From Nannochloropsis oceanica (lineage: Eukaryota > Sar > Eustigmatophyceae > Eustigmatales > Monodopsidaceae): a DNA stretch of 64,000 bases. Of the stretch, positions 1 to 64,000 are shown one piece after another. A program made the position numbers and the translations under genes. The notes beneath the pieces are model-generated. The model was not told where the DNA came from. It made no database searches and saw only the letters and a list, made by a program, of their open reading frames with translations. The stretch covers positions 496,001 to 560,000 of the forward strand of contig CP038115.1 of NCBI GenBank assembly GCA_004519485.1. Reading direction: 5' to 3'. Position 1 is the stretch's first letter; each line of letters opens with the position of its first letter.

Positions 1-1204
1 TCCCTCCCTCCTCCTTTCCTCCACACGGCAAACACGGGGGTCAGGAGATGTTCGAGCACGGGCTGTGTCCTCGCTTTAGGGGAAACCAGCTCCTCGGCTC
101 TCAGCAAACGGATCACCTTCCTTCCCACCTTCTTTCCTTCCCTCCCGCCTCCGCCTCCTCCTCCTACTCCTCCATTCCTTTTTCCTTCTAGTCCGTCCTC
201 TTCTCCCCTAACCTCTCCTTCCCTTCCTCCCTCCTCACACAGCACGTGGTACACCCGCTCCCGTGGGTCATACCGCAAACAAACTCCCTTCCTCCGTCCC
301 GCCCTTCTTCCCTCCCCCTCTTTCTTCTCCCTCCTCTCGAGTAGCTCTACTTCAAGGGCAGGGGAAGCGGCCAGGCGGCGGAGGAGGGCACTGGGGTGAA
401 AGTAGGCGAGGGCCTGAAGGAGGGAGGGAGGGAGGGAGGGAGGGAGAGGTGTTATTGTTTTCACTCGGCCAAGGACTAGATGGAAGAAATTGACACAAAT
501 TATATAAATCCATTTATGAAGATTGCTAGTAGCGCTGTTACAGGGGGGGGATATAAAAACATAGGATGTAAGGCGGATATAAGGGTGGGAGGGAAGGAGG
601 GAGGGAGGGGGGGATGAAGAGAGGGATCTCCGTACCGTCCCATCGCAGCCAAACCGATTCCACAGCCGCACGATGTGCACATTTCCTTTCTTACGAAAAT
701 CTACCAGAACCCCCACGCCGGCTGTCGTAAGGACGCAAGCACCAAGAGGGGCGGCTGATCTGAGGAAGGGAAGGAGGGAGGGAAGGAAGGAGGAAAAGAG
801 GGAGGGAACGACAAGAGGATTCGCAGGCAAGGATCTCCGGGAAAACTATAGAAATGTATCGCAATAAGCACGCACCTGTCCAATACATCCGTTAACCGAA
901 TGTAACAAACAGCGTTCCATTCTAACCGGATCTCAAGCATGCCATCCTCAGCCCTGAAGCTCCGGAGAGTGCCCCACCCATAAGGGGTCAAGACCACCAA
1001 CCATCGCTCCCATACACATGGCGCTGACGACGCAAGGAGAATATGGCTGTTTAAGTCGATGGCGAGGTCCCTGTCCGAAGGCAGGGGTGCTGGAAGTACT
1101 GCCACAGCAGCGGGGGCGGCAGCGGTGCTAGCTTTAGCCTCCCCTCCCATGCCTGAATTGCTCCTGGCGGAATAAAATTGGATAGACGCCACGCAGCTCC
1201 TCAA
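1..1204 (-). CDS. TPYG-motif repeat protein, 3' end beyond window
   Basis: Partial multi-exon gene. Exon 876-1204 starts at an ATG at 1204 and carries the core VVLTPYGWGTLRSFRAEDG, then LEIRLEW. It ends at a GTGCGT donor in phase 2. Exon 636-759 continues in phase and repeats a degenerate form, VLTTAGVGVLVDFRKKGNVH followed by IVRLW. A third open stretch, about 1-392, stays open to the window edge and contains VCLRYDPRERVYHVL, a third degenerate copy. Its junction to exon 636-759 is unresolved: the GTACGG donor at 635 gives the wrong phase, while a weaker GTTTGG donor a few bases upstream fits. TPYG-type modules are known as short repeats in large proteins of oomycetes and algae and have no assigned biochemistry. 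The true start may lie upstream of 1204. Confidence is fair for the gene and low for the third exon. Confidence 0.5.
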
Positions 1205-2129
1205 GGCAGGCCTGGCTGTGGTAAGAAAATATGCCTGCTGTCTGTATTGAATGGGAAGGCATTTTAGACGTAAATTGAGTTAAACACGAGCTCGGTCTCC
1301 CTCCCTTCCAATTCCAAGAAGGCTACAACTACTCCGTTCCTGCTTGCTTCACTTTGGCGAGAGCGGCGATGAGCGTCATAGGGCCGCGACAATTTACTAG
1401 TCACAAAGCCACAAGACACACAAGACAAGACACAAGCACACAGAACACACTGCACACAGCCTGTCCCTCATATGTCGACCTCCCCAGTGACCCTCGAAAT
1501 CACTGCAATGAACTATACCTGCGTTGCCTTCGCTTCATTGCCCGGGCTTTGACGGCCCCAACCTCTTGCCGAGCCGGCCGCATCCCTTCCCCGTAGCTCC
1601 GGCCACACCTCACACGCCACACAGGACTGAGCCGCTCAACAGGCAGGTAGCATGCTCCGCCTCTCTCTCGGCGTGATTTCCTTGATGACATTCGCTCCAT
1701 GCCAACCTCATCTGCATGCAGCACATGCAGGGGAGCAGCAGCGCCACCACCACAACCACCTGCACGACCCATTTGCGCATCTCTTGCTCTCCTTGTCATT
1801 AAGTGATACCTGCTGCCAGCAACCTTGCCGTTATTCCCAATATCCAGTCAAGATGCTCAATCACCTTTATTATCCCCAATCCCCCCAGCCGCGCCAAACA
1901 ATACCATAGCCAACGCGCTCCTCTCCTCGCTTCTTCTATTTCCTGGCCTTCCTCGCACCAAGCCCAGGAAGCAGGGGACAAAAGAAGACTGGCCAACAAC
2001 GCACCAGGCCTCGGCCTCTCGTCCTCATCCTCCCTCTCGCCTTCCATCCCTACCTACCCCCCCCCGCCGGTCAACCCCCCTCCCCCTCCGCCACCTCCGT
2101 CGTTCGCATCGGCCTTACCTGGGTTTAGC
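1205..2129. other. divergent intergenic region and possible seipin N-terminal extension
   Basis: Upstream region shared by the TPYG-motif gene (minus) and seipin (plus). No other gene is recognisable here. From 1803 an open frame runs in phase into the first seipin exon, rich in Ser and Pro, so seipin could start at 1803 instead of 2130. The predicted Pro/Ser-rich segment looks more like untranslated leader than protein. Confidence 0.4.
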
Positions 2130-4210
2130 ATGCTGCGGCTTTTGGACGTCGGGTTGGAAATTGGTCGGGGGTTAGGATTTGTGCGCTCCACGTCTTTTGT
2201 GGAGGTAAGGGGGAAAGGGGGGATAGGCTAGATAGGGGAGGAGGGAGGATGGAGAGAAGTATGAAGAAAGGTCGGACGCGTGATTATTTTATGCGGAGCG
2301 ACGTTGGCTCATGATTAAATGTGAGACTGAAGGGGGGTCTCATGCGAGCATGAGCAACAGCAAGCTGCCTTGCAAATCATTTTCCGTATTCCCTCCTTCC
2401 CTTTCCTCTCCTCCCTCCCAGGAAATGGAGACTCTGGTCTTCCGGTACACTTCCTCCCTCCTGGCCACCGCCCTGAAGCTGCTTCAGTACCTCTTCCTCG
2501 GCCTCGCTCTTCTGACCTCCGCCACCGCTATCTATGCAGTTGCGTACCAACTGATCATGCCTACCAAATTACACGAAAAAGAGCTGTTTTTTGACTATTT
2601 CCCACCTGCTGTCAGCGCTGTTGGTACCGTTGAATATGGCAGAGGAGGGCCAGGTGGCTGGCCAGGGCCTTACCCTGCTGCGGCGGCGGCGGCGACGGCA
2701 GCGGCAAGTGCCGACGCCACTGGTGCTGGTGCTGGCTATGGTAGCTCCTTCAATTCGCCTGAGAAGGCGAATGCGGCCGCCGCTCATTCGGTTACGATGA
2801 TTACGGGGGAAAACCCTCCATCCCCTTCTGCGCCTCCTCCCCCTCAAGACGCCGTCGACTCCTCCTCCCCCTCCTCCTCTCCCTCCACACCCTCCTCTCC
2901 ACCCTCCAACACCTGCGCTTCCCCCACTCCTCCGTTCTTTCCTCCCTCCTACCATCACCCCTTCCCCCACGCCACTGTCGACTTCCTCTCCAAGCACAAC
3001 CAATGGCATGCCTCCCCCCTCACCAAAACCGATACTCCCCTCGACCGTATCCTCCGCCCGGACCGTGTATACGTCATTGACATCGAGATGACCCTTCCTG
3101 ATTCGGAGCCCAACGCTTTTCTCGGGAATTTTATGGTCTCGGTCGATTTATTTACGCGGGGAAATGAGCTTCTGGCCCGGTCGGCTCGGCCTTTGATTCT
3201 CCTGTACAGGTCCCATTGGGTGCGGATAATACGGTCTTTCTTCCTGGCGCCTTTTTGGGCCTTGGGCCTGTCGCAGGAAGCGCAGGTGGTCCGGGTTACC
3301 CTCTTCGATCGCTTCCGAGAGTCAGGTGCTCATCCCATGGCCTGGGCGCGGGTCACACTCTCGTCCCCTCAAGTGCATGTGTACAAGGCGACATTGTCCA
3401 TCACTGCCCAATTGAATTGGCTGCAATTTGTCATGTCGTATTATTTTTATTCGACTGCGTTTTGCGCGATTCTTTTGCTCGCAACCATGCTTGCAGCGGT
3501 GGTGGGCTTTGTCTACGTGTGGACCGAACTGGAGGGGGAGGAGGAGGAGGCTCGGCAGGGAGGGAGGGAGGACGAAGAGGAGGATGCTTGGGGGAATGGA
3601 GGGGGTTTGATGGCGGGAGGAAGTGGTAGAAGAGGAGGAGGGAGGGGAAGAGGAAGAGAGGGAGGCGGCTTTGGTGCGGGAAGTCATCACTACCAGCAGC
3701 AGAACGCGGCGAACGATGAGACGGAGACGTTGTTAGGGGCGGAAGGAGGGAGGGAGGGAGAGATGGACCGGGGGGAGGGGAGAGCGATGGTACAGGTAGC
3801 AGAGGGAGGAGATGGGGGAGGCAGGGGAGAAGGGGAGGGGGGAAGAGGAGGAGACTTGTCGTCGCCGGCGTCAATGACCACTAGGAGTGTGTTTTTGGTC
3901 GATGATGATGGAGGGCAGGTGGAGGGGGGGGGGGGAGGGAGGGGGAGGAGTAGCTGGAGGAGGAGGGAGAGAAGAGCTGCAGACCATCTCTGGGAGTCCT
4001 ACAGTTGTGCCCATGTCGTCAAGTCAGAGTGTGACGTTGACGGGGGGAGGGACGCAGGGCGGGGGGGATGATCCGCAGCCGCAGCAAAGTCAGGGGGTGA
4101 GGAGGAGGGGGCAGCACCACCACCACCACCATTACCATCGCCATCATCAGCATGGACAAGGGGACGAGGACGACGATGAGGAATTTTTGTTGGGAGCGAC
4201 GAGTAACTAG
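2130..4210 (+). CDS. BSCL2: seipin, lipid-droplet assembly protein
   Basis: Two-exon model: 2130-2204 (MLRLLDVGLEIGRGLGF...) with a GTAAGG donor in phase 0, joined to a CCTCCCAG acceptor at 2421 and an exon from 2422. A first hydrophobic segment (SLLATALKLLQYLFLGLALL) is followed by the seipin lumenal start (ELFFDYFPP). The conserved core follows: IEMTLPDSEPNAFLGNFMVS, LILLYRSHWVRIIRSFF, and a second membrane segment near 3430-3520. Seipins are ER proteins that scaffold lipid-droplet formation, which fits an oil-rich alga. A Gly/Ser/Pro insert of about 120 residues sits between the first TM and the core, and an acidic Gly-rich tail of about 180 residues follows the second TM. The frame used for the core stops at 4071. 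An overlapping frame entered at the G run 3924-3935 runs on to 4210 with a His-rich acidic end, so the true C-terminus is uncertain. Confidence 0.88.
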
Positions 4211-4864
4211 AGCGCCACGCATGCAGCAACAACCGCAGCATGGGCAGAGGGAAGAACGTCGATACGGAGTATTTGCTGAGGGTGACTGGTTGGAAAAACA
4301 GATTCTTCAAGCGGCAGACTTTGATGAAAATGGAAGGAGGTAGTAGAAATGAGGAGAAGAAAGATTTTGATGTATGTAACAGCAATGAGACAAGATGGCG
4401 AGAGATTACGCGACAAGGAATCAGTTAGCCAAGACAGGAAAAAAACGACGAACAGAAAACGAATAAGTTTGATTGCCATTTGAGGCGTGACACTTAAAAA
4501 GAGACATCGTAGTTATTCTTTTTGATTTTGCAGACTTCCTTAAATTTCGGTGTATATACGCTTTGAAATCCCCCTTGTCCTAATTCCTCTCTTATCTACA
4601 CCAAACTGTATGTCAGGTGTGAAGGCGAGTAGCGGCCCCCAAAAATCAAAATGGGAGGACAGGAAAAGCGTGAAAGAGAATGGTCCCTTTACTTCATTTT
4701 CCTCGCGGTCGTTCCTCGCTTGAATGAAAGTGTCAAGTTCCGTGTAATGCTATCTTCCTATTTTGCCTTTATCACCCTCTATATATATATCACCCCATCC
4801 ACCCTGTTTCATCTCTAAATGATGGTTTGCTACTTTAAAGGTTATCATAGTCTCCCTCGCTGCT
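4211..4864. other. convergent 3' region
   Basis: Lies between the 3' ends of seipin (plus) and the secreted repeat gene (minus). It is AT-richer than the genes around it. No coding or RNA feature was recognised. Confidence 0.5.
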
Positions 4865-5641
4865 TTAAAGCTTGTTATAACCTCCCTTGCGCAGATTCTT
4901 TTTAGGCTGACCCTTCTGCATCCAGCCTCCCTTGCCTTGGCCCTTGTCTACCTTACCTTTGCCCTTGGAATTAGGCATGGGCTTGTAGTAGTGTTCTTCG
5001 TGGTCATACTCGGAGCCTTGCTCGGGCTCATCGTCGTAGTACTTGTTGTCATCGTACTTGGAGATGGTCTGGGGCTTATAGTCGTAATTCTTGTCATCAT
5101 CGTACTTGGAGACGTACTTGGCCTCCTTATAGTACTTGTCATCGTCGTACTTGGAGACAGGCTTGGGCTCGTGGTAGTACTTGTCGTCATCGTACTTGGA
5201 GACATGCTTGGGCTCGTGGTAGTACTTGTCATCGTCGTACTTGGAGACATGCTTGGGCTCGTGGTAGTACTTGTCGTCATCGTACTTGGAGGCGTGTTTG
5301 GGCTCGTGGTAGTACTTGTCGTTATCGTACTTTGGCACGTCGTGGTGGTCGCGGAATAATGTCTTATCGCCCATGTATTGCTTGTCCCCGTGGTACCAGG
5401 CTAATTCGTCCTCTCCCGCCAAGGCCTGGTACTGCTTATGCTCATTATAATATGACGGCTGCTTGTGCCCGTTGTACCCCGATGGCTTCTCTCCGCCCAG
5501 AAGAATCTTGTCCCCATTGTACCAGGATAAGTCCTCTCCTCCCAGGGGCTGCTCATCATTTGCAGGCGAGTCCGCAGCCGTAAAGAGGGATAAATGGCTG
5601 GTCGCGGCTACGAGAGTGGTGAAAACGAAAAAACAGCGCAT
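4865..5641 (-). CDS. secreted Tyr/Asp/Lys-rich tandem-repeat protein
   Basis: Intronless, 258 residues. The N-terminus MRCFFVFTTLVAATSHLSLF is a signal peptide with likely cleavage after about residue 23, and no other membrane segment is visible. Residues about 36-92 hold loose repeats with YNGDK, YNGHK, YNEHK and YHGDK. Residues 104-209 hold seven copies of a 15-residue unit close to KYDDDKYYHEPKHVS, the first five nearly identical and the last two drifting. The tail (224-258) is basic: Lys, Gly and Gln rich. There are no cysteines after the signal peptide. No family is recognised. The mix of Tyr, acidic and Lys residues resembles wall, adhesive or mineral-binding proteins only in composition; function is unknown. 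It is expressed away from the sulfotransferase gene to its right. Confidence 0.75.
   Translation of the reverse strand: MRCFFVFTTLVAATSHLSLFTAADSPANDEQPLGGEDLSWYNGDKILLGGEKPSGYNGHKQPSYYNEHKQYQALAGEDELAWYHGDKQYMGDKTLFRDHHDVPKYDNDKYYHEPKHASKYDDDKYYHEPKHVSKYDDDKYYHEPKHVSKYDDDKYYHEPKPVSKYDDDKYYKEAKYVSKYDDDKNYDYKPQTISKYDDNKYYDDEPEQGSEYDHEEHYYKPMPNSKGKGKVDKGQGKGGWMQKGQPKKNLRKGGYNKL
5015..5332 (-). repeat. 45-bp coding tandem repeat, about seven copies
   Basis: In-frame minisatellite encoding the 15-residue unit of the secreted protein. The central copies differ by one or two bases, mostly silent (gtcatcatcg versus gtcatcgtcg), which suggests recent expansion or homogenisation. Confidence 0.85.
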
Positions 5642-6805
5642 GATGGTTGGTATGGAAGTGCTTGATCAGGCTTGAAAGCTGTGCGGATATATGTCCATAA
5701 GGTACAGGGGTGGGGGGTGAGGGGTGAGAGGGTCGAAATGCATTGCATTGAATGAGGGGGACTTGTGCGCGTGCACTGGACGAATTTCATGCTGCGTGAG
5801 TTCTATAGAGGCATTCCACGTGCATTCTGTATGTGTGTGGCGTGCTTGAGTTCGTTGCGCTGCGCAGATAGGAGAGGGGCATCCCCAAGGGCTGTGGGAG
5901 TGCATGGATTGAAAAGTCACATTTAATTTTCATCACACAACTGCAGAGCAAGCCAAACAAACAAAGCAAATACAAACTTGGTTGGCATAGAATCTCCCTC
6001 AGCTTTTCGATCCTCCCACGGGTCGCGCTGTGATTGGATGGCACACGACTTTGGAGTGTAAGGCCATGGGGAGGTCGGAGGCTCGAAGCCTCTCTAGGGC
6101 CTGTGCAAGAAACTACCGAGAGCGCTGGAGAGGGGTATTCTCATTTTTCGAAATTGGCTGACTTTAATCAAAAGACCGCTTTCAGCTAAGGCTCCTGAAA
6201 GCTCATGCGCTTGCATCGACAATCATGCGCGCACGTAAGCCGAGGAGGCGGTACTTTTCAATTTCAGCGGCACCGCCTTCTTTAGCGATGCTTCAACCAG
6301 AGAGTTTGATTTTTTTGTTTTCTGCGTGTCTTGCACTCAAACGTGGCCATGAAGTTCCACGACGACAGTGGCATGCGTGCATCATCTTCCCCCTCATCTT
6401 CCCCACCTTTCCCGGAGGAACGTTATCTCAGATATCCTTGATGAAATTCGAAATTTAACTGATTACGATGAGATGTTGGAAGCGTTAGAAGTACATGGAG
6501 CTTGCGGAACACATTAACGTGTTATTTATTATTCGTAGGACTGACATTGGTTGTAGAACAGCTATGGCCTTCATGGGCTTCAGGAATTTCGGGAAAGCAT
6601 GCTATTTTTAATACCATAATGACGGTGTCTCGGTTTGAATATTTAAAGCTATTTACTTTTTATTTCCAGACTTCATTTTATTATACCTAATTTGATCTAG
6701 TGGATACGTATTATTTTTATTATGCTGAAATACAGTTTCGTGGGTATTACGAGCAAGAGGCAGAGAAATATGACATATTAGAGCCTACATGGTCCCTCGA
6801 TCTGC
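5642..6805. other. AT-rich intergenic region
   Basis: Holds the upstream region of the secreted repeat gene and the 3' flank of the sulfotransferase gene. AT-rich blocks (about 6500-6720) stand out from the GC-rich surroundings. No gene is supported here. Confidence 0.5.
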
Positions 6806-8948
6806 TCAAATCTTCCTACATTCCTCTTCGGTTATCCCATTTGGTAAGGTGTATCCCAGATTTTTGGCCTGGGGGCCAAAAATATCCCACATTGGGCAAG
6901 CGACCTCTGGTGGATACACATCTTTTGTTGTAACGATTTGGTCATCGCCAATATTTTCCCTTTGAAGCATTTGACTGCCGCGGCGACCACCACCCCTGTC
7001 CTCGGCAAGTACAAATGCGCACTGTAAACGCTGTCGCATATTTTCATGTAGGTCTTTTTTATTGAGCCCTGGGTGCGGTGAGGGAAGGTTTATATAAGCG
7101 ATGAAAGACAGCTATGACGCTCATTCGTAGAAGTCGGATCAATGAGGTGGATGATGGGCCAGAGCACATAAAGTATCACAGCGAAACCAAATGTACATAT
7201 GTTGACAACTGCTAATACTTATTATGTTTAGCTTACCTATAAATTCTACCAACTTCGACAGGATGCTCAGGCGCAAATTTGGATTGAGCATCTCTTCATA
7301 TTGAATGCTGAGGATGCCCTCGGGCAACTTCCTTTGAATTTTCTTGAATGCGAATAGCATATACTTGTATTCATCTAGGTTTGTGGGGGAAGATATGACG
7401 TGAATTTACTCAGCTTGTAGGAATGAATGCATGACAAGTTTTCGGACGCACAAGCTCTTACTTACGTGACCATTTTGAGATTGCGACATCGGCGAAATGA
7501 CTCAAAGCAAAATCGTCGCGAAGGATGAAATGTTCGTCATTAGCAGTCCTTCGGTACTCGCTCCAAATGGCGTCAAATGGGTTGCGAGTCAGCAATATGA
7601 ATCGATCGAATGACGTGATGTTGCCATTCCGGTAACATCGGCCTATATACAGAGAATTACGAATGAATAAGGGTAATTAATAGCTGATTCACCTTTGTAG
7701 TCGTGAGTGCTTAAGTTCCCAGAACAGTTACCTGGAGTACGACCCGAAGAAGACACTTTAAAAAGCTGATCAGGACTGAACTGATGAGGATGGGCCTTGA
7801 TTACACTGACCTATGTGTTCATAAAGGGACGGATCAAAGCCAGATCAGTTGGATGCATGGCAAGATTAACCGAATGCAGAGAAGAAACGTAAAACGAAAA
7901 ACTGAGGAGGAGTATTCTTTGTACTAACCTTTTGAGTACAGAAGCCTTGTCCTGGCAGCTTGTCATTGTCAGGCTTGGATTTCGGTCTGGCCAATATCGT
8001 ACCAGTGTAAATTCCCGTGCTGAAATCAATGAGAAGACGAGTCCACGTATTTCCACTCCCTGTCGAAACAAATATAAGTAAACTACCAATGAACGAACGA
8101 GAAAACTACAGAGTAAATTTAGGCACTCACTTACCTGGAAAGCTGTAGAGAATAGGCGGCAAAGCCTTTTCATCATCAAGTAGAAATCTTCGGTTCCCAT
8201 AGCTCTTCTGGCATTTGGCTAGTGAGGGGATGACTTCCTCCGTCTTCTCCTCCTCCTCTTCTGTTTCCTCCTTTCCCTCATCCTGCTCTCCCTCCTCGTC
8301 GTCTTTTGTCTCCTCCTCCTCCTCCTCCTCCTCCTCCTCCTCCTCCTCCTCCTCCTCCTCCTCCTCTTTTTCCTCCTTTTCCTCCTGCTCCTCTTCCTCC
8401 CACTCTCCCTCGGATAAGGAGTCTTCATCATCGTCATCTCCTTCTTGATCTTCTTCAGAAACTTCTTCCATCGCTCCAGTGCTCTCTGCTTCTCTGTACT
8501 GCTGCCGCTCATCTACTTTCGCTTCCTGGCTTTCATCTTTCTCTTTGTCCTCCTCGTCAGTCTCCTTGTTTTCCCTGTCCTCTGTCGTTTCCTCTTCGCT
8601 TTGTTCACTGTCCTGACCAAATGGTGAAGCCAAAGGCAACACTTTGTCCACGGGACCACCTCTAAGGCTGTCAGGGCTGCTAGCGGTCTCTTTTTGCGCA
8701 ACCACCGGAGACGACGAGAAAGAGAAAAGGCGTGGAACACTCCACGACCTGGAAGACGCTTCTTGAGAGGGCACTCCATCATTGGTTTCCGCTATGATGG
8801 TACCAGATGCACGAAGAGTCCCTTCTTTGAAAGATGGTGGCAACCAAAAGTGATGCAACAGCGCAAGGCCAGCGCACATTACAGCCGTCCCAATGGCAAT
8901 TCGAACAGGCGTCTTGCAAAGCTTACTATGGGCACGTTTGGCACCCAT
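6806..8948 (-). CDS. type II membrane sulfotransferase (WSCD-like)
   Basis: Six exons on the minus strand: 8135-8948, 7929-8059, 7732 (or 7693)-7810, 7466-7642, 7237-7374 and 6806-7053. All phases close, giving 528 or 541 residues. Residues about 15-31 form a single N-terminal anchor. A long acidic stem follows with a run of about 30 Glu encoded by (CTC)n. The catalytic domain starts PILYSFPGSGNTWTRLLI, where FPGSGNT is the 5'-phosphosulfate-binding loop for PAPS. Next come GIYTGTI, VSVIKAHP and the 3'-phosphate site RFILLTRNPFDAIWSEY, then ILSIQYEEML and a C-terminal RLQCAF...ACPMWDIFGPQAKNLGY. These are hallmarks of WSCD-type sulfotransferases of the Golgi lumen. The probable substrate is a wall or secreted glycan, by inference. 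The end of exon 3 is ambiguous because both donors are phase 1. Confidence 0.85.
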
Positions 8949-9380
8949 GGCTCTTCCGTTTTGGGCAGGTAAGCGTTGATTGGAGCACGTGTTCCCGATT
9001 TACGTCGTATGCGGTCTCTCTAATTATATCATAGTTTGTGAATGGTTAGCGTATTAGGACAAAGAGTATTCCCCAGAGGTCCTGGGATGGGACCTAAGAG
9101 GTTTATCGGTGCCCCCAAAAAAATGTTACTCTCTCAACTTCGCGCTGGCTGCAGCTTCCCTCTCTAAGGAATGAAGGGGAGGATCATTGTTACCACGGGT
9201 CTAGGCTACCGCACGGCACCCAGACCGCCGGTGCCAAAGACAAGGAGCGAAGGGCACGTGGTCCATCTCACGAACCGAATCATGAGCCGTTAGCATTCTT
9301 GCAGTAAAACGGTCCGCACCGATCTCTTCCATTCCAGGAAGAGAAAAAAGGCGTAGTAACTAAAGATCAAAGTATACTCT
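8949..9380. other. intergenic region
   Basis: Upstream of the sulfotransferase gene. No coding or RNA feature was recognised. Confidence 0.5.
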
Positions 9381-9911
9381 TTAGGGAACTGGAGTTTCAT
9401 CGAGGACGATGACAAGAGCTAAGACGAGGATAAGGACAAGGGATCGGACAATGACGACGATGAGGAGCAAGAGGAACAGCCCCAGAATAAGAATTGACCG
9501 TATTCCTCTGTCGAGGGCGCCGGTCGCAGGTAGCCTTTCACCCGTTTGGCAGCTAATGCACCAGTATTGCACTATGAAGCCACGAAAATCAACATTGCGG
9601 AGGGCACGATCGTGGTGCAGGACGTGGGCATGGCTGATGCTGGGATCACGTTGATCCAAGACTCGACTCCTAGACTCGGGATGGACAAAGAGCTTGCTAT
9701 GTCTTTTCTCGAGAGCCTTGTCTGCAACCACATTGTCACACATGTGTTTGAACTCATTATTTGAAAGACACTCAGCAAGACTGGGGACAATTTCATCGGC
9801 CCAACAAAAAGTTTGCCATGTTAGTAACCTCCCCACCCTGGAGGACGTACTTACGCATATCGCGATCAATGCAGGAACATCGTTGACTTGACGATTCATC
9901 CTACTCCTCAT
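9381..9911 (-). CDS. hypothetical protein, uncertain strand
   Basis: A 176-residue open frame without recognised domains. The middle (WADEIVPSLAECLSNNEF, then CDNVVADKALEKRHSKLF) looks protein-like. The last 40 residues are a hydrophobic run (LILGLFLLLLIVVIVRSLVL) that comes from a low-complexity GACGAGGATAAG-like DNA stretch and may be spurious. A GTAAGT site at about 9854 could be a donor, but no in-frame acceptor was found. On the opposite strand a frame at 9546-9764 (NIAEGTIVVQDVGMADAG) also looks protein-like. The strand is therefore not settled. Confidence 0.25.
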   Translation of the reverse strand: MRSRMNRQVNDVPALIAICVSTSSRVGRLLTWQTFCWADEIVPSLAECLSNNEFKHMCDNVVADKALEKRHSKLFVHPESRSRVLDQRDPSISHAHVLHHDRALRNVDFRGFIVQYWCISCQTGERLPATGALDRGIRSILILGLFLLLLIVVIVRSLVLILVLALVIVLDETPVP

Positions 9912-10582
9912 TTTTCAAGACACTTTTCACAATCAACGCCTTTATATACTGTCTCTCGGCGTCAAGTATCTAGCCCTATTACATCAAGTATTTAAATATT
10001 GCAGACAATTCATGGATACGTCTTCCCGAGCTGAACAGATTATTCTACCGGTGCTGCAAGTCACGCAACTTCTGAAACGTAGTTATTGCATCTAGTCGTA
10101 GAATAAATTTTTATGTAATGCATGAGCGGTACAGGGCAACGTGCATGTTTCGATCCCCAACAACACACCCTGAGCTAGTAGTCTCGCCATATGGTCGTTA
10201 AAAATTGGGGGGGGGGAGGGGGACATATAAACAATAACAATGCGGGAGGGGACAATGATGGTTGAGTTGTGAAGCTTTTCTCCGCCTTTTGCTCATTTAT
10301 CACAATTTAGGAAAGTTTTTCGTCTCGCCAATTTGATTCTGGAACGGTGCCGGAGGTCAAGGAAACGGGCCACTGTGCAGTGCGGCAGAGCAATGCCGTT
10401 TGGAGGGAGCACAGAAAACGAAGGGATGGCGTACCTTGTCGACGAGACGAGTATGCATGAAAGAAATCATGAGCCGTCAGAGAGGGGCATTTAATAATTG
10501 GCTACACGGACGAGAGCTCAGACATTCGTACGCTCTGAGGTGGAAATCCAAGTAGTAGACGCGCTGCTGGACAACTAATTAT
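9912..10582. other. intergenic region
   Basis: Contains a short G run near 10208-10220 and otherwise unremarkable sequence. No gene was seen. Confidence 0.45.
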
Positions 10583-10936
10583 TCATGCAGCCTCCACAAC
10601 GATGTCAGATTTTTCCCCCTGCGGTGTTGGAGAGGTCAATACCGCTGTTGCTTTCGTGAGATGGTGTGACACCCCTGGAAAAACATGGAAAGAAAAGCCA
10701 GCCGCCAACGGCATCCCAGGACTGAAATGATGATTGACGCACCCCTTCAATTTGCGGATAGACACACACAAAACAAAGCCAAACCATGCGCGCACACACT
10801 TACAATACGCATAGGGCCAAGGCTGTAGATAAAGGTGTTTATGCGAATTCCGCGTGAATGCCTTGTCGGGTTGCAATCTCTTTTTGGAGCATGTGCGTGA
10901 TGGCGCAAGCAAGAGTAGCAGCAACATCAAGTACAC
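10583..10936 (-). CDS. small hypothetical protein, two exons
   Basis: Exons 10804-10936 and 10583-10674 join through a GTAAGTGTG donor (phase 1) and a TTTTCCAG acceptor, giving 74 residues. The N-terminus MYLMLLLLLLAPSRTC could be a signal peptide. The C-terminus is VLTSPTPQGEKSDIVVEAA. No family is recognised. The splice sites are good but the protein is too short for a firm call. Confidence 0.35.
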   Translation of the reverse strand: MYLMLLLLLLAPSRTCSKKRLQPDKAFTRNSHKHLYLQPWPYAYCKCVRAWFGFVLCVSIRKLKGCVNHHFSPGMPLAAGFSFHVFPGVSHHLTKATAVLTSPTPQGEKSDIVVEAA

Positions 10937-11201
10937 GCATATTTATCACCACAGCAAGCAACAGATTTCAAATCTAAAGCAGATTTATCACTACTTGTTA
11001 CATTTAACCACCAACCACTCACCTTCCTCTTCTACTTTCATACCCAGCATATCATCAGGCACCGTTGAAATCGGCCGCGGCCCCTGGGACAATCACGCAA
11101 TAGCCCCTAGCTTGTTCAACCACTCCAGCCACATGTCCTTCTCCGTCTCGACCTGTCATTGTCCCTAGTAAAATCCAGTCCATCCCCAACATAACCACAC
11201 C

Positions 11202-12530
11202 ATGGTCGGCCTGCCCCTCCTCAAGCTCGGGGGTCTGGCCATCAAGACCCTTGCGAAGCCCGTAGCCAAGCGGATGAAGGTCGAGGCTGCCGAGCGACCG
11301 GGCCTCAAGAGATTTTATGTTACCGTTGGCCAATGGACCCATCAAGCCTCCGCGTGGATCACCATCTCCTCCGCGGGGCATAAATCCCTGGGCGTGAAGG
11401 AATTGGAAGAAGCCGCAGCGTTTGCACGAGGGGCAGATTTCTTATCGGAGACTCTGGTGTTCTTCGTGGGTGGTGCCATCTTGACGTTCGAATATACACG
11501 GTCCAACATGAGCGCGGCGAAAAAAGAGGCAGCGAAGGAAGCAGGGCGCCAGAAATTCAGAGAAGATCTAGAGGCACGGTTTTTGGTGCTGGAAGCAAGG
11601 GTAGATGCGATGGAAGAGCAGCAACAAGCAGGGTGGGCGAGGCTGTTTGCGGGCGGAGGGGGAGGGGGAAAGGGAGGGAGGGAGGGAGGGAGGATTACCT
11701 TAGAGGACTTGCCACCGGCGCCCCGGTTTGCGGATGTCGAGACATTGAAACAGAAGAAAAAGAGGCAGGCGGCGGATGCAGCAGCAATGTCCGCGGTTGC
11801 AGCAGTAGCGGCAACCGAGATGAAGGACAAGGAGATTGGAAAAAGCGGGGGGGGAGGGCAAAATTCATCTGTTTCCTCCTCCTCCTCCTCCTCCTCCTCT
11901 TTTCCCCCCTCTTCTTTCTCACCGATACCAAAAGGGAAGGTGCTGCAAAGTAGCATGGTGAATACGAGCGGCAGTAGCGGTAGCCGTCCTCCCTCACACC
12001 ATTCGTCTGAAGAGACGATGGTCGACACGCCGAGGGAGGGGAAGGACGAGGAGGAAGGGAGAAAGGGAGGGGCGGGAGGAGGGAGAAAGGATCGTCCATG
12101 GTGGTGGACCCGAGTGTGGAGGTCTGTCCGAGGAGGAGGAGGAGGAGGGGGAGGAGGAGGAGGAGGAGGAGGAGAAGAGGTAATGGTACCAACAGCAGGT
12201 GCAGCAGCTGAAGAAGTAAGGCAAGAGGCCGCACTTAAGACCAACAACAGCAGCAGCAATATTGCCTCCACTACCACTACCACTAGCGGCAGCAGCAGCA
12301 CAGCTACAAAGCTCGCTGTGTCAACGGTAAGGATTAAGGTGGTGAAGGTGACTCCTTTAGGCGTAGACAGAGAATTTCTCTTCCTCTACTTTCCAACGAT
12401 CTTCCAACCCGCCACTCCACGGGTGCGTGGGGAGAAGGGAAAAAGGAGGAAGGAAGGGAGGGAGGGGGAGGGAAAGGGGGAGGGAGAAGAGGAGGAGGAG
12501 GGGCGTTGGTGGAGGCATGTGGTCGTTTAA
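11202..12530 (+). CDS. OPA3: OPA3-like protein
   Basis: A continuous 442-residue frame. Residues 1-150 match the OPA3 family: MVGLPLLKLGGLAIKTLAKP, an amphipathic mitochondrial-type start with the conserved LLxxxIKTLAKPxA pattern, then a hydrophobic segment LSETLVFFVGGAILTFEYTR and a charged coiled coil (QKFREDLEARFLVLEARVD). OPA3 proteins are mitochondrial membrane proteins of about 180 residues linked to mitochondrial morphology. Here roughly 290 further residues are low complexity (poly-Ser, poly-Gly, acidic) with little sign of folding. A GTAAGG at about 12329 may be an intron donor, so the last 70 residues may not be real. The OPA3 domain itself is secure. Confidence 0.8.
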   Translation: MVGLPLLKLGGLAIKTLAKPVAKRMKVEAAERPGLKRFYVTVGQWTHQASAWITISSAGHKSLGVKELEEAAAFARGADFLSETLVFFVGGAILTFEYTRSNMSAAKKEAAKEAGRQKFREDLEARFLVLEARVDAMEEQQQAGWARLFAGGGGGGKGGREGGRITLEDLPPAPRFADVETLKQKKKRQAADAAAMSAVAAVAATEMKDKEIGKSGGGGQNSSVSSSSSSSSSFPPSSFSPIPKGKVLQSSMVNTSGSSGSRPPSHHSSEETMVDTPREGKDEEEGRKGGAGGGRKDRPWWWTRVWRSVRGGGGGGGGGGGGGGEEVMVPTAGAAAEEVRQEAALKTNNSSSNIASTTTTTSGSSSTATKLAVSTVRIKVVKVTPLGVDREFLFLYFPTIFQPATPRVRGEKGKRRKEGREGEGKGEGEEEEEGRWWRHVVV

Positions 12531-12833
12531 GTGGAGGGAGGGAGGGAGGGTGGGAGGGAATTAGGGAGGGAGGGAGGGTGAAGAGTGTTTATTTGAATAT
12601 ACTTGAGAAGTAGATAATGGATTGAGGGAGGGGAGAAGGGATGGAGGGAGGGAGGGAGGAAGCAATGAGTGAAGAAAGATGGCACAATTTCGCCTTGATG
12701 GCCCATTCTCCCCGTCGATGATATCGATTTGAAATTCAATTTATATGATTTTTGGTGTGTTTTGCTTCCTTTTTTACCATATAGTCCAATCGTTCTTTGT
12801 GCAACACTGTACACCCCTCCCTCCCTGCCTCGC
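12531..12833. other. convergent 3' region rich in GGGA repeats
   Basis: Holds (GGGA)n at 12534-12590 and 12625-12660 between the OPA3-like gene and the LRR gene. No gene was seen. Confidence 0.6.
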
Positions 12834-14088
12834 TCAATTTAGAAATTCCACCTCCTCCCTCCACCTCTCTTCTATTGCCTGAATGTTCGCACGGTTCAAC
12901 CCCGCGTACCTTATCTTCAAGCGCCTCAGCCGCTTCCTCCCTCCCTCCCTCCTTCCTTCCTTCCTTCCCTCCTTCCGCGGGGGGTCCACGTCCATGCTTG
13001 CATCGTCTGAAGAAGAGAGGGAGGGAGGGAGGGAGGGAGGGAGGAAGTGAGGAAGGGAAGGAGAATGGGAGATGAGGACATTGTGCGGTCCACACAGGCA
13101 AAGAAGAACCTCCCTCCCTCCCTCCCTCCCTCCCTCCCTCACCTGCCGTGTGCCGGTTGGTCTTCTGCAGCAAAGCCTCTATCCCCTCGGCCGTTACGCC
13201 CTTAACCCCGCAAATGTCCAACTCCTCGAGCGCCGGACACTCGTCGCCCAGGGACTAGGGAGGGAGGGAGGGAGGGAGGGAGGGCGGGCGGGCGGGCGGG
13301 CGGGCAAGGAGGTGGGGTGAGACATGGCAGGATTTAGGCTTCACACGCTTCAGCATGACACGAGAAATCGACAAGGCAGTGACTGACGTCATGGGCGTGC
13401 AACACTAGCGAAAAACGACTTTCTCTCTTCTCTTCCGTTGACGACAGGAGATAGACAAATGATGGGAAAGGAACCCTGTGATTAAGAACGGAGGGAAGGA
13501 AGATAGGAAGAAAGGAAGGAAGGAGGGAGGGAGGGAGGGAGGGAGGGAGGGAGGGTGTACCTGGAGGAGGGAGTCGGTGATGGCTCGTTGGCACCAGGGC
13601 ACGTGCAGCGAACGAAGCCGCTTCAAATGCCGCAGGAGGGTTAAGAGAGCCTGAGGGAGGGAGGGGGGGAGGAAGGGGGGGAGGGAGGGAGGGAGGGGGG
13701 GGGGGGAGGGAGATTAGGGGTCTGAGGAATGGTGGTCGGGAGAATGGGCAGTGCCTTACTTGCTCGCGCAATCGACCTTCCCTCTCTCTCTCCCTCCCTC
13801 CCTCCCACCCTCCCTCCTCACCTCTTCGGTCATCAAATGATTATATCCGATCCCCAAACCCCTTAGTGTGGGGCAATGCGCAGCGAGGGCGAGGAGGAGG
13901 GGGGAGGTGAAGTGGATGCCAGAGCAGTAGAATTCCTCGAAGCTGAAAAGGGAGGGAGGGAGGAAGGTGGGGGGAGGAAGGGAAAGGTGAGTGACGAGTT
14001 GGCCATCATACTGATTGATGGAGGGAAGACTTAGAGGACAGTAAGGAGGAACAAATGCAGCTAGCCAGGGAGGAAGGGAGGAAAAGAA

Positions 14089-14162
<74 letters not shown>

Positions 14163-15188
14163 GGGGAAGTCTCACTTGGCGCGGTTGGGGTGGGTGGAGA
14201 GGAGGCGGATGAGCCCCTCTTGCGTCATGTTGAAGTTGCCGCCCACGTGCAGGGCTTGCAGCTGCCTGTTAAACTACCCAGAAAAGAGAATATTACACAG
14301 GAGGGGGGGGAAGGATGCATGGATGGAGCTGTACACTCATCTGGCCGATCCAACCCTCCTTCCTTCCCTCCTTCCCTCCCTCCCTCCTTCCATTCCTTCC
14401 TTACCTTTACAATGTGATCGAAAGCCGCGTCTGTCAGCTTGCGGCAGTTCTCCAGCTTTAAGGTCTTGAGGGACGGGCAATGACTTAGGGCGAGGGGCAA
14501 GGCGCTGTCTGTCAACGAAAAGCAGGCCGAAAGGTCTAGGCACTGAGGGAGGGAGGGAGGGAGGGAGGGGAGGAGGAAGGGCGTGAGGGAAGGCGCGAGC
14601 AACTCCGTATTTCCGGGCCAAAGACTCACCTCAAGGGCAGGAATGATGGCGCAGACTTGCTCAAGGAGGGATTCTGTCATCTGCGAGTTTAGAAGAAGGG
14701 TGTACGTTGGTCACAAGTGTCTTCCCTTCCCTTGTTCCCTCCCTCCCCTGTGTCACCCACCTTACTGGCGCCTTTGAACGAAAGTCTCCGTTGGTCCTCT
14801 TCGTAGAATGACAACGGCATCGTCTCGTCCAGGAACCGGTTGTCTTTGATCAAGGCGTCGATCACTTCTTGCTTCACAGTTTGGCGGCCTTCCTTGTCGT
14901 GCTGGAAAGGGAAAGGGGGGGGTTGGAGATGAATAAAAGTGATCCCAGATATCCACCCCCACTTCGCAAAATTAAAAAAGATCTACGTCCTTAACTTTTA
15001 CGCCATTTTCAGCCTCCTTCAGCCCTCCCAACGTCCTACGCTCCCCCCTCTTGAGCCACTCTACCCTACCCTACCGAAAGGACTGCATCAGCTCTTTCCA
15101 CCGCCGCCGCCGTCAAAGCTTTCGCTGGGAAACTCAAAATGATCCGCATGGCTACATCTTTCAGGGTGTTGCCCTCCCGATTGCTCAT
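12834..15188 (-). CDS. RNI-type leucine-rich repeat protein (AMN1/RAD7-like)
   Basis: Nine exons, minus strand: 15075-15188, 14761-14901, 14630-14680, 14405-14542, 14176-14273, 13822-13942, 13561-13650, 13143-13254 and 12834-13006. All phases close, giving 345 residues. The start is MSNREGNTLKDVAMRIILSF at 15188. Cysteine-containing LRRs follow: CLDLSACFSLTDSALPLAL, LKTLKLENCRKLTDAAF, LQALHVGGNFNMTQEGLI, LRGLGIGYNHLMTEEALL, LRSLHVPWCQRAITDSLL and LEELDICGVKGVTAEGIE. The protein ends WREEVEFLN. No clear F-box is visible. Such LRR proteins usually act as substrate adaptors of ubiquitin ligases; RAD7 of nucleotide-excision repair is the closest in style, but this is inference. The last exon contains a basic [15 protein letters not shown] stretch coded by a GGAA/GGGA repeat. 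It is transcribed divergently from the WDR76-like gene. Confidence 0.85.
14091..14156. repeat. (GA)n microsatellite in LRR-gene intron
   Basis: Nearly pure GA dinucleotide run in the intron between exons 5 and 6 of the LRR gene. Confidence 0.9.
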
Positions 15189-15346
15189 CTCTCTGTGTGA
15201 TGGGTTGTGTGCTATGAAACAGGCATGAGGAAGCCATCGCCAAGATCATGCGCGAGAGGAGACCGCGAGGGCGCGAGGGCAGCTTCTTTTTTCCGTGCTC
15301 CTGGTCGAACCACTCTCACACAAAAATACGAATACTACACAGCAGC
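15189..15346. promoter_or_regulatory. 158-bp bidirectional promoter
   Basis: The start codons of the LRR gene (minus, 15188) and the WDR76-like gene (plus, 15347) are only 158 bp apart and face away from each other, so both promoters and 5' leaders must share this space. No TATA box is evident. This suggests co-expression, by inference. Confidence 0.6.
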
Positions 15347-16785
15347 ATGGGTGCTCTGGGTACAGACAGCAAAGATGGGACGAAGCAGGCGTCCATTCTG
15401 TCCTTTTTCCGAGGTGCCGCTGCGAACGCCTCTACTTGTCCTCCGCCAGCAGCACACAGACGGAAAGGAATGAAAGGAAAACAAAAGGCAGCTGCAACTA
15501 TTAAAAACACACTAACTCCACGACAGAAGAAGAAGAAGAAGAAGAAGAAGACGATAAAAAAAAGGGAAGAGGAAGAGGAGGAGGAGGAGGAGGAGGGAGA
15601 AGAAGAGGAGGAGGAAGAGGAGGAGGAGATTGAGGTCGACGATGACCAGGAGGAGGTGGTGTTGCTGGTAGATGAGGATGAGAAGGAAGAGGGAGATATG
15701 GGAATGGAGGAAAGAGAGCAAAAAGAAAGAGAGCAGGAGGACATGAAAACAAAATATCAGCGCTCGCGCGAAGCTGCAGCGGAAAAGACGAGAGCAGTGG
15801 GGGAAGGAGAGGCGGGAAGGAGAAAGGTCGTTCAGGCAGTTACAGAAGACGTATCAATGCCTTTCCCTGCTATTGCTGAGGCCGTGTGTCCCGTTCCATC
15901 CGCAACAGGAGCAACAGTAGAAGCAGCAGCAACGGTAGCAGCAGCAGCTGCTGTGGTACGAGGTGGAGGGCGGGAGGAAGCAGAAACAGCCGCAACAGTG
16001 GTATCAGTAGCGGCAGCAGCCGGAGTGGTAGCGCATGGAGAGCGGAAGGAAGTAGCATCAGCGACGATAGCAACAGCATCAACGCCAACTATAGCAACAG
16101 TAACAGCAGCAGGTGGGGCAGAAAGAGGAGCAGTCTTGAGTTCGAAAAAGGAGAGGATATTGGAGGAGAACGACGCGAAGGAGGAAGAGGAGGAGAGGGA
16201 GGGAAAGCAAAAGGAGGAGGAGGACGAGGAGGATGAGGAGGACGAGGACAAAGTTGAGGAAAACAGACGCGACTCAGACGGACTGACGGAAATCGAGCGT
16301 CTCCGCGCCGAGCGCATCCGGGAGAATGCAGCCTTTCTGGCCTCCTTGGGTTTGAATGCCTGCAAACCGTCCGCCTTGGTCCGGGGCGAGGATGGTGAGT
16401 CGGCCCTTGCTTAAGAAACGAGGGAGGGAAGGAGGGCGGGAACGAGGGACGGACAGAGGGAGAGTGAGATGTGGAATGTTACAATTTTTATCCCGTATCG
16501 ACTCGCATCCTCCCCCCTTCCCTACCTTTCCACCCATTACCACTCAGCCCCACCTACCCACCCCTATGCACACCACCACCACTCACACACCCACCCTTAT
16601 GCATGCATACATGTAAATATACATACATAATCCTCAACATCAGGCAAGCCCCCGAAGAAGAAATCTAAAAAGCGGCCCCCTCCTTCCTCCTCCTCCTCCC
16701 TTGGCGTGCGTAGGTCCCTGCGCCATAAAAATATTCCTCAAGACACGGGCACTTTCCCTTCTCCTTACCATGAGGGAGGGGGGAA

Positions 16786-16816
<31 letters not shown>

Positions 16817-19043
16817 GAGGTGAACTATGATGACTCGAGTGTGTTGAAATACGTGTGTAACGCCCAAGGCCAGTGCGAGGAAGAGGAGGAGGGAGGGAGG
16901 GACGGACGGGTGCCTGCATCTTCCTCGTCCTCCTCTTCTTCGAAACAGCCCCTGCGTGGGTTTGCCTACCCTCCTCGATGGGTGGAAGAGAAGGAGGAAG
17001 GCCACAGTGGCAGCAGTAGCAGCGGCAGCAGCAGCAGAGGAGGCAACGTTTTTTCCGACCCCGCCCTCTCGGCTGTCTATACCCTGCACCTCCAGCCCTC
17101 CTCCTCCTCCTCCTCCTCCACCTCCTCCCCCTCCTCCCTTCCTTCCCCGATGTCCTCCTCGCTCTTGGCGGCCGCGGGGAAACAAGGCCGGATTGCCATC
17201 TTCCAAACCCAAGCACGCCCATGCAAGCCCTCCTCCTCCTCCTCCTCCTCCTCCTCCTCCCTCCTCCTCTCCTTCCGGGGCCACACCGGCTGGGTTGCCG
17301 ACGTTCGCTTCCTCACCCCTTGCCACCCCCCTCCGTCCTCCTCGCCCTCCGTCCTCCTCGCCTCGGCGGCGAACGACGGTGTCATTAAACTGTGGGACAT
17401 AGCGCGCGTCCATCCCACCACTGGCATGCCGAAGGCCTTGGCCTCGATCAACGTAAGCATTCCCTCCCTCCCCCCCTCCCTCTTGCCCTCCCTCCCTCTT
17501 CCCTTCCAGCGTTGCTGCAGCTGTTGGGACTAACCCTCCCTCCCTCCCTTCCTCCCTCCCTCCCCTCAGAACCTGCATCACAAAGGCATTTTCTCCATGG
17601 ATGCGTCAGCTGACGGCCTGCTGCTCGCCACAGGTAGCAAAGACGCTACCGTTGGCCTCCTTCGTGTCCACAACAGCGGGCTGGTGGTGGAGAGAAGGCT
17701 GGAGGTAGGGAGGCAGGGAGGAAGGGAGGCAGGGAGGAAGGGAGGGCCTCCTCATAACTCGCAACCACACTCCATCTTCTCTTCTCTATTTTGCTTTCTC
17801 TTCTCCTCCCATCCCTCCCCCTCTATGTATCTCGTCCCCTCCCCACCCACCCCCCTCCCTCCTTCCAACAATCATTGACGTTAACGTTCACAACAGGACG
17901 TGCACGATTCTGTCGTCAAATGCGTCCGTTTCAGCCCCCAAATGGACTCTCAGTGCTTGGCCATAGCGGGGGACGATCGTGAGATACAGGTGTGTGTCGC
18001 CCTGCCCCTCTCTCCTTCCCTCCCTCCCTCCCTCCCTCCCTCTCTCCCCCCTTTCCTCGTGCTCGCTCTCTGATACCCCTTTCTGCATGGCCTCCTCCCC
18101 GTGAACGTCGGCAATCAATTATGCACGTATCGTCTCCACCCCCTCCCTCCCTCACTTCCTCCCTCCCTCCCTCCTCAGGTGATGGACCTCCGCGCCCCTT
18201 CCTCCTCCTTGTCTTCCTCCTCCTCTTCCCTCATCATCTCCCAGGCCCATGCCCGCACCGTCCATACGGTTCGCTGGCATCCAACCGAGGTGAAGAGGAG
18301 ACCCCTCCCTCCCTCCCTCCCTCCCTCCCTCTCCTCCTCCCTTCTTTCAGCCTCCCTTCCCCGTGCAGGATGCTAGTCATTTTTACTCATGGACCTCCAC
18401 CTCCCTCATCGTCCTCCCTCCCTCCCTCCCTCCCTCCCTCCAGCCCCATCTCCTCCTTTCGGCAGGCCTCGACCAGCACCTCCGTCTCTGGGACCTCCGC
18501 AAGGCGGGAGGGAGGGAGGGAGGGAGCGAGCCCCTGACATCCTACTTCGGGCACGTGTCATCCCTGGTCAAGAAGCAGGTGGCCATCACGGCTCCTGAAT
18601 TTTACGATGGAGGAAGGTGAGAGGGAGGGAGAGAGGGAGAGAGGGAGAGAAAGAGGGATTTTATGATGGACGAATGTGGGAGGGAGGGAGCGAGGGAGGG
18701 AGGAAGGGAGGGAGGGAGGCGACGCACGTCCCTCCTTCACTATTTGTCCCTCTCCTTATCATTTCATGTCCTACTTCCTTCCCCACCCTCCCTCCCTTCC
18801 TCCCTCCCTCTATCTCTTTCCAGGTACATCCTCATCACGGGCGAGAAGTCCCAGCGTCTCTCCATCTACAACACACAGACCGGCCAAACCATCAGCCGAG
18901 GACAGCTTGCCTCGGACGTGACGCAAATGGTGGCCCTGGAAGAGAAGGGAAGGAGGGAGGGAGAAGCAGGAGGAGGAGGAGGAAGAACATCATTGTTAGT
19001 AGCTTGTCGGCAAGGGGCCTTGGTAAAGCTCACGCCTTTTTGA
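15347..19043 (+). CDS. WDR76: WDR76/CMR1-like WD40 protein with N-terminal PIP box
   Basis: Seven exons: 15347-16394, 16644-17452, 17570-17704, 17897-17989, 18179-18289, 18369-18616 and 18824-19043. All phases close, giving 887 residues. Residues 14-21 are QASILSFF, an exact PCNA-interacting peptide (QxxIxxFF). A Lys/Glu/Ala low-complexity region follows, then RLRAERIRENAAFLASLGL and RRSLRHKNIP, the signature N-terminal helix and basic box of the WDR76/CMR1 family. WD repeats include GHTGWVADVRF...LLASAANDGVIKLWDI, FSMDASADGLLLATGSKD, VVKCVRFSPQ...DDREIQVMDLR, VHTVRWHP, LLSAGLDQHLRLWDLR and ILITGEKSQRLSIYNT. CMR1/WDR76 acts in the nucleus in genome stability and as a CUL4-DDB1 partner. Exon 6 keeps a TCCC repeat in frame ([11 protein letters not shown]). 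Confidence 0.88.
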
Positions 19044-19782
19044 GAAAAAATAGGGAGGAGGAAAGAGAGAGGAGGGTCGGCGTTGGAGGGGAAAGAATGA
19101 ATTAAATGTAGTGTCACATTTATTTTAAATATCCTTTTGTATCCTCTGAGGGGTCGCATATTTTCTCTCTTGCAGCCGGTAGGTGGTCTTTCCATTCAGG
19201 CGTTCTACTCTCCCCCCTCCTCTCTCCTCCCCTTCCTTCTTCCCTTGTCTTAATCGAATTTCATTAACTCGCGAAAACCAACTGACCCGGCAGTAAGCGA
19301 AAACAATTTTATGTATCTTGGCCGCATCGTGAAACATGTAGCCAGTTTACTCGCTGATCCCCCCTTGATTGTATTCTAGATATATCAGCTCATACCCACC
19401 ACCTCCCGTGGCTGTCTTTTCTTTCACTTCTGTTGGTATTACCCCTGCTGTTGCGTGTCGCGCGGAAGTAAAGAGGAAAATGTGCCAGGGACGACGATCG
19501 AGCCCTTATGTCATCATGTCCGACAGGATTACTAAGGCAGAACAATGTGGGGGGGGATTATAGAAGACGCACACCAAAGCCACATCTCCACATATCCATA
19601 CATCAACCCAGTCATGCAACCCAACCTTTTCTTCCATTTCGACAGGCGCGTGGCAATTTGAGCAGCCGGAAGTGAAACGAGGGATATGACGGTGTTCTAG
19701 GGCCCTGTTCCACCAGACACTTACTATCACCACGCTCCTACGAGCACTAACAAGCAAGATCACCCGCACAAGCAACAAAAAC
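19044..19782. other. intergenic region upstream of TYW1
   Basis: Contains the 3' flank of the WDR76-like gene and the TYW1 promoter. No gene was recognised. Confidence 0.5.
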
Positions 19783-22700
19783 ATGCCTGAATCCAAGTAC
19801 AACACCTACAGCTACTTCACAGCCGTCTACAATTGGCTCTACCCCACCCCTGCACCTCCTCCACCCACTCTCATGGAACGGGCAGAGGAGCACTTCAACC
19901 ACTGCCTGGGCGTGGCCAAGCACCAAGTCTCCGTCTACTCTTCTATGGCCGTCCCCTTCGTCGCCACCATTCTCCTCCTCCTTTTGCCCCTGTGCATCTT
20001 TCTTTGGTCGAGCGGCCCGCCTGCACCCATGGCGGAAGCAGAGGGAGGAGGAGCAGGCGCGGAAGGCAGGAGAGGGGGAATGGCGATGGTTGCGGGAGGG
20101 GATAAGGGGGAGGAGGAAGAGAAGGAGGAAGGCGCTGTGGCACAGCCCATGGATGCGAAGACGGCCACGACGAGTGATCAAAGGGGGGAGGGGAGGGAGG
20201 AAGGAGGGAAGGGAGGCAAGGACGTCGACATGAGCAACCCGCCGTCCACCAGCGCGGGTCAGAAGAGAGAGAAGCCTAGAGGAAGCCCCGTTCATGTCGG
20301 TCCGGGTGGTGTGTCCTCCCTCGCGTCCTCCCCTGCCTCGATCACCTCCTCCTCCTCCTCTTCGAGCTCCCCGTCCTCCTCATCTTCCTCCCCTCTGTTT
20401 GGGTCCTCGGGTCTTGCGGGGGCGGCGGCGGCGATGGTGGTCGGATTTCCAATGCCTGAGGGAGGGGAGGAAGGGAAGGAGGGAGCGAAGGAGGTGCAGG
20501 AGGAGGAGGAGGCAGCAGTGGGTTGCTGTGGTGGCGGTGGAGGAAGAGGAGTGAAGGGAGGAAAGCAAAGTGCTTCTCGAGGAGGAGGAGGAGGAGGAGG
20601 AGGGTGTGCATGTATGGAAGGCGAAGCAGCAGATATAGCGACAAGGATGGAAGTCGGTGGTAATGGTGGAGGTGGCGGGTGCTGCAAGGGAGGGAAGGAG
20701 GAAGTGAATGACGTGGCGTTGCGTGAGGTGGGGGGGATCAAGCAGGTGCCCTTGAAGGTGCTGGTGGGGTCGGGCACGGGGACAGGGAAAAAACTTGCGG
20801 AGATGCTACAGGTAGGGAGGGAGGGAGGGATGGAGGGAAGGAGAGAAGAAATCTGGTGAAAGAAGGACGAACGAAAGACATGGCTGGTTCATTCACTCAC
20901 TTACACCTCCTCCTCTTCCTCCCCCCCTCCCTATCCCTTTCCCTCCCTCCCCCCCTCCTTACTTCCTGCGCCGCAGAAAGAAGCCTTTGCCATGAACATC
21001 TCTGGATTCCATTTCGCGCTGAGCGTTACGGACCTCGCGGACTACGACTTTGTGGAGGAGCTCGAGGTAGGGGGGGAGGGAGGGAGGGAAGGAGGGAAGG
21101 AAAAGAGAAAGGGAGGGAAGGAGGGAAGGAGGGAGGGAGGGAAGGAGGGAGGGAGGGAAGGAGGGAGGGATGGAAGAGCCGTTCTGTACCTTCCTGGTTC
21201 CCCATCTCACATTCACACATTCTTATCCCTCCCTCCCTCCCTCCCTCCATCCCTCCCTCCCTCCTGCCGCCCTCTTCTACCTCCCCTCCAGCACGAGAGG
21301 CTGCTTGTGCTCATCTGCTCGACCTGGACCGACGGTGTGCCTCCCCCCGCGGCCAAGCCCTTTTTCGATTACCTCGAGGTATGGAGGGAGGGAGGGAGGG
21401 AGGGAGGGAGGGAGGGATAGAGGGAGAGAGGGGAGAAGAGAGAAGCATGCGAGTGGAGGAGGCATTCGAAAAGTGACCTCTCTTTCCCTCTTTCCCTCCC
21501 CCTCCCCTCATTCATGTAGGATGCCAGCAAGGATTTCCGTTACGGCGGTTCGGCGTTAAAGAAGATCCGTTTCGGGGTGTTCGGGCTCGGATCGTGCATG
21601 TACGAGGAAGAGAGCTTCTGCAAGCCCGCCATCGAGATGGAGACTTTCCTGTGTGACCTCGGCGCCAAAAACATCGTGGAGCTAGGTACACGTCCTCCCT
21701 CCCTCCCTCCCTCCCTCCCTCCCTTGCCTTCTAGACATGGGGATGAACTTCATTTCTCCTTTAACCACCGACACCACCCCCCTCACCCCTCCCTCCCTCC
21801 ATCCTCTCTTTTTGCGCAGGCACGGGTGACGACACGGTGGATCTGAGCCCTCAATTTACCTCGTGGACCGAAAGCCTTTGGCCGGCCCTGTGCGAGGAAT
21901 ATGCCAAGGTACGCCCTCCCTCCCTCCCTCTCTCCCTCCCTCCCTCCCGCCTTCCTTTCTTCATTCCCTGTCTTCAACTTGTCTCCAATACCAGTATTTA
22001 ATAAAAACCTTACCTCCTCCCTCATTCCCTCCCTCCGTCCCTCCCCAGATTACTGGCGTCACGCCTCTCTCCTCCTCCTCCTCGGGCTGTGGTTCCTGCG
22101 GCAGTACCACCGCCACCGGCGGTAAGAGCGCGTGCAGTAGCAGCAACAGCAACAACAGCAGCAACAAGAACAGCAGCTCGAATGTTTACAAAGCCCAAGG
22201 GTCGTGGGAGGAGATGGAGAAGAAGCAGGCTCTCAAGGCGGCCAGGAAGGGAGGGAAAAAGGGGGGGAGGAATGGGAAGGTCCATCGATATGGTGGCAGC
22301 AGTGGTAGTCAGGAAGGAGGAGGAGAGGGGCAGGGAGAGGGGGCTGGACGGGGGCCTCGACAGCAGCAGCAGCGGCGGCGAGGGATGCAGAGCAGGGCTG
22401 TGATCAAGGAGGGAAAGGAAGGGGAGGACGAGGAGGAGGAAGATGTAAGTTTGTTGGGGGGAGGGAGGGAAGGAGGGGGAGGAAAGAAGGACGGAGGGAT
22501 GGAGGGGGAGGAAGAAGGCAGGAGGGTGGAGGGGGAGGGAAAGGGGGGGTAGGGAGGAGGGGGAGAGAAGAAGGAGGGAGGATGGGGGGGAGGGGGAAGG
22601 AGGGGAGAGAAAGAAGGACGGGAGGGATGGAGGGGGAGGGAAAGAAGGACGGGAGGGAAGGCCTCGGGGAAGTTCCCGCCTCCTTGGAGCTCTTTTGCTG

Positions 22701-25700
22701 TAAATCCTGGCCGGAGTTTTTCTTTGGAGCCTCCCCTCTTTAGGGAGGGGGAGGGAAAGAAGGGGGAGGGAAAAACGGACGGGAGAGACGAAGAAAAGTC
22801 TCTCTGTCTGAGAGACAGTCAGGAATTAAAATTGAATAGCAACGTGATCTTCCCCTTCCCTCCCTCCCGCCCTCTCTCCCGCCCTCCCTCCCGCCCTCCC
22901 TCACTCCCTCCCTCCCTCAGGCTGATCTGACGCAAACGCCAGAAGACGAGGTCAATCTCCGCCTTGTCGAAGAAGAGTGGGTGTCCTCCGACGAGGAGGA
23001 GGACGGAGAGGAGGAAGGGAAGGAGGGAGGGGTGATGGATCTGGAAGATCTGGGCAAAGTGCTGCCAGAGAAGAATAAAAAGGGAGGCGGAGGGGGGGAG
23101 GAAGAAGGGGAGGGGGGAGGGGCGGGAGAAGTGGCGGAGGTATCGGCGCCGAGGGAGATGGTGACGCCATTGCAGGTAGGTAGGTAGGGAGGGCAGGAAG
23201 TGGAAGGATAACTGTTGCTATTCGCTGTCCTTTCGTCTTATCATGGGCTATATGTCCACACACGTACATGTACCTCTATATGCATATACATGTACGCCTC
23301 CATGATCTCTTTTCAATGTGTGCCATCTTCCTTTCCATTCATTCCCAGCGGAAGAAGCTGACGAAGGAGGGGTATAAGCTCATCGGCTCCCACTCGGCCG
23401 TTAAACTCTGCCGGTATGGCATAAGGGAAGGAGGGAGGGAGGGAGGCAGGCAGGCAGGCAGGGAGGGAGGCAGGGAATGAGAGTTGATTATTTGGTATAT
23501 AAATATGCACATACATGCACTACTCGCTCACCATCTACTTCCTCCCCCCTATCGATCCATCCCCCCCTTCTCCCTCCCTCCTTGCAGCTGGACGAAGCAC
23601 CAGTTGCGTGGTCGCGGCGGGTGCTACAAGCACACATTCTATGGCATTACCTCCTACCAGTGTATGGAGATGACACCGGCCCTTGCTTGCGCCAACCGAT
23701 GCGTGTTTTGCTGGCGCCACGGCACGGTCAGCCCCTCCCTCCCTCCCTCCCTCCCTCCCTCCTTCTCTCCCTCCCACGTCCAAGACGACAAGTGCACAAT
23801 ACCTCCCTCTCACTCTTCCCTTCCTCCTTCCCTCCTTCCCTCCCTCCAGAACCCCGTGGGCCGGGAGTGGCGATGGGCGGTGGACGACCCGGCCATGATC
23901 GTCAAGGAGTCGATCGAGAAACACCAGGACATGATCAACATCTTCAAGGGCGTCCCCGGCGTCAAGCCCGAGCGGTGGCAGGAGGCCTTCACCGTGGCCC
24001 ATTGCGCGCTGTCCCTCGTGGGAGAGCCTATCATGTACCCTCACATCAATGAGCTGGTTTCGGAGCTGCACCGTCGTAATATCTCCTCCTTCCTTGTCAC
24101 CAACGCCCAGGTAGACCCACCCACCCTCCCTCCCTCCCTCCCTCCCTCCCTCTTTCTTCAATATGTGCTTCCTTCTTTTGAAGTGCTCGTTGAATGACAT
24201 AACCAACCCCTCCCTCCCTCTCTCTCTCTCTCTCCCTCCCTCTCTCTCTCTCTCTCCCTCCCTCTCTCTCTATCTCTTTCTCTCTCCCTTTGTTCCTTCC
24301 CTCCCCATCATCAGTTCCCGGAGAAGATCGCGGCCCTGTCGCCCGTGACGCAGCTCTACGTTTCCATCGACGCCGCCACGAAAGAAACCTTGAAGGCCAT
24401 TGATCGTCCTCTCTTCCGCGACTATTGGGAACGATTCCTCTCGTCTCTGCAGCAGCTGCGTCTGAAGGTACGGAGGGACGGAGGGAGGGACGGAGGGAGG
24501 GGGGAACGGAGGGACGGAGGGACGGAGGGAGGGACGGAGGGAGGGACGGAGGGGCGATGAGAAACGGCCATCCATCGTCCTCTCTTCCACGACATCTGGG
24601 AACGATTTCTCACTTCTCTGTAGGAGGGGGGGGGAGAGTAGCAGCAGCAGCACTTGTGATTGAAGGAATGTTGATTTCTTCCTTCCCCTTTCCTCTTTCC
24701 TTCTTTTTTCCCTGTCACGCACCTCTCCTGTAGTCATCCTCCCTCCCTCCTTCCCTCCCTTCCTCCTTCCCTCCCCTAGGGACAACGGACTGTTTACCGC
24801 CTGACGCTGGTTAAAGCCTGGAACATGAATGAGGTGGACAGCTACGCCGAGCTGATAGGTAAAGGAGGGAGGGAGGGTGAGAGGGAGGGGGGGGAAGCGG
24901 AAGGAAGAGACGGAGGGAGGGGCGGGCGGAGGGAGGGACGGAGGGAGACAACGTGGGTCACCTGTTGCAGAAGACAAGTAGGCGGAGAAGGAGGAAGGGA
25001 GGAAAGGAGAGGGAAGAAAGGGCTGACCGAGTGATCCATCTATAGTACAGTAACCATCTTTTTTTAATTTGAATATATTACCAAATAAATTACAGGGATG
25101 GGAGAGCCAGATCTGATTGAAATCAAGGGCGTGACCTTCTGTGGAAAAAGCGCCCTCTCCACGTTACGGTAAGGAGAGAGGGAAGGGAGGGAGGGAGGGA
25201 GGGAGGGAGGGGATGTGAGGAGAAGGGAAAACAGTTGCACTCCCATGATGGTGAAACCCTGTATTTGTTTACACTTTCCGTGATTCCAAACTCTTTTCTC
25301 CTTATCGAGTGCACTTGTTTCTCTTGACAGGGAAATATAGGTTAGGGGTAGAGATATATATATACAGATACAGGGTGGAGAAGAATGTCCTATGTCTTCC
25401 ATTTATCTTGACATGTATACATATACGTACTTATATATACACATACTTATATATAAATATATGCATATATACACACCTATAGGATGGAAGAGAACGTCCC
25501 GTGGCACCACGAAGTCCGCGCCTTCGCCCAGGCTATCTCCGACCGCACCAGCGGTCAGTAACGGCGGAGGGAGGGAGGAATGGAGTCGTATCTCCACACC
25601 TTTGGATTCTTTGTCTCTTCAAGCGAGGAGGGTTTCGACCCTCACAAACAGGAAACCCAATCAGGGACTTACCGGAATTTCTCTCCCCTCCCTCCCTCCT

Positions 25701-26292
25701 CCCAGGCACATACGAGTTTATGGCCGAGCACGCCCACTCTTGCTGTACCCTTCTTGCCCGCAAGGACAAGTTCTACCGCGACGGGAAGTGGTTCACTTGG
25801 ATTGATTATGCCAAGTTTCAGGAGCTGATTGAGAAGGTGAGGGAAGGGAGGAAGAGAGGGGGGGAGGAAGGGGAGGAGGGAAGGGCACATGGATGAGGAG
25901 GGAGGGGTACATGGATGTTATGACACATGCCATTTGTGCCGATGGGAAATGTTTCACCTGATGGTCGGTGGTAACGCCTATTGTTTGGAGATGGTGGTTG
26001 AAAAGGAGAGGGAGAGAAGGGAAGGAGAAAACATTTTTGTGGACATGGTCATCTCCTGCATAGTTGACACGTCATCCTCCCCTCTTCTTCCGTCCTTCCC
26101 CCCCCTCTTTCCCAGTTCGAGAAGGACGGCACTGAATTCGACTCTGCAGACTACTGCGCCGAGACGCCCTCATGGGCTCTCAAGGGTTCGCCGGAAGAAG
26201 GCTTTGATCCTATCGATACGCGATATCGTAAGGTGCGGGGAGGGGGGTTGGAGGAGATACCCTACCGACCGACGGATAGTGGATGTGGGTAG
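19783..26292 (+). CDS. TYW1: tRNA 4-demethylwyosine synthase TYW1
   Basis: Sixteen exons: 19783-20811, 20977-21066, 21292-21378, 21520-21685, 21820-21908, 22049-22444, 22921-23175, 23349-23413, 23588-23726, 23850-24110, 24315-24467, 24780-24858, 25096-25168, 25483-25553, 25706-25836 and 26116-26292. Every phase closes, giving 1086 residues against about 730-810 usually. An N-terminal membrane segment lies near 55-75 (VPFVATILLLLLPLCIFLW). A flavodoxin-like FMN domain begins PLKVLVGSGTGTGK near 322. A Gly/Lys/Glu-rich insert of about 215 residues (exons 6-7) comes next. The radical SAM domain has C760-x3-C764-x2-C767 (CANRCVFC), LVGEPIMYPH, LYVSIDAAT and IEIKGVTFCG. The enzyme makes the tricyclic imidazopurine of wybutosine in tRNA-Phe from m1G37 and pyruvate, probably on the ER face. 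The start was chosen as the ATG immediately before the hydrophobic anchor. A GTAAGG at 26227 leaves the last 20 residues less sure. Confidence 0.95.
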
Positions 26293-28196
26293 AACTTGGG
26301 GAGACGGAGGGAAGGCGGGAGAAAGGGAAACGAGATGACGAGTGATATGGTGAAGAGAGAGTGAGGTAGCTGAGGAGAAACGGGCTTGAATGAGCGAGGA
26401 GGTAGCAGAGAGTAAAGAAGGAAGGAGTAAGGGTAGGAACGTAAGGCAGCTCCCCCCAAAAATTAGTGAAGAATAAGGGCAAGTTTATATGTGGAGTAAA
26501 TCAAGAGCAAGCAAACATCCTATCACGTAGGGAGTCCAAAAAGAAGAAACACACGAAGAGGACGGTAGTACGGACCCAGCTGTGCACTTTTTAGCTTTCT
26601 TCTTGATATTTTTTGTTTTTGGGAGTACGTGCAACGGAAGGAGGGCAAGCAAGTGGAAGCTCAGCATGCGATGGAAATGCATAAGACACAAAAAGCTCTC
26701 GAAGAGGGACTACGGAAATAAGTAGCACAAGCGAATACAATAGAGCTGTATGGTCCACGGATGAAGCTTCTGCAGTACCGTAACAACGCCTCCTGAACGA
26801 ACGGGAGCATCTGCGGGCGTGCTTCAGAGAAAATGGTGGCGCTTGAGGAAAGGTTCAGCCAGACCAAGACTGAGACAGGTGAGGAGAAACGAGAGTGCCA
26901 TTTACGTGTTTCATTGCACTATGTGCGATAAAAGATCAGTGGAAGATACTGGACCCATAGAGATAGCTGTAAGGGGCAAGTGGAATTAAGGAAAACATGA
27001 TTTTGGACAGAATTGTATATGAAATGTTCAATTGGGATTGTTGCTTGTACTTTTTCTGGCTATATGCTGGACGATGCATGGCAGTTGTATCTTGATTCCT
27101 CTTGATTTATCCCTATACTGCATATTCCCGGGCGTACCCGCTAGTACTGCATATTCCCTTTGCGAAGGTGCGTAGCAGCAGTATGCTTGTGATCCGACGG
27201 CGCGACGGTCCTTGCTCGTCAAGCAAGCATTCTGTGCCATCGTGAACGGTACGCCGACCAATTTCTTGGCTTGACAGGAAAGGCAAATCCCATACAATAT
27301 AGATGAATGCATTTATTCATATTCACCGACAACCAAGGTCTCAATTAAGTGTGAAGAAGACAGGCAAAAGTGGGAGGTACCGGAAGTCCGCTGTTTAAAT
27401 CTTTTGCCTGACCTACTGGACTTGCTTGCGTCAACATGTATATTCTCGCTCTCTTTAAGTTTCCACCTCGGCGTCCCAACTTTATCCTCGTGTACATTGG
27501 TCAACCAGCCAACACCATGCGTATTTACAACCCCAGTTACCGACACGCCATGGGTTCGACCTCCTGCGGGCGCTCACTGCTTTGTCCAGATTTGAAAACT
27601 TCACCGGCCGTTGAAGAAGCCAGTGCCGGGACTACGCCACAAAGGCAACATCAAAAGCCACTGGTTCTTCGCCTTTGTAGTGTACGCATGCTTTTTTCTT
27701 CTATTTCTTTACTGGTCGCACAGCTGGTGGTTTCTCTGTGCACATTTGGCACAATCATTTTTTCCTTTCTCCTGCCCTTCTCACCGTCGTGCGCCCTCCG
27801 CACCTGCCAAACGCCAAGATAAAAGCGCGTGCTTTTTTCCGCACACTCCGAGTCTTGTTCCCCCCCAAGTTCCCCATGCCGTCACGTGCTGGTTGTATCT
27901 TTTCCAGGAGACTCCGCTGGACATCCAAGTAATCAACGCATACCAAAGGGCATTCTCAGGCACCTCGTATTTAAATTCTCCCTTCCATTTCCATCTATAC
28001 TCGCACACTCACAGGGGAAGTTGCGCTTCTGTTCGCGTCCAATTTCCTCTTCCCTTTTGGTCTAGCACTTTCCACGAAGCGACAGTCCCCTACCGCTATC
28101 ATTAAGACCACCAAAGACGGGCCTGCTACTAGCCATTCACAAGGCGGTGGTCAGCCAGAAGGAGGAAGACAATAAATCCACCCCGCCAGCCCAATC
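26293..28196. other. long intergenic region
   Basis: About 1.9 kb between TYW1 and the intronless LRR gene, both on plus. Short overlapping frames at 27436-28105 have no protein-like features and probably belong to the LRR-gene promoter and leader. No RNA gene was recognised. Confidence 0.45.
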
Positions 28197-30293
28197 ATGA
28201 AGACGCGACGCTTCTCAACACTCCAAGCAGGGGAGGCGGCAGGAGTAGAAAATTGTGAAGCAGGAGCAGGAGCTGCGAGAGAAAAGCTGGCTGTCGTGAC
28301 CGCGGGTCTGGCCAACGCCACGACGAGGGTAGGAGCAGGAGGAGCAGCGACAGCAACGACAGCGACTGCAGTGGCTGCAGCAGCATCGCTCTCGACAGGG
28401 AGCCCTCGACATAGAAAGACAGCCCGGTTGTCGTCCACTACTCAGACACCTGTGGGTCGAGCGGGCCTGTCATTCGTCGCCTCGTCCTCATCCTCCTCTC
28501 TATCCAGCACCATCACTCCCTCAACCCCTCCCTCGGCCCACCAGGCCTCACCTCGGTTTCCTTTACCTTCGGAGCTATGGGCGCAGATTCTGTCCTTCTT
28601 CAGCTTGCGTGAATTGCCGGTGATGACCTTGCTAGATTTGATGGGCATTAATGCCTGCACACACTTGCGAAAGCTAGATCTGTCCAACCGACAGACTGGG
28701 GGGGGAGGAGCGAGGGTGCTGATGGAGAGATTGAGGGAGGGGGCGTGCCCTGAAATGGAGCAACTGGATCTAACAGGCTTCGAGCTTGGAGTAACGGGTG
28801 TCGAAGCGTTGGGGAGGGCGATGCATGCAGGGTGCTTGGCTGCAAGGGTGAGGGTGTTGAGGTTGAAGAGGACTGGGATGGGATCGCGGGGGATGAGGTT
28901 ATTGGCCAAGGCGTTCGGGGCGGGAGGAGGGAAGAGAGTGGAGGTTCTGGATGTGGAAGGCAATAACGCGGACGCGGGGGCCATGGGATTGTTGGTAACG
29001 GCACTGGTGGGGGGGTCGTGTCCGAGATTGAGAGAGTTGGTAATGGGGCGGAACAGTGTGGGTGATGGGGTATTGGCACGGCTGGCGGGAGGAATGGAGG
29101 GAGGGATGATTGGGAGGTTGAAGGTCTTGAGGGTGGCAGAGGCAGGGGTGAGCACGGAGGGGGTGAGGAGTCTGGCAAGGGCGTTGTGTGTGGGGGGAGG
29201 GGGAGTGTTGGAGTGTCTGGATCTGAGTGATAATCACTTGTATCCGCAGGGAGCAGAGGCGATGGCTGTGGCCGTGGCACAGGGGGCAATGCCCGGGCTA
29301 CGACGGTTGGTCTTGTCACGGAATAGGATATACGGGGATGGCACGGCGGCGTTGATGGAGGCATTGGGTCAGGGGCAGTGTCCGCTGTTGTCGGTGCTGG
29401 ACCTGAGGGGGAACAAGATCGGAGCCAAGGGCGCGGCGAGTGTGGGAGGGCTACTAACAGCAGGGACATGCCCGAAGCTGCGGGAGCTAGACGTGGGGGG
29501 GAACTACCTGTATGCCGAGGGGGTGGCTTTGCTAGCCAGTGCGTTGGCCCAACGGCCGCAGCCGGAACTAAGGACGTTGGACGTGGAGGATAATGCAATG
29601 ACAGCCGAAGGGGCTTTCTTGTTGTCGGAGGCTATGAGGAGGGGGGCGGTGGTGGGGCTGGAGGTGTTGAATCTGGGGAGGAATGGGATTGGTGGCGAAG
29701 GGGTGGGTTTCGTGATGGCTGCGCTTGCGGAGGGGTGGTGCCCGAGGGTGAGGAAGTTGAGCCTGCGGAGTAACGAGCTGGGTGTTTTTGGGTTTGCGCA
29801 TGTGGCGGCGTGTGTGCAGCAGGGGGGAATGAAGCGGGTCGAGAGCTTGGACGTGGCCGTGAATGGACTCGGAGAGGAGCCAGGGGTTGTCTTCCTGCCG
29901 ATTGTGATGAGCTCGGAATGGATGCCGGTGTTGAGGGAGGTGGATATGACGTTTAATGGGCTGGAGGGGGACAGGGCGAGGAACCAGGTGGGAACTTTGC
30001 AAGCGGGGAGGGAGGGACGGAAGGAAGGTGGAGTTGTGGTGCGATTAGCGAGGAAGAGTGCCGTGCCGATCTTTAGGAGGACGCAGTCAGCACCGGCGGC
30101 GATAGTTGTGCACCACCACCACCACCAACACCACCACCACCATCAGCAGCAGCAGCAGCAGCAGCAGCAGGTCCAGGCCGTGCCACCCCCTCCGGTACAG
30201 CAGCAACAACAGCAGCAGCAGCATCAGCAGCAGCCCCACGCTGCTTTTTGGGAGATGATTGCAGCGGTCGGCAACAATCAGGGCCAGCCTTGA
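28197..30293 (+). CDS. RI-type leucine-rich repeat protein
   Basis: Intronless, 698 residues, unlike its intron-rich neighbours. An Ala/Ser-rich N-terminus of about 125 residues leads to ELWAQILSFFSLRELPVM, a helix reminiscent of an F-box core but too short to call. At least twelve ribonuclease-inhibitor-type LRRs of about 28-36 residues follow, for example LRKLDLSNRQTGGGG, LECLDLSDNHLYPQGAEAM, LSVLDLRGNKIGAKGAAS, LRELDVGGNYLYAEGVALL, LRTLDVEDNAMTAEGAFLL and LEVLNLGRNGIGGEGV. The C-terminus has a His/Gln tract coded by CAC and CAG repeats (30111-30235). RI-type LRRs are protein-binding scaffolds; the partner is unknown. The GC-rich, purine-rich coding strand is typical of this window. Confidence 0.8.
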   Translation: MKTRRFSTLQAGEAAGVENCEAGAGAAREKLAVVTAGLANATTRVGAGGAATATTATAVAAAASLSTGSPRHRKTARLSSTTQTPVGRAGLSFVASSSSSSLSSTITPSTPPSAHQASPRFPLPSELWAQILSFFSLRELPVMTLLDLMGINACTHLRKLDLSNRQTGGGGARVLMERLREGACPEMEQLDLTGFELGVTGVEALGRAMHAGCLAARVRVLRLKRTGMGSRGMRLLAKAFGAGGGKRVEVLDVEGNNADAGAMGLLVTALVGGSCPRLRELVMGRNSVGDGVLARLAGGMEGGMIGRLKVLRVAEAGVSTEGVRSLARALCVGGGGVLECLDLSDNHLYPQGAEAMAVAVAQGAMPGLRRLVLSRNRIYGDGTAALMEALGQGQCPLLSVLDLRGNKIGAKGAASVGGLLTAGTCPKLRELDVGGNYLYAEGVALLASALAQRPQPELRTLDVEDNAMTAEGAFLLSEAMRRGAVVGLEVLNLGRNGIGGEGVGFVMAALAEGWCPRVRKLSLRSNELGVFGFAHVAACVQQGGMKRVESLDVAVNGLGEEPGVVFLPIVMSSEWMPVLREVDMTFNGLEGDRARNQVGTLQAGREGRKEGGVVVRLARKSAVPIFRRTQSAPAAIVVHHHHHQHHHHHQQQQQQQQQVQAVPPPPVQQQQQQQQHQQQPHAAFWEMIAAVGNNQGQP

Positions 30294-32249
30294 GGGGAGA
30301 GAGATGGGGGGAAGGATAGCGCGACACCCAAATCATGCACTGCCGCAGAGACGGTCAAGTCCGTGTTTGTGTGTATGGGGGAACGCTTGGAGGAGGAGGA
30401 GGAGGAGGAGGAGGAGAAGGAGAAGGAGGAGGAAGAGGAGGAGGAGGCCTTACGACTACAGCACGTAAATGATCATGTTACGCGTAATCAGAGACATGCA
30501 TGTGTGACTTTATATGCATACATATTTATTTATTTTTATAAAATAAGGGTTGTCCGGGCCAGAGGAGCAGCAGCATGAGAAGGTGGAATGGCAGAAAAAG
30601 AGGGAGAGACCATCGGGAGGACATAGACAGGGAACGAGAATTGAGAGGTAATTAGAGCAGGATTTTTTAATCAACAGAACTCATGCTTGACAAAAGCAAT
30701 AAGAAAGACGAAACATGCAGGCCCGCAAAACGGCAGAGAGGAATAGAGAGAGACAAGCAGAAGACCGAAAAGAGGTTTTGATGTCCAAAGGAGAAGTACA
30801 GCTAGAGAGAGAAGAGAGCCAAAATTAGAGTTGGGCCAAATGATTTCAAAATTTTATTTCACGACAGGAAACATAATCAGTATTCAGACCGACAGCAGCG
30901 CAGGAGGAAGCGACCGCGCCACTTTATGTGATACCTATATATCATTTCTACATATTTAATCATATGTACTTATATATCCAGGTGTGCCATATAGCGTATT
31001 AGAAAGCAAGATGGGAGCAGAGATGGCAAGTAGACAGCTATAAAGAGAGAGAAATAAGAAAAGAGTTCAGGGAGTGCATGAACGACGGAAGAATAAGCTA
31101 AGCTATTAAAATGAACGCACAGACCGGCGACGGACAAAACTCTGCTACTGATAGAAGAAATTGAACTTTAAAATACAGAACAAACAGCAACGCACGCTCC
31201 ACTATCACAATCTCTTGCATTCCTATAATGGATTGTTTGTCTTTTGAAAAGGGATGGTACGTCAGGGACAGCCGCTGCTGCGCTCAACCAGCAAGCCGCC
31301 TGAAGATACAAGACGGACCACTAACAGGCGCCAGACAATCCAAATGCAATCAAGGCTTCTATTGTGGCACTCTTGCTCCATCCCTGGCTCCACACTTTGG
31401 TGTCGCTTTTGGCCTCCTTTTCCAAGGGGAAAAAGTCAAGCAGAACACCGCTTGGACGTTCAGCGATAGGCCAACCCGACCCCCTCCCCCGCTCGCCCGA
31501 ACTCAAACCTCAAGGCCGCGCAGCGGTTTATTTGTTCTCAAACTCTAAATCCATGCCATTTCATGTGTTGTCCACATTTTATTACTTAATGTGCCTGAGC
31601 GCACGGCAAGGCCTGGTGGAATTGGATGGGTCGCCGACGAGGGCATGGAAAGACCACGCACTTCTAGACGAGTGCTCGGCGTTCGATGTTGACAAGAAGG
31701 AGGCAATCGGCTGGAAGAAATAGCTGGCAAATTCCTGTGTCAAATCATAAGTCTATATCTATCGATCCTTGCGCCCTTGATCTCACTTACCACCAAATCT
31801 ACACATATCTCCACGACGTTAAAGGGGCGTGAGCGCTGAAATATAGTGAGCGAGGTGCGACAAGCTGTTTGGGCACAGCAACCAAAGGGGGGAGAGAGCA
31901 GCACCAGAAGGATAGTGATGGTGACGATGGTGGAGGTTTTGTGATGTCTTAGTGGCCAGTAGCAGCACCAGCACCAACAGCTGTAGTCTCAGGTATGTGA
32001 GTGAGTCCGTGAGGCAAGGGCAGGAAAAAAAGGGTTCAGGACGAGAGGAATGAAGCAAGTGATAAGGGGAGGCTGAATTTGATTGCACCAATATTTGTTC
32101 CCGGTCCTCACCATAAACCCCTCACGCCACACCCGCACCCCATTACAAAGAGGGAAAAATAAACGTTAAAGGGCGGGGATAAGGTCCAGAAGGGAGTTAA
32201 AACTAGGCTGCGGAGGCTGCACTTTTTAATAATTATCTTTCAAAAAAGT
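30294..32249. other. long intergenic region
   Basis: About 2 kb between the LRR gene and the MAP kinase gene. It holds a (GGA)n stretch at 30389-30449 and is otherwise A-rich. Open frames at 31228-31720 show no domain and no codon pattern like the neighbours, and are not called. Confidence 0.45.
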
Positions 32250-37114
<4,865 letters not shown>

Positions 37115-37543
37115 GAAGTCGAGGGAGGGAGGGAGGAAAGAGTGCTTGTTTGGACAGAGTGTCAGAGGGAATGGTGTTTATGTCGAGAGATGGTTGGAGT
37201 AGGAGGAAGAGGGGGGAAAGGAGAAAAAGGAGGATTCGAGAGGAGAAAAATAAGGTGTGGCGAGGAAGAGAAGGAGAAAGATCTTCCCATCTTGAAGGGG
37301 GGGGAAGGGAGGGGGGGAAATGAGAATGAAATGAGAGAGAGAGGGGGTAGATGCCTCACTCATTTATTTTATGATCCATTTATGAACTCATATATTATAT
37401 TTATTCACACCGACGGCGAAAAAGGAAATATTCGTACAAGTCAAAATTGAATGAGAGTCTCTCAGGCATGAATGTAACGACGCATACATGCAACCAGCCG
37501 TATCGATAGAGGGGTAGATCGCAGTAGGTAGCCAAGTAGAAAA

Positions 37544-37546
<3 letters not shown>

Positions 37547-37618
<72 letters not shown>
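37547..37618. repeat. (GA)n microsatellite
   Basis: About 35 GA units with a single AA interruption near the right end. Confidence 0.95.
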
Positions 37619-37908
37619 CGCGTAGTGCATAGTGTACCCGTCAGCAAAGCAATAGTAATAGCCAAAAAGCAGACACGCCAGTTTAGGGACCCCATTACCT
37701 TGGACAACCAACCGCCGCAGCATCATCAACCAGAAAGCATACTGTTTACTCACAGCACTGTAGACAGTTTCTCATCTTCTCTTCGCCAGACGCCTCAAAA
37801 ACCGGCCGGTGCATGCATCCACAGCACGTAGGACAGACCAAAAGACAATTCAGAGCGAGCAGGGCAAGAAGATACGACATACATACCCACACTCACACAC
37901 GCACACAC

Positions 37909-38122
37909 AAAAGACTGATGCTTACAAAGAGAACGCGACATGATGAGCCCGTCGCCTACTCTCTCTTGTATCTTGTCACTCGACGGTCAACCAAAGTTAA
38001 GAAACGATGTGATGAAAAGACTGATGCTTACAAAGAGAACGCGACATGATGAGCCCGTCGCCTACTCTCTCTTGTCTTTTGTCACTCGACAGTCAACCAA
38101 AGTTCAAAAACGATGTGATGAA
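37909..38122. repeat. 106-bp tandem duplication
   Basis: The block beginning AAAAGACTGATGCTTAC recurs with a period of 106 bp (CTGATG at 37915 and 38021) and shows only a few mismatches. Two copies are present. Confidence 0.9.
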
Positions 38123-38563
38123 AACACACCTTAATGAGTTGCTGTTGCTCGTTGGGGGGGCTGAATTTTCAGGTTGAGTTGTGGATCGATGGAGCATAGG
38201 CCCTTGGTACTCACTCCTTTCTACGCATGTATATTTTGTCTGCGCTAACATAATGGACTATTACCGAGCAAGTGACCTGTGGCCTTCGCGCCTTCACAGG
38301 AAGATACCCGGCAGGTCATATCGAGCATCGGTGGACGTGAATGCAACTCCTATGACGTTTGCCCTGCCTCAGTCACGATATTACGCAGACATGCAAATCC
38401 ACACAAACTCTTCGTCACTTACTACTTTGTCAATATACAAACAGGTTGGAAAGAACGAGGGTGAGCCAAATAAAACCTCCCCACTATCTAGATCTCAGGA
38501 GATAAGCACATCCCCCAGTGTCCCCCCCTCGCTCCTAAGCCTCCGCCTTGAACCAACAAGACG

Positions 38564-39768
38564 ATGCGGCAACTTAAGCACCACGAACAAAAGCTCCTGA
38601 AGAAAGTTGATTTTTTGCAATGGAAGAGCGACCAGAACATCCGCGAGGTCAAGGTTTTGCGTCGGTATCACATCCAGGACCGGGAAGACTACGTCAAGTA
38701 AGTGCAGGGGCGAGGAGGGAGGCAAGAAAATAGACAAAGAGGAGAGGTATATGTTAAATGACTCAGTGGGTGGCTATGTGTAGCTGTGGACGTCTGTTTG
38801 CTAGGCTCTGTCGTAGTGCGGTTTCCTTCGCAAGTCTCGTCCTTCCCCGTCACAGTCCCTTACATCCTCCCGCGCTCTCTCCCTTTTTCCTTTCAGGTAT
38901 AATAAGATCTGCGGCCACATCACCAAACTGACGTCTAAGCTAAAAGGCCTCAAGCCCGAGGATGAATTTCGGATCAAGATGACGGACGATGTATGAAGGG
39001 ATGGAGGGAGGGAGGGATGGAAAGAGGGCAACAAAGATTCCATTGGCAAACGGGGTAGACAAAGGGACTCCCACAGCGGCACAAAGCGTCGATAGACGTC
39101 AGAGGACAGATAATAAAATAGTGAACAACAAAGAAGAGAATGAATAATTTACTCTCTCTCACCATACCCACCCATCCACCTTCAAAATCCAGCTCCTGAC
39201 CAAGCTCTACAATATGGGCCTGATTCCTACCAAGAAATCTTTGATTCAATGCGAGACACTTGCTGCGTCTTCCTTCTGTCGGCGTCGGCTGCCGGTGGTG
39301 ATGGTACGGGTAAAAATGGCCGAGACGTTGAAGGAGGCGATAACCTTTATCGAGCAGGGACAAGTGCGCGTCGGGCCAACAGGTGGGTGTTGGTAGAGAG
39401 GTCTGTCTATGAGAGTTATGGATGTGCCTTAGATGATATCGTCTTTCCTTTGCATCATGCTCTTATTAATCTCGCACACTCCTCTTCCCTACCCTTCCCT
39501 TCTCTCGTTTCAAAGGATCTCTTGCTTCTCTCACATCTTCACAGAGCCATTCACCTCATATTCCTCCTTCCCTACCTTCCTCCCTTCCTTCCTTCCTTCC
39601 TCTCTTTCTCAAAACCATCCCTCCCCCTTCCTAGTCGTCTCCGACCCGGCCTTCCTAGTCAGCCGGAGCCACGAGGACTTCTTGACGTGGGTGGACAGTT
39701 CGAAGATCAAACGCGCCGTCATGAAGTACAACGACAAGCTCGACGATTTTGACCTCCTCGGAAATTAA
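38564..39768 (+). CDS. IMP3: U3 snoRNP protein IMP3
   Basis: Four exons: 38564-38697, 38897-38990, 39193-39382 and 39635-39768. All phases close, giving 183 residues, the same length as the yeast protein from memory. The N-terminus [20 protein letters not shown] is the family signature. [18 protein letters not shown] and [17 protein letters not shown] follow, then an S4-type RNA-binding domain ([34 protein letters not shown]). The protein ends in ...[17 protein letters not shown] and [15 protein letters not shown]3 bridges the U3 snoRNA and pre-rRNA in the small-subunit processome of the nucleolus and is needed for 18S rRNA maturation. It converges on the exchanger gene downstream. Confidence 0.96.
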
Positions 39769-40260
39769 TTAGGCTGCCTCCTTCTTCCTTTTCCTGTTGT
39801 AATGCGGGCGGGGATTTGAAAGACACGTGTACATGAAGTAACAAAATGAAAATATTTAAGCCAGACGGACCTGTGCCGGCTCTTGCTTGCGTCTCTCCTG
39901 TCTGGTTGCTTTCCTTACCTTACACTTTAGTTGCCAGTATCTCACTGACCTGCTCTTCTGCACATTCGATTACTAATATATTCTCAAGGGATACGGAAAA
40001 TAAACAGCTCGGGAGTATTCCGCATTATGGGGCTGCAAGCAACAGCGCATTGCTCAACAAGTTATCTCTTCTACCGCAAAATGATGCTAAATGATGTCAC
40101 TGAAACCCAAGCAATCCGCCTTTATCGTCTGCAGGCCTCGGCCTATCCTCCCGAACTGTAGACTGTAATCCTTGTTCACTTGTATTTCGACGTTCGACGA
40201 TTTGGTGCTTCTTAATCATTCTCCATCCTCTCAGAAAGCCTTCCCTTGTCCAGTGCGACT
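39769..40260. other. convergent 3' region
   Basis: 3' flanks of IMP3 (plus) and the CHX exchanger (minus). No other feature was seen. Confidence 0.5.
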
Positions 40261-43200
40261 TCATTTCTTTATACCACCGAGGTCTGAGCTTGTCTCCGTA
40301 ACCTCATCCTGACTCTCTTTCTCCATTTTGAACGGTGATGACGCAAATGAATGACTGCTGTCCATCTGATACTCTGATTTCCGCTGCATCCAGTCCTCGG
40401 TTTTCTCCCGCTGCCCGAATTCTGCCTCCTCCCCTCCTGGCCATACATTTCCCTCCTCTAAATCCTCCTCATCGTCCGAGTCGTCTTCTTCTTCCCCGTC
40501 ATCGTCGTCACTGATCAGTTTCAATGTTCGCAAATCTGATCCCTGCTGCTTGATGATCCTTTCTTTCCCCAGCCCTTCTTTCTCAGGTAGCAAGGACGGA
40601 ACCAGCACCACCAACAATGACACGTTTATCTCCGAATCCATCAAGGCCTGTCCCAGCTTTGCAGACAAGAGGCGCTTGCGAAAATTGATTTCCACACCGT
40701 GAGGAACGCTGCAGAAGCGAGAGGCGCGAGCCGCTGTCGCCACTATGGCAGTGTCCATGCCCGCGGCTACCGCAGCCTCAGAGGAGGCTCCAAGAACAAG
40801 GAGATGCGCCGCCTCGCGCTTGCAGACGTTCAACACGCGTTGTGTAACATCACTATCTTCGTCATCAATGCTGCTGGCCTCCATTTCTCCGCCTTCAGGG
40901 TACTGGAGCCTTCGGCCATTAGAACTGTCATTCCCGTTGCCAGTCCTGTCAGCAGCATCATATCGCGACACCACAACCCACCCTCCTCTCTTTCCCTGCT
41001 CGTTCCCCTTCTCCTCGGCGGCAGTCGATACATAGCATCGCTCAAGATGCGCTAGCTCGGCTTGATCTTCAGGCGGGAGCAGCCCTGCCCGCTGTGTCAC
41101 CAAGACATGCACGGCCACATCTTGTGCTTGCACAAATCGATGCACCAGTCGCAGGGCCTCGCGATCGTTCCGCCCCCCCTGAAAGACTAGCAACACAGTC
41201 TTTTGCTGCTTCTTACCTTCTGGCAGAGAAAACAAGCTCTCACCCAAACGGTAATCCCAGAATAGTAACAGCGGCTTGGAACATCTTTGAATGACACCTT
41301 TGACAAAGCGCACGTGATAGTCGCCGAGCGGGGCATGTTCCCGTCGACAAGGAACCAAGACCATGGAGCTGTCTTGCGCAGTGGCCCGCCGGCAGAGTTC
41401 TTTGGCAAAGTCCTCCGATTTGCAGACCTTCAAGTACACGTCCACGGGTAGCCCGGCAAGATAGCCGCATGTGAGCATCATCTGCAGCGTAGGGTCCATG
41501 CTTGTCGCCATCTTCAATGTGCCTTGCGACATGAGAATTGACAAGGGCGTGGTCTCAGACTCCACAAAACGTACACACGACACGAAATCGGGATGCAATA
41601 AGTCAGTCAGCAATGCCACGCCCGGTACATCCGCCATGCGTTGAGCCACTAGCATCAACTTCATAGAGCCAAGACGCTCCCCGTCAGCTTTCTTGGTGCT
41701 TTCATCCTCAATTCCTCGCTCCTCTTCTTCCTCTTCTCCTGCCAACCCTCGTGTTCCCCACCCAGCAGTAGCGGCACGTTTGGCGGCTTCTTCGGCCGAA
41801 GGGTAAACAGCTGTCCGAGTTCGCCTGAAAATCGGCGGTTCTAATGTCGCAGTTGTATTTGTTCCTTTTCGAAGCCGTCGCTTTCTTACCTTTCGACTGC
41901 CAAACTTGACGCGCTTTTCCGGAGGGTACAACCACGTGACAACTGAGATTGATTGGGCCAAGATGAAATGAGAGCGGTTCCGAAAAATATTTTTGTAATG
42001 GGCTCCAGGGAAGCACATTAACGGAGGACGTATATCAAATAATTATGCAACTCAAGGGAAAAATTACAGAGTGAGGAGAGAGTGCTGCAAACAAACCTGG
42101 GCTTGTTGCGAATGTTGTTACAAGGGCCATGAGCACGAAGATTGTGAATTGCTCCACATCGATGACTTTGGCATCCAGCCCCAAGTTAAGTACGATAATT
42201 TCCACGAGACCACTGTGGATGTAAGTCGTCGGGGAAAACCCGATGAGACTTAGAGATGTGTGACGATATGCTATATTGTAAAGTTTCCCACTCGTTTCCC
42301 GTGCGTCTTCCTTATTTTCTTGTTATCACACACCGTGTATTCATTAAAGCACCAACCGTCAAGCTTTCCCGCCATGGCATGTCACCTCCCCAATGCGCGG
42401 CCAAAGCACACCCAACAAACTTTCCGATCGTGCTAATGCCCAGAACGAGGAGAAAGAGGAGAAAGCCCATGAGGCTAGAGAGACTGGAAAGCTGAGCAAA
42501 GAAGTGGAGGGACCGATGAAGCATAGAAGAGAAAGGGGATAATGATCTATGTCAAATAAAGGTCAAATAAAGGTCCTTCATAACCAGCCTCCTCAATATG
42601 CTGCATTGTCAAGCAGACATTTAAATGGGAGGGAGGAATTCAACATGCCCGTACCTGCGTTCGGAGGCCGGAGGCGGCGAAATAAAGCGGCAAGAATACG
42701 ATCGATGCAAAATCCTCAATAGTCTTGGCAAGACGAATAGTGGAGGGGTTATGTTGAGGGAAGGCCAGTCCTAGGAGAAATGAGCCAAATATAGTGTGCA
42801 CCCCGGCGATGTTCTTGAAAGAAGAGAGAGGAGGAGAGAAAGAGAAGAGAAGAAGATGTGAGGGAGCTTGTCAGCATATTACGAAGACAACCATCTTCAA
42901 TAACCATTTCATACATTCCGTTTCTGCTCATTCCCACCCTTAATCATTTCGTCTGTCACCGTAAAAAAAGCCGACAAGAAGATGGCCATGAAGGTCAGTG
43001 CCAAAAGGGAGCTCTGCAGTGTTTCACTCTCCGTGCGCGCAGCGCGACTCATGTAGCGGGTCAGGATAGGCCGACCGATAAATAGCAGAAATAAACCGTA
43101 GGTTGCGACGAGGCAAAAGACGTAGAGTGCATTAAGCAAGGTGGAGCTATGGAAGAGGGAGGAAGGGTTAAGGGTGGAAAAGAGGGATCAAGGATTGGAG

Positions 43201-44298
43201 AGTGTGGGAGAGGGGTGGGAAGTGATCGAACAAGTCGCACATATACTGGGGGAAATGTCTTCACAGAACAATTGAAGAAGCGTTGAGAATCCCACGAGAT
43301 TGAACATCACTGAGGCCTTCTTTCCCGTAGTACTTGAAGCCTCTCACCTGTGCAAAATGGAGATGACCAGAATAAGCAGACACCACGCCACGGCATCATC
43401 CAATGCCGCAGCGCCGATCGTCATCACACCAACCTCTGTGTCTACAAGATTCAAATCCGTTAATATCCGTGCTAATACCGGGAAAGCAGTGATCGACATG
43501 CTCAAGCCCGTAAAAAGGAGAAAACTTGGGAAGGGAGCTTCATGATCGCTGCTTCCATGTTGGTAGAGGACAATGCTGCCGCCGGACCCGAGGAGAAAAG
43601 GAAAGACGATGCCCACCGCGCTGATGACGACCGTCTTCCGTGCTATGACACCGATAAAGGAGTGTAGAGAAGGAAAAATAATGAGGCATTTGGATTTATC
43701 TTATCGATCTCTAACATGTCCCGCCTCTCCCGCCATTTGTCCCCTTCCGGCCTCTCCCATCCCTCCTCTCTCTCCTTCCCACCCAGGTATATACCATTTT
43801 GAAACAATGCTGTATATAAGTGAAGAATAAAGGGAGGGGAGAGGTATATAAGATAAGAAAGCAGTGAGAAAAAGAAGCACTCCATCCCTCTTTCCTTCCT
43901 GCCTGCCTCGACACTGCCCTCCATCCCCAAAACAACCCATCCCAAGTACCCTTACCCTCGGGAGTAAGTTCCAAACCCATTAAAAACATGTACAATATCA
44001 GACCAATGTTGGCCACTAGAGTCAAGAAGGCGAGGGAGTGCTCGGGAAAGACGTGCCGGAGCCAGCCTGGAATATTTCCCATGCCTGAAGGACCTAGCAG
44101 AATACCAGCCAAAATTTCCGCAATCACTCTTGGTTGATTCAGATAGCTTAGTCCAAAGGCTAGCAGTTTGGTAGTAGCCATGATGATGACAACTTGAAGG
44201 AGGAAGAGCGCGATGGTGGAGTTGAGAGGGTCGGCTCCACTAAGCACCCCGCCGGTCACCTCAGTAGGAGAGGTGGCAGTCTCGTTTACCTCCCCCAT
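40261..44298 (-). CDS. CPA2-family cation/H+ exchanger (CHX type)
   Basis: Seven exons, minus strand: 43956-44298, 43348-43642, 42960-43146, 42655-42813, 42334-42491, 42097-42212 and 40261-41942. All phases close, giving 979 residues. The start is MGEVNETATSPTEVTGGVLS. The transporter domain includes LNQPRVIAEILAGILLGPSG, FLMGLELTPEG, FTGLSMSITAFPVLARILTD, GAAALDDAVAWCLL, IAGVHTIFGSFLLGLAFP, IVFLPLYFAASGLRT, VGALMNTRGLVEIIVLNLGL and ATSPVVTWLYPPEKRVKF. These are conserved blocks of the CPA2 monovalent cation/proton antiporters. A C-terminal region of about 520 residues has two USP-like halves as in plant CHX proteins (SMKLMLVAQRMADVPGV; KKQQKTVLLVFQGGRNDREA). It ends in an acidic stretch (DDDDGEEEDDSDDEEDLEEG). 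The likely role is K+/Na+ and pH balance in an internal membrane; the ion is not deducible. Confidence 0.92.
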
Positions 44299-45044
44299 GC
44301 CCAGCCCCCCAAAAAGTGCGAAGTGACAGGAGCGGAGAATTTAATACTAGTTGATAAAATTGTGGGATTGTCTCAAGCGTGGGTGCTGTCCGGTGTTAGA
44401 AGGGATGAGGACGTTCAAGAGAGAGGCTGTGTTGTGAGTGTGATCGTCTCAACCCTTATCTGCCTTTGTGATTGCACATCACTTTAGTCCGAACTTTATC
44501 CCGTGTCATTGAAGCGCGAGATGCACTTGCGCACGCTTTCCAGAACTAGCCTCGCGACGCAGAGGTTTTGGGCGCGTAGATAGAATGAGGCGGTATTTTC
44601 TCCCGAAGTGGTGACACGTACAACCAACAACCAATCAATCCGGAACCCACATGACTTCAGTATTGTGTGCATGACATGAGGAAAAACAGGGCAACTTCTA
44701 CTAGCTGTAGTAGCATTGCCCTCCCGAATGATGGGTAGATAGGTTGCTGGGTTCGCGTAAAGGGAATAAAAAGCAAAAGCGACAAAGACCAGAGGACATG
44801 CTAAGTCTTTTCCTTTTCATGTTCCTCGTTTTTTTTTTTTAAATCTTTCTGCTTCCTTTCTCCTTCTACCCACCCCCTGTATGCGCTCATCACATGCCCA
44901 CATAGCTCTCCCTCATTTTTTTCTCCCCACGATCTAAGTAGTGTATTTCTCATTCTTTCTCGCCTCTCCTCTCATCATAATCATCATTTGAATGTCGCAT
45001 TAAATAAACGGTCTCCATTCCTCACATTCTCCATACTGATCAAT
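44299..45044. other. intergenic region
   Basis: Between two minus-strand genes. It has T-rich stretches (44820-44845) and no recognised gene. Confidence 0.45.
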
Positions 45045-46909
45045 CTAAACCTTCTTCCGACCAATCATGCCCGTGGCTTGGCAATCCGCGCAGAAGTATT
45101 GACCTTCACCCTTACATATGTAGCACGTCAGAGACCGCTGACCTGAGGTCAGCACTCCCTTGCCCTGGAAGAAAGGGAGGGGAAAAGAGGGAGACGATGA
45201 GCGAGAGGAGCAGAGCACCGCGCTCTTGAATCTGACCTTGCTCCCTCCCTCCTTCCCTCCCTCCTTCCCTCCCTCCTTCCCTCCCTCCCTACCTTGCAAT
45301 TAAAACACGGGATCTTGCCCGTCCCTCCACAGGTCGTGCAGGCACCTCCTTCGTCTGGCTTGGCCTGCCGCAGCGCCATTCCACTAATTAAGGAAAAGGA
45401 GGAGGTAGGGAGGGATGGAAGGAGGAAATAGGGGGAGGGAGGAGACGGAGTCGGTCGACAAAGCAGTGCAATCGAAGTCATCCAAATCCTCTCACCCTCC
45501 TTCCATCCTTCCCTCCTTCCATCCCTCCCCCAATGCTCCTAGATTCCGACCACCTCGTGCCTCTTCCTCTCTCCCTCCCTCCCTCCCTCCCTCGACGCCG
45601 GTACGCACCTGGTGCTGGTAGAGGGCACCGACCACTTGCTGCCTTGTCGAAAATTGGTTTCCCAATCGCCTGGGAGGGAGGGAGGGAGGGAGGGAGGGAG
45701 GGACAGAAAAGAGGATGAGGTGTGCATCAGCCATTGAGAGGAAAGGAATTATGATGGAGAGGAGTAGGGGGAGGGCAGGAGGGAAAAAAAGACCGGCAGA
45801 TGAAGACAAGAGAGGGAGGGAGAGAGAGGGAGGGAGGGAGGGAAGGAGGGAGGTAGGTTAGGAGGGAGACACTTACCGGAGAATCGCTCCATGGGATTCT
45901 CGGCTTGTTCGGATCCACCCTTGGCCCCCTTCTTCTTCTTGATGCGGTAAACGTCGATGACCATCTCTTCGCAGCCGGGAGGCAGCTTGACCTTTGGGAG
46001 GGAGGGAGGGATGGATGGAGGGAGGGAGGGAGGGAGAGAAGGAGGGAGGGAGAGAGGACGGGAGGACGAGGTTGGTTCCCAGATTCTATTTGATTCAGAA
46101 GGATACGGTGGCGGTATCTATGACGGGAGGGAGGGAGGGAGGAAGGGAGGGAGCCTACCTGCGTGGAACAAGCGCGGATGGTCTGGTACCCCTCACGAGC
46201 CGAGGAGGGCTTGCTGTCCCCACGCATGTTGTAGGTGGGGTCCTTCAGGTCGCTCGTGCACGTGCCACAGAGGCCCGTGCAGCACGCACGGGGGATTTTC
46301 AGACCTACCCTGTCGCCTACCTAGGAAGGGAAGGAAGGGGGGAAGGGGGACGGGGGCATGAAATGAGAAGGGGAGATGAGCGTCGAGTTAGAAAAGGTTA
46401 ATACTATTTTTATAATCAACAGGCGATCGAGAGGCTCTCCTCAACCCTGCCTTTAAACTGCCAAGGATTCCATCTTTCCAAGGCCATTCCATCTTTCCCT
46501 CCCCTCCCCGCCCCGCCGTCCTGCCCTCCCGTCCTACCTTCATCAAGTTCTCCCCCTCTTGCGCCAAGGCCACCACATCCGAACCTTCCGGCGTGTTGAC
46601 AAATCTGACAGTGACCGTGCCTTCTGCGTCAGATTGGGGCGGAGCCTCGATTGTATCGGAGGCAGCCAACCGTAAGGAGAAGGGGGAGGAGGAGGAGGAG
46701 GAGGAGGAGGAGGAGGAGGAAGAGGAGGGGTAGGAGGGGAACGACGGGCGGCGGGAAGTCGGAGGGGAGAAATATGAGGTGGTGTGTGGTCTTAGATAGA
46801 GGTGGAAGGCTTGGGTGGCATTGATGAGGAGGCCGAGACAGAGGAAGGAGGGGAGGAGGATGGAGGAGGGGGAGGAAGGGGAGGCGTCTCTCCGCCGTTG
46901 CCGGGTCAT
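45045..46909 (-). CDS. plastid [2Fe-2S] ferredoxin-DnaJ zinc-finger fusion
   Basis: Six exons, minus strand: 46538-46909, 46159-46320, 45877-45991, 45609-45669, 45293-45383 and 45045-45164. All phases close, giving 306 residues. A signal peptide (ILLPSFLCLGLLINATQA) is followed by Phe (FHLYLRP), the heterokont plastid-import pattern, then a Ser-rich transit region. Residues about 96-190 form a plant-type ferredoxin fold: VTVRFVNTPEGSDVV, then C137-x4-C142-x2-C145 and C175 after 29 residues, the canonical spacing for a [2Fe-2S] cluster. Residues 252-299 hold four CxxCxGxG-type motifs: CTTCGGTG, CFNCKGKG, CYICKGEG and CADCQATG. These make a DnaJ-type or BSD2-type two-zinc thiol-disulfide module. 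The combination suggests an electron-transfer or assembly chaperone role in the plastid, by inference. Confidence 0.88.
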
Positions 46910-48137
46910 GGTGACTGGTCTCCCTATGAGTGTGTTTGTGGCCCGTGATGGTGAGGAGAAAGATGAATGCGATGCACGAAATCACAGGTCCATCAAACGA
47001 TGCCGTCCACTCCAGGCATCCACTTGACTGTGGCGACGAGCAGCACGAAGCTTGTTAGATCAAGCGGAGTGGTAGGTGGGTAGGTGCTCGGGTAGGAGGT
47101 GAAGGTGGGAACTAAAAAAGGTTGCCATTTGCGACGTCTGCTTTGGCCTACAGAGCCACGAAATGCACCACAAGGCATTCCTTGTCATCATCCCGCAAGA
47201 GATGGGTTCTTACCATGCTCGTCCTTTATCCCGCTTGTCTCGTCGACAGATCTCTCTCTCGGGGGTCCAAAAGGTCTCGAACCATCACACCACGGACAGA
47301 TTATTGTCCATAGCGACCTGCTCGATACACGCGTCTGTGAAATGCCCTGAGATATACCAACAAAAAAGGGTATGCTTCAAATAAACAAATCAAGTCACGC
47401 CAAAATAGAAAAAAAAAAAAGGCGTCCACAAAAAGAAGTGTGGTTAATTGACGTCACCCCAATGGGTCCTGAGGGGGCCTGTGGGGAAGCAGCTTTCTCT
47501 TTCTGGTGGTGTAATCTAGTCTTTAAAAGGCAATAACTTGTACAATCAACACTAATGAGGGGAATCCTTCGATGTGCAAGAATTAACTCCCTTTTCCATT
47601 ATCCCCTTCGCAATTCTTCCCACATTTCTATGAATATTCCTCGTCCCCCCCATACAACCTCCTGCGCTGCAACCAGCAGGTATGCAAAGAAAGCGTAATT
47701 GTTTATGTATTTGGCATCGTCACGAGGCCATCTTCGCAAGGAAATGTAAATAGCCTTGTGGGCCCAGGTAGCGACGTGCCTCCCTTTTGTATTGCTCGTC
47801 TTTTTTCTTCTGTCGTTTCGCTCATGCCGTCCGTGTTAGTTTGGCGATTGTAATATATTATTCTCCCCTCCATTCTCACATCGTTACATCCTCTTGCGAC
47901 ACCCACCTACATTGCTGCGCGTCTTCGACCGTGTGTCCTGGCCACATTCGACCCGGTTCCCTGGTCCTCCGCGCGTGAATTGCTCCTACTTGCCCTCCTC
48001 TCGCCCCCTCTTGCCCTTCCCTTTATATTTCCCCACCCCTCCCATCACATCGCACTCACACATACAACACGGACACAAACATCCATATACCATATAAACT
48101 GCACACTCCCTCTCCTCCCTTCCTCCCTCCTTCCCAC
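46910..48137. other. intergenic region
   Basis: Upstream of the ferredoxin-fusion gene and 3' flank of the sulfide:quinone oxidoreductase gene. Short frames near 47100-47380 have no protein features. No gene is supported. Confidence 0.45.
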
Positions 48138-49373
48138 CTAATCAAACGACGGCGGAATGATCCCCCGGGCTCCAAACCACCTCCCCCTCAAAAACAGCTC
48201 CCAATAAGCCGCGGGAAAGACCCATTTCTTAAGCTGCATAAAACCCCAACGAGGTTCCGCGTGATCTAGAATTGCGCCGAAAGTTTCCGCAAGCTCCCCC
48301 CCGTACTTGAATTCAGCCAGAAGGAGGGAGGAGTAGCCCTGCGGGAGGGAGGGAGGGAAGGAGGACGGGAGGGAGGGCGGGAGGGAGGGCGGGAGGGAGG
48401 GAGGGAGGGGTGAGAGGAACAGTCAGTGATAAGGGCCAGGGCGGTGATGCAGTCCATGTATGCAGAGGGTCCCTCCCTCCCTCCTTCCCGCCCTCCCTCC
48501 CTCCCTCACCGTGACCAGAGGGCAGGACGTGTACCCATCGTAGACCGCAGTGGGCTTCTCCCCTTTCATCACTTTGGTCAGATTGTGCACCAGCACCGGG
48601 GCCTCCTGATGAGGAGGGAAGGAGGGAGGGGGGGAGGGTAAGGGGCGGTCGAGGTGTTGATGCTCTAAGCAGGCAGGGAGGGAGGGAGGGAGGGAGGGAG
48701 GGAGGGACGTACCGAGGTGATGGCGGCGATGGTCTTGCTGGTGGGGAGGGAGGAGCAATCGCCGAGGGAGAAGACGTTAGGGTAACGGACGTGCTGACAG
48801 GTGTCCTTGTTCACCTCCACGTAGCCCTGCAGGAAGGAGGGAGGAGAGGGGTTGGAGGGGGGGAGGGTGTGAGATGAAAGAAGAACTAGAAGGACGGAAG
48901 GAAGGAGGGAGGGCGGGAAGGAGGGAAGGAGGGAAGGAGGTCACCTGCTTGTCGGCCAGGGGGCTCTTGGCAATGAAGTCGGGGGAGGACATGGGCGGCA
49001 CGACGTGGAGGATATCGAAGGGGACGCAGAATGTGGACCCGTCTGTGCGCTGGGAGGGAGGGAGGGAGGGAGGGGAGGGAGGAAGGGAGGGAGGGAGGGA
49101 GGGAGGAAGGGAGGGAGGGAGGGAGGGAGGGACGTGGCATTACACGACGGTCAAGAGGAGGCGAGATTCGAGACTAAGGGAGGGAGGGAGGGAGGGAGGA
49201 CATACCTTAAAGGTGGCACCCTTGTTCTTTCCATCCACTTCGACAAGCACGGAGCCGAAAAGACGCTCTATGCCCCGGGCTTGAGCCAGGCGCTCGAGGG
49301 AATCTGAGGAAAGGGAGAGAGGGAGGGAATGAGAGGAGTGCATGGGAGGGAGGGAGGAAGCCCAATAAGGGCA
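48138..49373 (-). CDS. SQOR: sulfide:quinone oxidoreductase, C-terminal half (cut by gap)
   Basis: Five exons on the minus strand are visible: 49206-49303, 48945-49049, 48713-48826, 48510-48605 and 48138-48338, all in phase, about 204 residues. The blocks SLERLAQARGIERLFGS, FDILHVVPPMSSPDF, YPNVFSLGDCSSLPTSKTIA, YDGYTSCPLVTGYSSLLLAE and a hydrophobic end (KWVFPAAYWELFLRGRW) match eukaryotic mitochondrial sulfide:quinone oxidoreductase. The Cys in TSCPLVT corresponds to the second redox-active cysteine of the human enzyme. The enzyme oxidises sulfide and passes electrons to ubiquinone. The FAD-binding N-terminal half, about 220 residues, is not found to the left or right and most likely falls in the 100-N gap, whose true size is therefore larger. 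Not a broken gene on present evidence. Confidence 0.88.
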
Positions 49374-49473
49374 NNNNNNNNNNNNNNNNNNNNNNNNNNN
49401 NNNNNNNNNNNNNNNNNNNNNNNNNNNNNNNNNNNNNNNNNNNNNNNNNNNNNNNNNNNNNNNNNNNNNNNNN
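49374..49473. other. assembly gap (100 N)
   Basis: Exactly 100 N, the usual placeholder for a gap of unknown length. Confidence 1.
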
Positions 49474-49737
49474 CACCATTTCTACCGGGTACCCTCTTGC
49501 TGCTGCTAATGCTGCTGCTGCTGGTCCCCTCTTACTACTGCCTTCGCCACCGCCATTGCCTAGGGTGAGAGTGTACGTATGCTTTGAATGAACTCCTCCT
49601 TCTTCTCTCACAATATTCCTTCCTCCCCCCTCCCTCAACTGGTCAACCTCATTCTCGTACTCGATCACTGAGCCCCAAACACCTTGGAGGCTCGTCCATC
49701 GGAGGGGCCTCTCTCCCTACCTCTCTCCCTCCCGCCC
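49474..49737. other. sequence beside the gap, possibly part of the SQOR gene
   Basis: On the minus strand a frame contains IEYENEVDQL and an Ala-rich stretch that runs into the gap. It could hold an intron or leader of the oxidoreductase gene. It was not assigned. Confidence 0.3.
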
Positions 49738-50566
49738 TCACTCCCTCCTCCTCACCTGCGAAAGCAGTAGGTAGACGTTTTCTGGATCGTTGACCGTGAA
49801 GGCCACCCGCGGCCATGAACCACAGTCGACCTCGATGAAGTGCGTCTGAACAAAGGGAAGGAGGGAAGGAGGGAGGAAAGAAGAGGCATCAGACACGTGG
49901 ATCTTTCTCCTTTCTTTTCTCTTTTGTTCCCTCCTTCCGTCCTTTCCCCCCTCCTTCCCTCCTTCCCTCCTTCCCTCCTTCCCTCCCTCCTTACCCTGCC
50001 CGCACGTCTCAAATCGCTAGGCCACCAACGTTGAAAATCAACGGCCATACCCCAGTGCTTATACTGGCCTTGCCACATGCTGCCCAGGGGAAGGAGAGAG
50101 ACCTGAGGGGTTGGGAGGGAGGGAAAAAGGGAAGGGATGAGTGGGTGGATGAGTACAGGTTCAGAGCATCTTTTGCCACCTCCATCCCTGGCCACCAACG
50201 CATTTTCCACGTATCCTCCCCCTCCTCCCACTTTTCACTTACTTTTTTTATGTCCTTAAGTGGGATGGTCTTGGCTAAACCGAACGGGAAAAAATAGCAC
50301 TTCACTTTAAGCTTTGTGGGGGTGAGCTTCAAATACCCGTCTTCGTAGAGAGTCAGAGGCGGCTCGTCGGAGGAAAATGAGGAGGGAAGCAGTGGTGCGT
50401 GCAGTGCAGGTATGGGCTGAGAAAGTGCATGGGTGGAAGCGACGGTGGCGGTTAAGGGACGAGGAGGAGGAGAAGAGGCGGAGGCGGAGGATGAGGAGGA
50501 GGAGAGGGGGACCATAACGACGTGATCAGTGGGAGAACCGAAGCAATGATGCCTTGGCTTTGGCAA
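49738..50566 (-). CDS. small PH-like domain protein
   Basis: Three exons, minus strand: 50243-50566, 49995-50102 and 49738-49845, all phase 0, giving 179 residues. The N-terminus is Ser/Ala rich and could start at the second Met (MVPLSSSSS). The domain reads LTLYEDGYLKLTPTKLKVK, YFFPFGLAKTIPLKDIKKVS, LLPLGSMWQGQYKHWGMAVD, FQRWWPSDLRR, FIEVDCGSWPRVAFTVNDP. This resembles a small PH-like domain known from fungal, plant and bacterial proteins (YEDxYL...YFPFG...IPLxxI...), with no assigned substrate. The last exon reads through a possible donor at 49755 to a stop at 49738; an additional downstream exon cannot be ruled out. Confidence 0.65.
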
Positions 50567-51384
50567 TGCTTAGAAGTTTGTACTCTGATGAAACTGGCTG
50601 TGTTGGCATGTATATGGCGGAGGTACAAGAAAGATGGGAAAAGAAGTAGGGAGGTAGTGGAAGGTCTTCCCTTGCTGTTTGATTTTTAAAGACCCATCGG
50701 GCAAGCCAGGACGATACGACGTCCATCCTGTCATGCACACGAGGACGTTATGGTTGTTGACGCACTCTGTGACTGCGTATTGAGGAAGGATCAAAATAGA
50801 TGGGATGGTGGGCTGTTCCCTCACGGCCGTTGGACTAGAGAAGAAGCATGTCACGCATGTCCTTAGTGGCGGGCTTTGCAAGGACGGGAAGCAGCAAGGC
50901 TTTTGCTTATATTTGCCAGCGCCTTGTAGTGTGTTTTCCAAATCTTGTTCTTATCAACGAGATTTAAGGTTTGCTCTAGGACCAGGCCATCTCTGCTTTT
51001 ACACCCACTACACACGTGTAAGCCCTCTCGAGTGGAAAGGAACGTACGCTCGGCGTTGTGTCCACCATGCTTATCCCTCCCTCGTTTTTTCCCTGGCTGG
51101 TCAAAAGACAATGACAATGGCATCAAGTAGCTGTCATATGCAAGCTTGTCTCATGTACCGACTGCCTCTCTCTCTCACACACACACACAAACACTCAGGG
51201 CCCCCAAATTCACACACAGCCCTGGTCCTACCAAACCTTCTTTTGTCTTGTCTGTGGCATCGTCCCATCGCTCTTCCCTCCCTCCCATTCATCTTTCCCT
51301 CTTCTCACGCCTCCTCATTGTTTGTCTCACTATTTCTAATTTCGCACAGCCACTACCGCTACCACCACTTCTCCACCAACAACA
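50567..51384. other. divergent intergenic region
   Basis: Shared upstream region of the PH-like gene (minus) and the HhH/BAF-like gene (plus). A CA/AC repeat lies at 51176-51190. No other gene was recognised. Confidence 0.5.
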
Positions 51385-52871
51385 ATGACGGTACGTACCG
51401 TGCTCCCTTGTGTGTGCGTCAATACGTGCCCGTCTCGTTCTTTTCCTCTTCCCATCCGCTTCCATTTCCCAACCACCAAACCCGTCTCTTTTATCTTCAT
51501 CTCTCTTGCACAGAAGCATGGCACCTTCGACCCTGCCAAATCCCAGGTCTCCCACGAGGCCCAGCTCCTGTGGTAGGTACATGCATGGCCCGTCCACCTG
51601 CTTATTTGCTGTCTGCGTGCGTGGAGCGCTGGGTTGACGTATCGTGGCCTTTCTCTTCCCTCTCCATTCTTTTCTTCCTTCCAACTTTCTTCCCTTCCGC
51701 TGCCCTCGTCCCCTCCTCCCCCCCTACTCTCTGTCCTTCTCTCGCCTAACGTCCTTCTCTCCCTCTTGTGCATCGTTATCTTCGCTGTCTTATTTCTCTT
51801 CTGTGTGTCTATTCCACACATCCGTCCAACCACATGGCACCATTTACAGGCTCCGGTCACCCATCACGGGAGATCTGACCGAGGTGCCCGGCATCGGTAC
51901 GTCCCTCTTCTCCTCCCTCCCTCCATCCTTCCTTCCCTTTCTCGTTCCCTCCCTCCCTCGTTCTATCTCATTTCACCTTCCCACCTTCCTTCCTCTTCCT
52001 ACCTCCCTTTCCACCTCTTCATTTCTCCTGCCAGGCCCCAAACATGCCGAGCATCTGCACGCTAAGGATATTCACACCACCCATCAGCTCATCGGCGAGG
52101 TACCCTCCCTCCCTCCCTCCCTCCCTCCCTCCCTCCCTGCCTTGCTCCTTTGCTCATTTCTCTTCTCATGACATCAAGAATTGCTAACCCTCCTGTCCCT
52201 CTCTCCCTTCCTCAGTACCTCAAGATGAAGGGCAAGGACGTCGATCCCAAGGTCAACAAATATCTCACAGGAGGGGGGGAAGGAGGGAGGGAGGGAGGGA
52301 GGGAGAGAGGGGCATGAAAGCACATGAAGGCCTCCCACCCCGGCATCTCGCCCCTCCCTCCCTCCCGCCTTCCTTCCTCCCTCAGATGCATGCGCAGCAT
52401 TTCTATGATCATATTCAGGCGTACGGAGTCAGCTCTCACCGTACGGACGTGGTGGATGCCATCGCGTCGAAGGTCAGGAGGGGGAGGAAGGGAGGGGGAA
52501 GAAGGAGAAGGAGAAGGAGAAAGGGACTATGGGGTTTTCTTCACAGCCCGAACCACTCCCTCCCTCCCCCCCTCCCCCCTGCCCTCCCTCAGGTCTCCAT
52601 GTGGCTGCCCGGCATGTATGATGCTTCTGCCTTTCATCACACCGCTGGCCCCACCACGGAGGGAAAGAACGAGCATGAGCTTATTGCTGTTGCTGCCACT
52701 GATACTACAGCTGCTACTGCTGCTGCTGCTGCTGCTGTTGCTGTTGCTGCTGTTGCTGCTGTTGCTGCTGCTGCTGTTCCTACCTCGGAGGAGGAGGGCG
52801 GAAAAAAGGAGGTGGAGGGGGCGACAGCTGTGGAAATGGCGCCTGAAGCATCACCCGTGGAAACGAATTAG
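51385..52871 (+). CDS. helix-hairpin-helix / BAF-like protein with Ala-rich tail
   Basis: Seven exons: 51385-51390 (two codons, ATGACG), 51514-51572, 51850-51896, 52035-52099, 52216-52251, 52386-52472 and 52593-52871. All phases close, giving 192 residues. Residues about 23-110 are SPITGDLTEVPGIGPKHAEH, LHAKDIHTTHQLIGEYLKM, FYDHIQAYGVSSHRTDVV and DAIASKVSMWLPGMYDAS. The EVPGIGPKHAEHL segment is a helix-hairpin-helix. Order and spacing (PVGxLxxIxGIG, LGxFL, a final Trp helix) resemble barrier-to-autointegration factor, a DNA-bridging nuclear protein of about 89 residues. The identity is weak, so this is tentative. Residues about 130-160 are poly-Ala/Val coded by GCT and GTT repeats, followed by an acidic end. 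The first coding exon is unusually short. Confidence 0.6.
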
Positions 52872-54115
52872 AGATAACGGACGAAAGAAGGAGGTGAGGA
52901 GGTGAGGGCAGGTAAGGCAAGGAGGGAGGGAGGGAGGGAGGGGGGAAGGATCCGTTGACATGCGTCTATTTTTTCCTCTGCCTCTCTCTCTCTGTCTCTC
53001 TCTCTTCTTTCTCTCTGCCCCCCTCTCTCTTTCCCCGAACTTCCTCTTTTTGGGCCGTCTTAGTCTGTTGTTTCTATTTCGTTGTCGAAGAGAGGGAGGC
53101 AGGGAGGGAAGGAGGGAGAGAAGGGGGGAGTCTACAAAGGACCTGTCAGCTCAACTCCAAAATTTTCTCCTGCCGCTTCCTCTTCTTCTTCTTCCTCCTC
53201 CTCCTTCTTCTTTTTCATCTTTATCTGCCGGCAATGCCCGCGTGCTAAAGCGAAGGAGGAAAGCGAGGGAGGGAGGGAGGGGGAATGAACCTGGCATGGT
53301 GTAGAGAGAAGACGTAAAAGAAGAAGAAAGGAAAGAGGAGATGAGTAGTTGAACCGAAGGAAAGAGGGAAGGAAAAAGCGAATGCGATATACGTGTTTGT
53401 GCAGATGTTTCTTGCCCTGTGAACAATGCCATACTGTCGGCAGCGCTGCACCGAGGAAGAGAGGGAGGGAGAGAGGAAAATACTCTGGCAGTAGTCGGAG
53501 TGAGGGGAATAACAAATAAATGGGGAAAAGAAACAAAAAAGAAGACCGTCGGTGCACACTGAAGCATCTATCGTCCTCTCTCCTTCCTTTTTTGGCCTCA
53601 TCCCCTTCTTAGCTATATCACATGCACATCAATCGGCGTTCTATAATTATTGTTGCTGTGACACACTCAATCACTCTTCAATCCCTTTACACTCACCTCC
53701 CTTACAATTGCCTCGTTTTTCGTTGCCTTTGCTTCCACGGGTAAATTCGGGTATCGCCCCTCCTTTCCCCTCTTCCTCAACCTCCTCCATCCATCGCAAA
53801 GCACGGGAAGAGATCCATGACGTCCATACATCTACACAAGGGGCTTCCTTCCTCTTATATATGTACAATTACACACACGCACAGGCGCTTCCTTTCTCTT
53901 ACACACGCACAGGCATCAACCACAGACACACACAGACACAAGGGCAGCATCTCTCTGACGTATACACAGGCATGGAAGCATTTCCTCTCTCTTACACACA
54001 CAGAAAGACAGAGAGATAGAGACAGCCTCTCTTTTAGATATGCACAGGCACGGTCGCGTCTCTTCCCTAATTTACACTTTTCCTCTCCTCCTCCTCCTCC
54101 TCCTCCTCCTCCCCC
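52872..54115. other. convergent intergenic region
   Basis: About 1.2 kb between the BAF-like gene (plus) and the low-complexity gene (minus). It contains polypyrimidine and polypurine stretches (52980-53035, 53170-53215). No gene is supported. Confidence 0.45.
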
Positions 54116-54415
54116 TTATTGGAACGAGAGAGGGGGGGAGGGAGGGAGGGAGAGAGGGGCCATCTCCTCCATCTCTCGCACCGCCTCCTTCAGCCTCTCT
54201 TGTATTTCCCTAAGTCCTTCTTTCAACCTCTCCACCACGTCCTCTCTCTTGACACCTGCTGTTTTGTAAGGAGGAGAGGGCAGGTCCATCCGCGGGCGTT
54301 TGATAGGACCTTCTCCCGCCTCCTCCTCCTCCTCGCCTCCCTCCCTCCCTCCCTCCCTCCCCCCCTCCCCCTGCTCCAGCTTACTTCTCTTGTCATCATC
54401 ACTTCCGCTATTGTG

Positions 54416-54481
<66 letters not shown>

Positions 54482-56353
54482 ATCATTCTTCCGCCCTTCC
54501 TCGGTCTTCCAATCCCCCACCGTGGACGTGGCCCTCGACACACACCTCACTCTTCCTTCCTCTTCCCTCCCTCCCTCCCTCCCTCCATTCCCTCCTTCCC
54601 GTCTTCCCGCCGACGGCTCCGAATACTTTTTTCCGTTTGCGCGAGAGAGGGCACCCGCCAAATCCCGTACCTGCCGCATCATTGCCTTCAGCCCTTCCCA
54701 TTTTACTGCTGCTGCTGCTGCGGCTGCTGCGGCTGCTTCTGTTGCTGCTGATGTTGCTGCTCCTGCTGTTGCTCGTGTTGATACTTCTACCGCTTCTGCC
54801 CCTGCGGTTGACAATAATAGTACTTCAGCTACGGAGGAGGAGGAGGAAGGGTGGGAGGAGGAGGCGGAGGAGTCTGAATGGGTGCAAGACGAGGAGGAGG
54901 GGGACAAGGGCGGAACAAAAGAAGGATCCACGGCATAAGCAGTAGCAGTAGTAGTAGCAGCAGCAGCAGCAGTCTGTCCTCCCCACCTCCCTCCCCCACT
55001 GCCCCCGGAGGTCGCGACGGAAGTGCCGATGGAGGTGCCGACGGAAGGGTCCTGGAGCCTCTTCTCCCCAACCCAGTGCTCCCTCAAGGCCTCCATCCCC
55101 GGGCTCTCCACGCTCCAGTACTGGTACAATGCGTCCAGCTCACTCTGCGACCAGTCGCTTAAACTCAAGTCACTCAGCGCCACACCCCGCGCGCTCACCA
55201 CCTCCCTCAAGTCCCGGCTCCAGTTAGCGCCTAGCCCCAAAGTGAACCTTGCATACGTCCTCACCAGCTTTTTTTGCTCGCCCAAGTAATGGAATTTCTT
55301 AGGCCCTCCCCCAACCCCCTCCTTGTCTTCTTTTTTCTCTTTAATTGCTCTTGTTGGTGGTGTCGCTGGTGGTGGTGTTGTTGCTGCTGTGCCTGCTGCT
55401 GATGTGGATGTTATTGCTGTTGCTGTTGCTACTGTTGCTGTTCTTTTTTTGGGTGTTGCTGATGGATTTGCTGGTGATGGTATGGGTGGTTGGGGAAACC
55501 CCTCCTGCTTCCCGCCCTTCTTCCCTCCCTTCGTATCCGGGCCTGTGCCTTGGTTACGGTCGGAATACATAACCCCTCTCTTCCCTCCTTCCCTTCCTCC
55601 CTTCTCTCCTTTCCTCACTTGGGTCTTGGGAGGGAGCATCGGGAAGAAGGAGGGAAGGTTGGCTCTACTGCTGCTGGTGGTGGTGGTGGTGCTACTGGTG
55701 CTGCTGCTACTTTGAGGGGGGGGGTGATGGTCAGTAGGTGGGGGAAATGTTTTACATGCGTGCGAGGAGAACAACGCGGAGGTGGGGAAAGAGGGAGGAG
55801 GAGGGAGATGAGGGTGCGAAGGGCCACGAGGAGAAGCAGCTGCAGTTGAAGAGGAAGAAGAAGGAAGAGGAGGGGGAGGTAGAGGCCTTTCGTCCGTCGG
55901 CGTGGAGGAAGAGGAAGGGATGGAGGGCAGAAGGGAGGTAAGGGAGGATTCCGGGGGTAGTTGTGTGTGAGATGGATAGGCGTTGTAGGCGGGACGAGCG
56001 GCGGTGGCTGTGGTATCAGCGGCAGCAGCAGGAGAAAGTGAAGGGAGGAGGTAAGTTGGGATGAAGGGATGGCGATGCTGGTGGCTGTCCGGATTGACAG
56101 GATGTGGAACGGGAGGAGGAGGAAGGAGAGGAGAGGTTTGAGGGAGTAAGAGCGACGAGAAGGGTGTTGACATAGGTACGGCGTTCGTCCCAGCAGCGGC
56201 TGTGTCTGTGGCGGGTTGAAAGGAATGGAAATAAAGAGGAGCAAGAAATAGAGGGGGAGTGAGGCGCTTACTTGGGCACTGCCAATGGTGGGGCAGCTTG
56301 AGCAGCGGACCTTTCAGATTTCTACTGCAGGTGTTAAAGGAGTACAATGCCAT
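54116..56353 (-). CDS. low-complexity protein with one conserved-looking core
   Basis: A 745-residue frame, minus strand. Residues 1-340 and 430-620 are Ser/Pro/Ala/Thr rich. Residues about 345-432 form the only globular-looking stretch: KKFHYLGEQKKLVRTYARFT, LGLGANWSRDLREVVSARGV, ALSDLSLSDWSQSELDALYQ, YWSVESPGMEALREHWVGE. A second short helix is MMRQVRDLAGALSRANGKKY. A poly-Ser tract of about 22 residues (AGC repeat, 54417-54480) precedes KRPRMDLPSP, a likely nuclear signal, and a C-terminal coiled coil (VERLKEGLREIQERLKEAVR). No family is recognised. A good GTAAGC donor lies about 80 bases after the first ATG, so the N-terminal part may be spliced differently. Confidence 0.5.
54417..54480. 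repeat. (CTG)n triplet repeat, about 21 units
   Basis: Pure CTG run on plus (CAG family), read as poly-Ser (AGC) in the minus-strand protein. Confidence 0.95.
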
Positions 56354-56804
56354 GCACTGGAGCTCAAGGAACGCCGCATGATGGTGGTATTTCCGTCCAT
56401 GATGGGCGGTACAGCGCCGAAAGCGACCCCGGCGTCGTCATTCAGCAACTTGGCGGCGGCTGTTGCAACATGATCCATCACGCGCTTCAACCTTGATATG
56501 TTTATGGCACTGCCAGCCGCAGGCTAGCTATCCTTTCGCCTGTGCTGCAACTTGCCGTACTTCTTGTTTCGGTGGACAGTCGGGTCTTAAGCAGAGCATG
56601 TCATGGCAATCCAAGCATTGCATCTGTCTGGAGTCTTCTCTCACGCGCTGCGGCAAGGCACCTGATACTTGTCACCCGCTCATTCATCTCATCCACATCC
56701 ACCACCTGATCATAAGACGACGTACACCCACCCCATCCCGATACCCACCCACAGGAGGAGCCCCTGCATCCGAGGATCCGTTGCTCCTGTAGCCTTGTGT
56801 TGTT
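56354..56804. other. divergent intergenic region
   Basis: Upstream of the minus-strand low-complexity gene and the plus-strand plastid gene. The first exon of the former may extend into it. No other feature was seen. Confidence 0.45.
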
Positions 56805-59723
56805 GTGGAGCACAGGCATCTCAGGATGACGACGACCAGCACTACTCCTAACTGTAGCAGCCACAGCCGCAGCCGCAGACTCCTCCCCTCCCTCCTGCTA
56901 GTGCTGTTGCTCGCCTCCTCCTCCCTTCTCCTGATCGAAGCCTTTACACCCTTAAGACAAGTCTCCCCCTCCACTTTTCTTCCATTGCCTTCCTCCTCTT
57001 CCGCCGCATCCCCCTCCTCTTTCTGCCCCTTCCCTCGCCAGTCACCACTACCACACCAAATAAGAAGAGACACCTCCCTCTATGGTCTCTTCGGGGGGAA
57101 GGCAGCCCCGGCACCAGAACCCCCTGCCAAGACCGGCTTGTTCAGTGGGTTGCTAGGGAAGAAGACGACAAGCGCGGCGTCAGCAACCACGGGGCCCGAT
57201 GGCCGCAAGAGGAGATTGGTCCGGAAGAAGGTCAAGGCCGCGTCATCCACACGCGAGGCCCGGAAGGACGTGAAGAAGAAGGACACCAAGCCGGAAGGGA
57301 AGAAGGCGAATATGCAACGGTCGACGCTGCAGAGGGATAACTCGGTACATACGTGCTTGGGATGGGGATGGATAAAAGGGGGGCGGGAGGGGGGGGCGAC
57401 GGCCCTTCTCTTGCTTGCTTCCTCCCTTTTGTCCTTCTTACCTTCCCTCCCTCCCTCCCCCCCTCCTCCCTCCCTCCCTCCCTCCCCGTCTGCCTTTACA
57501 GTGGGACGTCATCGAGAAGGAGCGCGTTCCTCTTTCCTCAATTGTCATCGGCGTGGGGTCAGCCGCGGCTGTGGGTGGATACTTTTTTAAGCGACGCTGG
57601 GCCTTGCGGAACGAGCAGTTAGTCAATGACTTCGTTGATGACATGGTAAGTCCTCCCTCTCCCCCTCCTTTCCTCTTTCCATCCTTCCCTTTCTGAACCT
57701 ATCCATCCCCTCCTCTCTCTCTTCTTCTTCAATGAATAATGTGCAAAGCGTCAATATCACACCCTCCATCCCTCGCCCTCCCTTCCTCAGATGGGCGCAG
57801 GTATGGACACCAGCGAGCTCTACCGCATAGCCATGTCGTACAAAGCCAAACTGGGTCCGTTTGCTACCCCTCGCATCCTCAATGAGTACCTGAAGGCCGT
57901 GTTTCGCGCCCCCGACTTGTCATCTAGTGTACGTCATCCGCCCGCCCTCCCGCCCTCCCTCCCTCCCTCCCTTTTTCCTTCCTTTTTTCTTTGTCAATTG
58001 TTCTCATCCTCCCTCGCCACCCCCTCCCTCCCTCCCTCCCCCCGTCCCTTTCAGTTCGTGGAGGCCATGGATTTGGTGGTCAATCAGCTGTTAAAAGTGA
58101 AGGATCAGGAGCTAGTCGACGCCATTGCCGAGATCGCACGTGAGGTAGTGAGGGAGGAAGGAAGGGGGGGAAAGCATGAAGAAAAGGAGGAGGATGAAGT
58201 GGGAGATCGTGGGGGTGCATGACAAAGGAAAAGAAGGGAGGAAGATGGGCCGAAGGGAGGGAGGGAGGGAGGGAGGGAGGGAGGAAGGGAGGACGGCCTG
58301 ACTCGTTTCTTGGCCCTGACACGTATTTGGACATTTTCCCTCCCTCCCTCCATTCCTCCCTCCCTCCCTCCAGATGGCCAAGGGACAGGAATTTGTCGGC
58401 ATGTCCATCCTCCTCTTCACCTTCGAGCGCATCCTACCCCCCGCACTGTCGGAGACGCAGCTCGAGCCCCTTCGCCGCGCCCTCGGGAAGGCCCTCCCTG
58501 GGAACGTGGAAGACAACATGTTTGAGCTTGCCAAGGACGCCTATTCCCTCGGTACGCCCTCCCTCCCTCCCTCCCTCCCTCCCATTTCCGACTCCCTGCT
58601 CCTTGATGTCCCTCTCTGAGCGCCCCTCCCTCCCTCCCTCCCCTCCCCCCTCCCTCCCTCCTTGGCACAGAGGTGGAGTCCCTCTTCATTCGTGGAGAGA
58701 ACCCGGTGCTGGCCCCCGAGGGTTATGAGGTGATGGGTCTGCCTTTCGATGAGGCCGAAAAAGTCTTTAAGCGCGTCAAGAGAAGCTACGAAGGGAATGG
58801 TGCGTCCCTCCCTCCCTTCCTCCTTTCCTCCCTCCCGCCCTCCCTCCCTCCCTGCGACTCCTCCTCTCCCTGCGAGACACCCCCCTCTCCTCCTCCCTCC
58901 TCACCTCCCTGACTTCCCTCCCTCCCTCCCTCTCTCTTTCCAGACGCACAGCATGACGGCGGGACGGAGGGTGGGGAAGACTTGGGGGCGAGTCTGATCG
59001 TGCGACGGAAGGAGCCGTTGCATGACATGATCTACGGCAAGGCCGAGGATATTGCAGGTGAGCACGCCCTCCCTCCCTCCCTCATTCCCTCCCTCCCTTC
59101 CTCCCTCTCTTCCTCCCTCCCTCTCTTCTTTTCTTGGACTCGCCTGCCAGGAAACTGACCCCTTGGCTTGTCGTCCTCCCTCCCTCCCTCCCTCCCTCCC
59201 TCCCTCCCTCCCTCCCTCCTTCCCTCCCTCCCTGTTCCTCCTCAGACAAGTACATCGTGGGGTACAAGGAGGAAAAAGACAGGAAAAAGGCAGCGAAACT
59301 CCGCGGAAACCGTCCACCCTCGTGGGACGAAACGGTCGAGCGTATCTCCGAGATGGTGCTGACCAAGGAGGGAGAGCAAGTCATCGAGGTGAGGAGTCCT
59401 GCCCTACCCTCCCTCCCTCCTTCTTTTCTTCCTATCCTCTCACTGATTCTCCACACACCTCCTGCCATCCCCCCTTCCTCCATCCCTCCCAACCCTCCCT
59501 CCCTCCTTCCGCCATACCTTGTTTTCACTGATTTCTTTCTCACCCCTCCTTCCCTCCCTCCCTCCCTCCCTCCCTCCTCCAGTCTCTCCAAAAATTCCAA
59601 TGTTTGCGATGCCAGCGTCTCACCACCCTCATGCCCGGACAGTTGGAAGAGGATATCTTTACGCCCGACTACAAATGTCCGCAGTGTAAGAGCACCCGGG
59701 ACATGGTGGTGAGGAAGAGCTAG
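56805..59723 (+). CDS. plastid-targeted protein with C-terminal zinc ribbon
   Basis: Nine exons: 56805-57344, 57502-57645, 57791-57928, 58055-58144, 58374-58551, 58671-58799, 58944-59057, 59246-59388 and 59583-59723. All phases close, giving 538 residues (531 if started at the ATG at 56826). A signal peptide (LLPSLLLVLLLASSSLLLIEA) is followed by Phe (FTPLRQ), the heterokont plastid pattern. A second hydrophobic segment (LSSIVIGVGSAAAVGGYFF) lies near 190. A helical domain follows (VNDFVDDM, LYRIAMSYKAKLGPFATPRI, FVEAMDLVVNQLLKVKDQEL, FVGMSILLFTFERILPPAL). The C-terminus has CLRCQ...YKCPQCKSTRDMVV, a four-cysteine zinc-ribbon or rubredoxin-like knuckle pair. No family is recognised; probably a thylakoid or plastid envelope protein of heterokont algae. 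Confidence 0.8.
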
Positions 59724-59906
59724 AGGGAGGGAGGGAGGGAGGGAGGGAGGGAGGGAGGGAGGGAGGGAGGGAAGGAGGATGTATTTGAAAGGAGGGGAGT
59801 TGGCGGCCGTCGGATCACACGCGTGGCTTAGGAGGAGGAAGAGGGAGGGAGGGAGGGAGGGAGGGATGGATGGAGGAAGGCGTGGTGCTTGGTGCCAAAG
59901 AGGAGG

Positions 59907-59946
<40 letters not shown>

Positions 59947-60623
59947 TCGAGAAAAGGGAAGGAGAAGAGGGAGGAGGAGGGAGGAAATGAGGGAAGGAAG
60001 GAAGGATCCTCACGCATGTTGAGAGCACAGACGCATACTCTCCAAGGGCATAACGGAAACCACCGACAAAAGCGAAGAGCGCGGAGAAGGACGAAAAGAA
60101 CGACACCATAAACAGGCGACAAGAAGAAGAAAAAGAAAAGGAAGAAGAAGAAGAGGAAGAAGAAGAACGAGTGAAATGCAAAGACAAAGAAGGAAAAGAA
60201 CACGAATACTAGAATAAGAACACGAAGAAGAGCAAGCTTAAGCTCAGGCTCAGGCCTGGCACAGGAACACAAAAACGAGTAGAAGTACTCCAGGGGCGTG
60301 CAACGTGTGAATCTATCTGTGACCGACCGAATGAGAAAATGATTTAATGATCCCAGTTTACAGGTCTTAATGTTTCTTCTGCTGCTGCTGCTGCTGACGC
60401 TGCTGCTTCTATTCCTCTCTCCCTTTCACCCTTAAATCCTTGATAAGCCTGGGTGGGGTAAGACCCATCAACTTTGCCTCATTCCCTCCCTTCATCCCTA
60501 CATCACCCTCTCCATCGTCAATTCAAGAGCTTGTAGCCTCTAGGGGTAGAAAAACAGGATAGAGTGGACAAAGCTACTCACCTCCCTCCCTTCTTCCCTC
60601 CCTCCCTCCCTCCCTCCCTCCCT
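59724..60623. other. convergent 3' region with repeats
   Basis: Holds (GGGA)n at 59723-59771, (GCA)n at 59909-59943 and GAA-rich sequence at 60118-60170. No gene is supported. Confidence 0.55.
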
Positions 60624-61247
60624 CTACCACAAGAAGCCAAGATCGTCGCCATTGGTCTTCGCCTTCTTGATGAGACGGTTGCGGGTTTTACCTTGTGCGC
60701 CCACAAAGTAGCAGAACTCGGTGATGGCTTGGGAGTGGAGGGAAATGGCCTTGCCGCGGACCTGGGGTACAACGAAAGGGGGCGGGGGGGGGGAAGAGAG
60801 GGAGGGAGCGAGGGAGGTGAGCACAGTCCGTCGTCACGGAGGGGAATACCGTCCCATTTAAAAGGCATTCCTTGCCGCTCGTTTGTCAGAGAGTGTAGTA
60901 TGACCTCTCTGAAAGAAACTTATCGCATTCCCACGCTCTCTTTCCAGAACATGCTCCATCCTTCCCCTTCGTCCTTCCTTCTCCGTCGAGTAACGCACCT
61001 TGTTCAGCTTCTGCTCGCCTAGCAAGATCTTGGCCACGACGACTGCAGGGGAGAAAATCCCAAATTTTGCCACCTTCCCACCCATCATGGTCATTCGTCC
61101 TTGCTGCCGTTGTTGTGGTTGGATTGAGGGAGAGGAGTAGAGCGCGGTACGGGCGGGCGCCGCCACAAAAAACGCATGGGAGGAGGAGAGGAGAGCGAAG
61201 AGGGCTAGGAGGAGGAGGGCACCCCAGGTGAAGAGGCCGCGTGCCAT
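60624..61247 (-). CDS. PGR5: PGR5, cyclic electron flow protein
   Basis: Two exons, minus strand: 60999-61247 and 60624-60761, phase 0, giving 128 residues. The start MARGLFTWGALLLLALFALL leads to SSSHA and then FFVAAPARTA, a signal peptide plus Phe as in heterokont plastid import. The mature part reads GKVAKFGIFSPAVVVAKILL, GEQKLNKVRGKAISLHSQAI, TEFCYFVGAQGKTRNRLIKK, AKTNGDDLGFLW, which follows plant PGR5 closely (FNxxRGKxIxxHSQVIxEFCxxxGA...LIxxAKxNGxxLGFL). PGR5 is a small stromal-side thylakoid protein required for antimycin-sensitive cyclic electron flow around photosystem I and proton-gradient control. An ATG at 61382 is in frame but would bury the signal peptide, so 61247 is preferred. 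Confidence 0.95.
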
Positions 61248-62196
61248 CTTGTGGTGCTGTGGGTTCGGATAGGACGAAGAGGGCAACACATGGAGAGGGA
61301 TGAGATGATGATGGGAGAAACAACAACGCACACCGTGCAACGAGAGGCAGAGTCCGAATGCGTGGCAGTAGACGGCTGCCACTCACTCCTTTCACGTCTG
61401 TACTTGTGCGTGTTAGATATTGCACGGCATTGCGTGCGCATGAACAGGGCAGACAGACACACAGGAGGCAGCGTGTGCCTAGAGCAGGGGGCAACGGCCA
61501 AAGATCAAAACTAGATCGTGAGTCAATTCCACGTTCTGCGTCGAGGTTGAGAACACTTTCTTTTGGGTCATGCTTTCCTATTGCATCATCTAACCCTTTC
61601 CCTTTCCTTTTTCAGAATTACTACGTGTGTAGTCTTTGATCATATCGTCGCTACTGCTTGCCAGCCGAAGAGGTCTCCCCATGACCCGACACTCTCATTA
61701 GTGTCAGGCTAATCGCCTTGAACGCCTTGTGGCCTTGTCCACAGCTGCAGGATTGAAAAATTAGCACCTCCACCCCCATCAGTCCCTCCTACGCAGTCTA
61801 CAGACTTGCTCGCCCTGATTCTTATGCCTCGTACACGTCCTTTTAGGTACAGCCATGCTTGAAAGCGGCAGCAACAGAAGACGGCCTCGTCCATGTCAGC
61901 AGGGTAGGAAGGCTAACACCACCATCTTCATAGAACCCGTCAATGCAGTAAACAGCGGGGCCCTTGCATCACCGCAAAATGGTGCAGATGCGCACTTCAA
62001 AGTAGGTGGTCCAGGAAGCACTGTCACGCCCCAGTCTGGGATGCTCACCGTGGAGAAAGAGCGTGCGAAAGTGTGCAGCGCGTGGCCATCATCATGTGTC
62101 CCCTTTATTCGAGAGCAACACCGGCTCCCATCCGCATCTGCCGCTGTCTCTTCACCGACTTTATCAAGAAAGCTAACAATAACCATCCCCCTCTTC
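61248..62196. other. divergent intergenic region
   Basis: Shared upstream region of PGR5 (minus) and the next plastid gene (plus). An open frame from 61855 runs in phase into that gene but has no protein-like features before the signal peptide. Confidence 0.5.
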
Positions 62197-63014
62197 ATGC
62201 CTTATAATCTACTCCTACTTCCACTCGTCGTCCTGCTGATTTTAAACAGTGACTGTCGTGGTGGCTGTCTCGGCATCGTTGGTGTCAAGGCCTTTAATCT
62301 TTCACCTCAGTCTGCCACTCGACCCTACACGGCAAGACCCGTACTCCTATATCGCACCTGTCACAGCAGCAGCAGCAGCAGCAGCAGCAGCATTTATATC
62401 CCAAGCTTTTGTCGCCCCCCTGCTCGCCTTTCTGACGGTCCCCTCTCTCGCCTGATGGCCGGGGGGCAAGGAGAGGGCGATGGTGGCGACGACGTGGTAC
62501 GTTGATCAATCTCACCGTTTCTTAACCTGTATGCTTGGGCTTCCACAATTTCCCCTGATAGAGACGGATTTGCCTCGCAGGCATACTTTCTACTTTACTT
62601 GGAATAAGATCAGCCTGATTGTCGCGTGCGATAACAAAGCTTACCCGTCTCCTTTTCCTCCTTTTTCTCCATCTCCTTATCCCATTACCCTCTTTCCTTC
62701 CTTCCCTGCCCCCCTCCTTTTCCCCCCACCCCGCACAGCCCCCTTCTGACAGCAGCGATAGCGAAGGCTTCGGCGGCTCCGGTCTCTCCCCCAAAGAAGC
62801 AATTATTACCATTTTAGGCGTGAATCCCCTCACTCTCCTCCTCGCCCTCGCCGCCATCGGGATGCTTAGTGCTAACGCTCTCTTCGGTCCGGGCTGGCTC
62901 CGTCCTTCCGTAGGCCTTAAGCCTACGTCCTTTCGATCGAGGAATTTGGTCTTGCCCTTGGACCAACCGGGTTTCCTGTTTCCGAAGGACGCATCGTTGT
63001 GGGGCCAGGACTGA
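62197..63014 (+). CDS. plastid-targeted single-TM protein
   Basis: Two exons: 62197-62496 and 62739-63014, phase 0, giving 191 residues. A signal peptide (MPYNLLLLPLVVLLILNSDC) runs to GIVGVKA and is followed by Phe (FNLSPQS), the heterokont plastid motif. After a Ser-rich transit and an acidic linker (PPSDSSDSEGFGG), the second exon carries one hydrophobic helix (PLTLLLALAAIGMLSANALF) and the end VLPLDQPGFLFPKDASLWGQ. No family is recognised. Sharing an upstream region with PGR5 hints at co-regulation and a thylakoid role, by inference. Confidence 0.7.
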
Positions 63015-63217
63015 GGAGAATGGAGTGAAGGGCGAGGGGGAGGGAGGGAGGGGAGGAATCTTGAAATACTGTACATACGGAGATCAAAGGCGACGCCAGG
63101 CTCCCACACCTCTCTCTCTAACTTTGGGAGGGATTGGCGGGAGAAGGCGAGTGAAGTGCGACAAACATAGAGGTGGCGCACGGGGTGAAGGGGACGAGAA
63201 AGATGGGAATGGGGAGT
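63015..63217. other. short convergent 3' region
   Basis: Nothing recognised. Confidence 0.5.
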
Positions 63218-63743
63218 TTACGACCAGGCAATATTTCGGGGGACTGTAGGGTTTGTGGCGCAGTCCAAGATGCCCAAATGCGACGGGTAAAAGAGCACGG
63301 TGACACCGGTGACACCGGGACAGCGAATCGATCTCCAATGCATCATGGTTCGTGTCTCCACGAAAGTCGTTCCACATTCCAACTCTTTTTCATCCATGAC
63401 ATTTCCTTCCAGGGTGGCCAGCTCTGTGGCTTGATCTATCACTGTTTGATAGGAGGATCTCAATGCTAATTGACATGGCTATACAAGATGCGCAATCAGA
63501 CAAAGTATAGGAATTCATCTCCCAAAGTAAGAGATGTGAATACTTGCCTTCACGTATCGTGATTACATAGACAAATTGCGTCGCATCTTTGTAGAAGCAA
63601 GGGCAATGAGCGTCATTCCTGTTTTCGAAAGAGAAAAGTCGAGAACATAAGTTTATCTCGTAGTATGGAGGTGTTTAAAGATAGAGAGTACATAACGATG
63701 AAACAGGAAAAAGGGCGTCCATAACTTTCGTGGACGAAGCCAT
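63218..63743 (-). CDS. small hypothetical protein, three exons
   Basis: Exons 63697-63743, 63544-63618 and 63218-63458, minus strand. Phases close and give 120 residues: MASSTKVMDALFPVSS, NDAHCPCFYKDATQFVYVIT, IREGKSSYQTVIDQATELAT, then ELECGTTFVETRTMMHWRS. No family is recognised. The first donor (GTTATG) is weak, and a different first exon beyond 63743 is possible. Sequence 63744-64000 shows nothing else recognisable. Confidence 0.3.
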
Positions 63744-64000
63744 GTCGCTTTAACTATTTCTTCAAGTCATCAGATGCTCCCTTCGTTCTTTCCTCAAGGC
63801 ACACACGAATCCCATTCTTACGTGTGGCCCTGCACAAACACACACTCAAAACCAGGCACGGACGGTCAACAGATCACTCTCCTAGGGAAGAAGACGGCCA
63901 GAGAAAGCGTCTCGTGAGTAACCGACCAGTAACGCGCTCGTTTGCAACCCCTCCCAGGACTGCAACTGCGTCGCCTCATTCCTTCCTACGTTTCCCGTCC

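Follow-up and report, generated by a model that had tools for sequence, protein, structure and literature searches.

U2 introns carry a polypyrimidine tract directly before the acceptor. G-runs adjoining the donors of short introns were reportedly described by McCullough and Berget in 1997, and Lin et al. (2016, Genome Res 26:12) are said to have described teleost introns carrying AC and GT repeats at opposite ends. In these bridged fish introns the structure reportedly substitutes for the polypyrimidine tract and U2AF2, and splicing is said to depend on the pairing. Fish introns with AC and GT tracts at their two ends are also the subject of a review passage (PMC7404189). Excerpts of a second paper report G4-type enrichment on both strands at human 3' splice sites, 3.01- and 2.78-fold (PMC9065059), and the excerpted text of a third states that short tandem repeats delineate gene bodies across eukaryotes (PMC11686069). 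The analysis presented here reveals that in predicted introns of Nannochloropsis oceanica purine arrays, (GGGA)n, gather at donors and pyrimidine arrays, (TCCC)n, gather at acceptors, and that the strand at donors is not fixed. The pattern looks like ordinary splicing signals enlarged through repeat expansion, not like a hairpin selected to tie the ends of an intron together. No published description of it was found in titles and abstract openings, or in N. oceanica genome papers and a review of microalgal splicing, these last being searched by chosen terms only.

The window, a stretch of 64,000 nucleotides (contig CP038115.1 of assembly GCA_004519485.1, positions 496,001 to 560,000), contains a gene for TYW1 (tRNA 4-demethylwyosine synthase), all exon joins of which lie in one open frame. 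The product matches PDB 2yx0 at E 4.8e-68, gives flavodoxin-domain matches as well, and aligns with N. oceanica P0002 with 930 of 1004 columns identical and 67 gaps. The start codon was our choice, the public protein beginning further upstream, and the stop near 26292 was taken from the gene-finder model. Exon 2 is absent from the public protein. An array is defined here as perfect tandem copies spanning at least 11 nt. The gene and its introns, in window positions, are as follows.

20029..26292, + strand: TYW1 gene, 16 coding exons and 15 introns
20812..20976, + strand: intron 1, GGGA array at the donor (20814-20830), TCCC array near the acceptor (20940-20951)
21067..21291, + strand: intron 2, GGGA arrays within 21074-21170, TCCC arrays 21226-21264
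21379..21519, + strand: intron 3, GGGA array 21383-21417, pyrimidine-rich acceptor side without a perfect array
21686..21819, + strand: intron 4, TCCC arrays at both ends (21694-21724, 21787-21800)
21909..22048, + strand: intron 5, TCCC arrays at both ends, predicted MFE 0.0
22445..22920, + strand: intron 6, GGGA-rich 5' part, TCCC arrays within 22857-22918
23176..23348, + strand: intron 7, begins with a short purine stretch, neither end with a perfect array
23414..23587, + strand: intron 8, GGGA arrays within 23430-23470, TCCC array 23570-23581
23727..23849, + strand: intron 9, TCCC arrays at both ends
24111..24314, + strand: intron 10, TCCC arrays at both ends
24468..24779, + strand: intron 11, donor GGGA arrays broken by GGAC units, TCCC array 24738-24750
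24859..25095, + strand: intron 12, donor GGGA array, AT-rich acceptor side
25169..25482, + strand: intron 13, GGGA array 25184-25211, AT-rich acceptor side
25554..25705, + strand: intron 14, GGGA array 25566-25578, TCCC array 25686-25699
25837..26115, + strand: intron 15, GGGA-like but imperfect repeat on the donor side, pyrimidine-rich acceptor side, perfect arrays absent

Within 60 nt of the splice site, a perfect GGGA array is present on the donor side of 9 of the 15 TYW1 introns and a TCCC array in 4; the acceptor side carries TCCC in 10 and GGGA in none. The initial annotation had listed ten donors in this gene as followed at once by (GGGA)n. All ten are indeed donors in one continuous TYW1 frame and each leads into a G/A-rich stretch, but the donor-side GGGA arrays start at 2 to 16 nt within the intron, which means that "at once" is not always true, and the repeat at 25837 is imperfect. 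Its further statement that many GGGA-start introns end in (TCCC)n holds for six of the 15 introns (20812, 21067, 22445, 23414, 24468 and 25554), but not for 24859 and 25169, which end AT-rich. The pyrimidine repeat at both ends of 21686, 21909 and 23727 was read correctly; 24111, the fourth intron of this class, and the array-free 23176 had been omitted. The GGAC interruptions in intron 24468 have, by eye, no counterpart changes on the opposite side.

The window as a whole holds 87 GGGA and 84 TCCC arrays, and the next commonest tetranucleotide unit numbers 9. For N. oceanica, Guo et al. (2019) give 2.87 exons per gene, and the nuclear genome has 30 chromosomes. Introns outside TYW1 were predicted by a gene finder in a 324-kb sample of N. 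oceanica sequence. Genes scoring at least 30 gave 395 introns, from which 139 with a flanking exon below 6 nats and 14 belonging to TYW1 were dropped, leaving 242. The gene finder recovers 14 of the 15 TYW1 introns with the TYW1 coding sequence removed from its seeds, its splice matrices still being TYW1-derived. It merges TYW1 and the upstream neighbour as one gene (15470-26796), so some of the "genes" in the within-gene tests reported below are probably fused. An assembly artefact as the source of the arrays is thought unlikely because the exons remain in frame and arrays occur genome-wide.

Among the 242 predicted introns, GGGA arrays are found on the donor side in 51 and TCCC arrays in 30, and the acceptor side has TCCC in 70 and GGGA in 3. 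The 157 introns with canonical sites have 40 GGGA and 20 TCCC at donors and 48 TCCC and 1 GGGA at acceptors; a gene model that kept its splice matrices without retraining yields, for 178 introns, 37 and 23 at donors and 54 and 2 at acceptors. A bias toward the two splice sites, which the initial annotation had proposed to tabulate, is evident in the 106 introns of at least 180 nt outside TYW1. Here 31 of 44 GGGA arrays are centred no more than 60 nt from the donor and 2 lie near the acceptor, each against 10.7 expected from uniform placement, whereas 36 of 63 TCCC arrays lie near the acceptor (14.7 expected) and 10 near the donor (14.8 expected). The idea that neither placement nor strand varies fails at the donor: both orientations occur there in the 242 introns, and 13 GGGA and 13 TCCC arrays lie near the donors of 52 well-supported window introns outside TYW1. 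The arrays do recur in other genes, as had been noted, but the pair itself recurs weakly, with GGGA-TCCC in 5 of these 52 introns and TCCC-TCCC in 11.

Anchors were also counted over the whole genome, each once and on one strand, against controls. Within 30 nt, AGGTRNG is followed by GGGAGGGAGGGA 1359 times and preceded by it 704 times (reversed-anchor controls 955 and 906), and it is followed by TCCCTCCCTCCC 470 times and preceded by it 98 times (controls 116 and 101). A TCCC array precedes CAGGV 1378 times against 439 in the control, and a GGGA array 1252 times against 1457. The donor sequence varies with the array that comes after it, cause and effect being inseparable. Predicted exons, 152 kb in all, contain 60 GGGA and 3 TCCC arrays, a count that may be affected because the gene finder can label a TCCC stretch as intron. 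Array-free introns share the asymmetry in weaker form, being G-rich at the start (G 0.33-0.36 at +7 to +20) and C-rich at the end (acceptor-side C 0.35-0.39). Over the final 60 nt of introns, C is 0.40-0.45 and T 0.25-0.28; acceptor sides are pyrimidine-rich on average, TYW1 introns 24859 and 25169 being among the exceptions. Branch-point candidates (CTNAY at -60 to -13) are present in 102 of the 242 introns against 89.5 in shuffles (sd 7.3) and are not informative.

Array density is regional, high in some chromosome stretches and low in others. End arrays are present in 98 of 162 introns of the array-rich stretches (14 TYW1 introns included) and in 21 of 61 and 2 of 33 introns elsewhere. The majority of introns in array-poor stretches have no arrays and otherwise look ordinary.

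It is probable that splicing sorts the orientation of a regionally expanded (GGGA)n/(TCCC)n microsatellite, and that complementarity is a by-product. (GGGA)n and (TCCC)n would be the two strands of a single microsatellite that has expanded in certain N. oceanica chromosome stretches, where slippage may build arrays from short seeds, namely G-runs and pyrimidine tracts. An array at the acceptor would work as a polypyrimidine tract or lengthen one, and an array at the donor may be an ordinary intronic G-run enhancer or may simply be tolerated. The opposite orientation would be purged where it destroyed a polypyrimidine tract or created a false one, and complementarity of the two ends, without specificity for any intron, would result. 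TCCC arrays near the donors of the longer introns do not exceed the uniform expectation, so this class may reflect plain tolerance. Tolerance alone leaves the crowding of GGGA at donors unexplained, so a positive role or seeding is needed. Against sorting by splicing, a G-run enhancer does not predict TCCC on the donor side.

Alternatively, although this seems unlikely, the donor arrays are selected as G-runs or G-quadruplexes that promote donor recognition, and the pyrimidine side is merely a polypyrimidine tract. The suggestion in the initial annotation that the GGGA side can form G-quadruplexes was a fair one; a G4 motif is present within the first 60 nt in 53 of the 242 introns but within the last 60 nt in only 2, and 9 of the 15 TYW1 introns have one in their first 80 nt. 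Such an enhancer is compatible with sorting of the microsatellite and may supply the positive force missing from it. However, TCCC occupies the donor position in the 30 predicted introns and four TYW1 introns noted above, and introns of array-poor stretches mostly do without arrays.

The initial annotation raised the possibility of a bridging hairpin, in which the GGGA donor arm pairs with the TCCC acceptor arm and draws the splice sites closer; such a hairpin would define the intron. The review passage on fish introns offers a precedent (PMC7404189), yet it is rather doubtful that a hairpin accounts for the repeats. The six two-array TYW1 introns have 15-40 end-to-end pairs, where dinucleotide shuffles average 5.2-14.0; the excess is clear in five of them (25554 has 15 against 14.0), and the MFE is below the shuffle mean in each. 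The four TCCC-TCCC introns of the same gene fold little (MFE 0 to -12.8 kcal/mol), three of them without end-to-end pairs.

Complementary ends, a GGGA start with a TCCC end, occur in 23 of the 242 predicted introns, and TCCC at both ends in 19. Over all introns the ends are associated in both classes (Fisher p 0.0055 for the complementary class, 4e-5 for TCCC-TCCC). Within genes, however, the complementary class shows no excess (23 observed, 20.8 on within-gene shuffling, p 0.24), whereas the TCCC-TCCC class does (19 against 13.9, p 0.02; for looser tracts 37 against 29.7, p 0.002). A TCCC end accompanies 23 of 51 GGGA starts and 19 of 30 TCCC starts (p 0.17; looser tracts, p 0.33); since this difference is not significant, the claim is limited to the complementary class having no advantage.

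Nor do the ends of an intron pair better with each other than with those of other introns. For the 183 of the 242 introns that are at least 120 nt long, duplexes average -31.3 kcal/mol for an intron's own ends, -30.5 for swapped ends (p 0.19) and -32.5 for ends swapped within the same gene (p 0.96). The 60-nt ends of the 23 two-array introns could form very strong duplexes (mean -67.1 kcal/mol), but swapped ends reach -67.0 (p 0.49), and the slight advantage over same-gene swaps (-65.9) is not significant (p 0.18). In 94 pairs of adjacent introns, the 3' end of the preceding intron pairs as well with the 5' end of the next one as the ends of each intron do with each other (-32.9 against -33.6 and -30.9, p 0.89), so exons would be looped out equally. 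Moreover, neither the TCCC-TCCC introns of TYW1, which hardly fold, nor the mostly array-free introns of array-poor stretches fit a bridging role. As modelled, end pairing is physically possible yet unspecific to an intron. A hairpin joining the splice sites is possible on paper, but the shuffles, swaps and cross-exon comparison do not support it as the reason for the repeats. The initial observation is thus partly confirmed and its interpretation partly supported.

A more speculative reading, to which we give little credence, is that introns of array-rich stretches have two interchangeable states, joined by a long duplex (GGGA-TCCC) and unpaired (TCCC-TCCC), such that one microsatellite family would serve as a splicing code whose polarity marks exon and intron. 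The two states might use different splicing routes, and pairing across exons could cause an exon to be skipped, TYW1 exon 2, missing from the public protein, being a possible example. Pure regional mutation bias, by which arrays would grow in any non-coding DNA of some stretches with splicing uninvolved, is very improbable. It fits the strong differences in density between regions and the loss, within genes, of the complementary-end association seen over all introns, but it leaves the edge placement at splice sites and the exon polarity unexplained, and the orientation data contradict it. That the introns are copies of an introner-like mobile element with GGGA/TCCC terminal inverted repeats is scarcely credible, for although the ends are in inverted arrangement and introns are denser where arrays are dense (median 3.2 against 1.4 per kb of coding sequence, 88 genes), the arrays vary in length, phase and distance, and introns with TCCC at each end are numerous.

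If splicing does sort this microsatellite, an unstable repeat can serve as, or be restrained by, splicing signals. Single algal genes offer a natural experiment on how the spliceosome handles G-run, pyrimidine-tract and duplex-forming sequence, as adjacent introns of one gene span strongly self-complementary to barely foldable. The results also advise caution, in that complementarity between intron ends need not imply a selected hairpin.

Finally, the N. oceanica introns share features with each of the described systems. Like the teleost AC/GT introns, they can have complementary simple repeats, capable of pairing, one at each end of an intron, as in the 23 of 242 predicted introns and 6 of 15 TYW1 introns. 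Unlike in teleosts, the repeats are GGGA and TCCC, the arm at the acceptor is a pyrimidine tract in its own right, and a TCCC-TCCC class is nearly equal in number (19 against 23). Within genes the complementary ends go together no more often than chance gives (within-gene shuffles), and an intron's own ends pair no better than unrelated ones (183-intron swap). The pyrimidine-rich stretch just 5' of the acceptor resembles the polypyrimidine tract of U2 introns, but it is C-rich and contains a perfect TCCC array in 70 of 242 introns. As with the short tandem repeats described as delineating gene bodies, the repeats are positioned relative to gene architecture; those repeats, as far as the excerpted text describes them, are mono- and dinucleotide and surround gene bodies and translation sites rather than splice sites (PMC11686069). 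Sense-strand G-runs are massed right after the donor, just 3' of the 5' splice site, as in the short-intron G-run and G4 class covered in the excerpts of PMC9065059. Unlike the G-runs described there, those of N. oceanica are single-unit tandem arrays, regionally clustered, and TCCC replaces them at 30 of 81 array-bearing donors. Whereas human 3' sites, in the same excerpts, are enriched on both strands, N. oceanica acceptors nearly exclude the purine strand.

GGGA and TCCC arrays, the two strands of one tetranucleotide microsatellite, number 171 in the window, where the next tetranucleotide unit numbers nine. Arrays of AGGG and CCCT of at least 12 nt number 203 in 256 well-supported introns of a 324 kb sample, and the next unit 10. 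The arrangement at intron ends is seen in TYW1 (window 20029..26292, forward strand; 16 coding exons), whose introns were called from reading frame and protein conservation and named by donor coordinate. Strict arrays are here perfect period-4 repeats of at least 11 nt lying no more than 60 nt from the intron end. On the donor side, 9 of the 15 introns have GGGA and 4 have TCCC; on the acceptor side, 10 have TCCC and none has GGGA. Six introns carry the complementary GGGA-TCCC pair, and four carry TCCC at both ends.

Removal of the 15 introns leaves one open frame of ~1000 codons. The product matches the TYW1-type structure 2yx0 (E 4.8e-68) and also flavodoxin domains, and residues 480-860 are a 100% match to a protein named from N. 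oceanica. The public TYW1 protein P0002 (1019 residues) otherwise agrees with the model apart from four kinds of difference: an 82-residue N-terminal extension, the absence of exon 2 (30 residues), another reading of the low-complexity part of exon 7, and two single-residue differences. Exon 2 is conserved in the transcript-derived protein P0003; its absence from P0002 could reflect either exon looping or annotation error. This exon (window 20977-21066) stands between two arrays, TCCC at the acceptor before it and GGGA at the donor after it.

Introns outside TYW1 are predictions of our own gene finder, which combines a three-periodic coding model, a donor matrix (-3..+6) and an acceptor matrix (-4..+1) with no polypyrimidine term. 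It was run on the window, C1:100001-300000 and C10:300001-360000, that is, 324 kb of 29 Mb on three contigs. With TYW1 coding sequence kept out of the seeds it recovers 14 of the 15 TYW1 introns, and the expected Pfam domains were found in all four multi-intron predictions tested, out of 36 such predictions. Other genes and domains in the window recognized through Pfam are:

window 2284-4068, seipin
window 11172-12527, OPA3
window 28176-30290, LRR protein
window 43714-44340, Na+/H+ exchanger fragment
window 45730-46320, 2Fe-2S domain

TYW1 introns were left out of the 242-intron table and of the edge-placement, co-occurrence, end-swap duplex and adjacent-pair tests; 14 were counted in the regional tallies.

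Tabulating arrays against splice sites, as proposed in the initial annotation, revealed a placement bias in the predicted introns. Among 106 introns of at least 180 nt, 31 of 44 GGGA arrays lie near the donor (10.7 expected under uniform placement) and 36 of 63 TCCC arrays near the acceptor (14.7 expected); donor-side TCCC arrays are not in excess in these introns (10 of 63, 14.8 expected). The strand of the repeat, which had been described as invariant, is nearly so at acceptors, where the 242 predicted introns have 70 TCCC and 3 GGGA arrays, but not at donors, where they have 51 GGGA and 30 TCCC (p 0.026 against equal shares). Stricter intron subsets, and a model with splice matrices that were not retrained, gave the same orientation pattern. 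In donors that precede GGGA arrays (59 introns, TYW1 included), position +4 is mostly purine and position +6 mostly G; in those that precede TCCC arrays (34 introns, TYW1 included), +4 is C in 53% and +6 is T or C.

Patterns were also counted, with no gene models, over 29,264,788 bases on 32 contigs; for the N. oceanica assembly, Guo et al. 2019 (PMC6610115) give 32 pseudochromosomes, 29,303,273 bp, a longest sequence of 1,670,642 bp and 2.87 exons per gene. Each anchor was counted once on one strand, by the forward count if the anchor comes first and the reverse count if the array does, since in the listed rows the opposite count included arrays more than once. A GGGA array comes no more than 30 nt after AGGTRNG 1359 times and before it 704 times (reversed-anchor controls 955 and 906); for TCCC the counts are 470 and 98 (controls 116 and 101). 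CAGGV is preceded by TCCC 1378 times versus 439 in the control, and by GGGA 1252 times versus 1457. Donor-like sites are therefore enriched for arrays of both strands immediately downstream, and acceptor-like sites only for TCCC immediately upstream. The TCCC excess after donor-like sites may come from TCCC arrays in introns at large, since the control anchors are sites of any kind.

On the sense strand, predicted exons contain 60 GGGA arrays versus 3 TCCC, or 56 versus 3 once arrays no more than 30 nt from an exon end are removed, a count in which TCCC stretches may have been called introns by the gene finder. The exon and splice-site counts therefore indicate a polarity along the transcript: TCCC tends to precede an exon, GGGA to lie inside it, either to follow it, and TCCC to precede the next exon. 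Exonic purine arrays encode GREG-type repeats in predicted translations (e.g., window 32250-37114). For 83-84 predicted genes, the sense strand has 30 GGGA and 13 TCCC arrays in the 500 nt downstream of stop codons, and 4 and 5, respectively, in the 500 nt upstream of start codons.

The initial annotation proposed that the GGGA and TCCC ends of an intron could form a hairpin that brings the splice sites together. The ends can indeed pair. In the six TYW1 introns with both arrays, end-to-end pairs number 15-40 (shuffle means 5.2-14.0) and minimum free energies (MFEs) are below the shuffle means. Some introns with one perfect array (34 pairs in intron 21379, 20 in 24859), and 25837 with none (39 pairs), behave likewise. 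The four TCCC-TCCC introns have MFEs of 0 to -12.8 kcal/mol and 0, 0, 0 and 14 end-to-end pairs.

Across the 242 introns, a TCCC end is found in 23 of 51 GGGA-start introns (Fisher p 0.0055) and 19 of 30 TCCC-start introns (Fisher p 4e-5), with no significant difference between the two (p 0.17). When acceptor labels were shuffled within genes, the complementary pair was not in excess (23 vs 20.8, p 0.24) and the TCCC-TCCC pair was (19 vs 13.9, p 0.02). The outcome did not change with tracts of at least 15 nt, purine or pyrimidine (complementary 48 vs 45.3, p 0.21; pyrimidine-pyrimidine 37 vs 29.7, p 0.002). Duplexes of an intron's own ends were no better than those of swapped ends in 183 introns (own -31.3, swapped -30.5 kcal/mol, p 0.19; same-gene swaps -32.5, p 0.96), in 47 GGGA-start introns (own -55.7, swapped -56.2, p 0.66) or in the 23 carrying the complementary pair (own -67.1, swapped -67.0, p 0.49, sd 1.5), where an own-end advantage of ~3 kcal/mol should have been visible. 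Same-gene swaps of these 23 slightly favor the hairpin, not significantly (-65.9, p 0.18). Pairing across the exon equals own pairing in 94 adjacent intron pairs (-32.9 vs -33.6 and -30.9, p 0.89), and interruptions in the donor arms of TYW1 introns 8 and 11 (GGCA and GGAC units) have, by eye, no matching acceptor-arm changes. Thus, the capacity of intron ends to pair is real and strong, but unspecific. A bridging hairpin, as described for fish AC/GT introns (PMC7404189), is possible for single introns, but it is not what the intron-end statistics show.

The arrays cluster by chromosome stretch; on C1 the listed matches crowd toward the two ends, with few in the middle. Among 100 matches listed for C1 in the AGGTRNG counts, which extend to 1,666,988, ten lie at 0.2-1.37 Mb and the others at 20-200 kb or past 1.379 Mb; the matches listed for contigs C2 and C3 appear similarly distributed. 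The window (C18:496001-560000) holds an array-rich block (496-556 kb of the 837,052 bp contig C18) ending near window 60000. Array-rich stretches (C1:100-200 kb and the window up to 60000) have end arrays in 98 of their 162 introns, 14 of the 162 being TYW1 introns. C1:200-300 kb has them in 21 of 61 introns, and C10 together with the last part of the window in 2 of 33. Of the 16 introns predicted for a gene in the array-poor C10 stretch, putatively SNF2-like from its translation, one has an array at the donor and none has a TCCC array at the acceptor. Coding sequence is also richer in introns in array-dense surroundings (median 3.2 vs 1.4 introns per kb; rho 0.41, p 6e-5 over 88 genes).

Array-free introns still start G-rich and end C-rich, and purine fractions downstream of donors in array-rich stretches form two modes, almost all purine and almost all pyrimidine. 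The simplest account of the arrays is seeding, slippage and splicing-based removal. The seeds would be signals that ordinary introns already carry, G-runs and C-rich pyrimidine stretches; slippage would enlarge them in some chromosome stretches, and orientations harmful to splicing would be removed by splicing. G-runs or quadruplexes may act as enhancers that keep GGGA beside donors, an action proposed for human short introns (PMC9065059).
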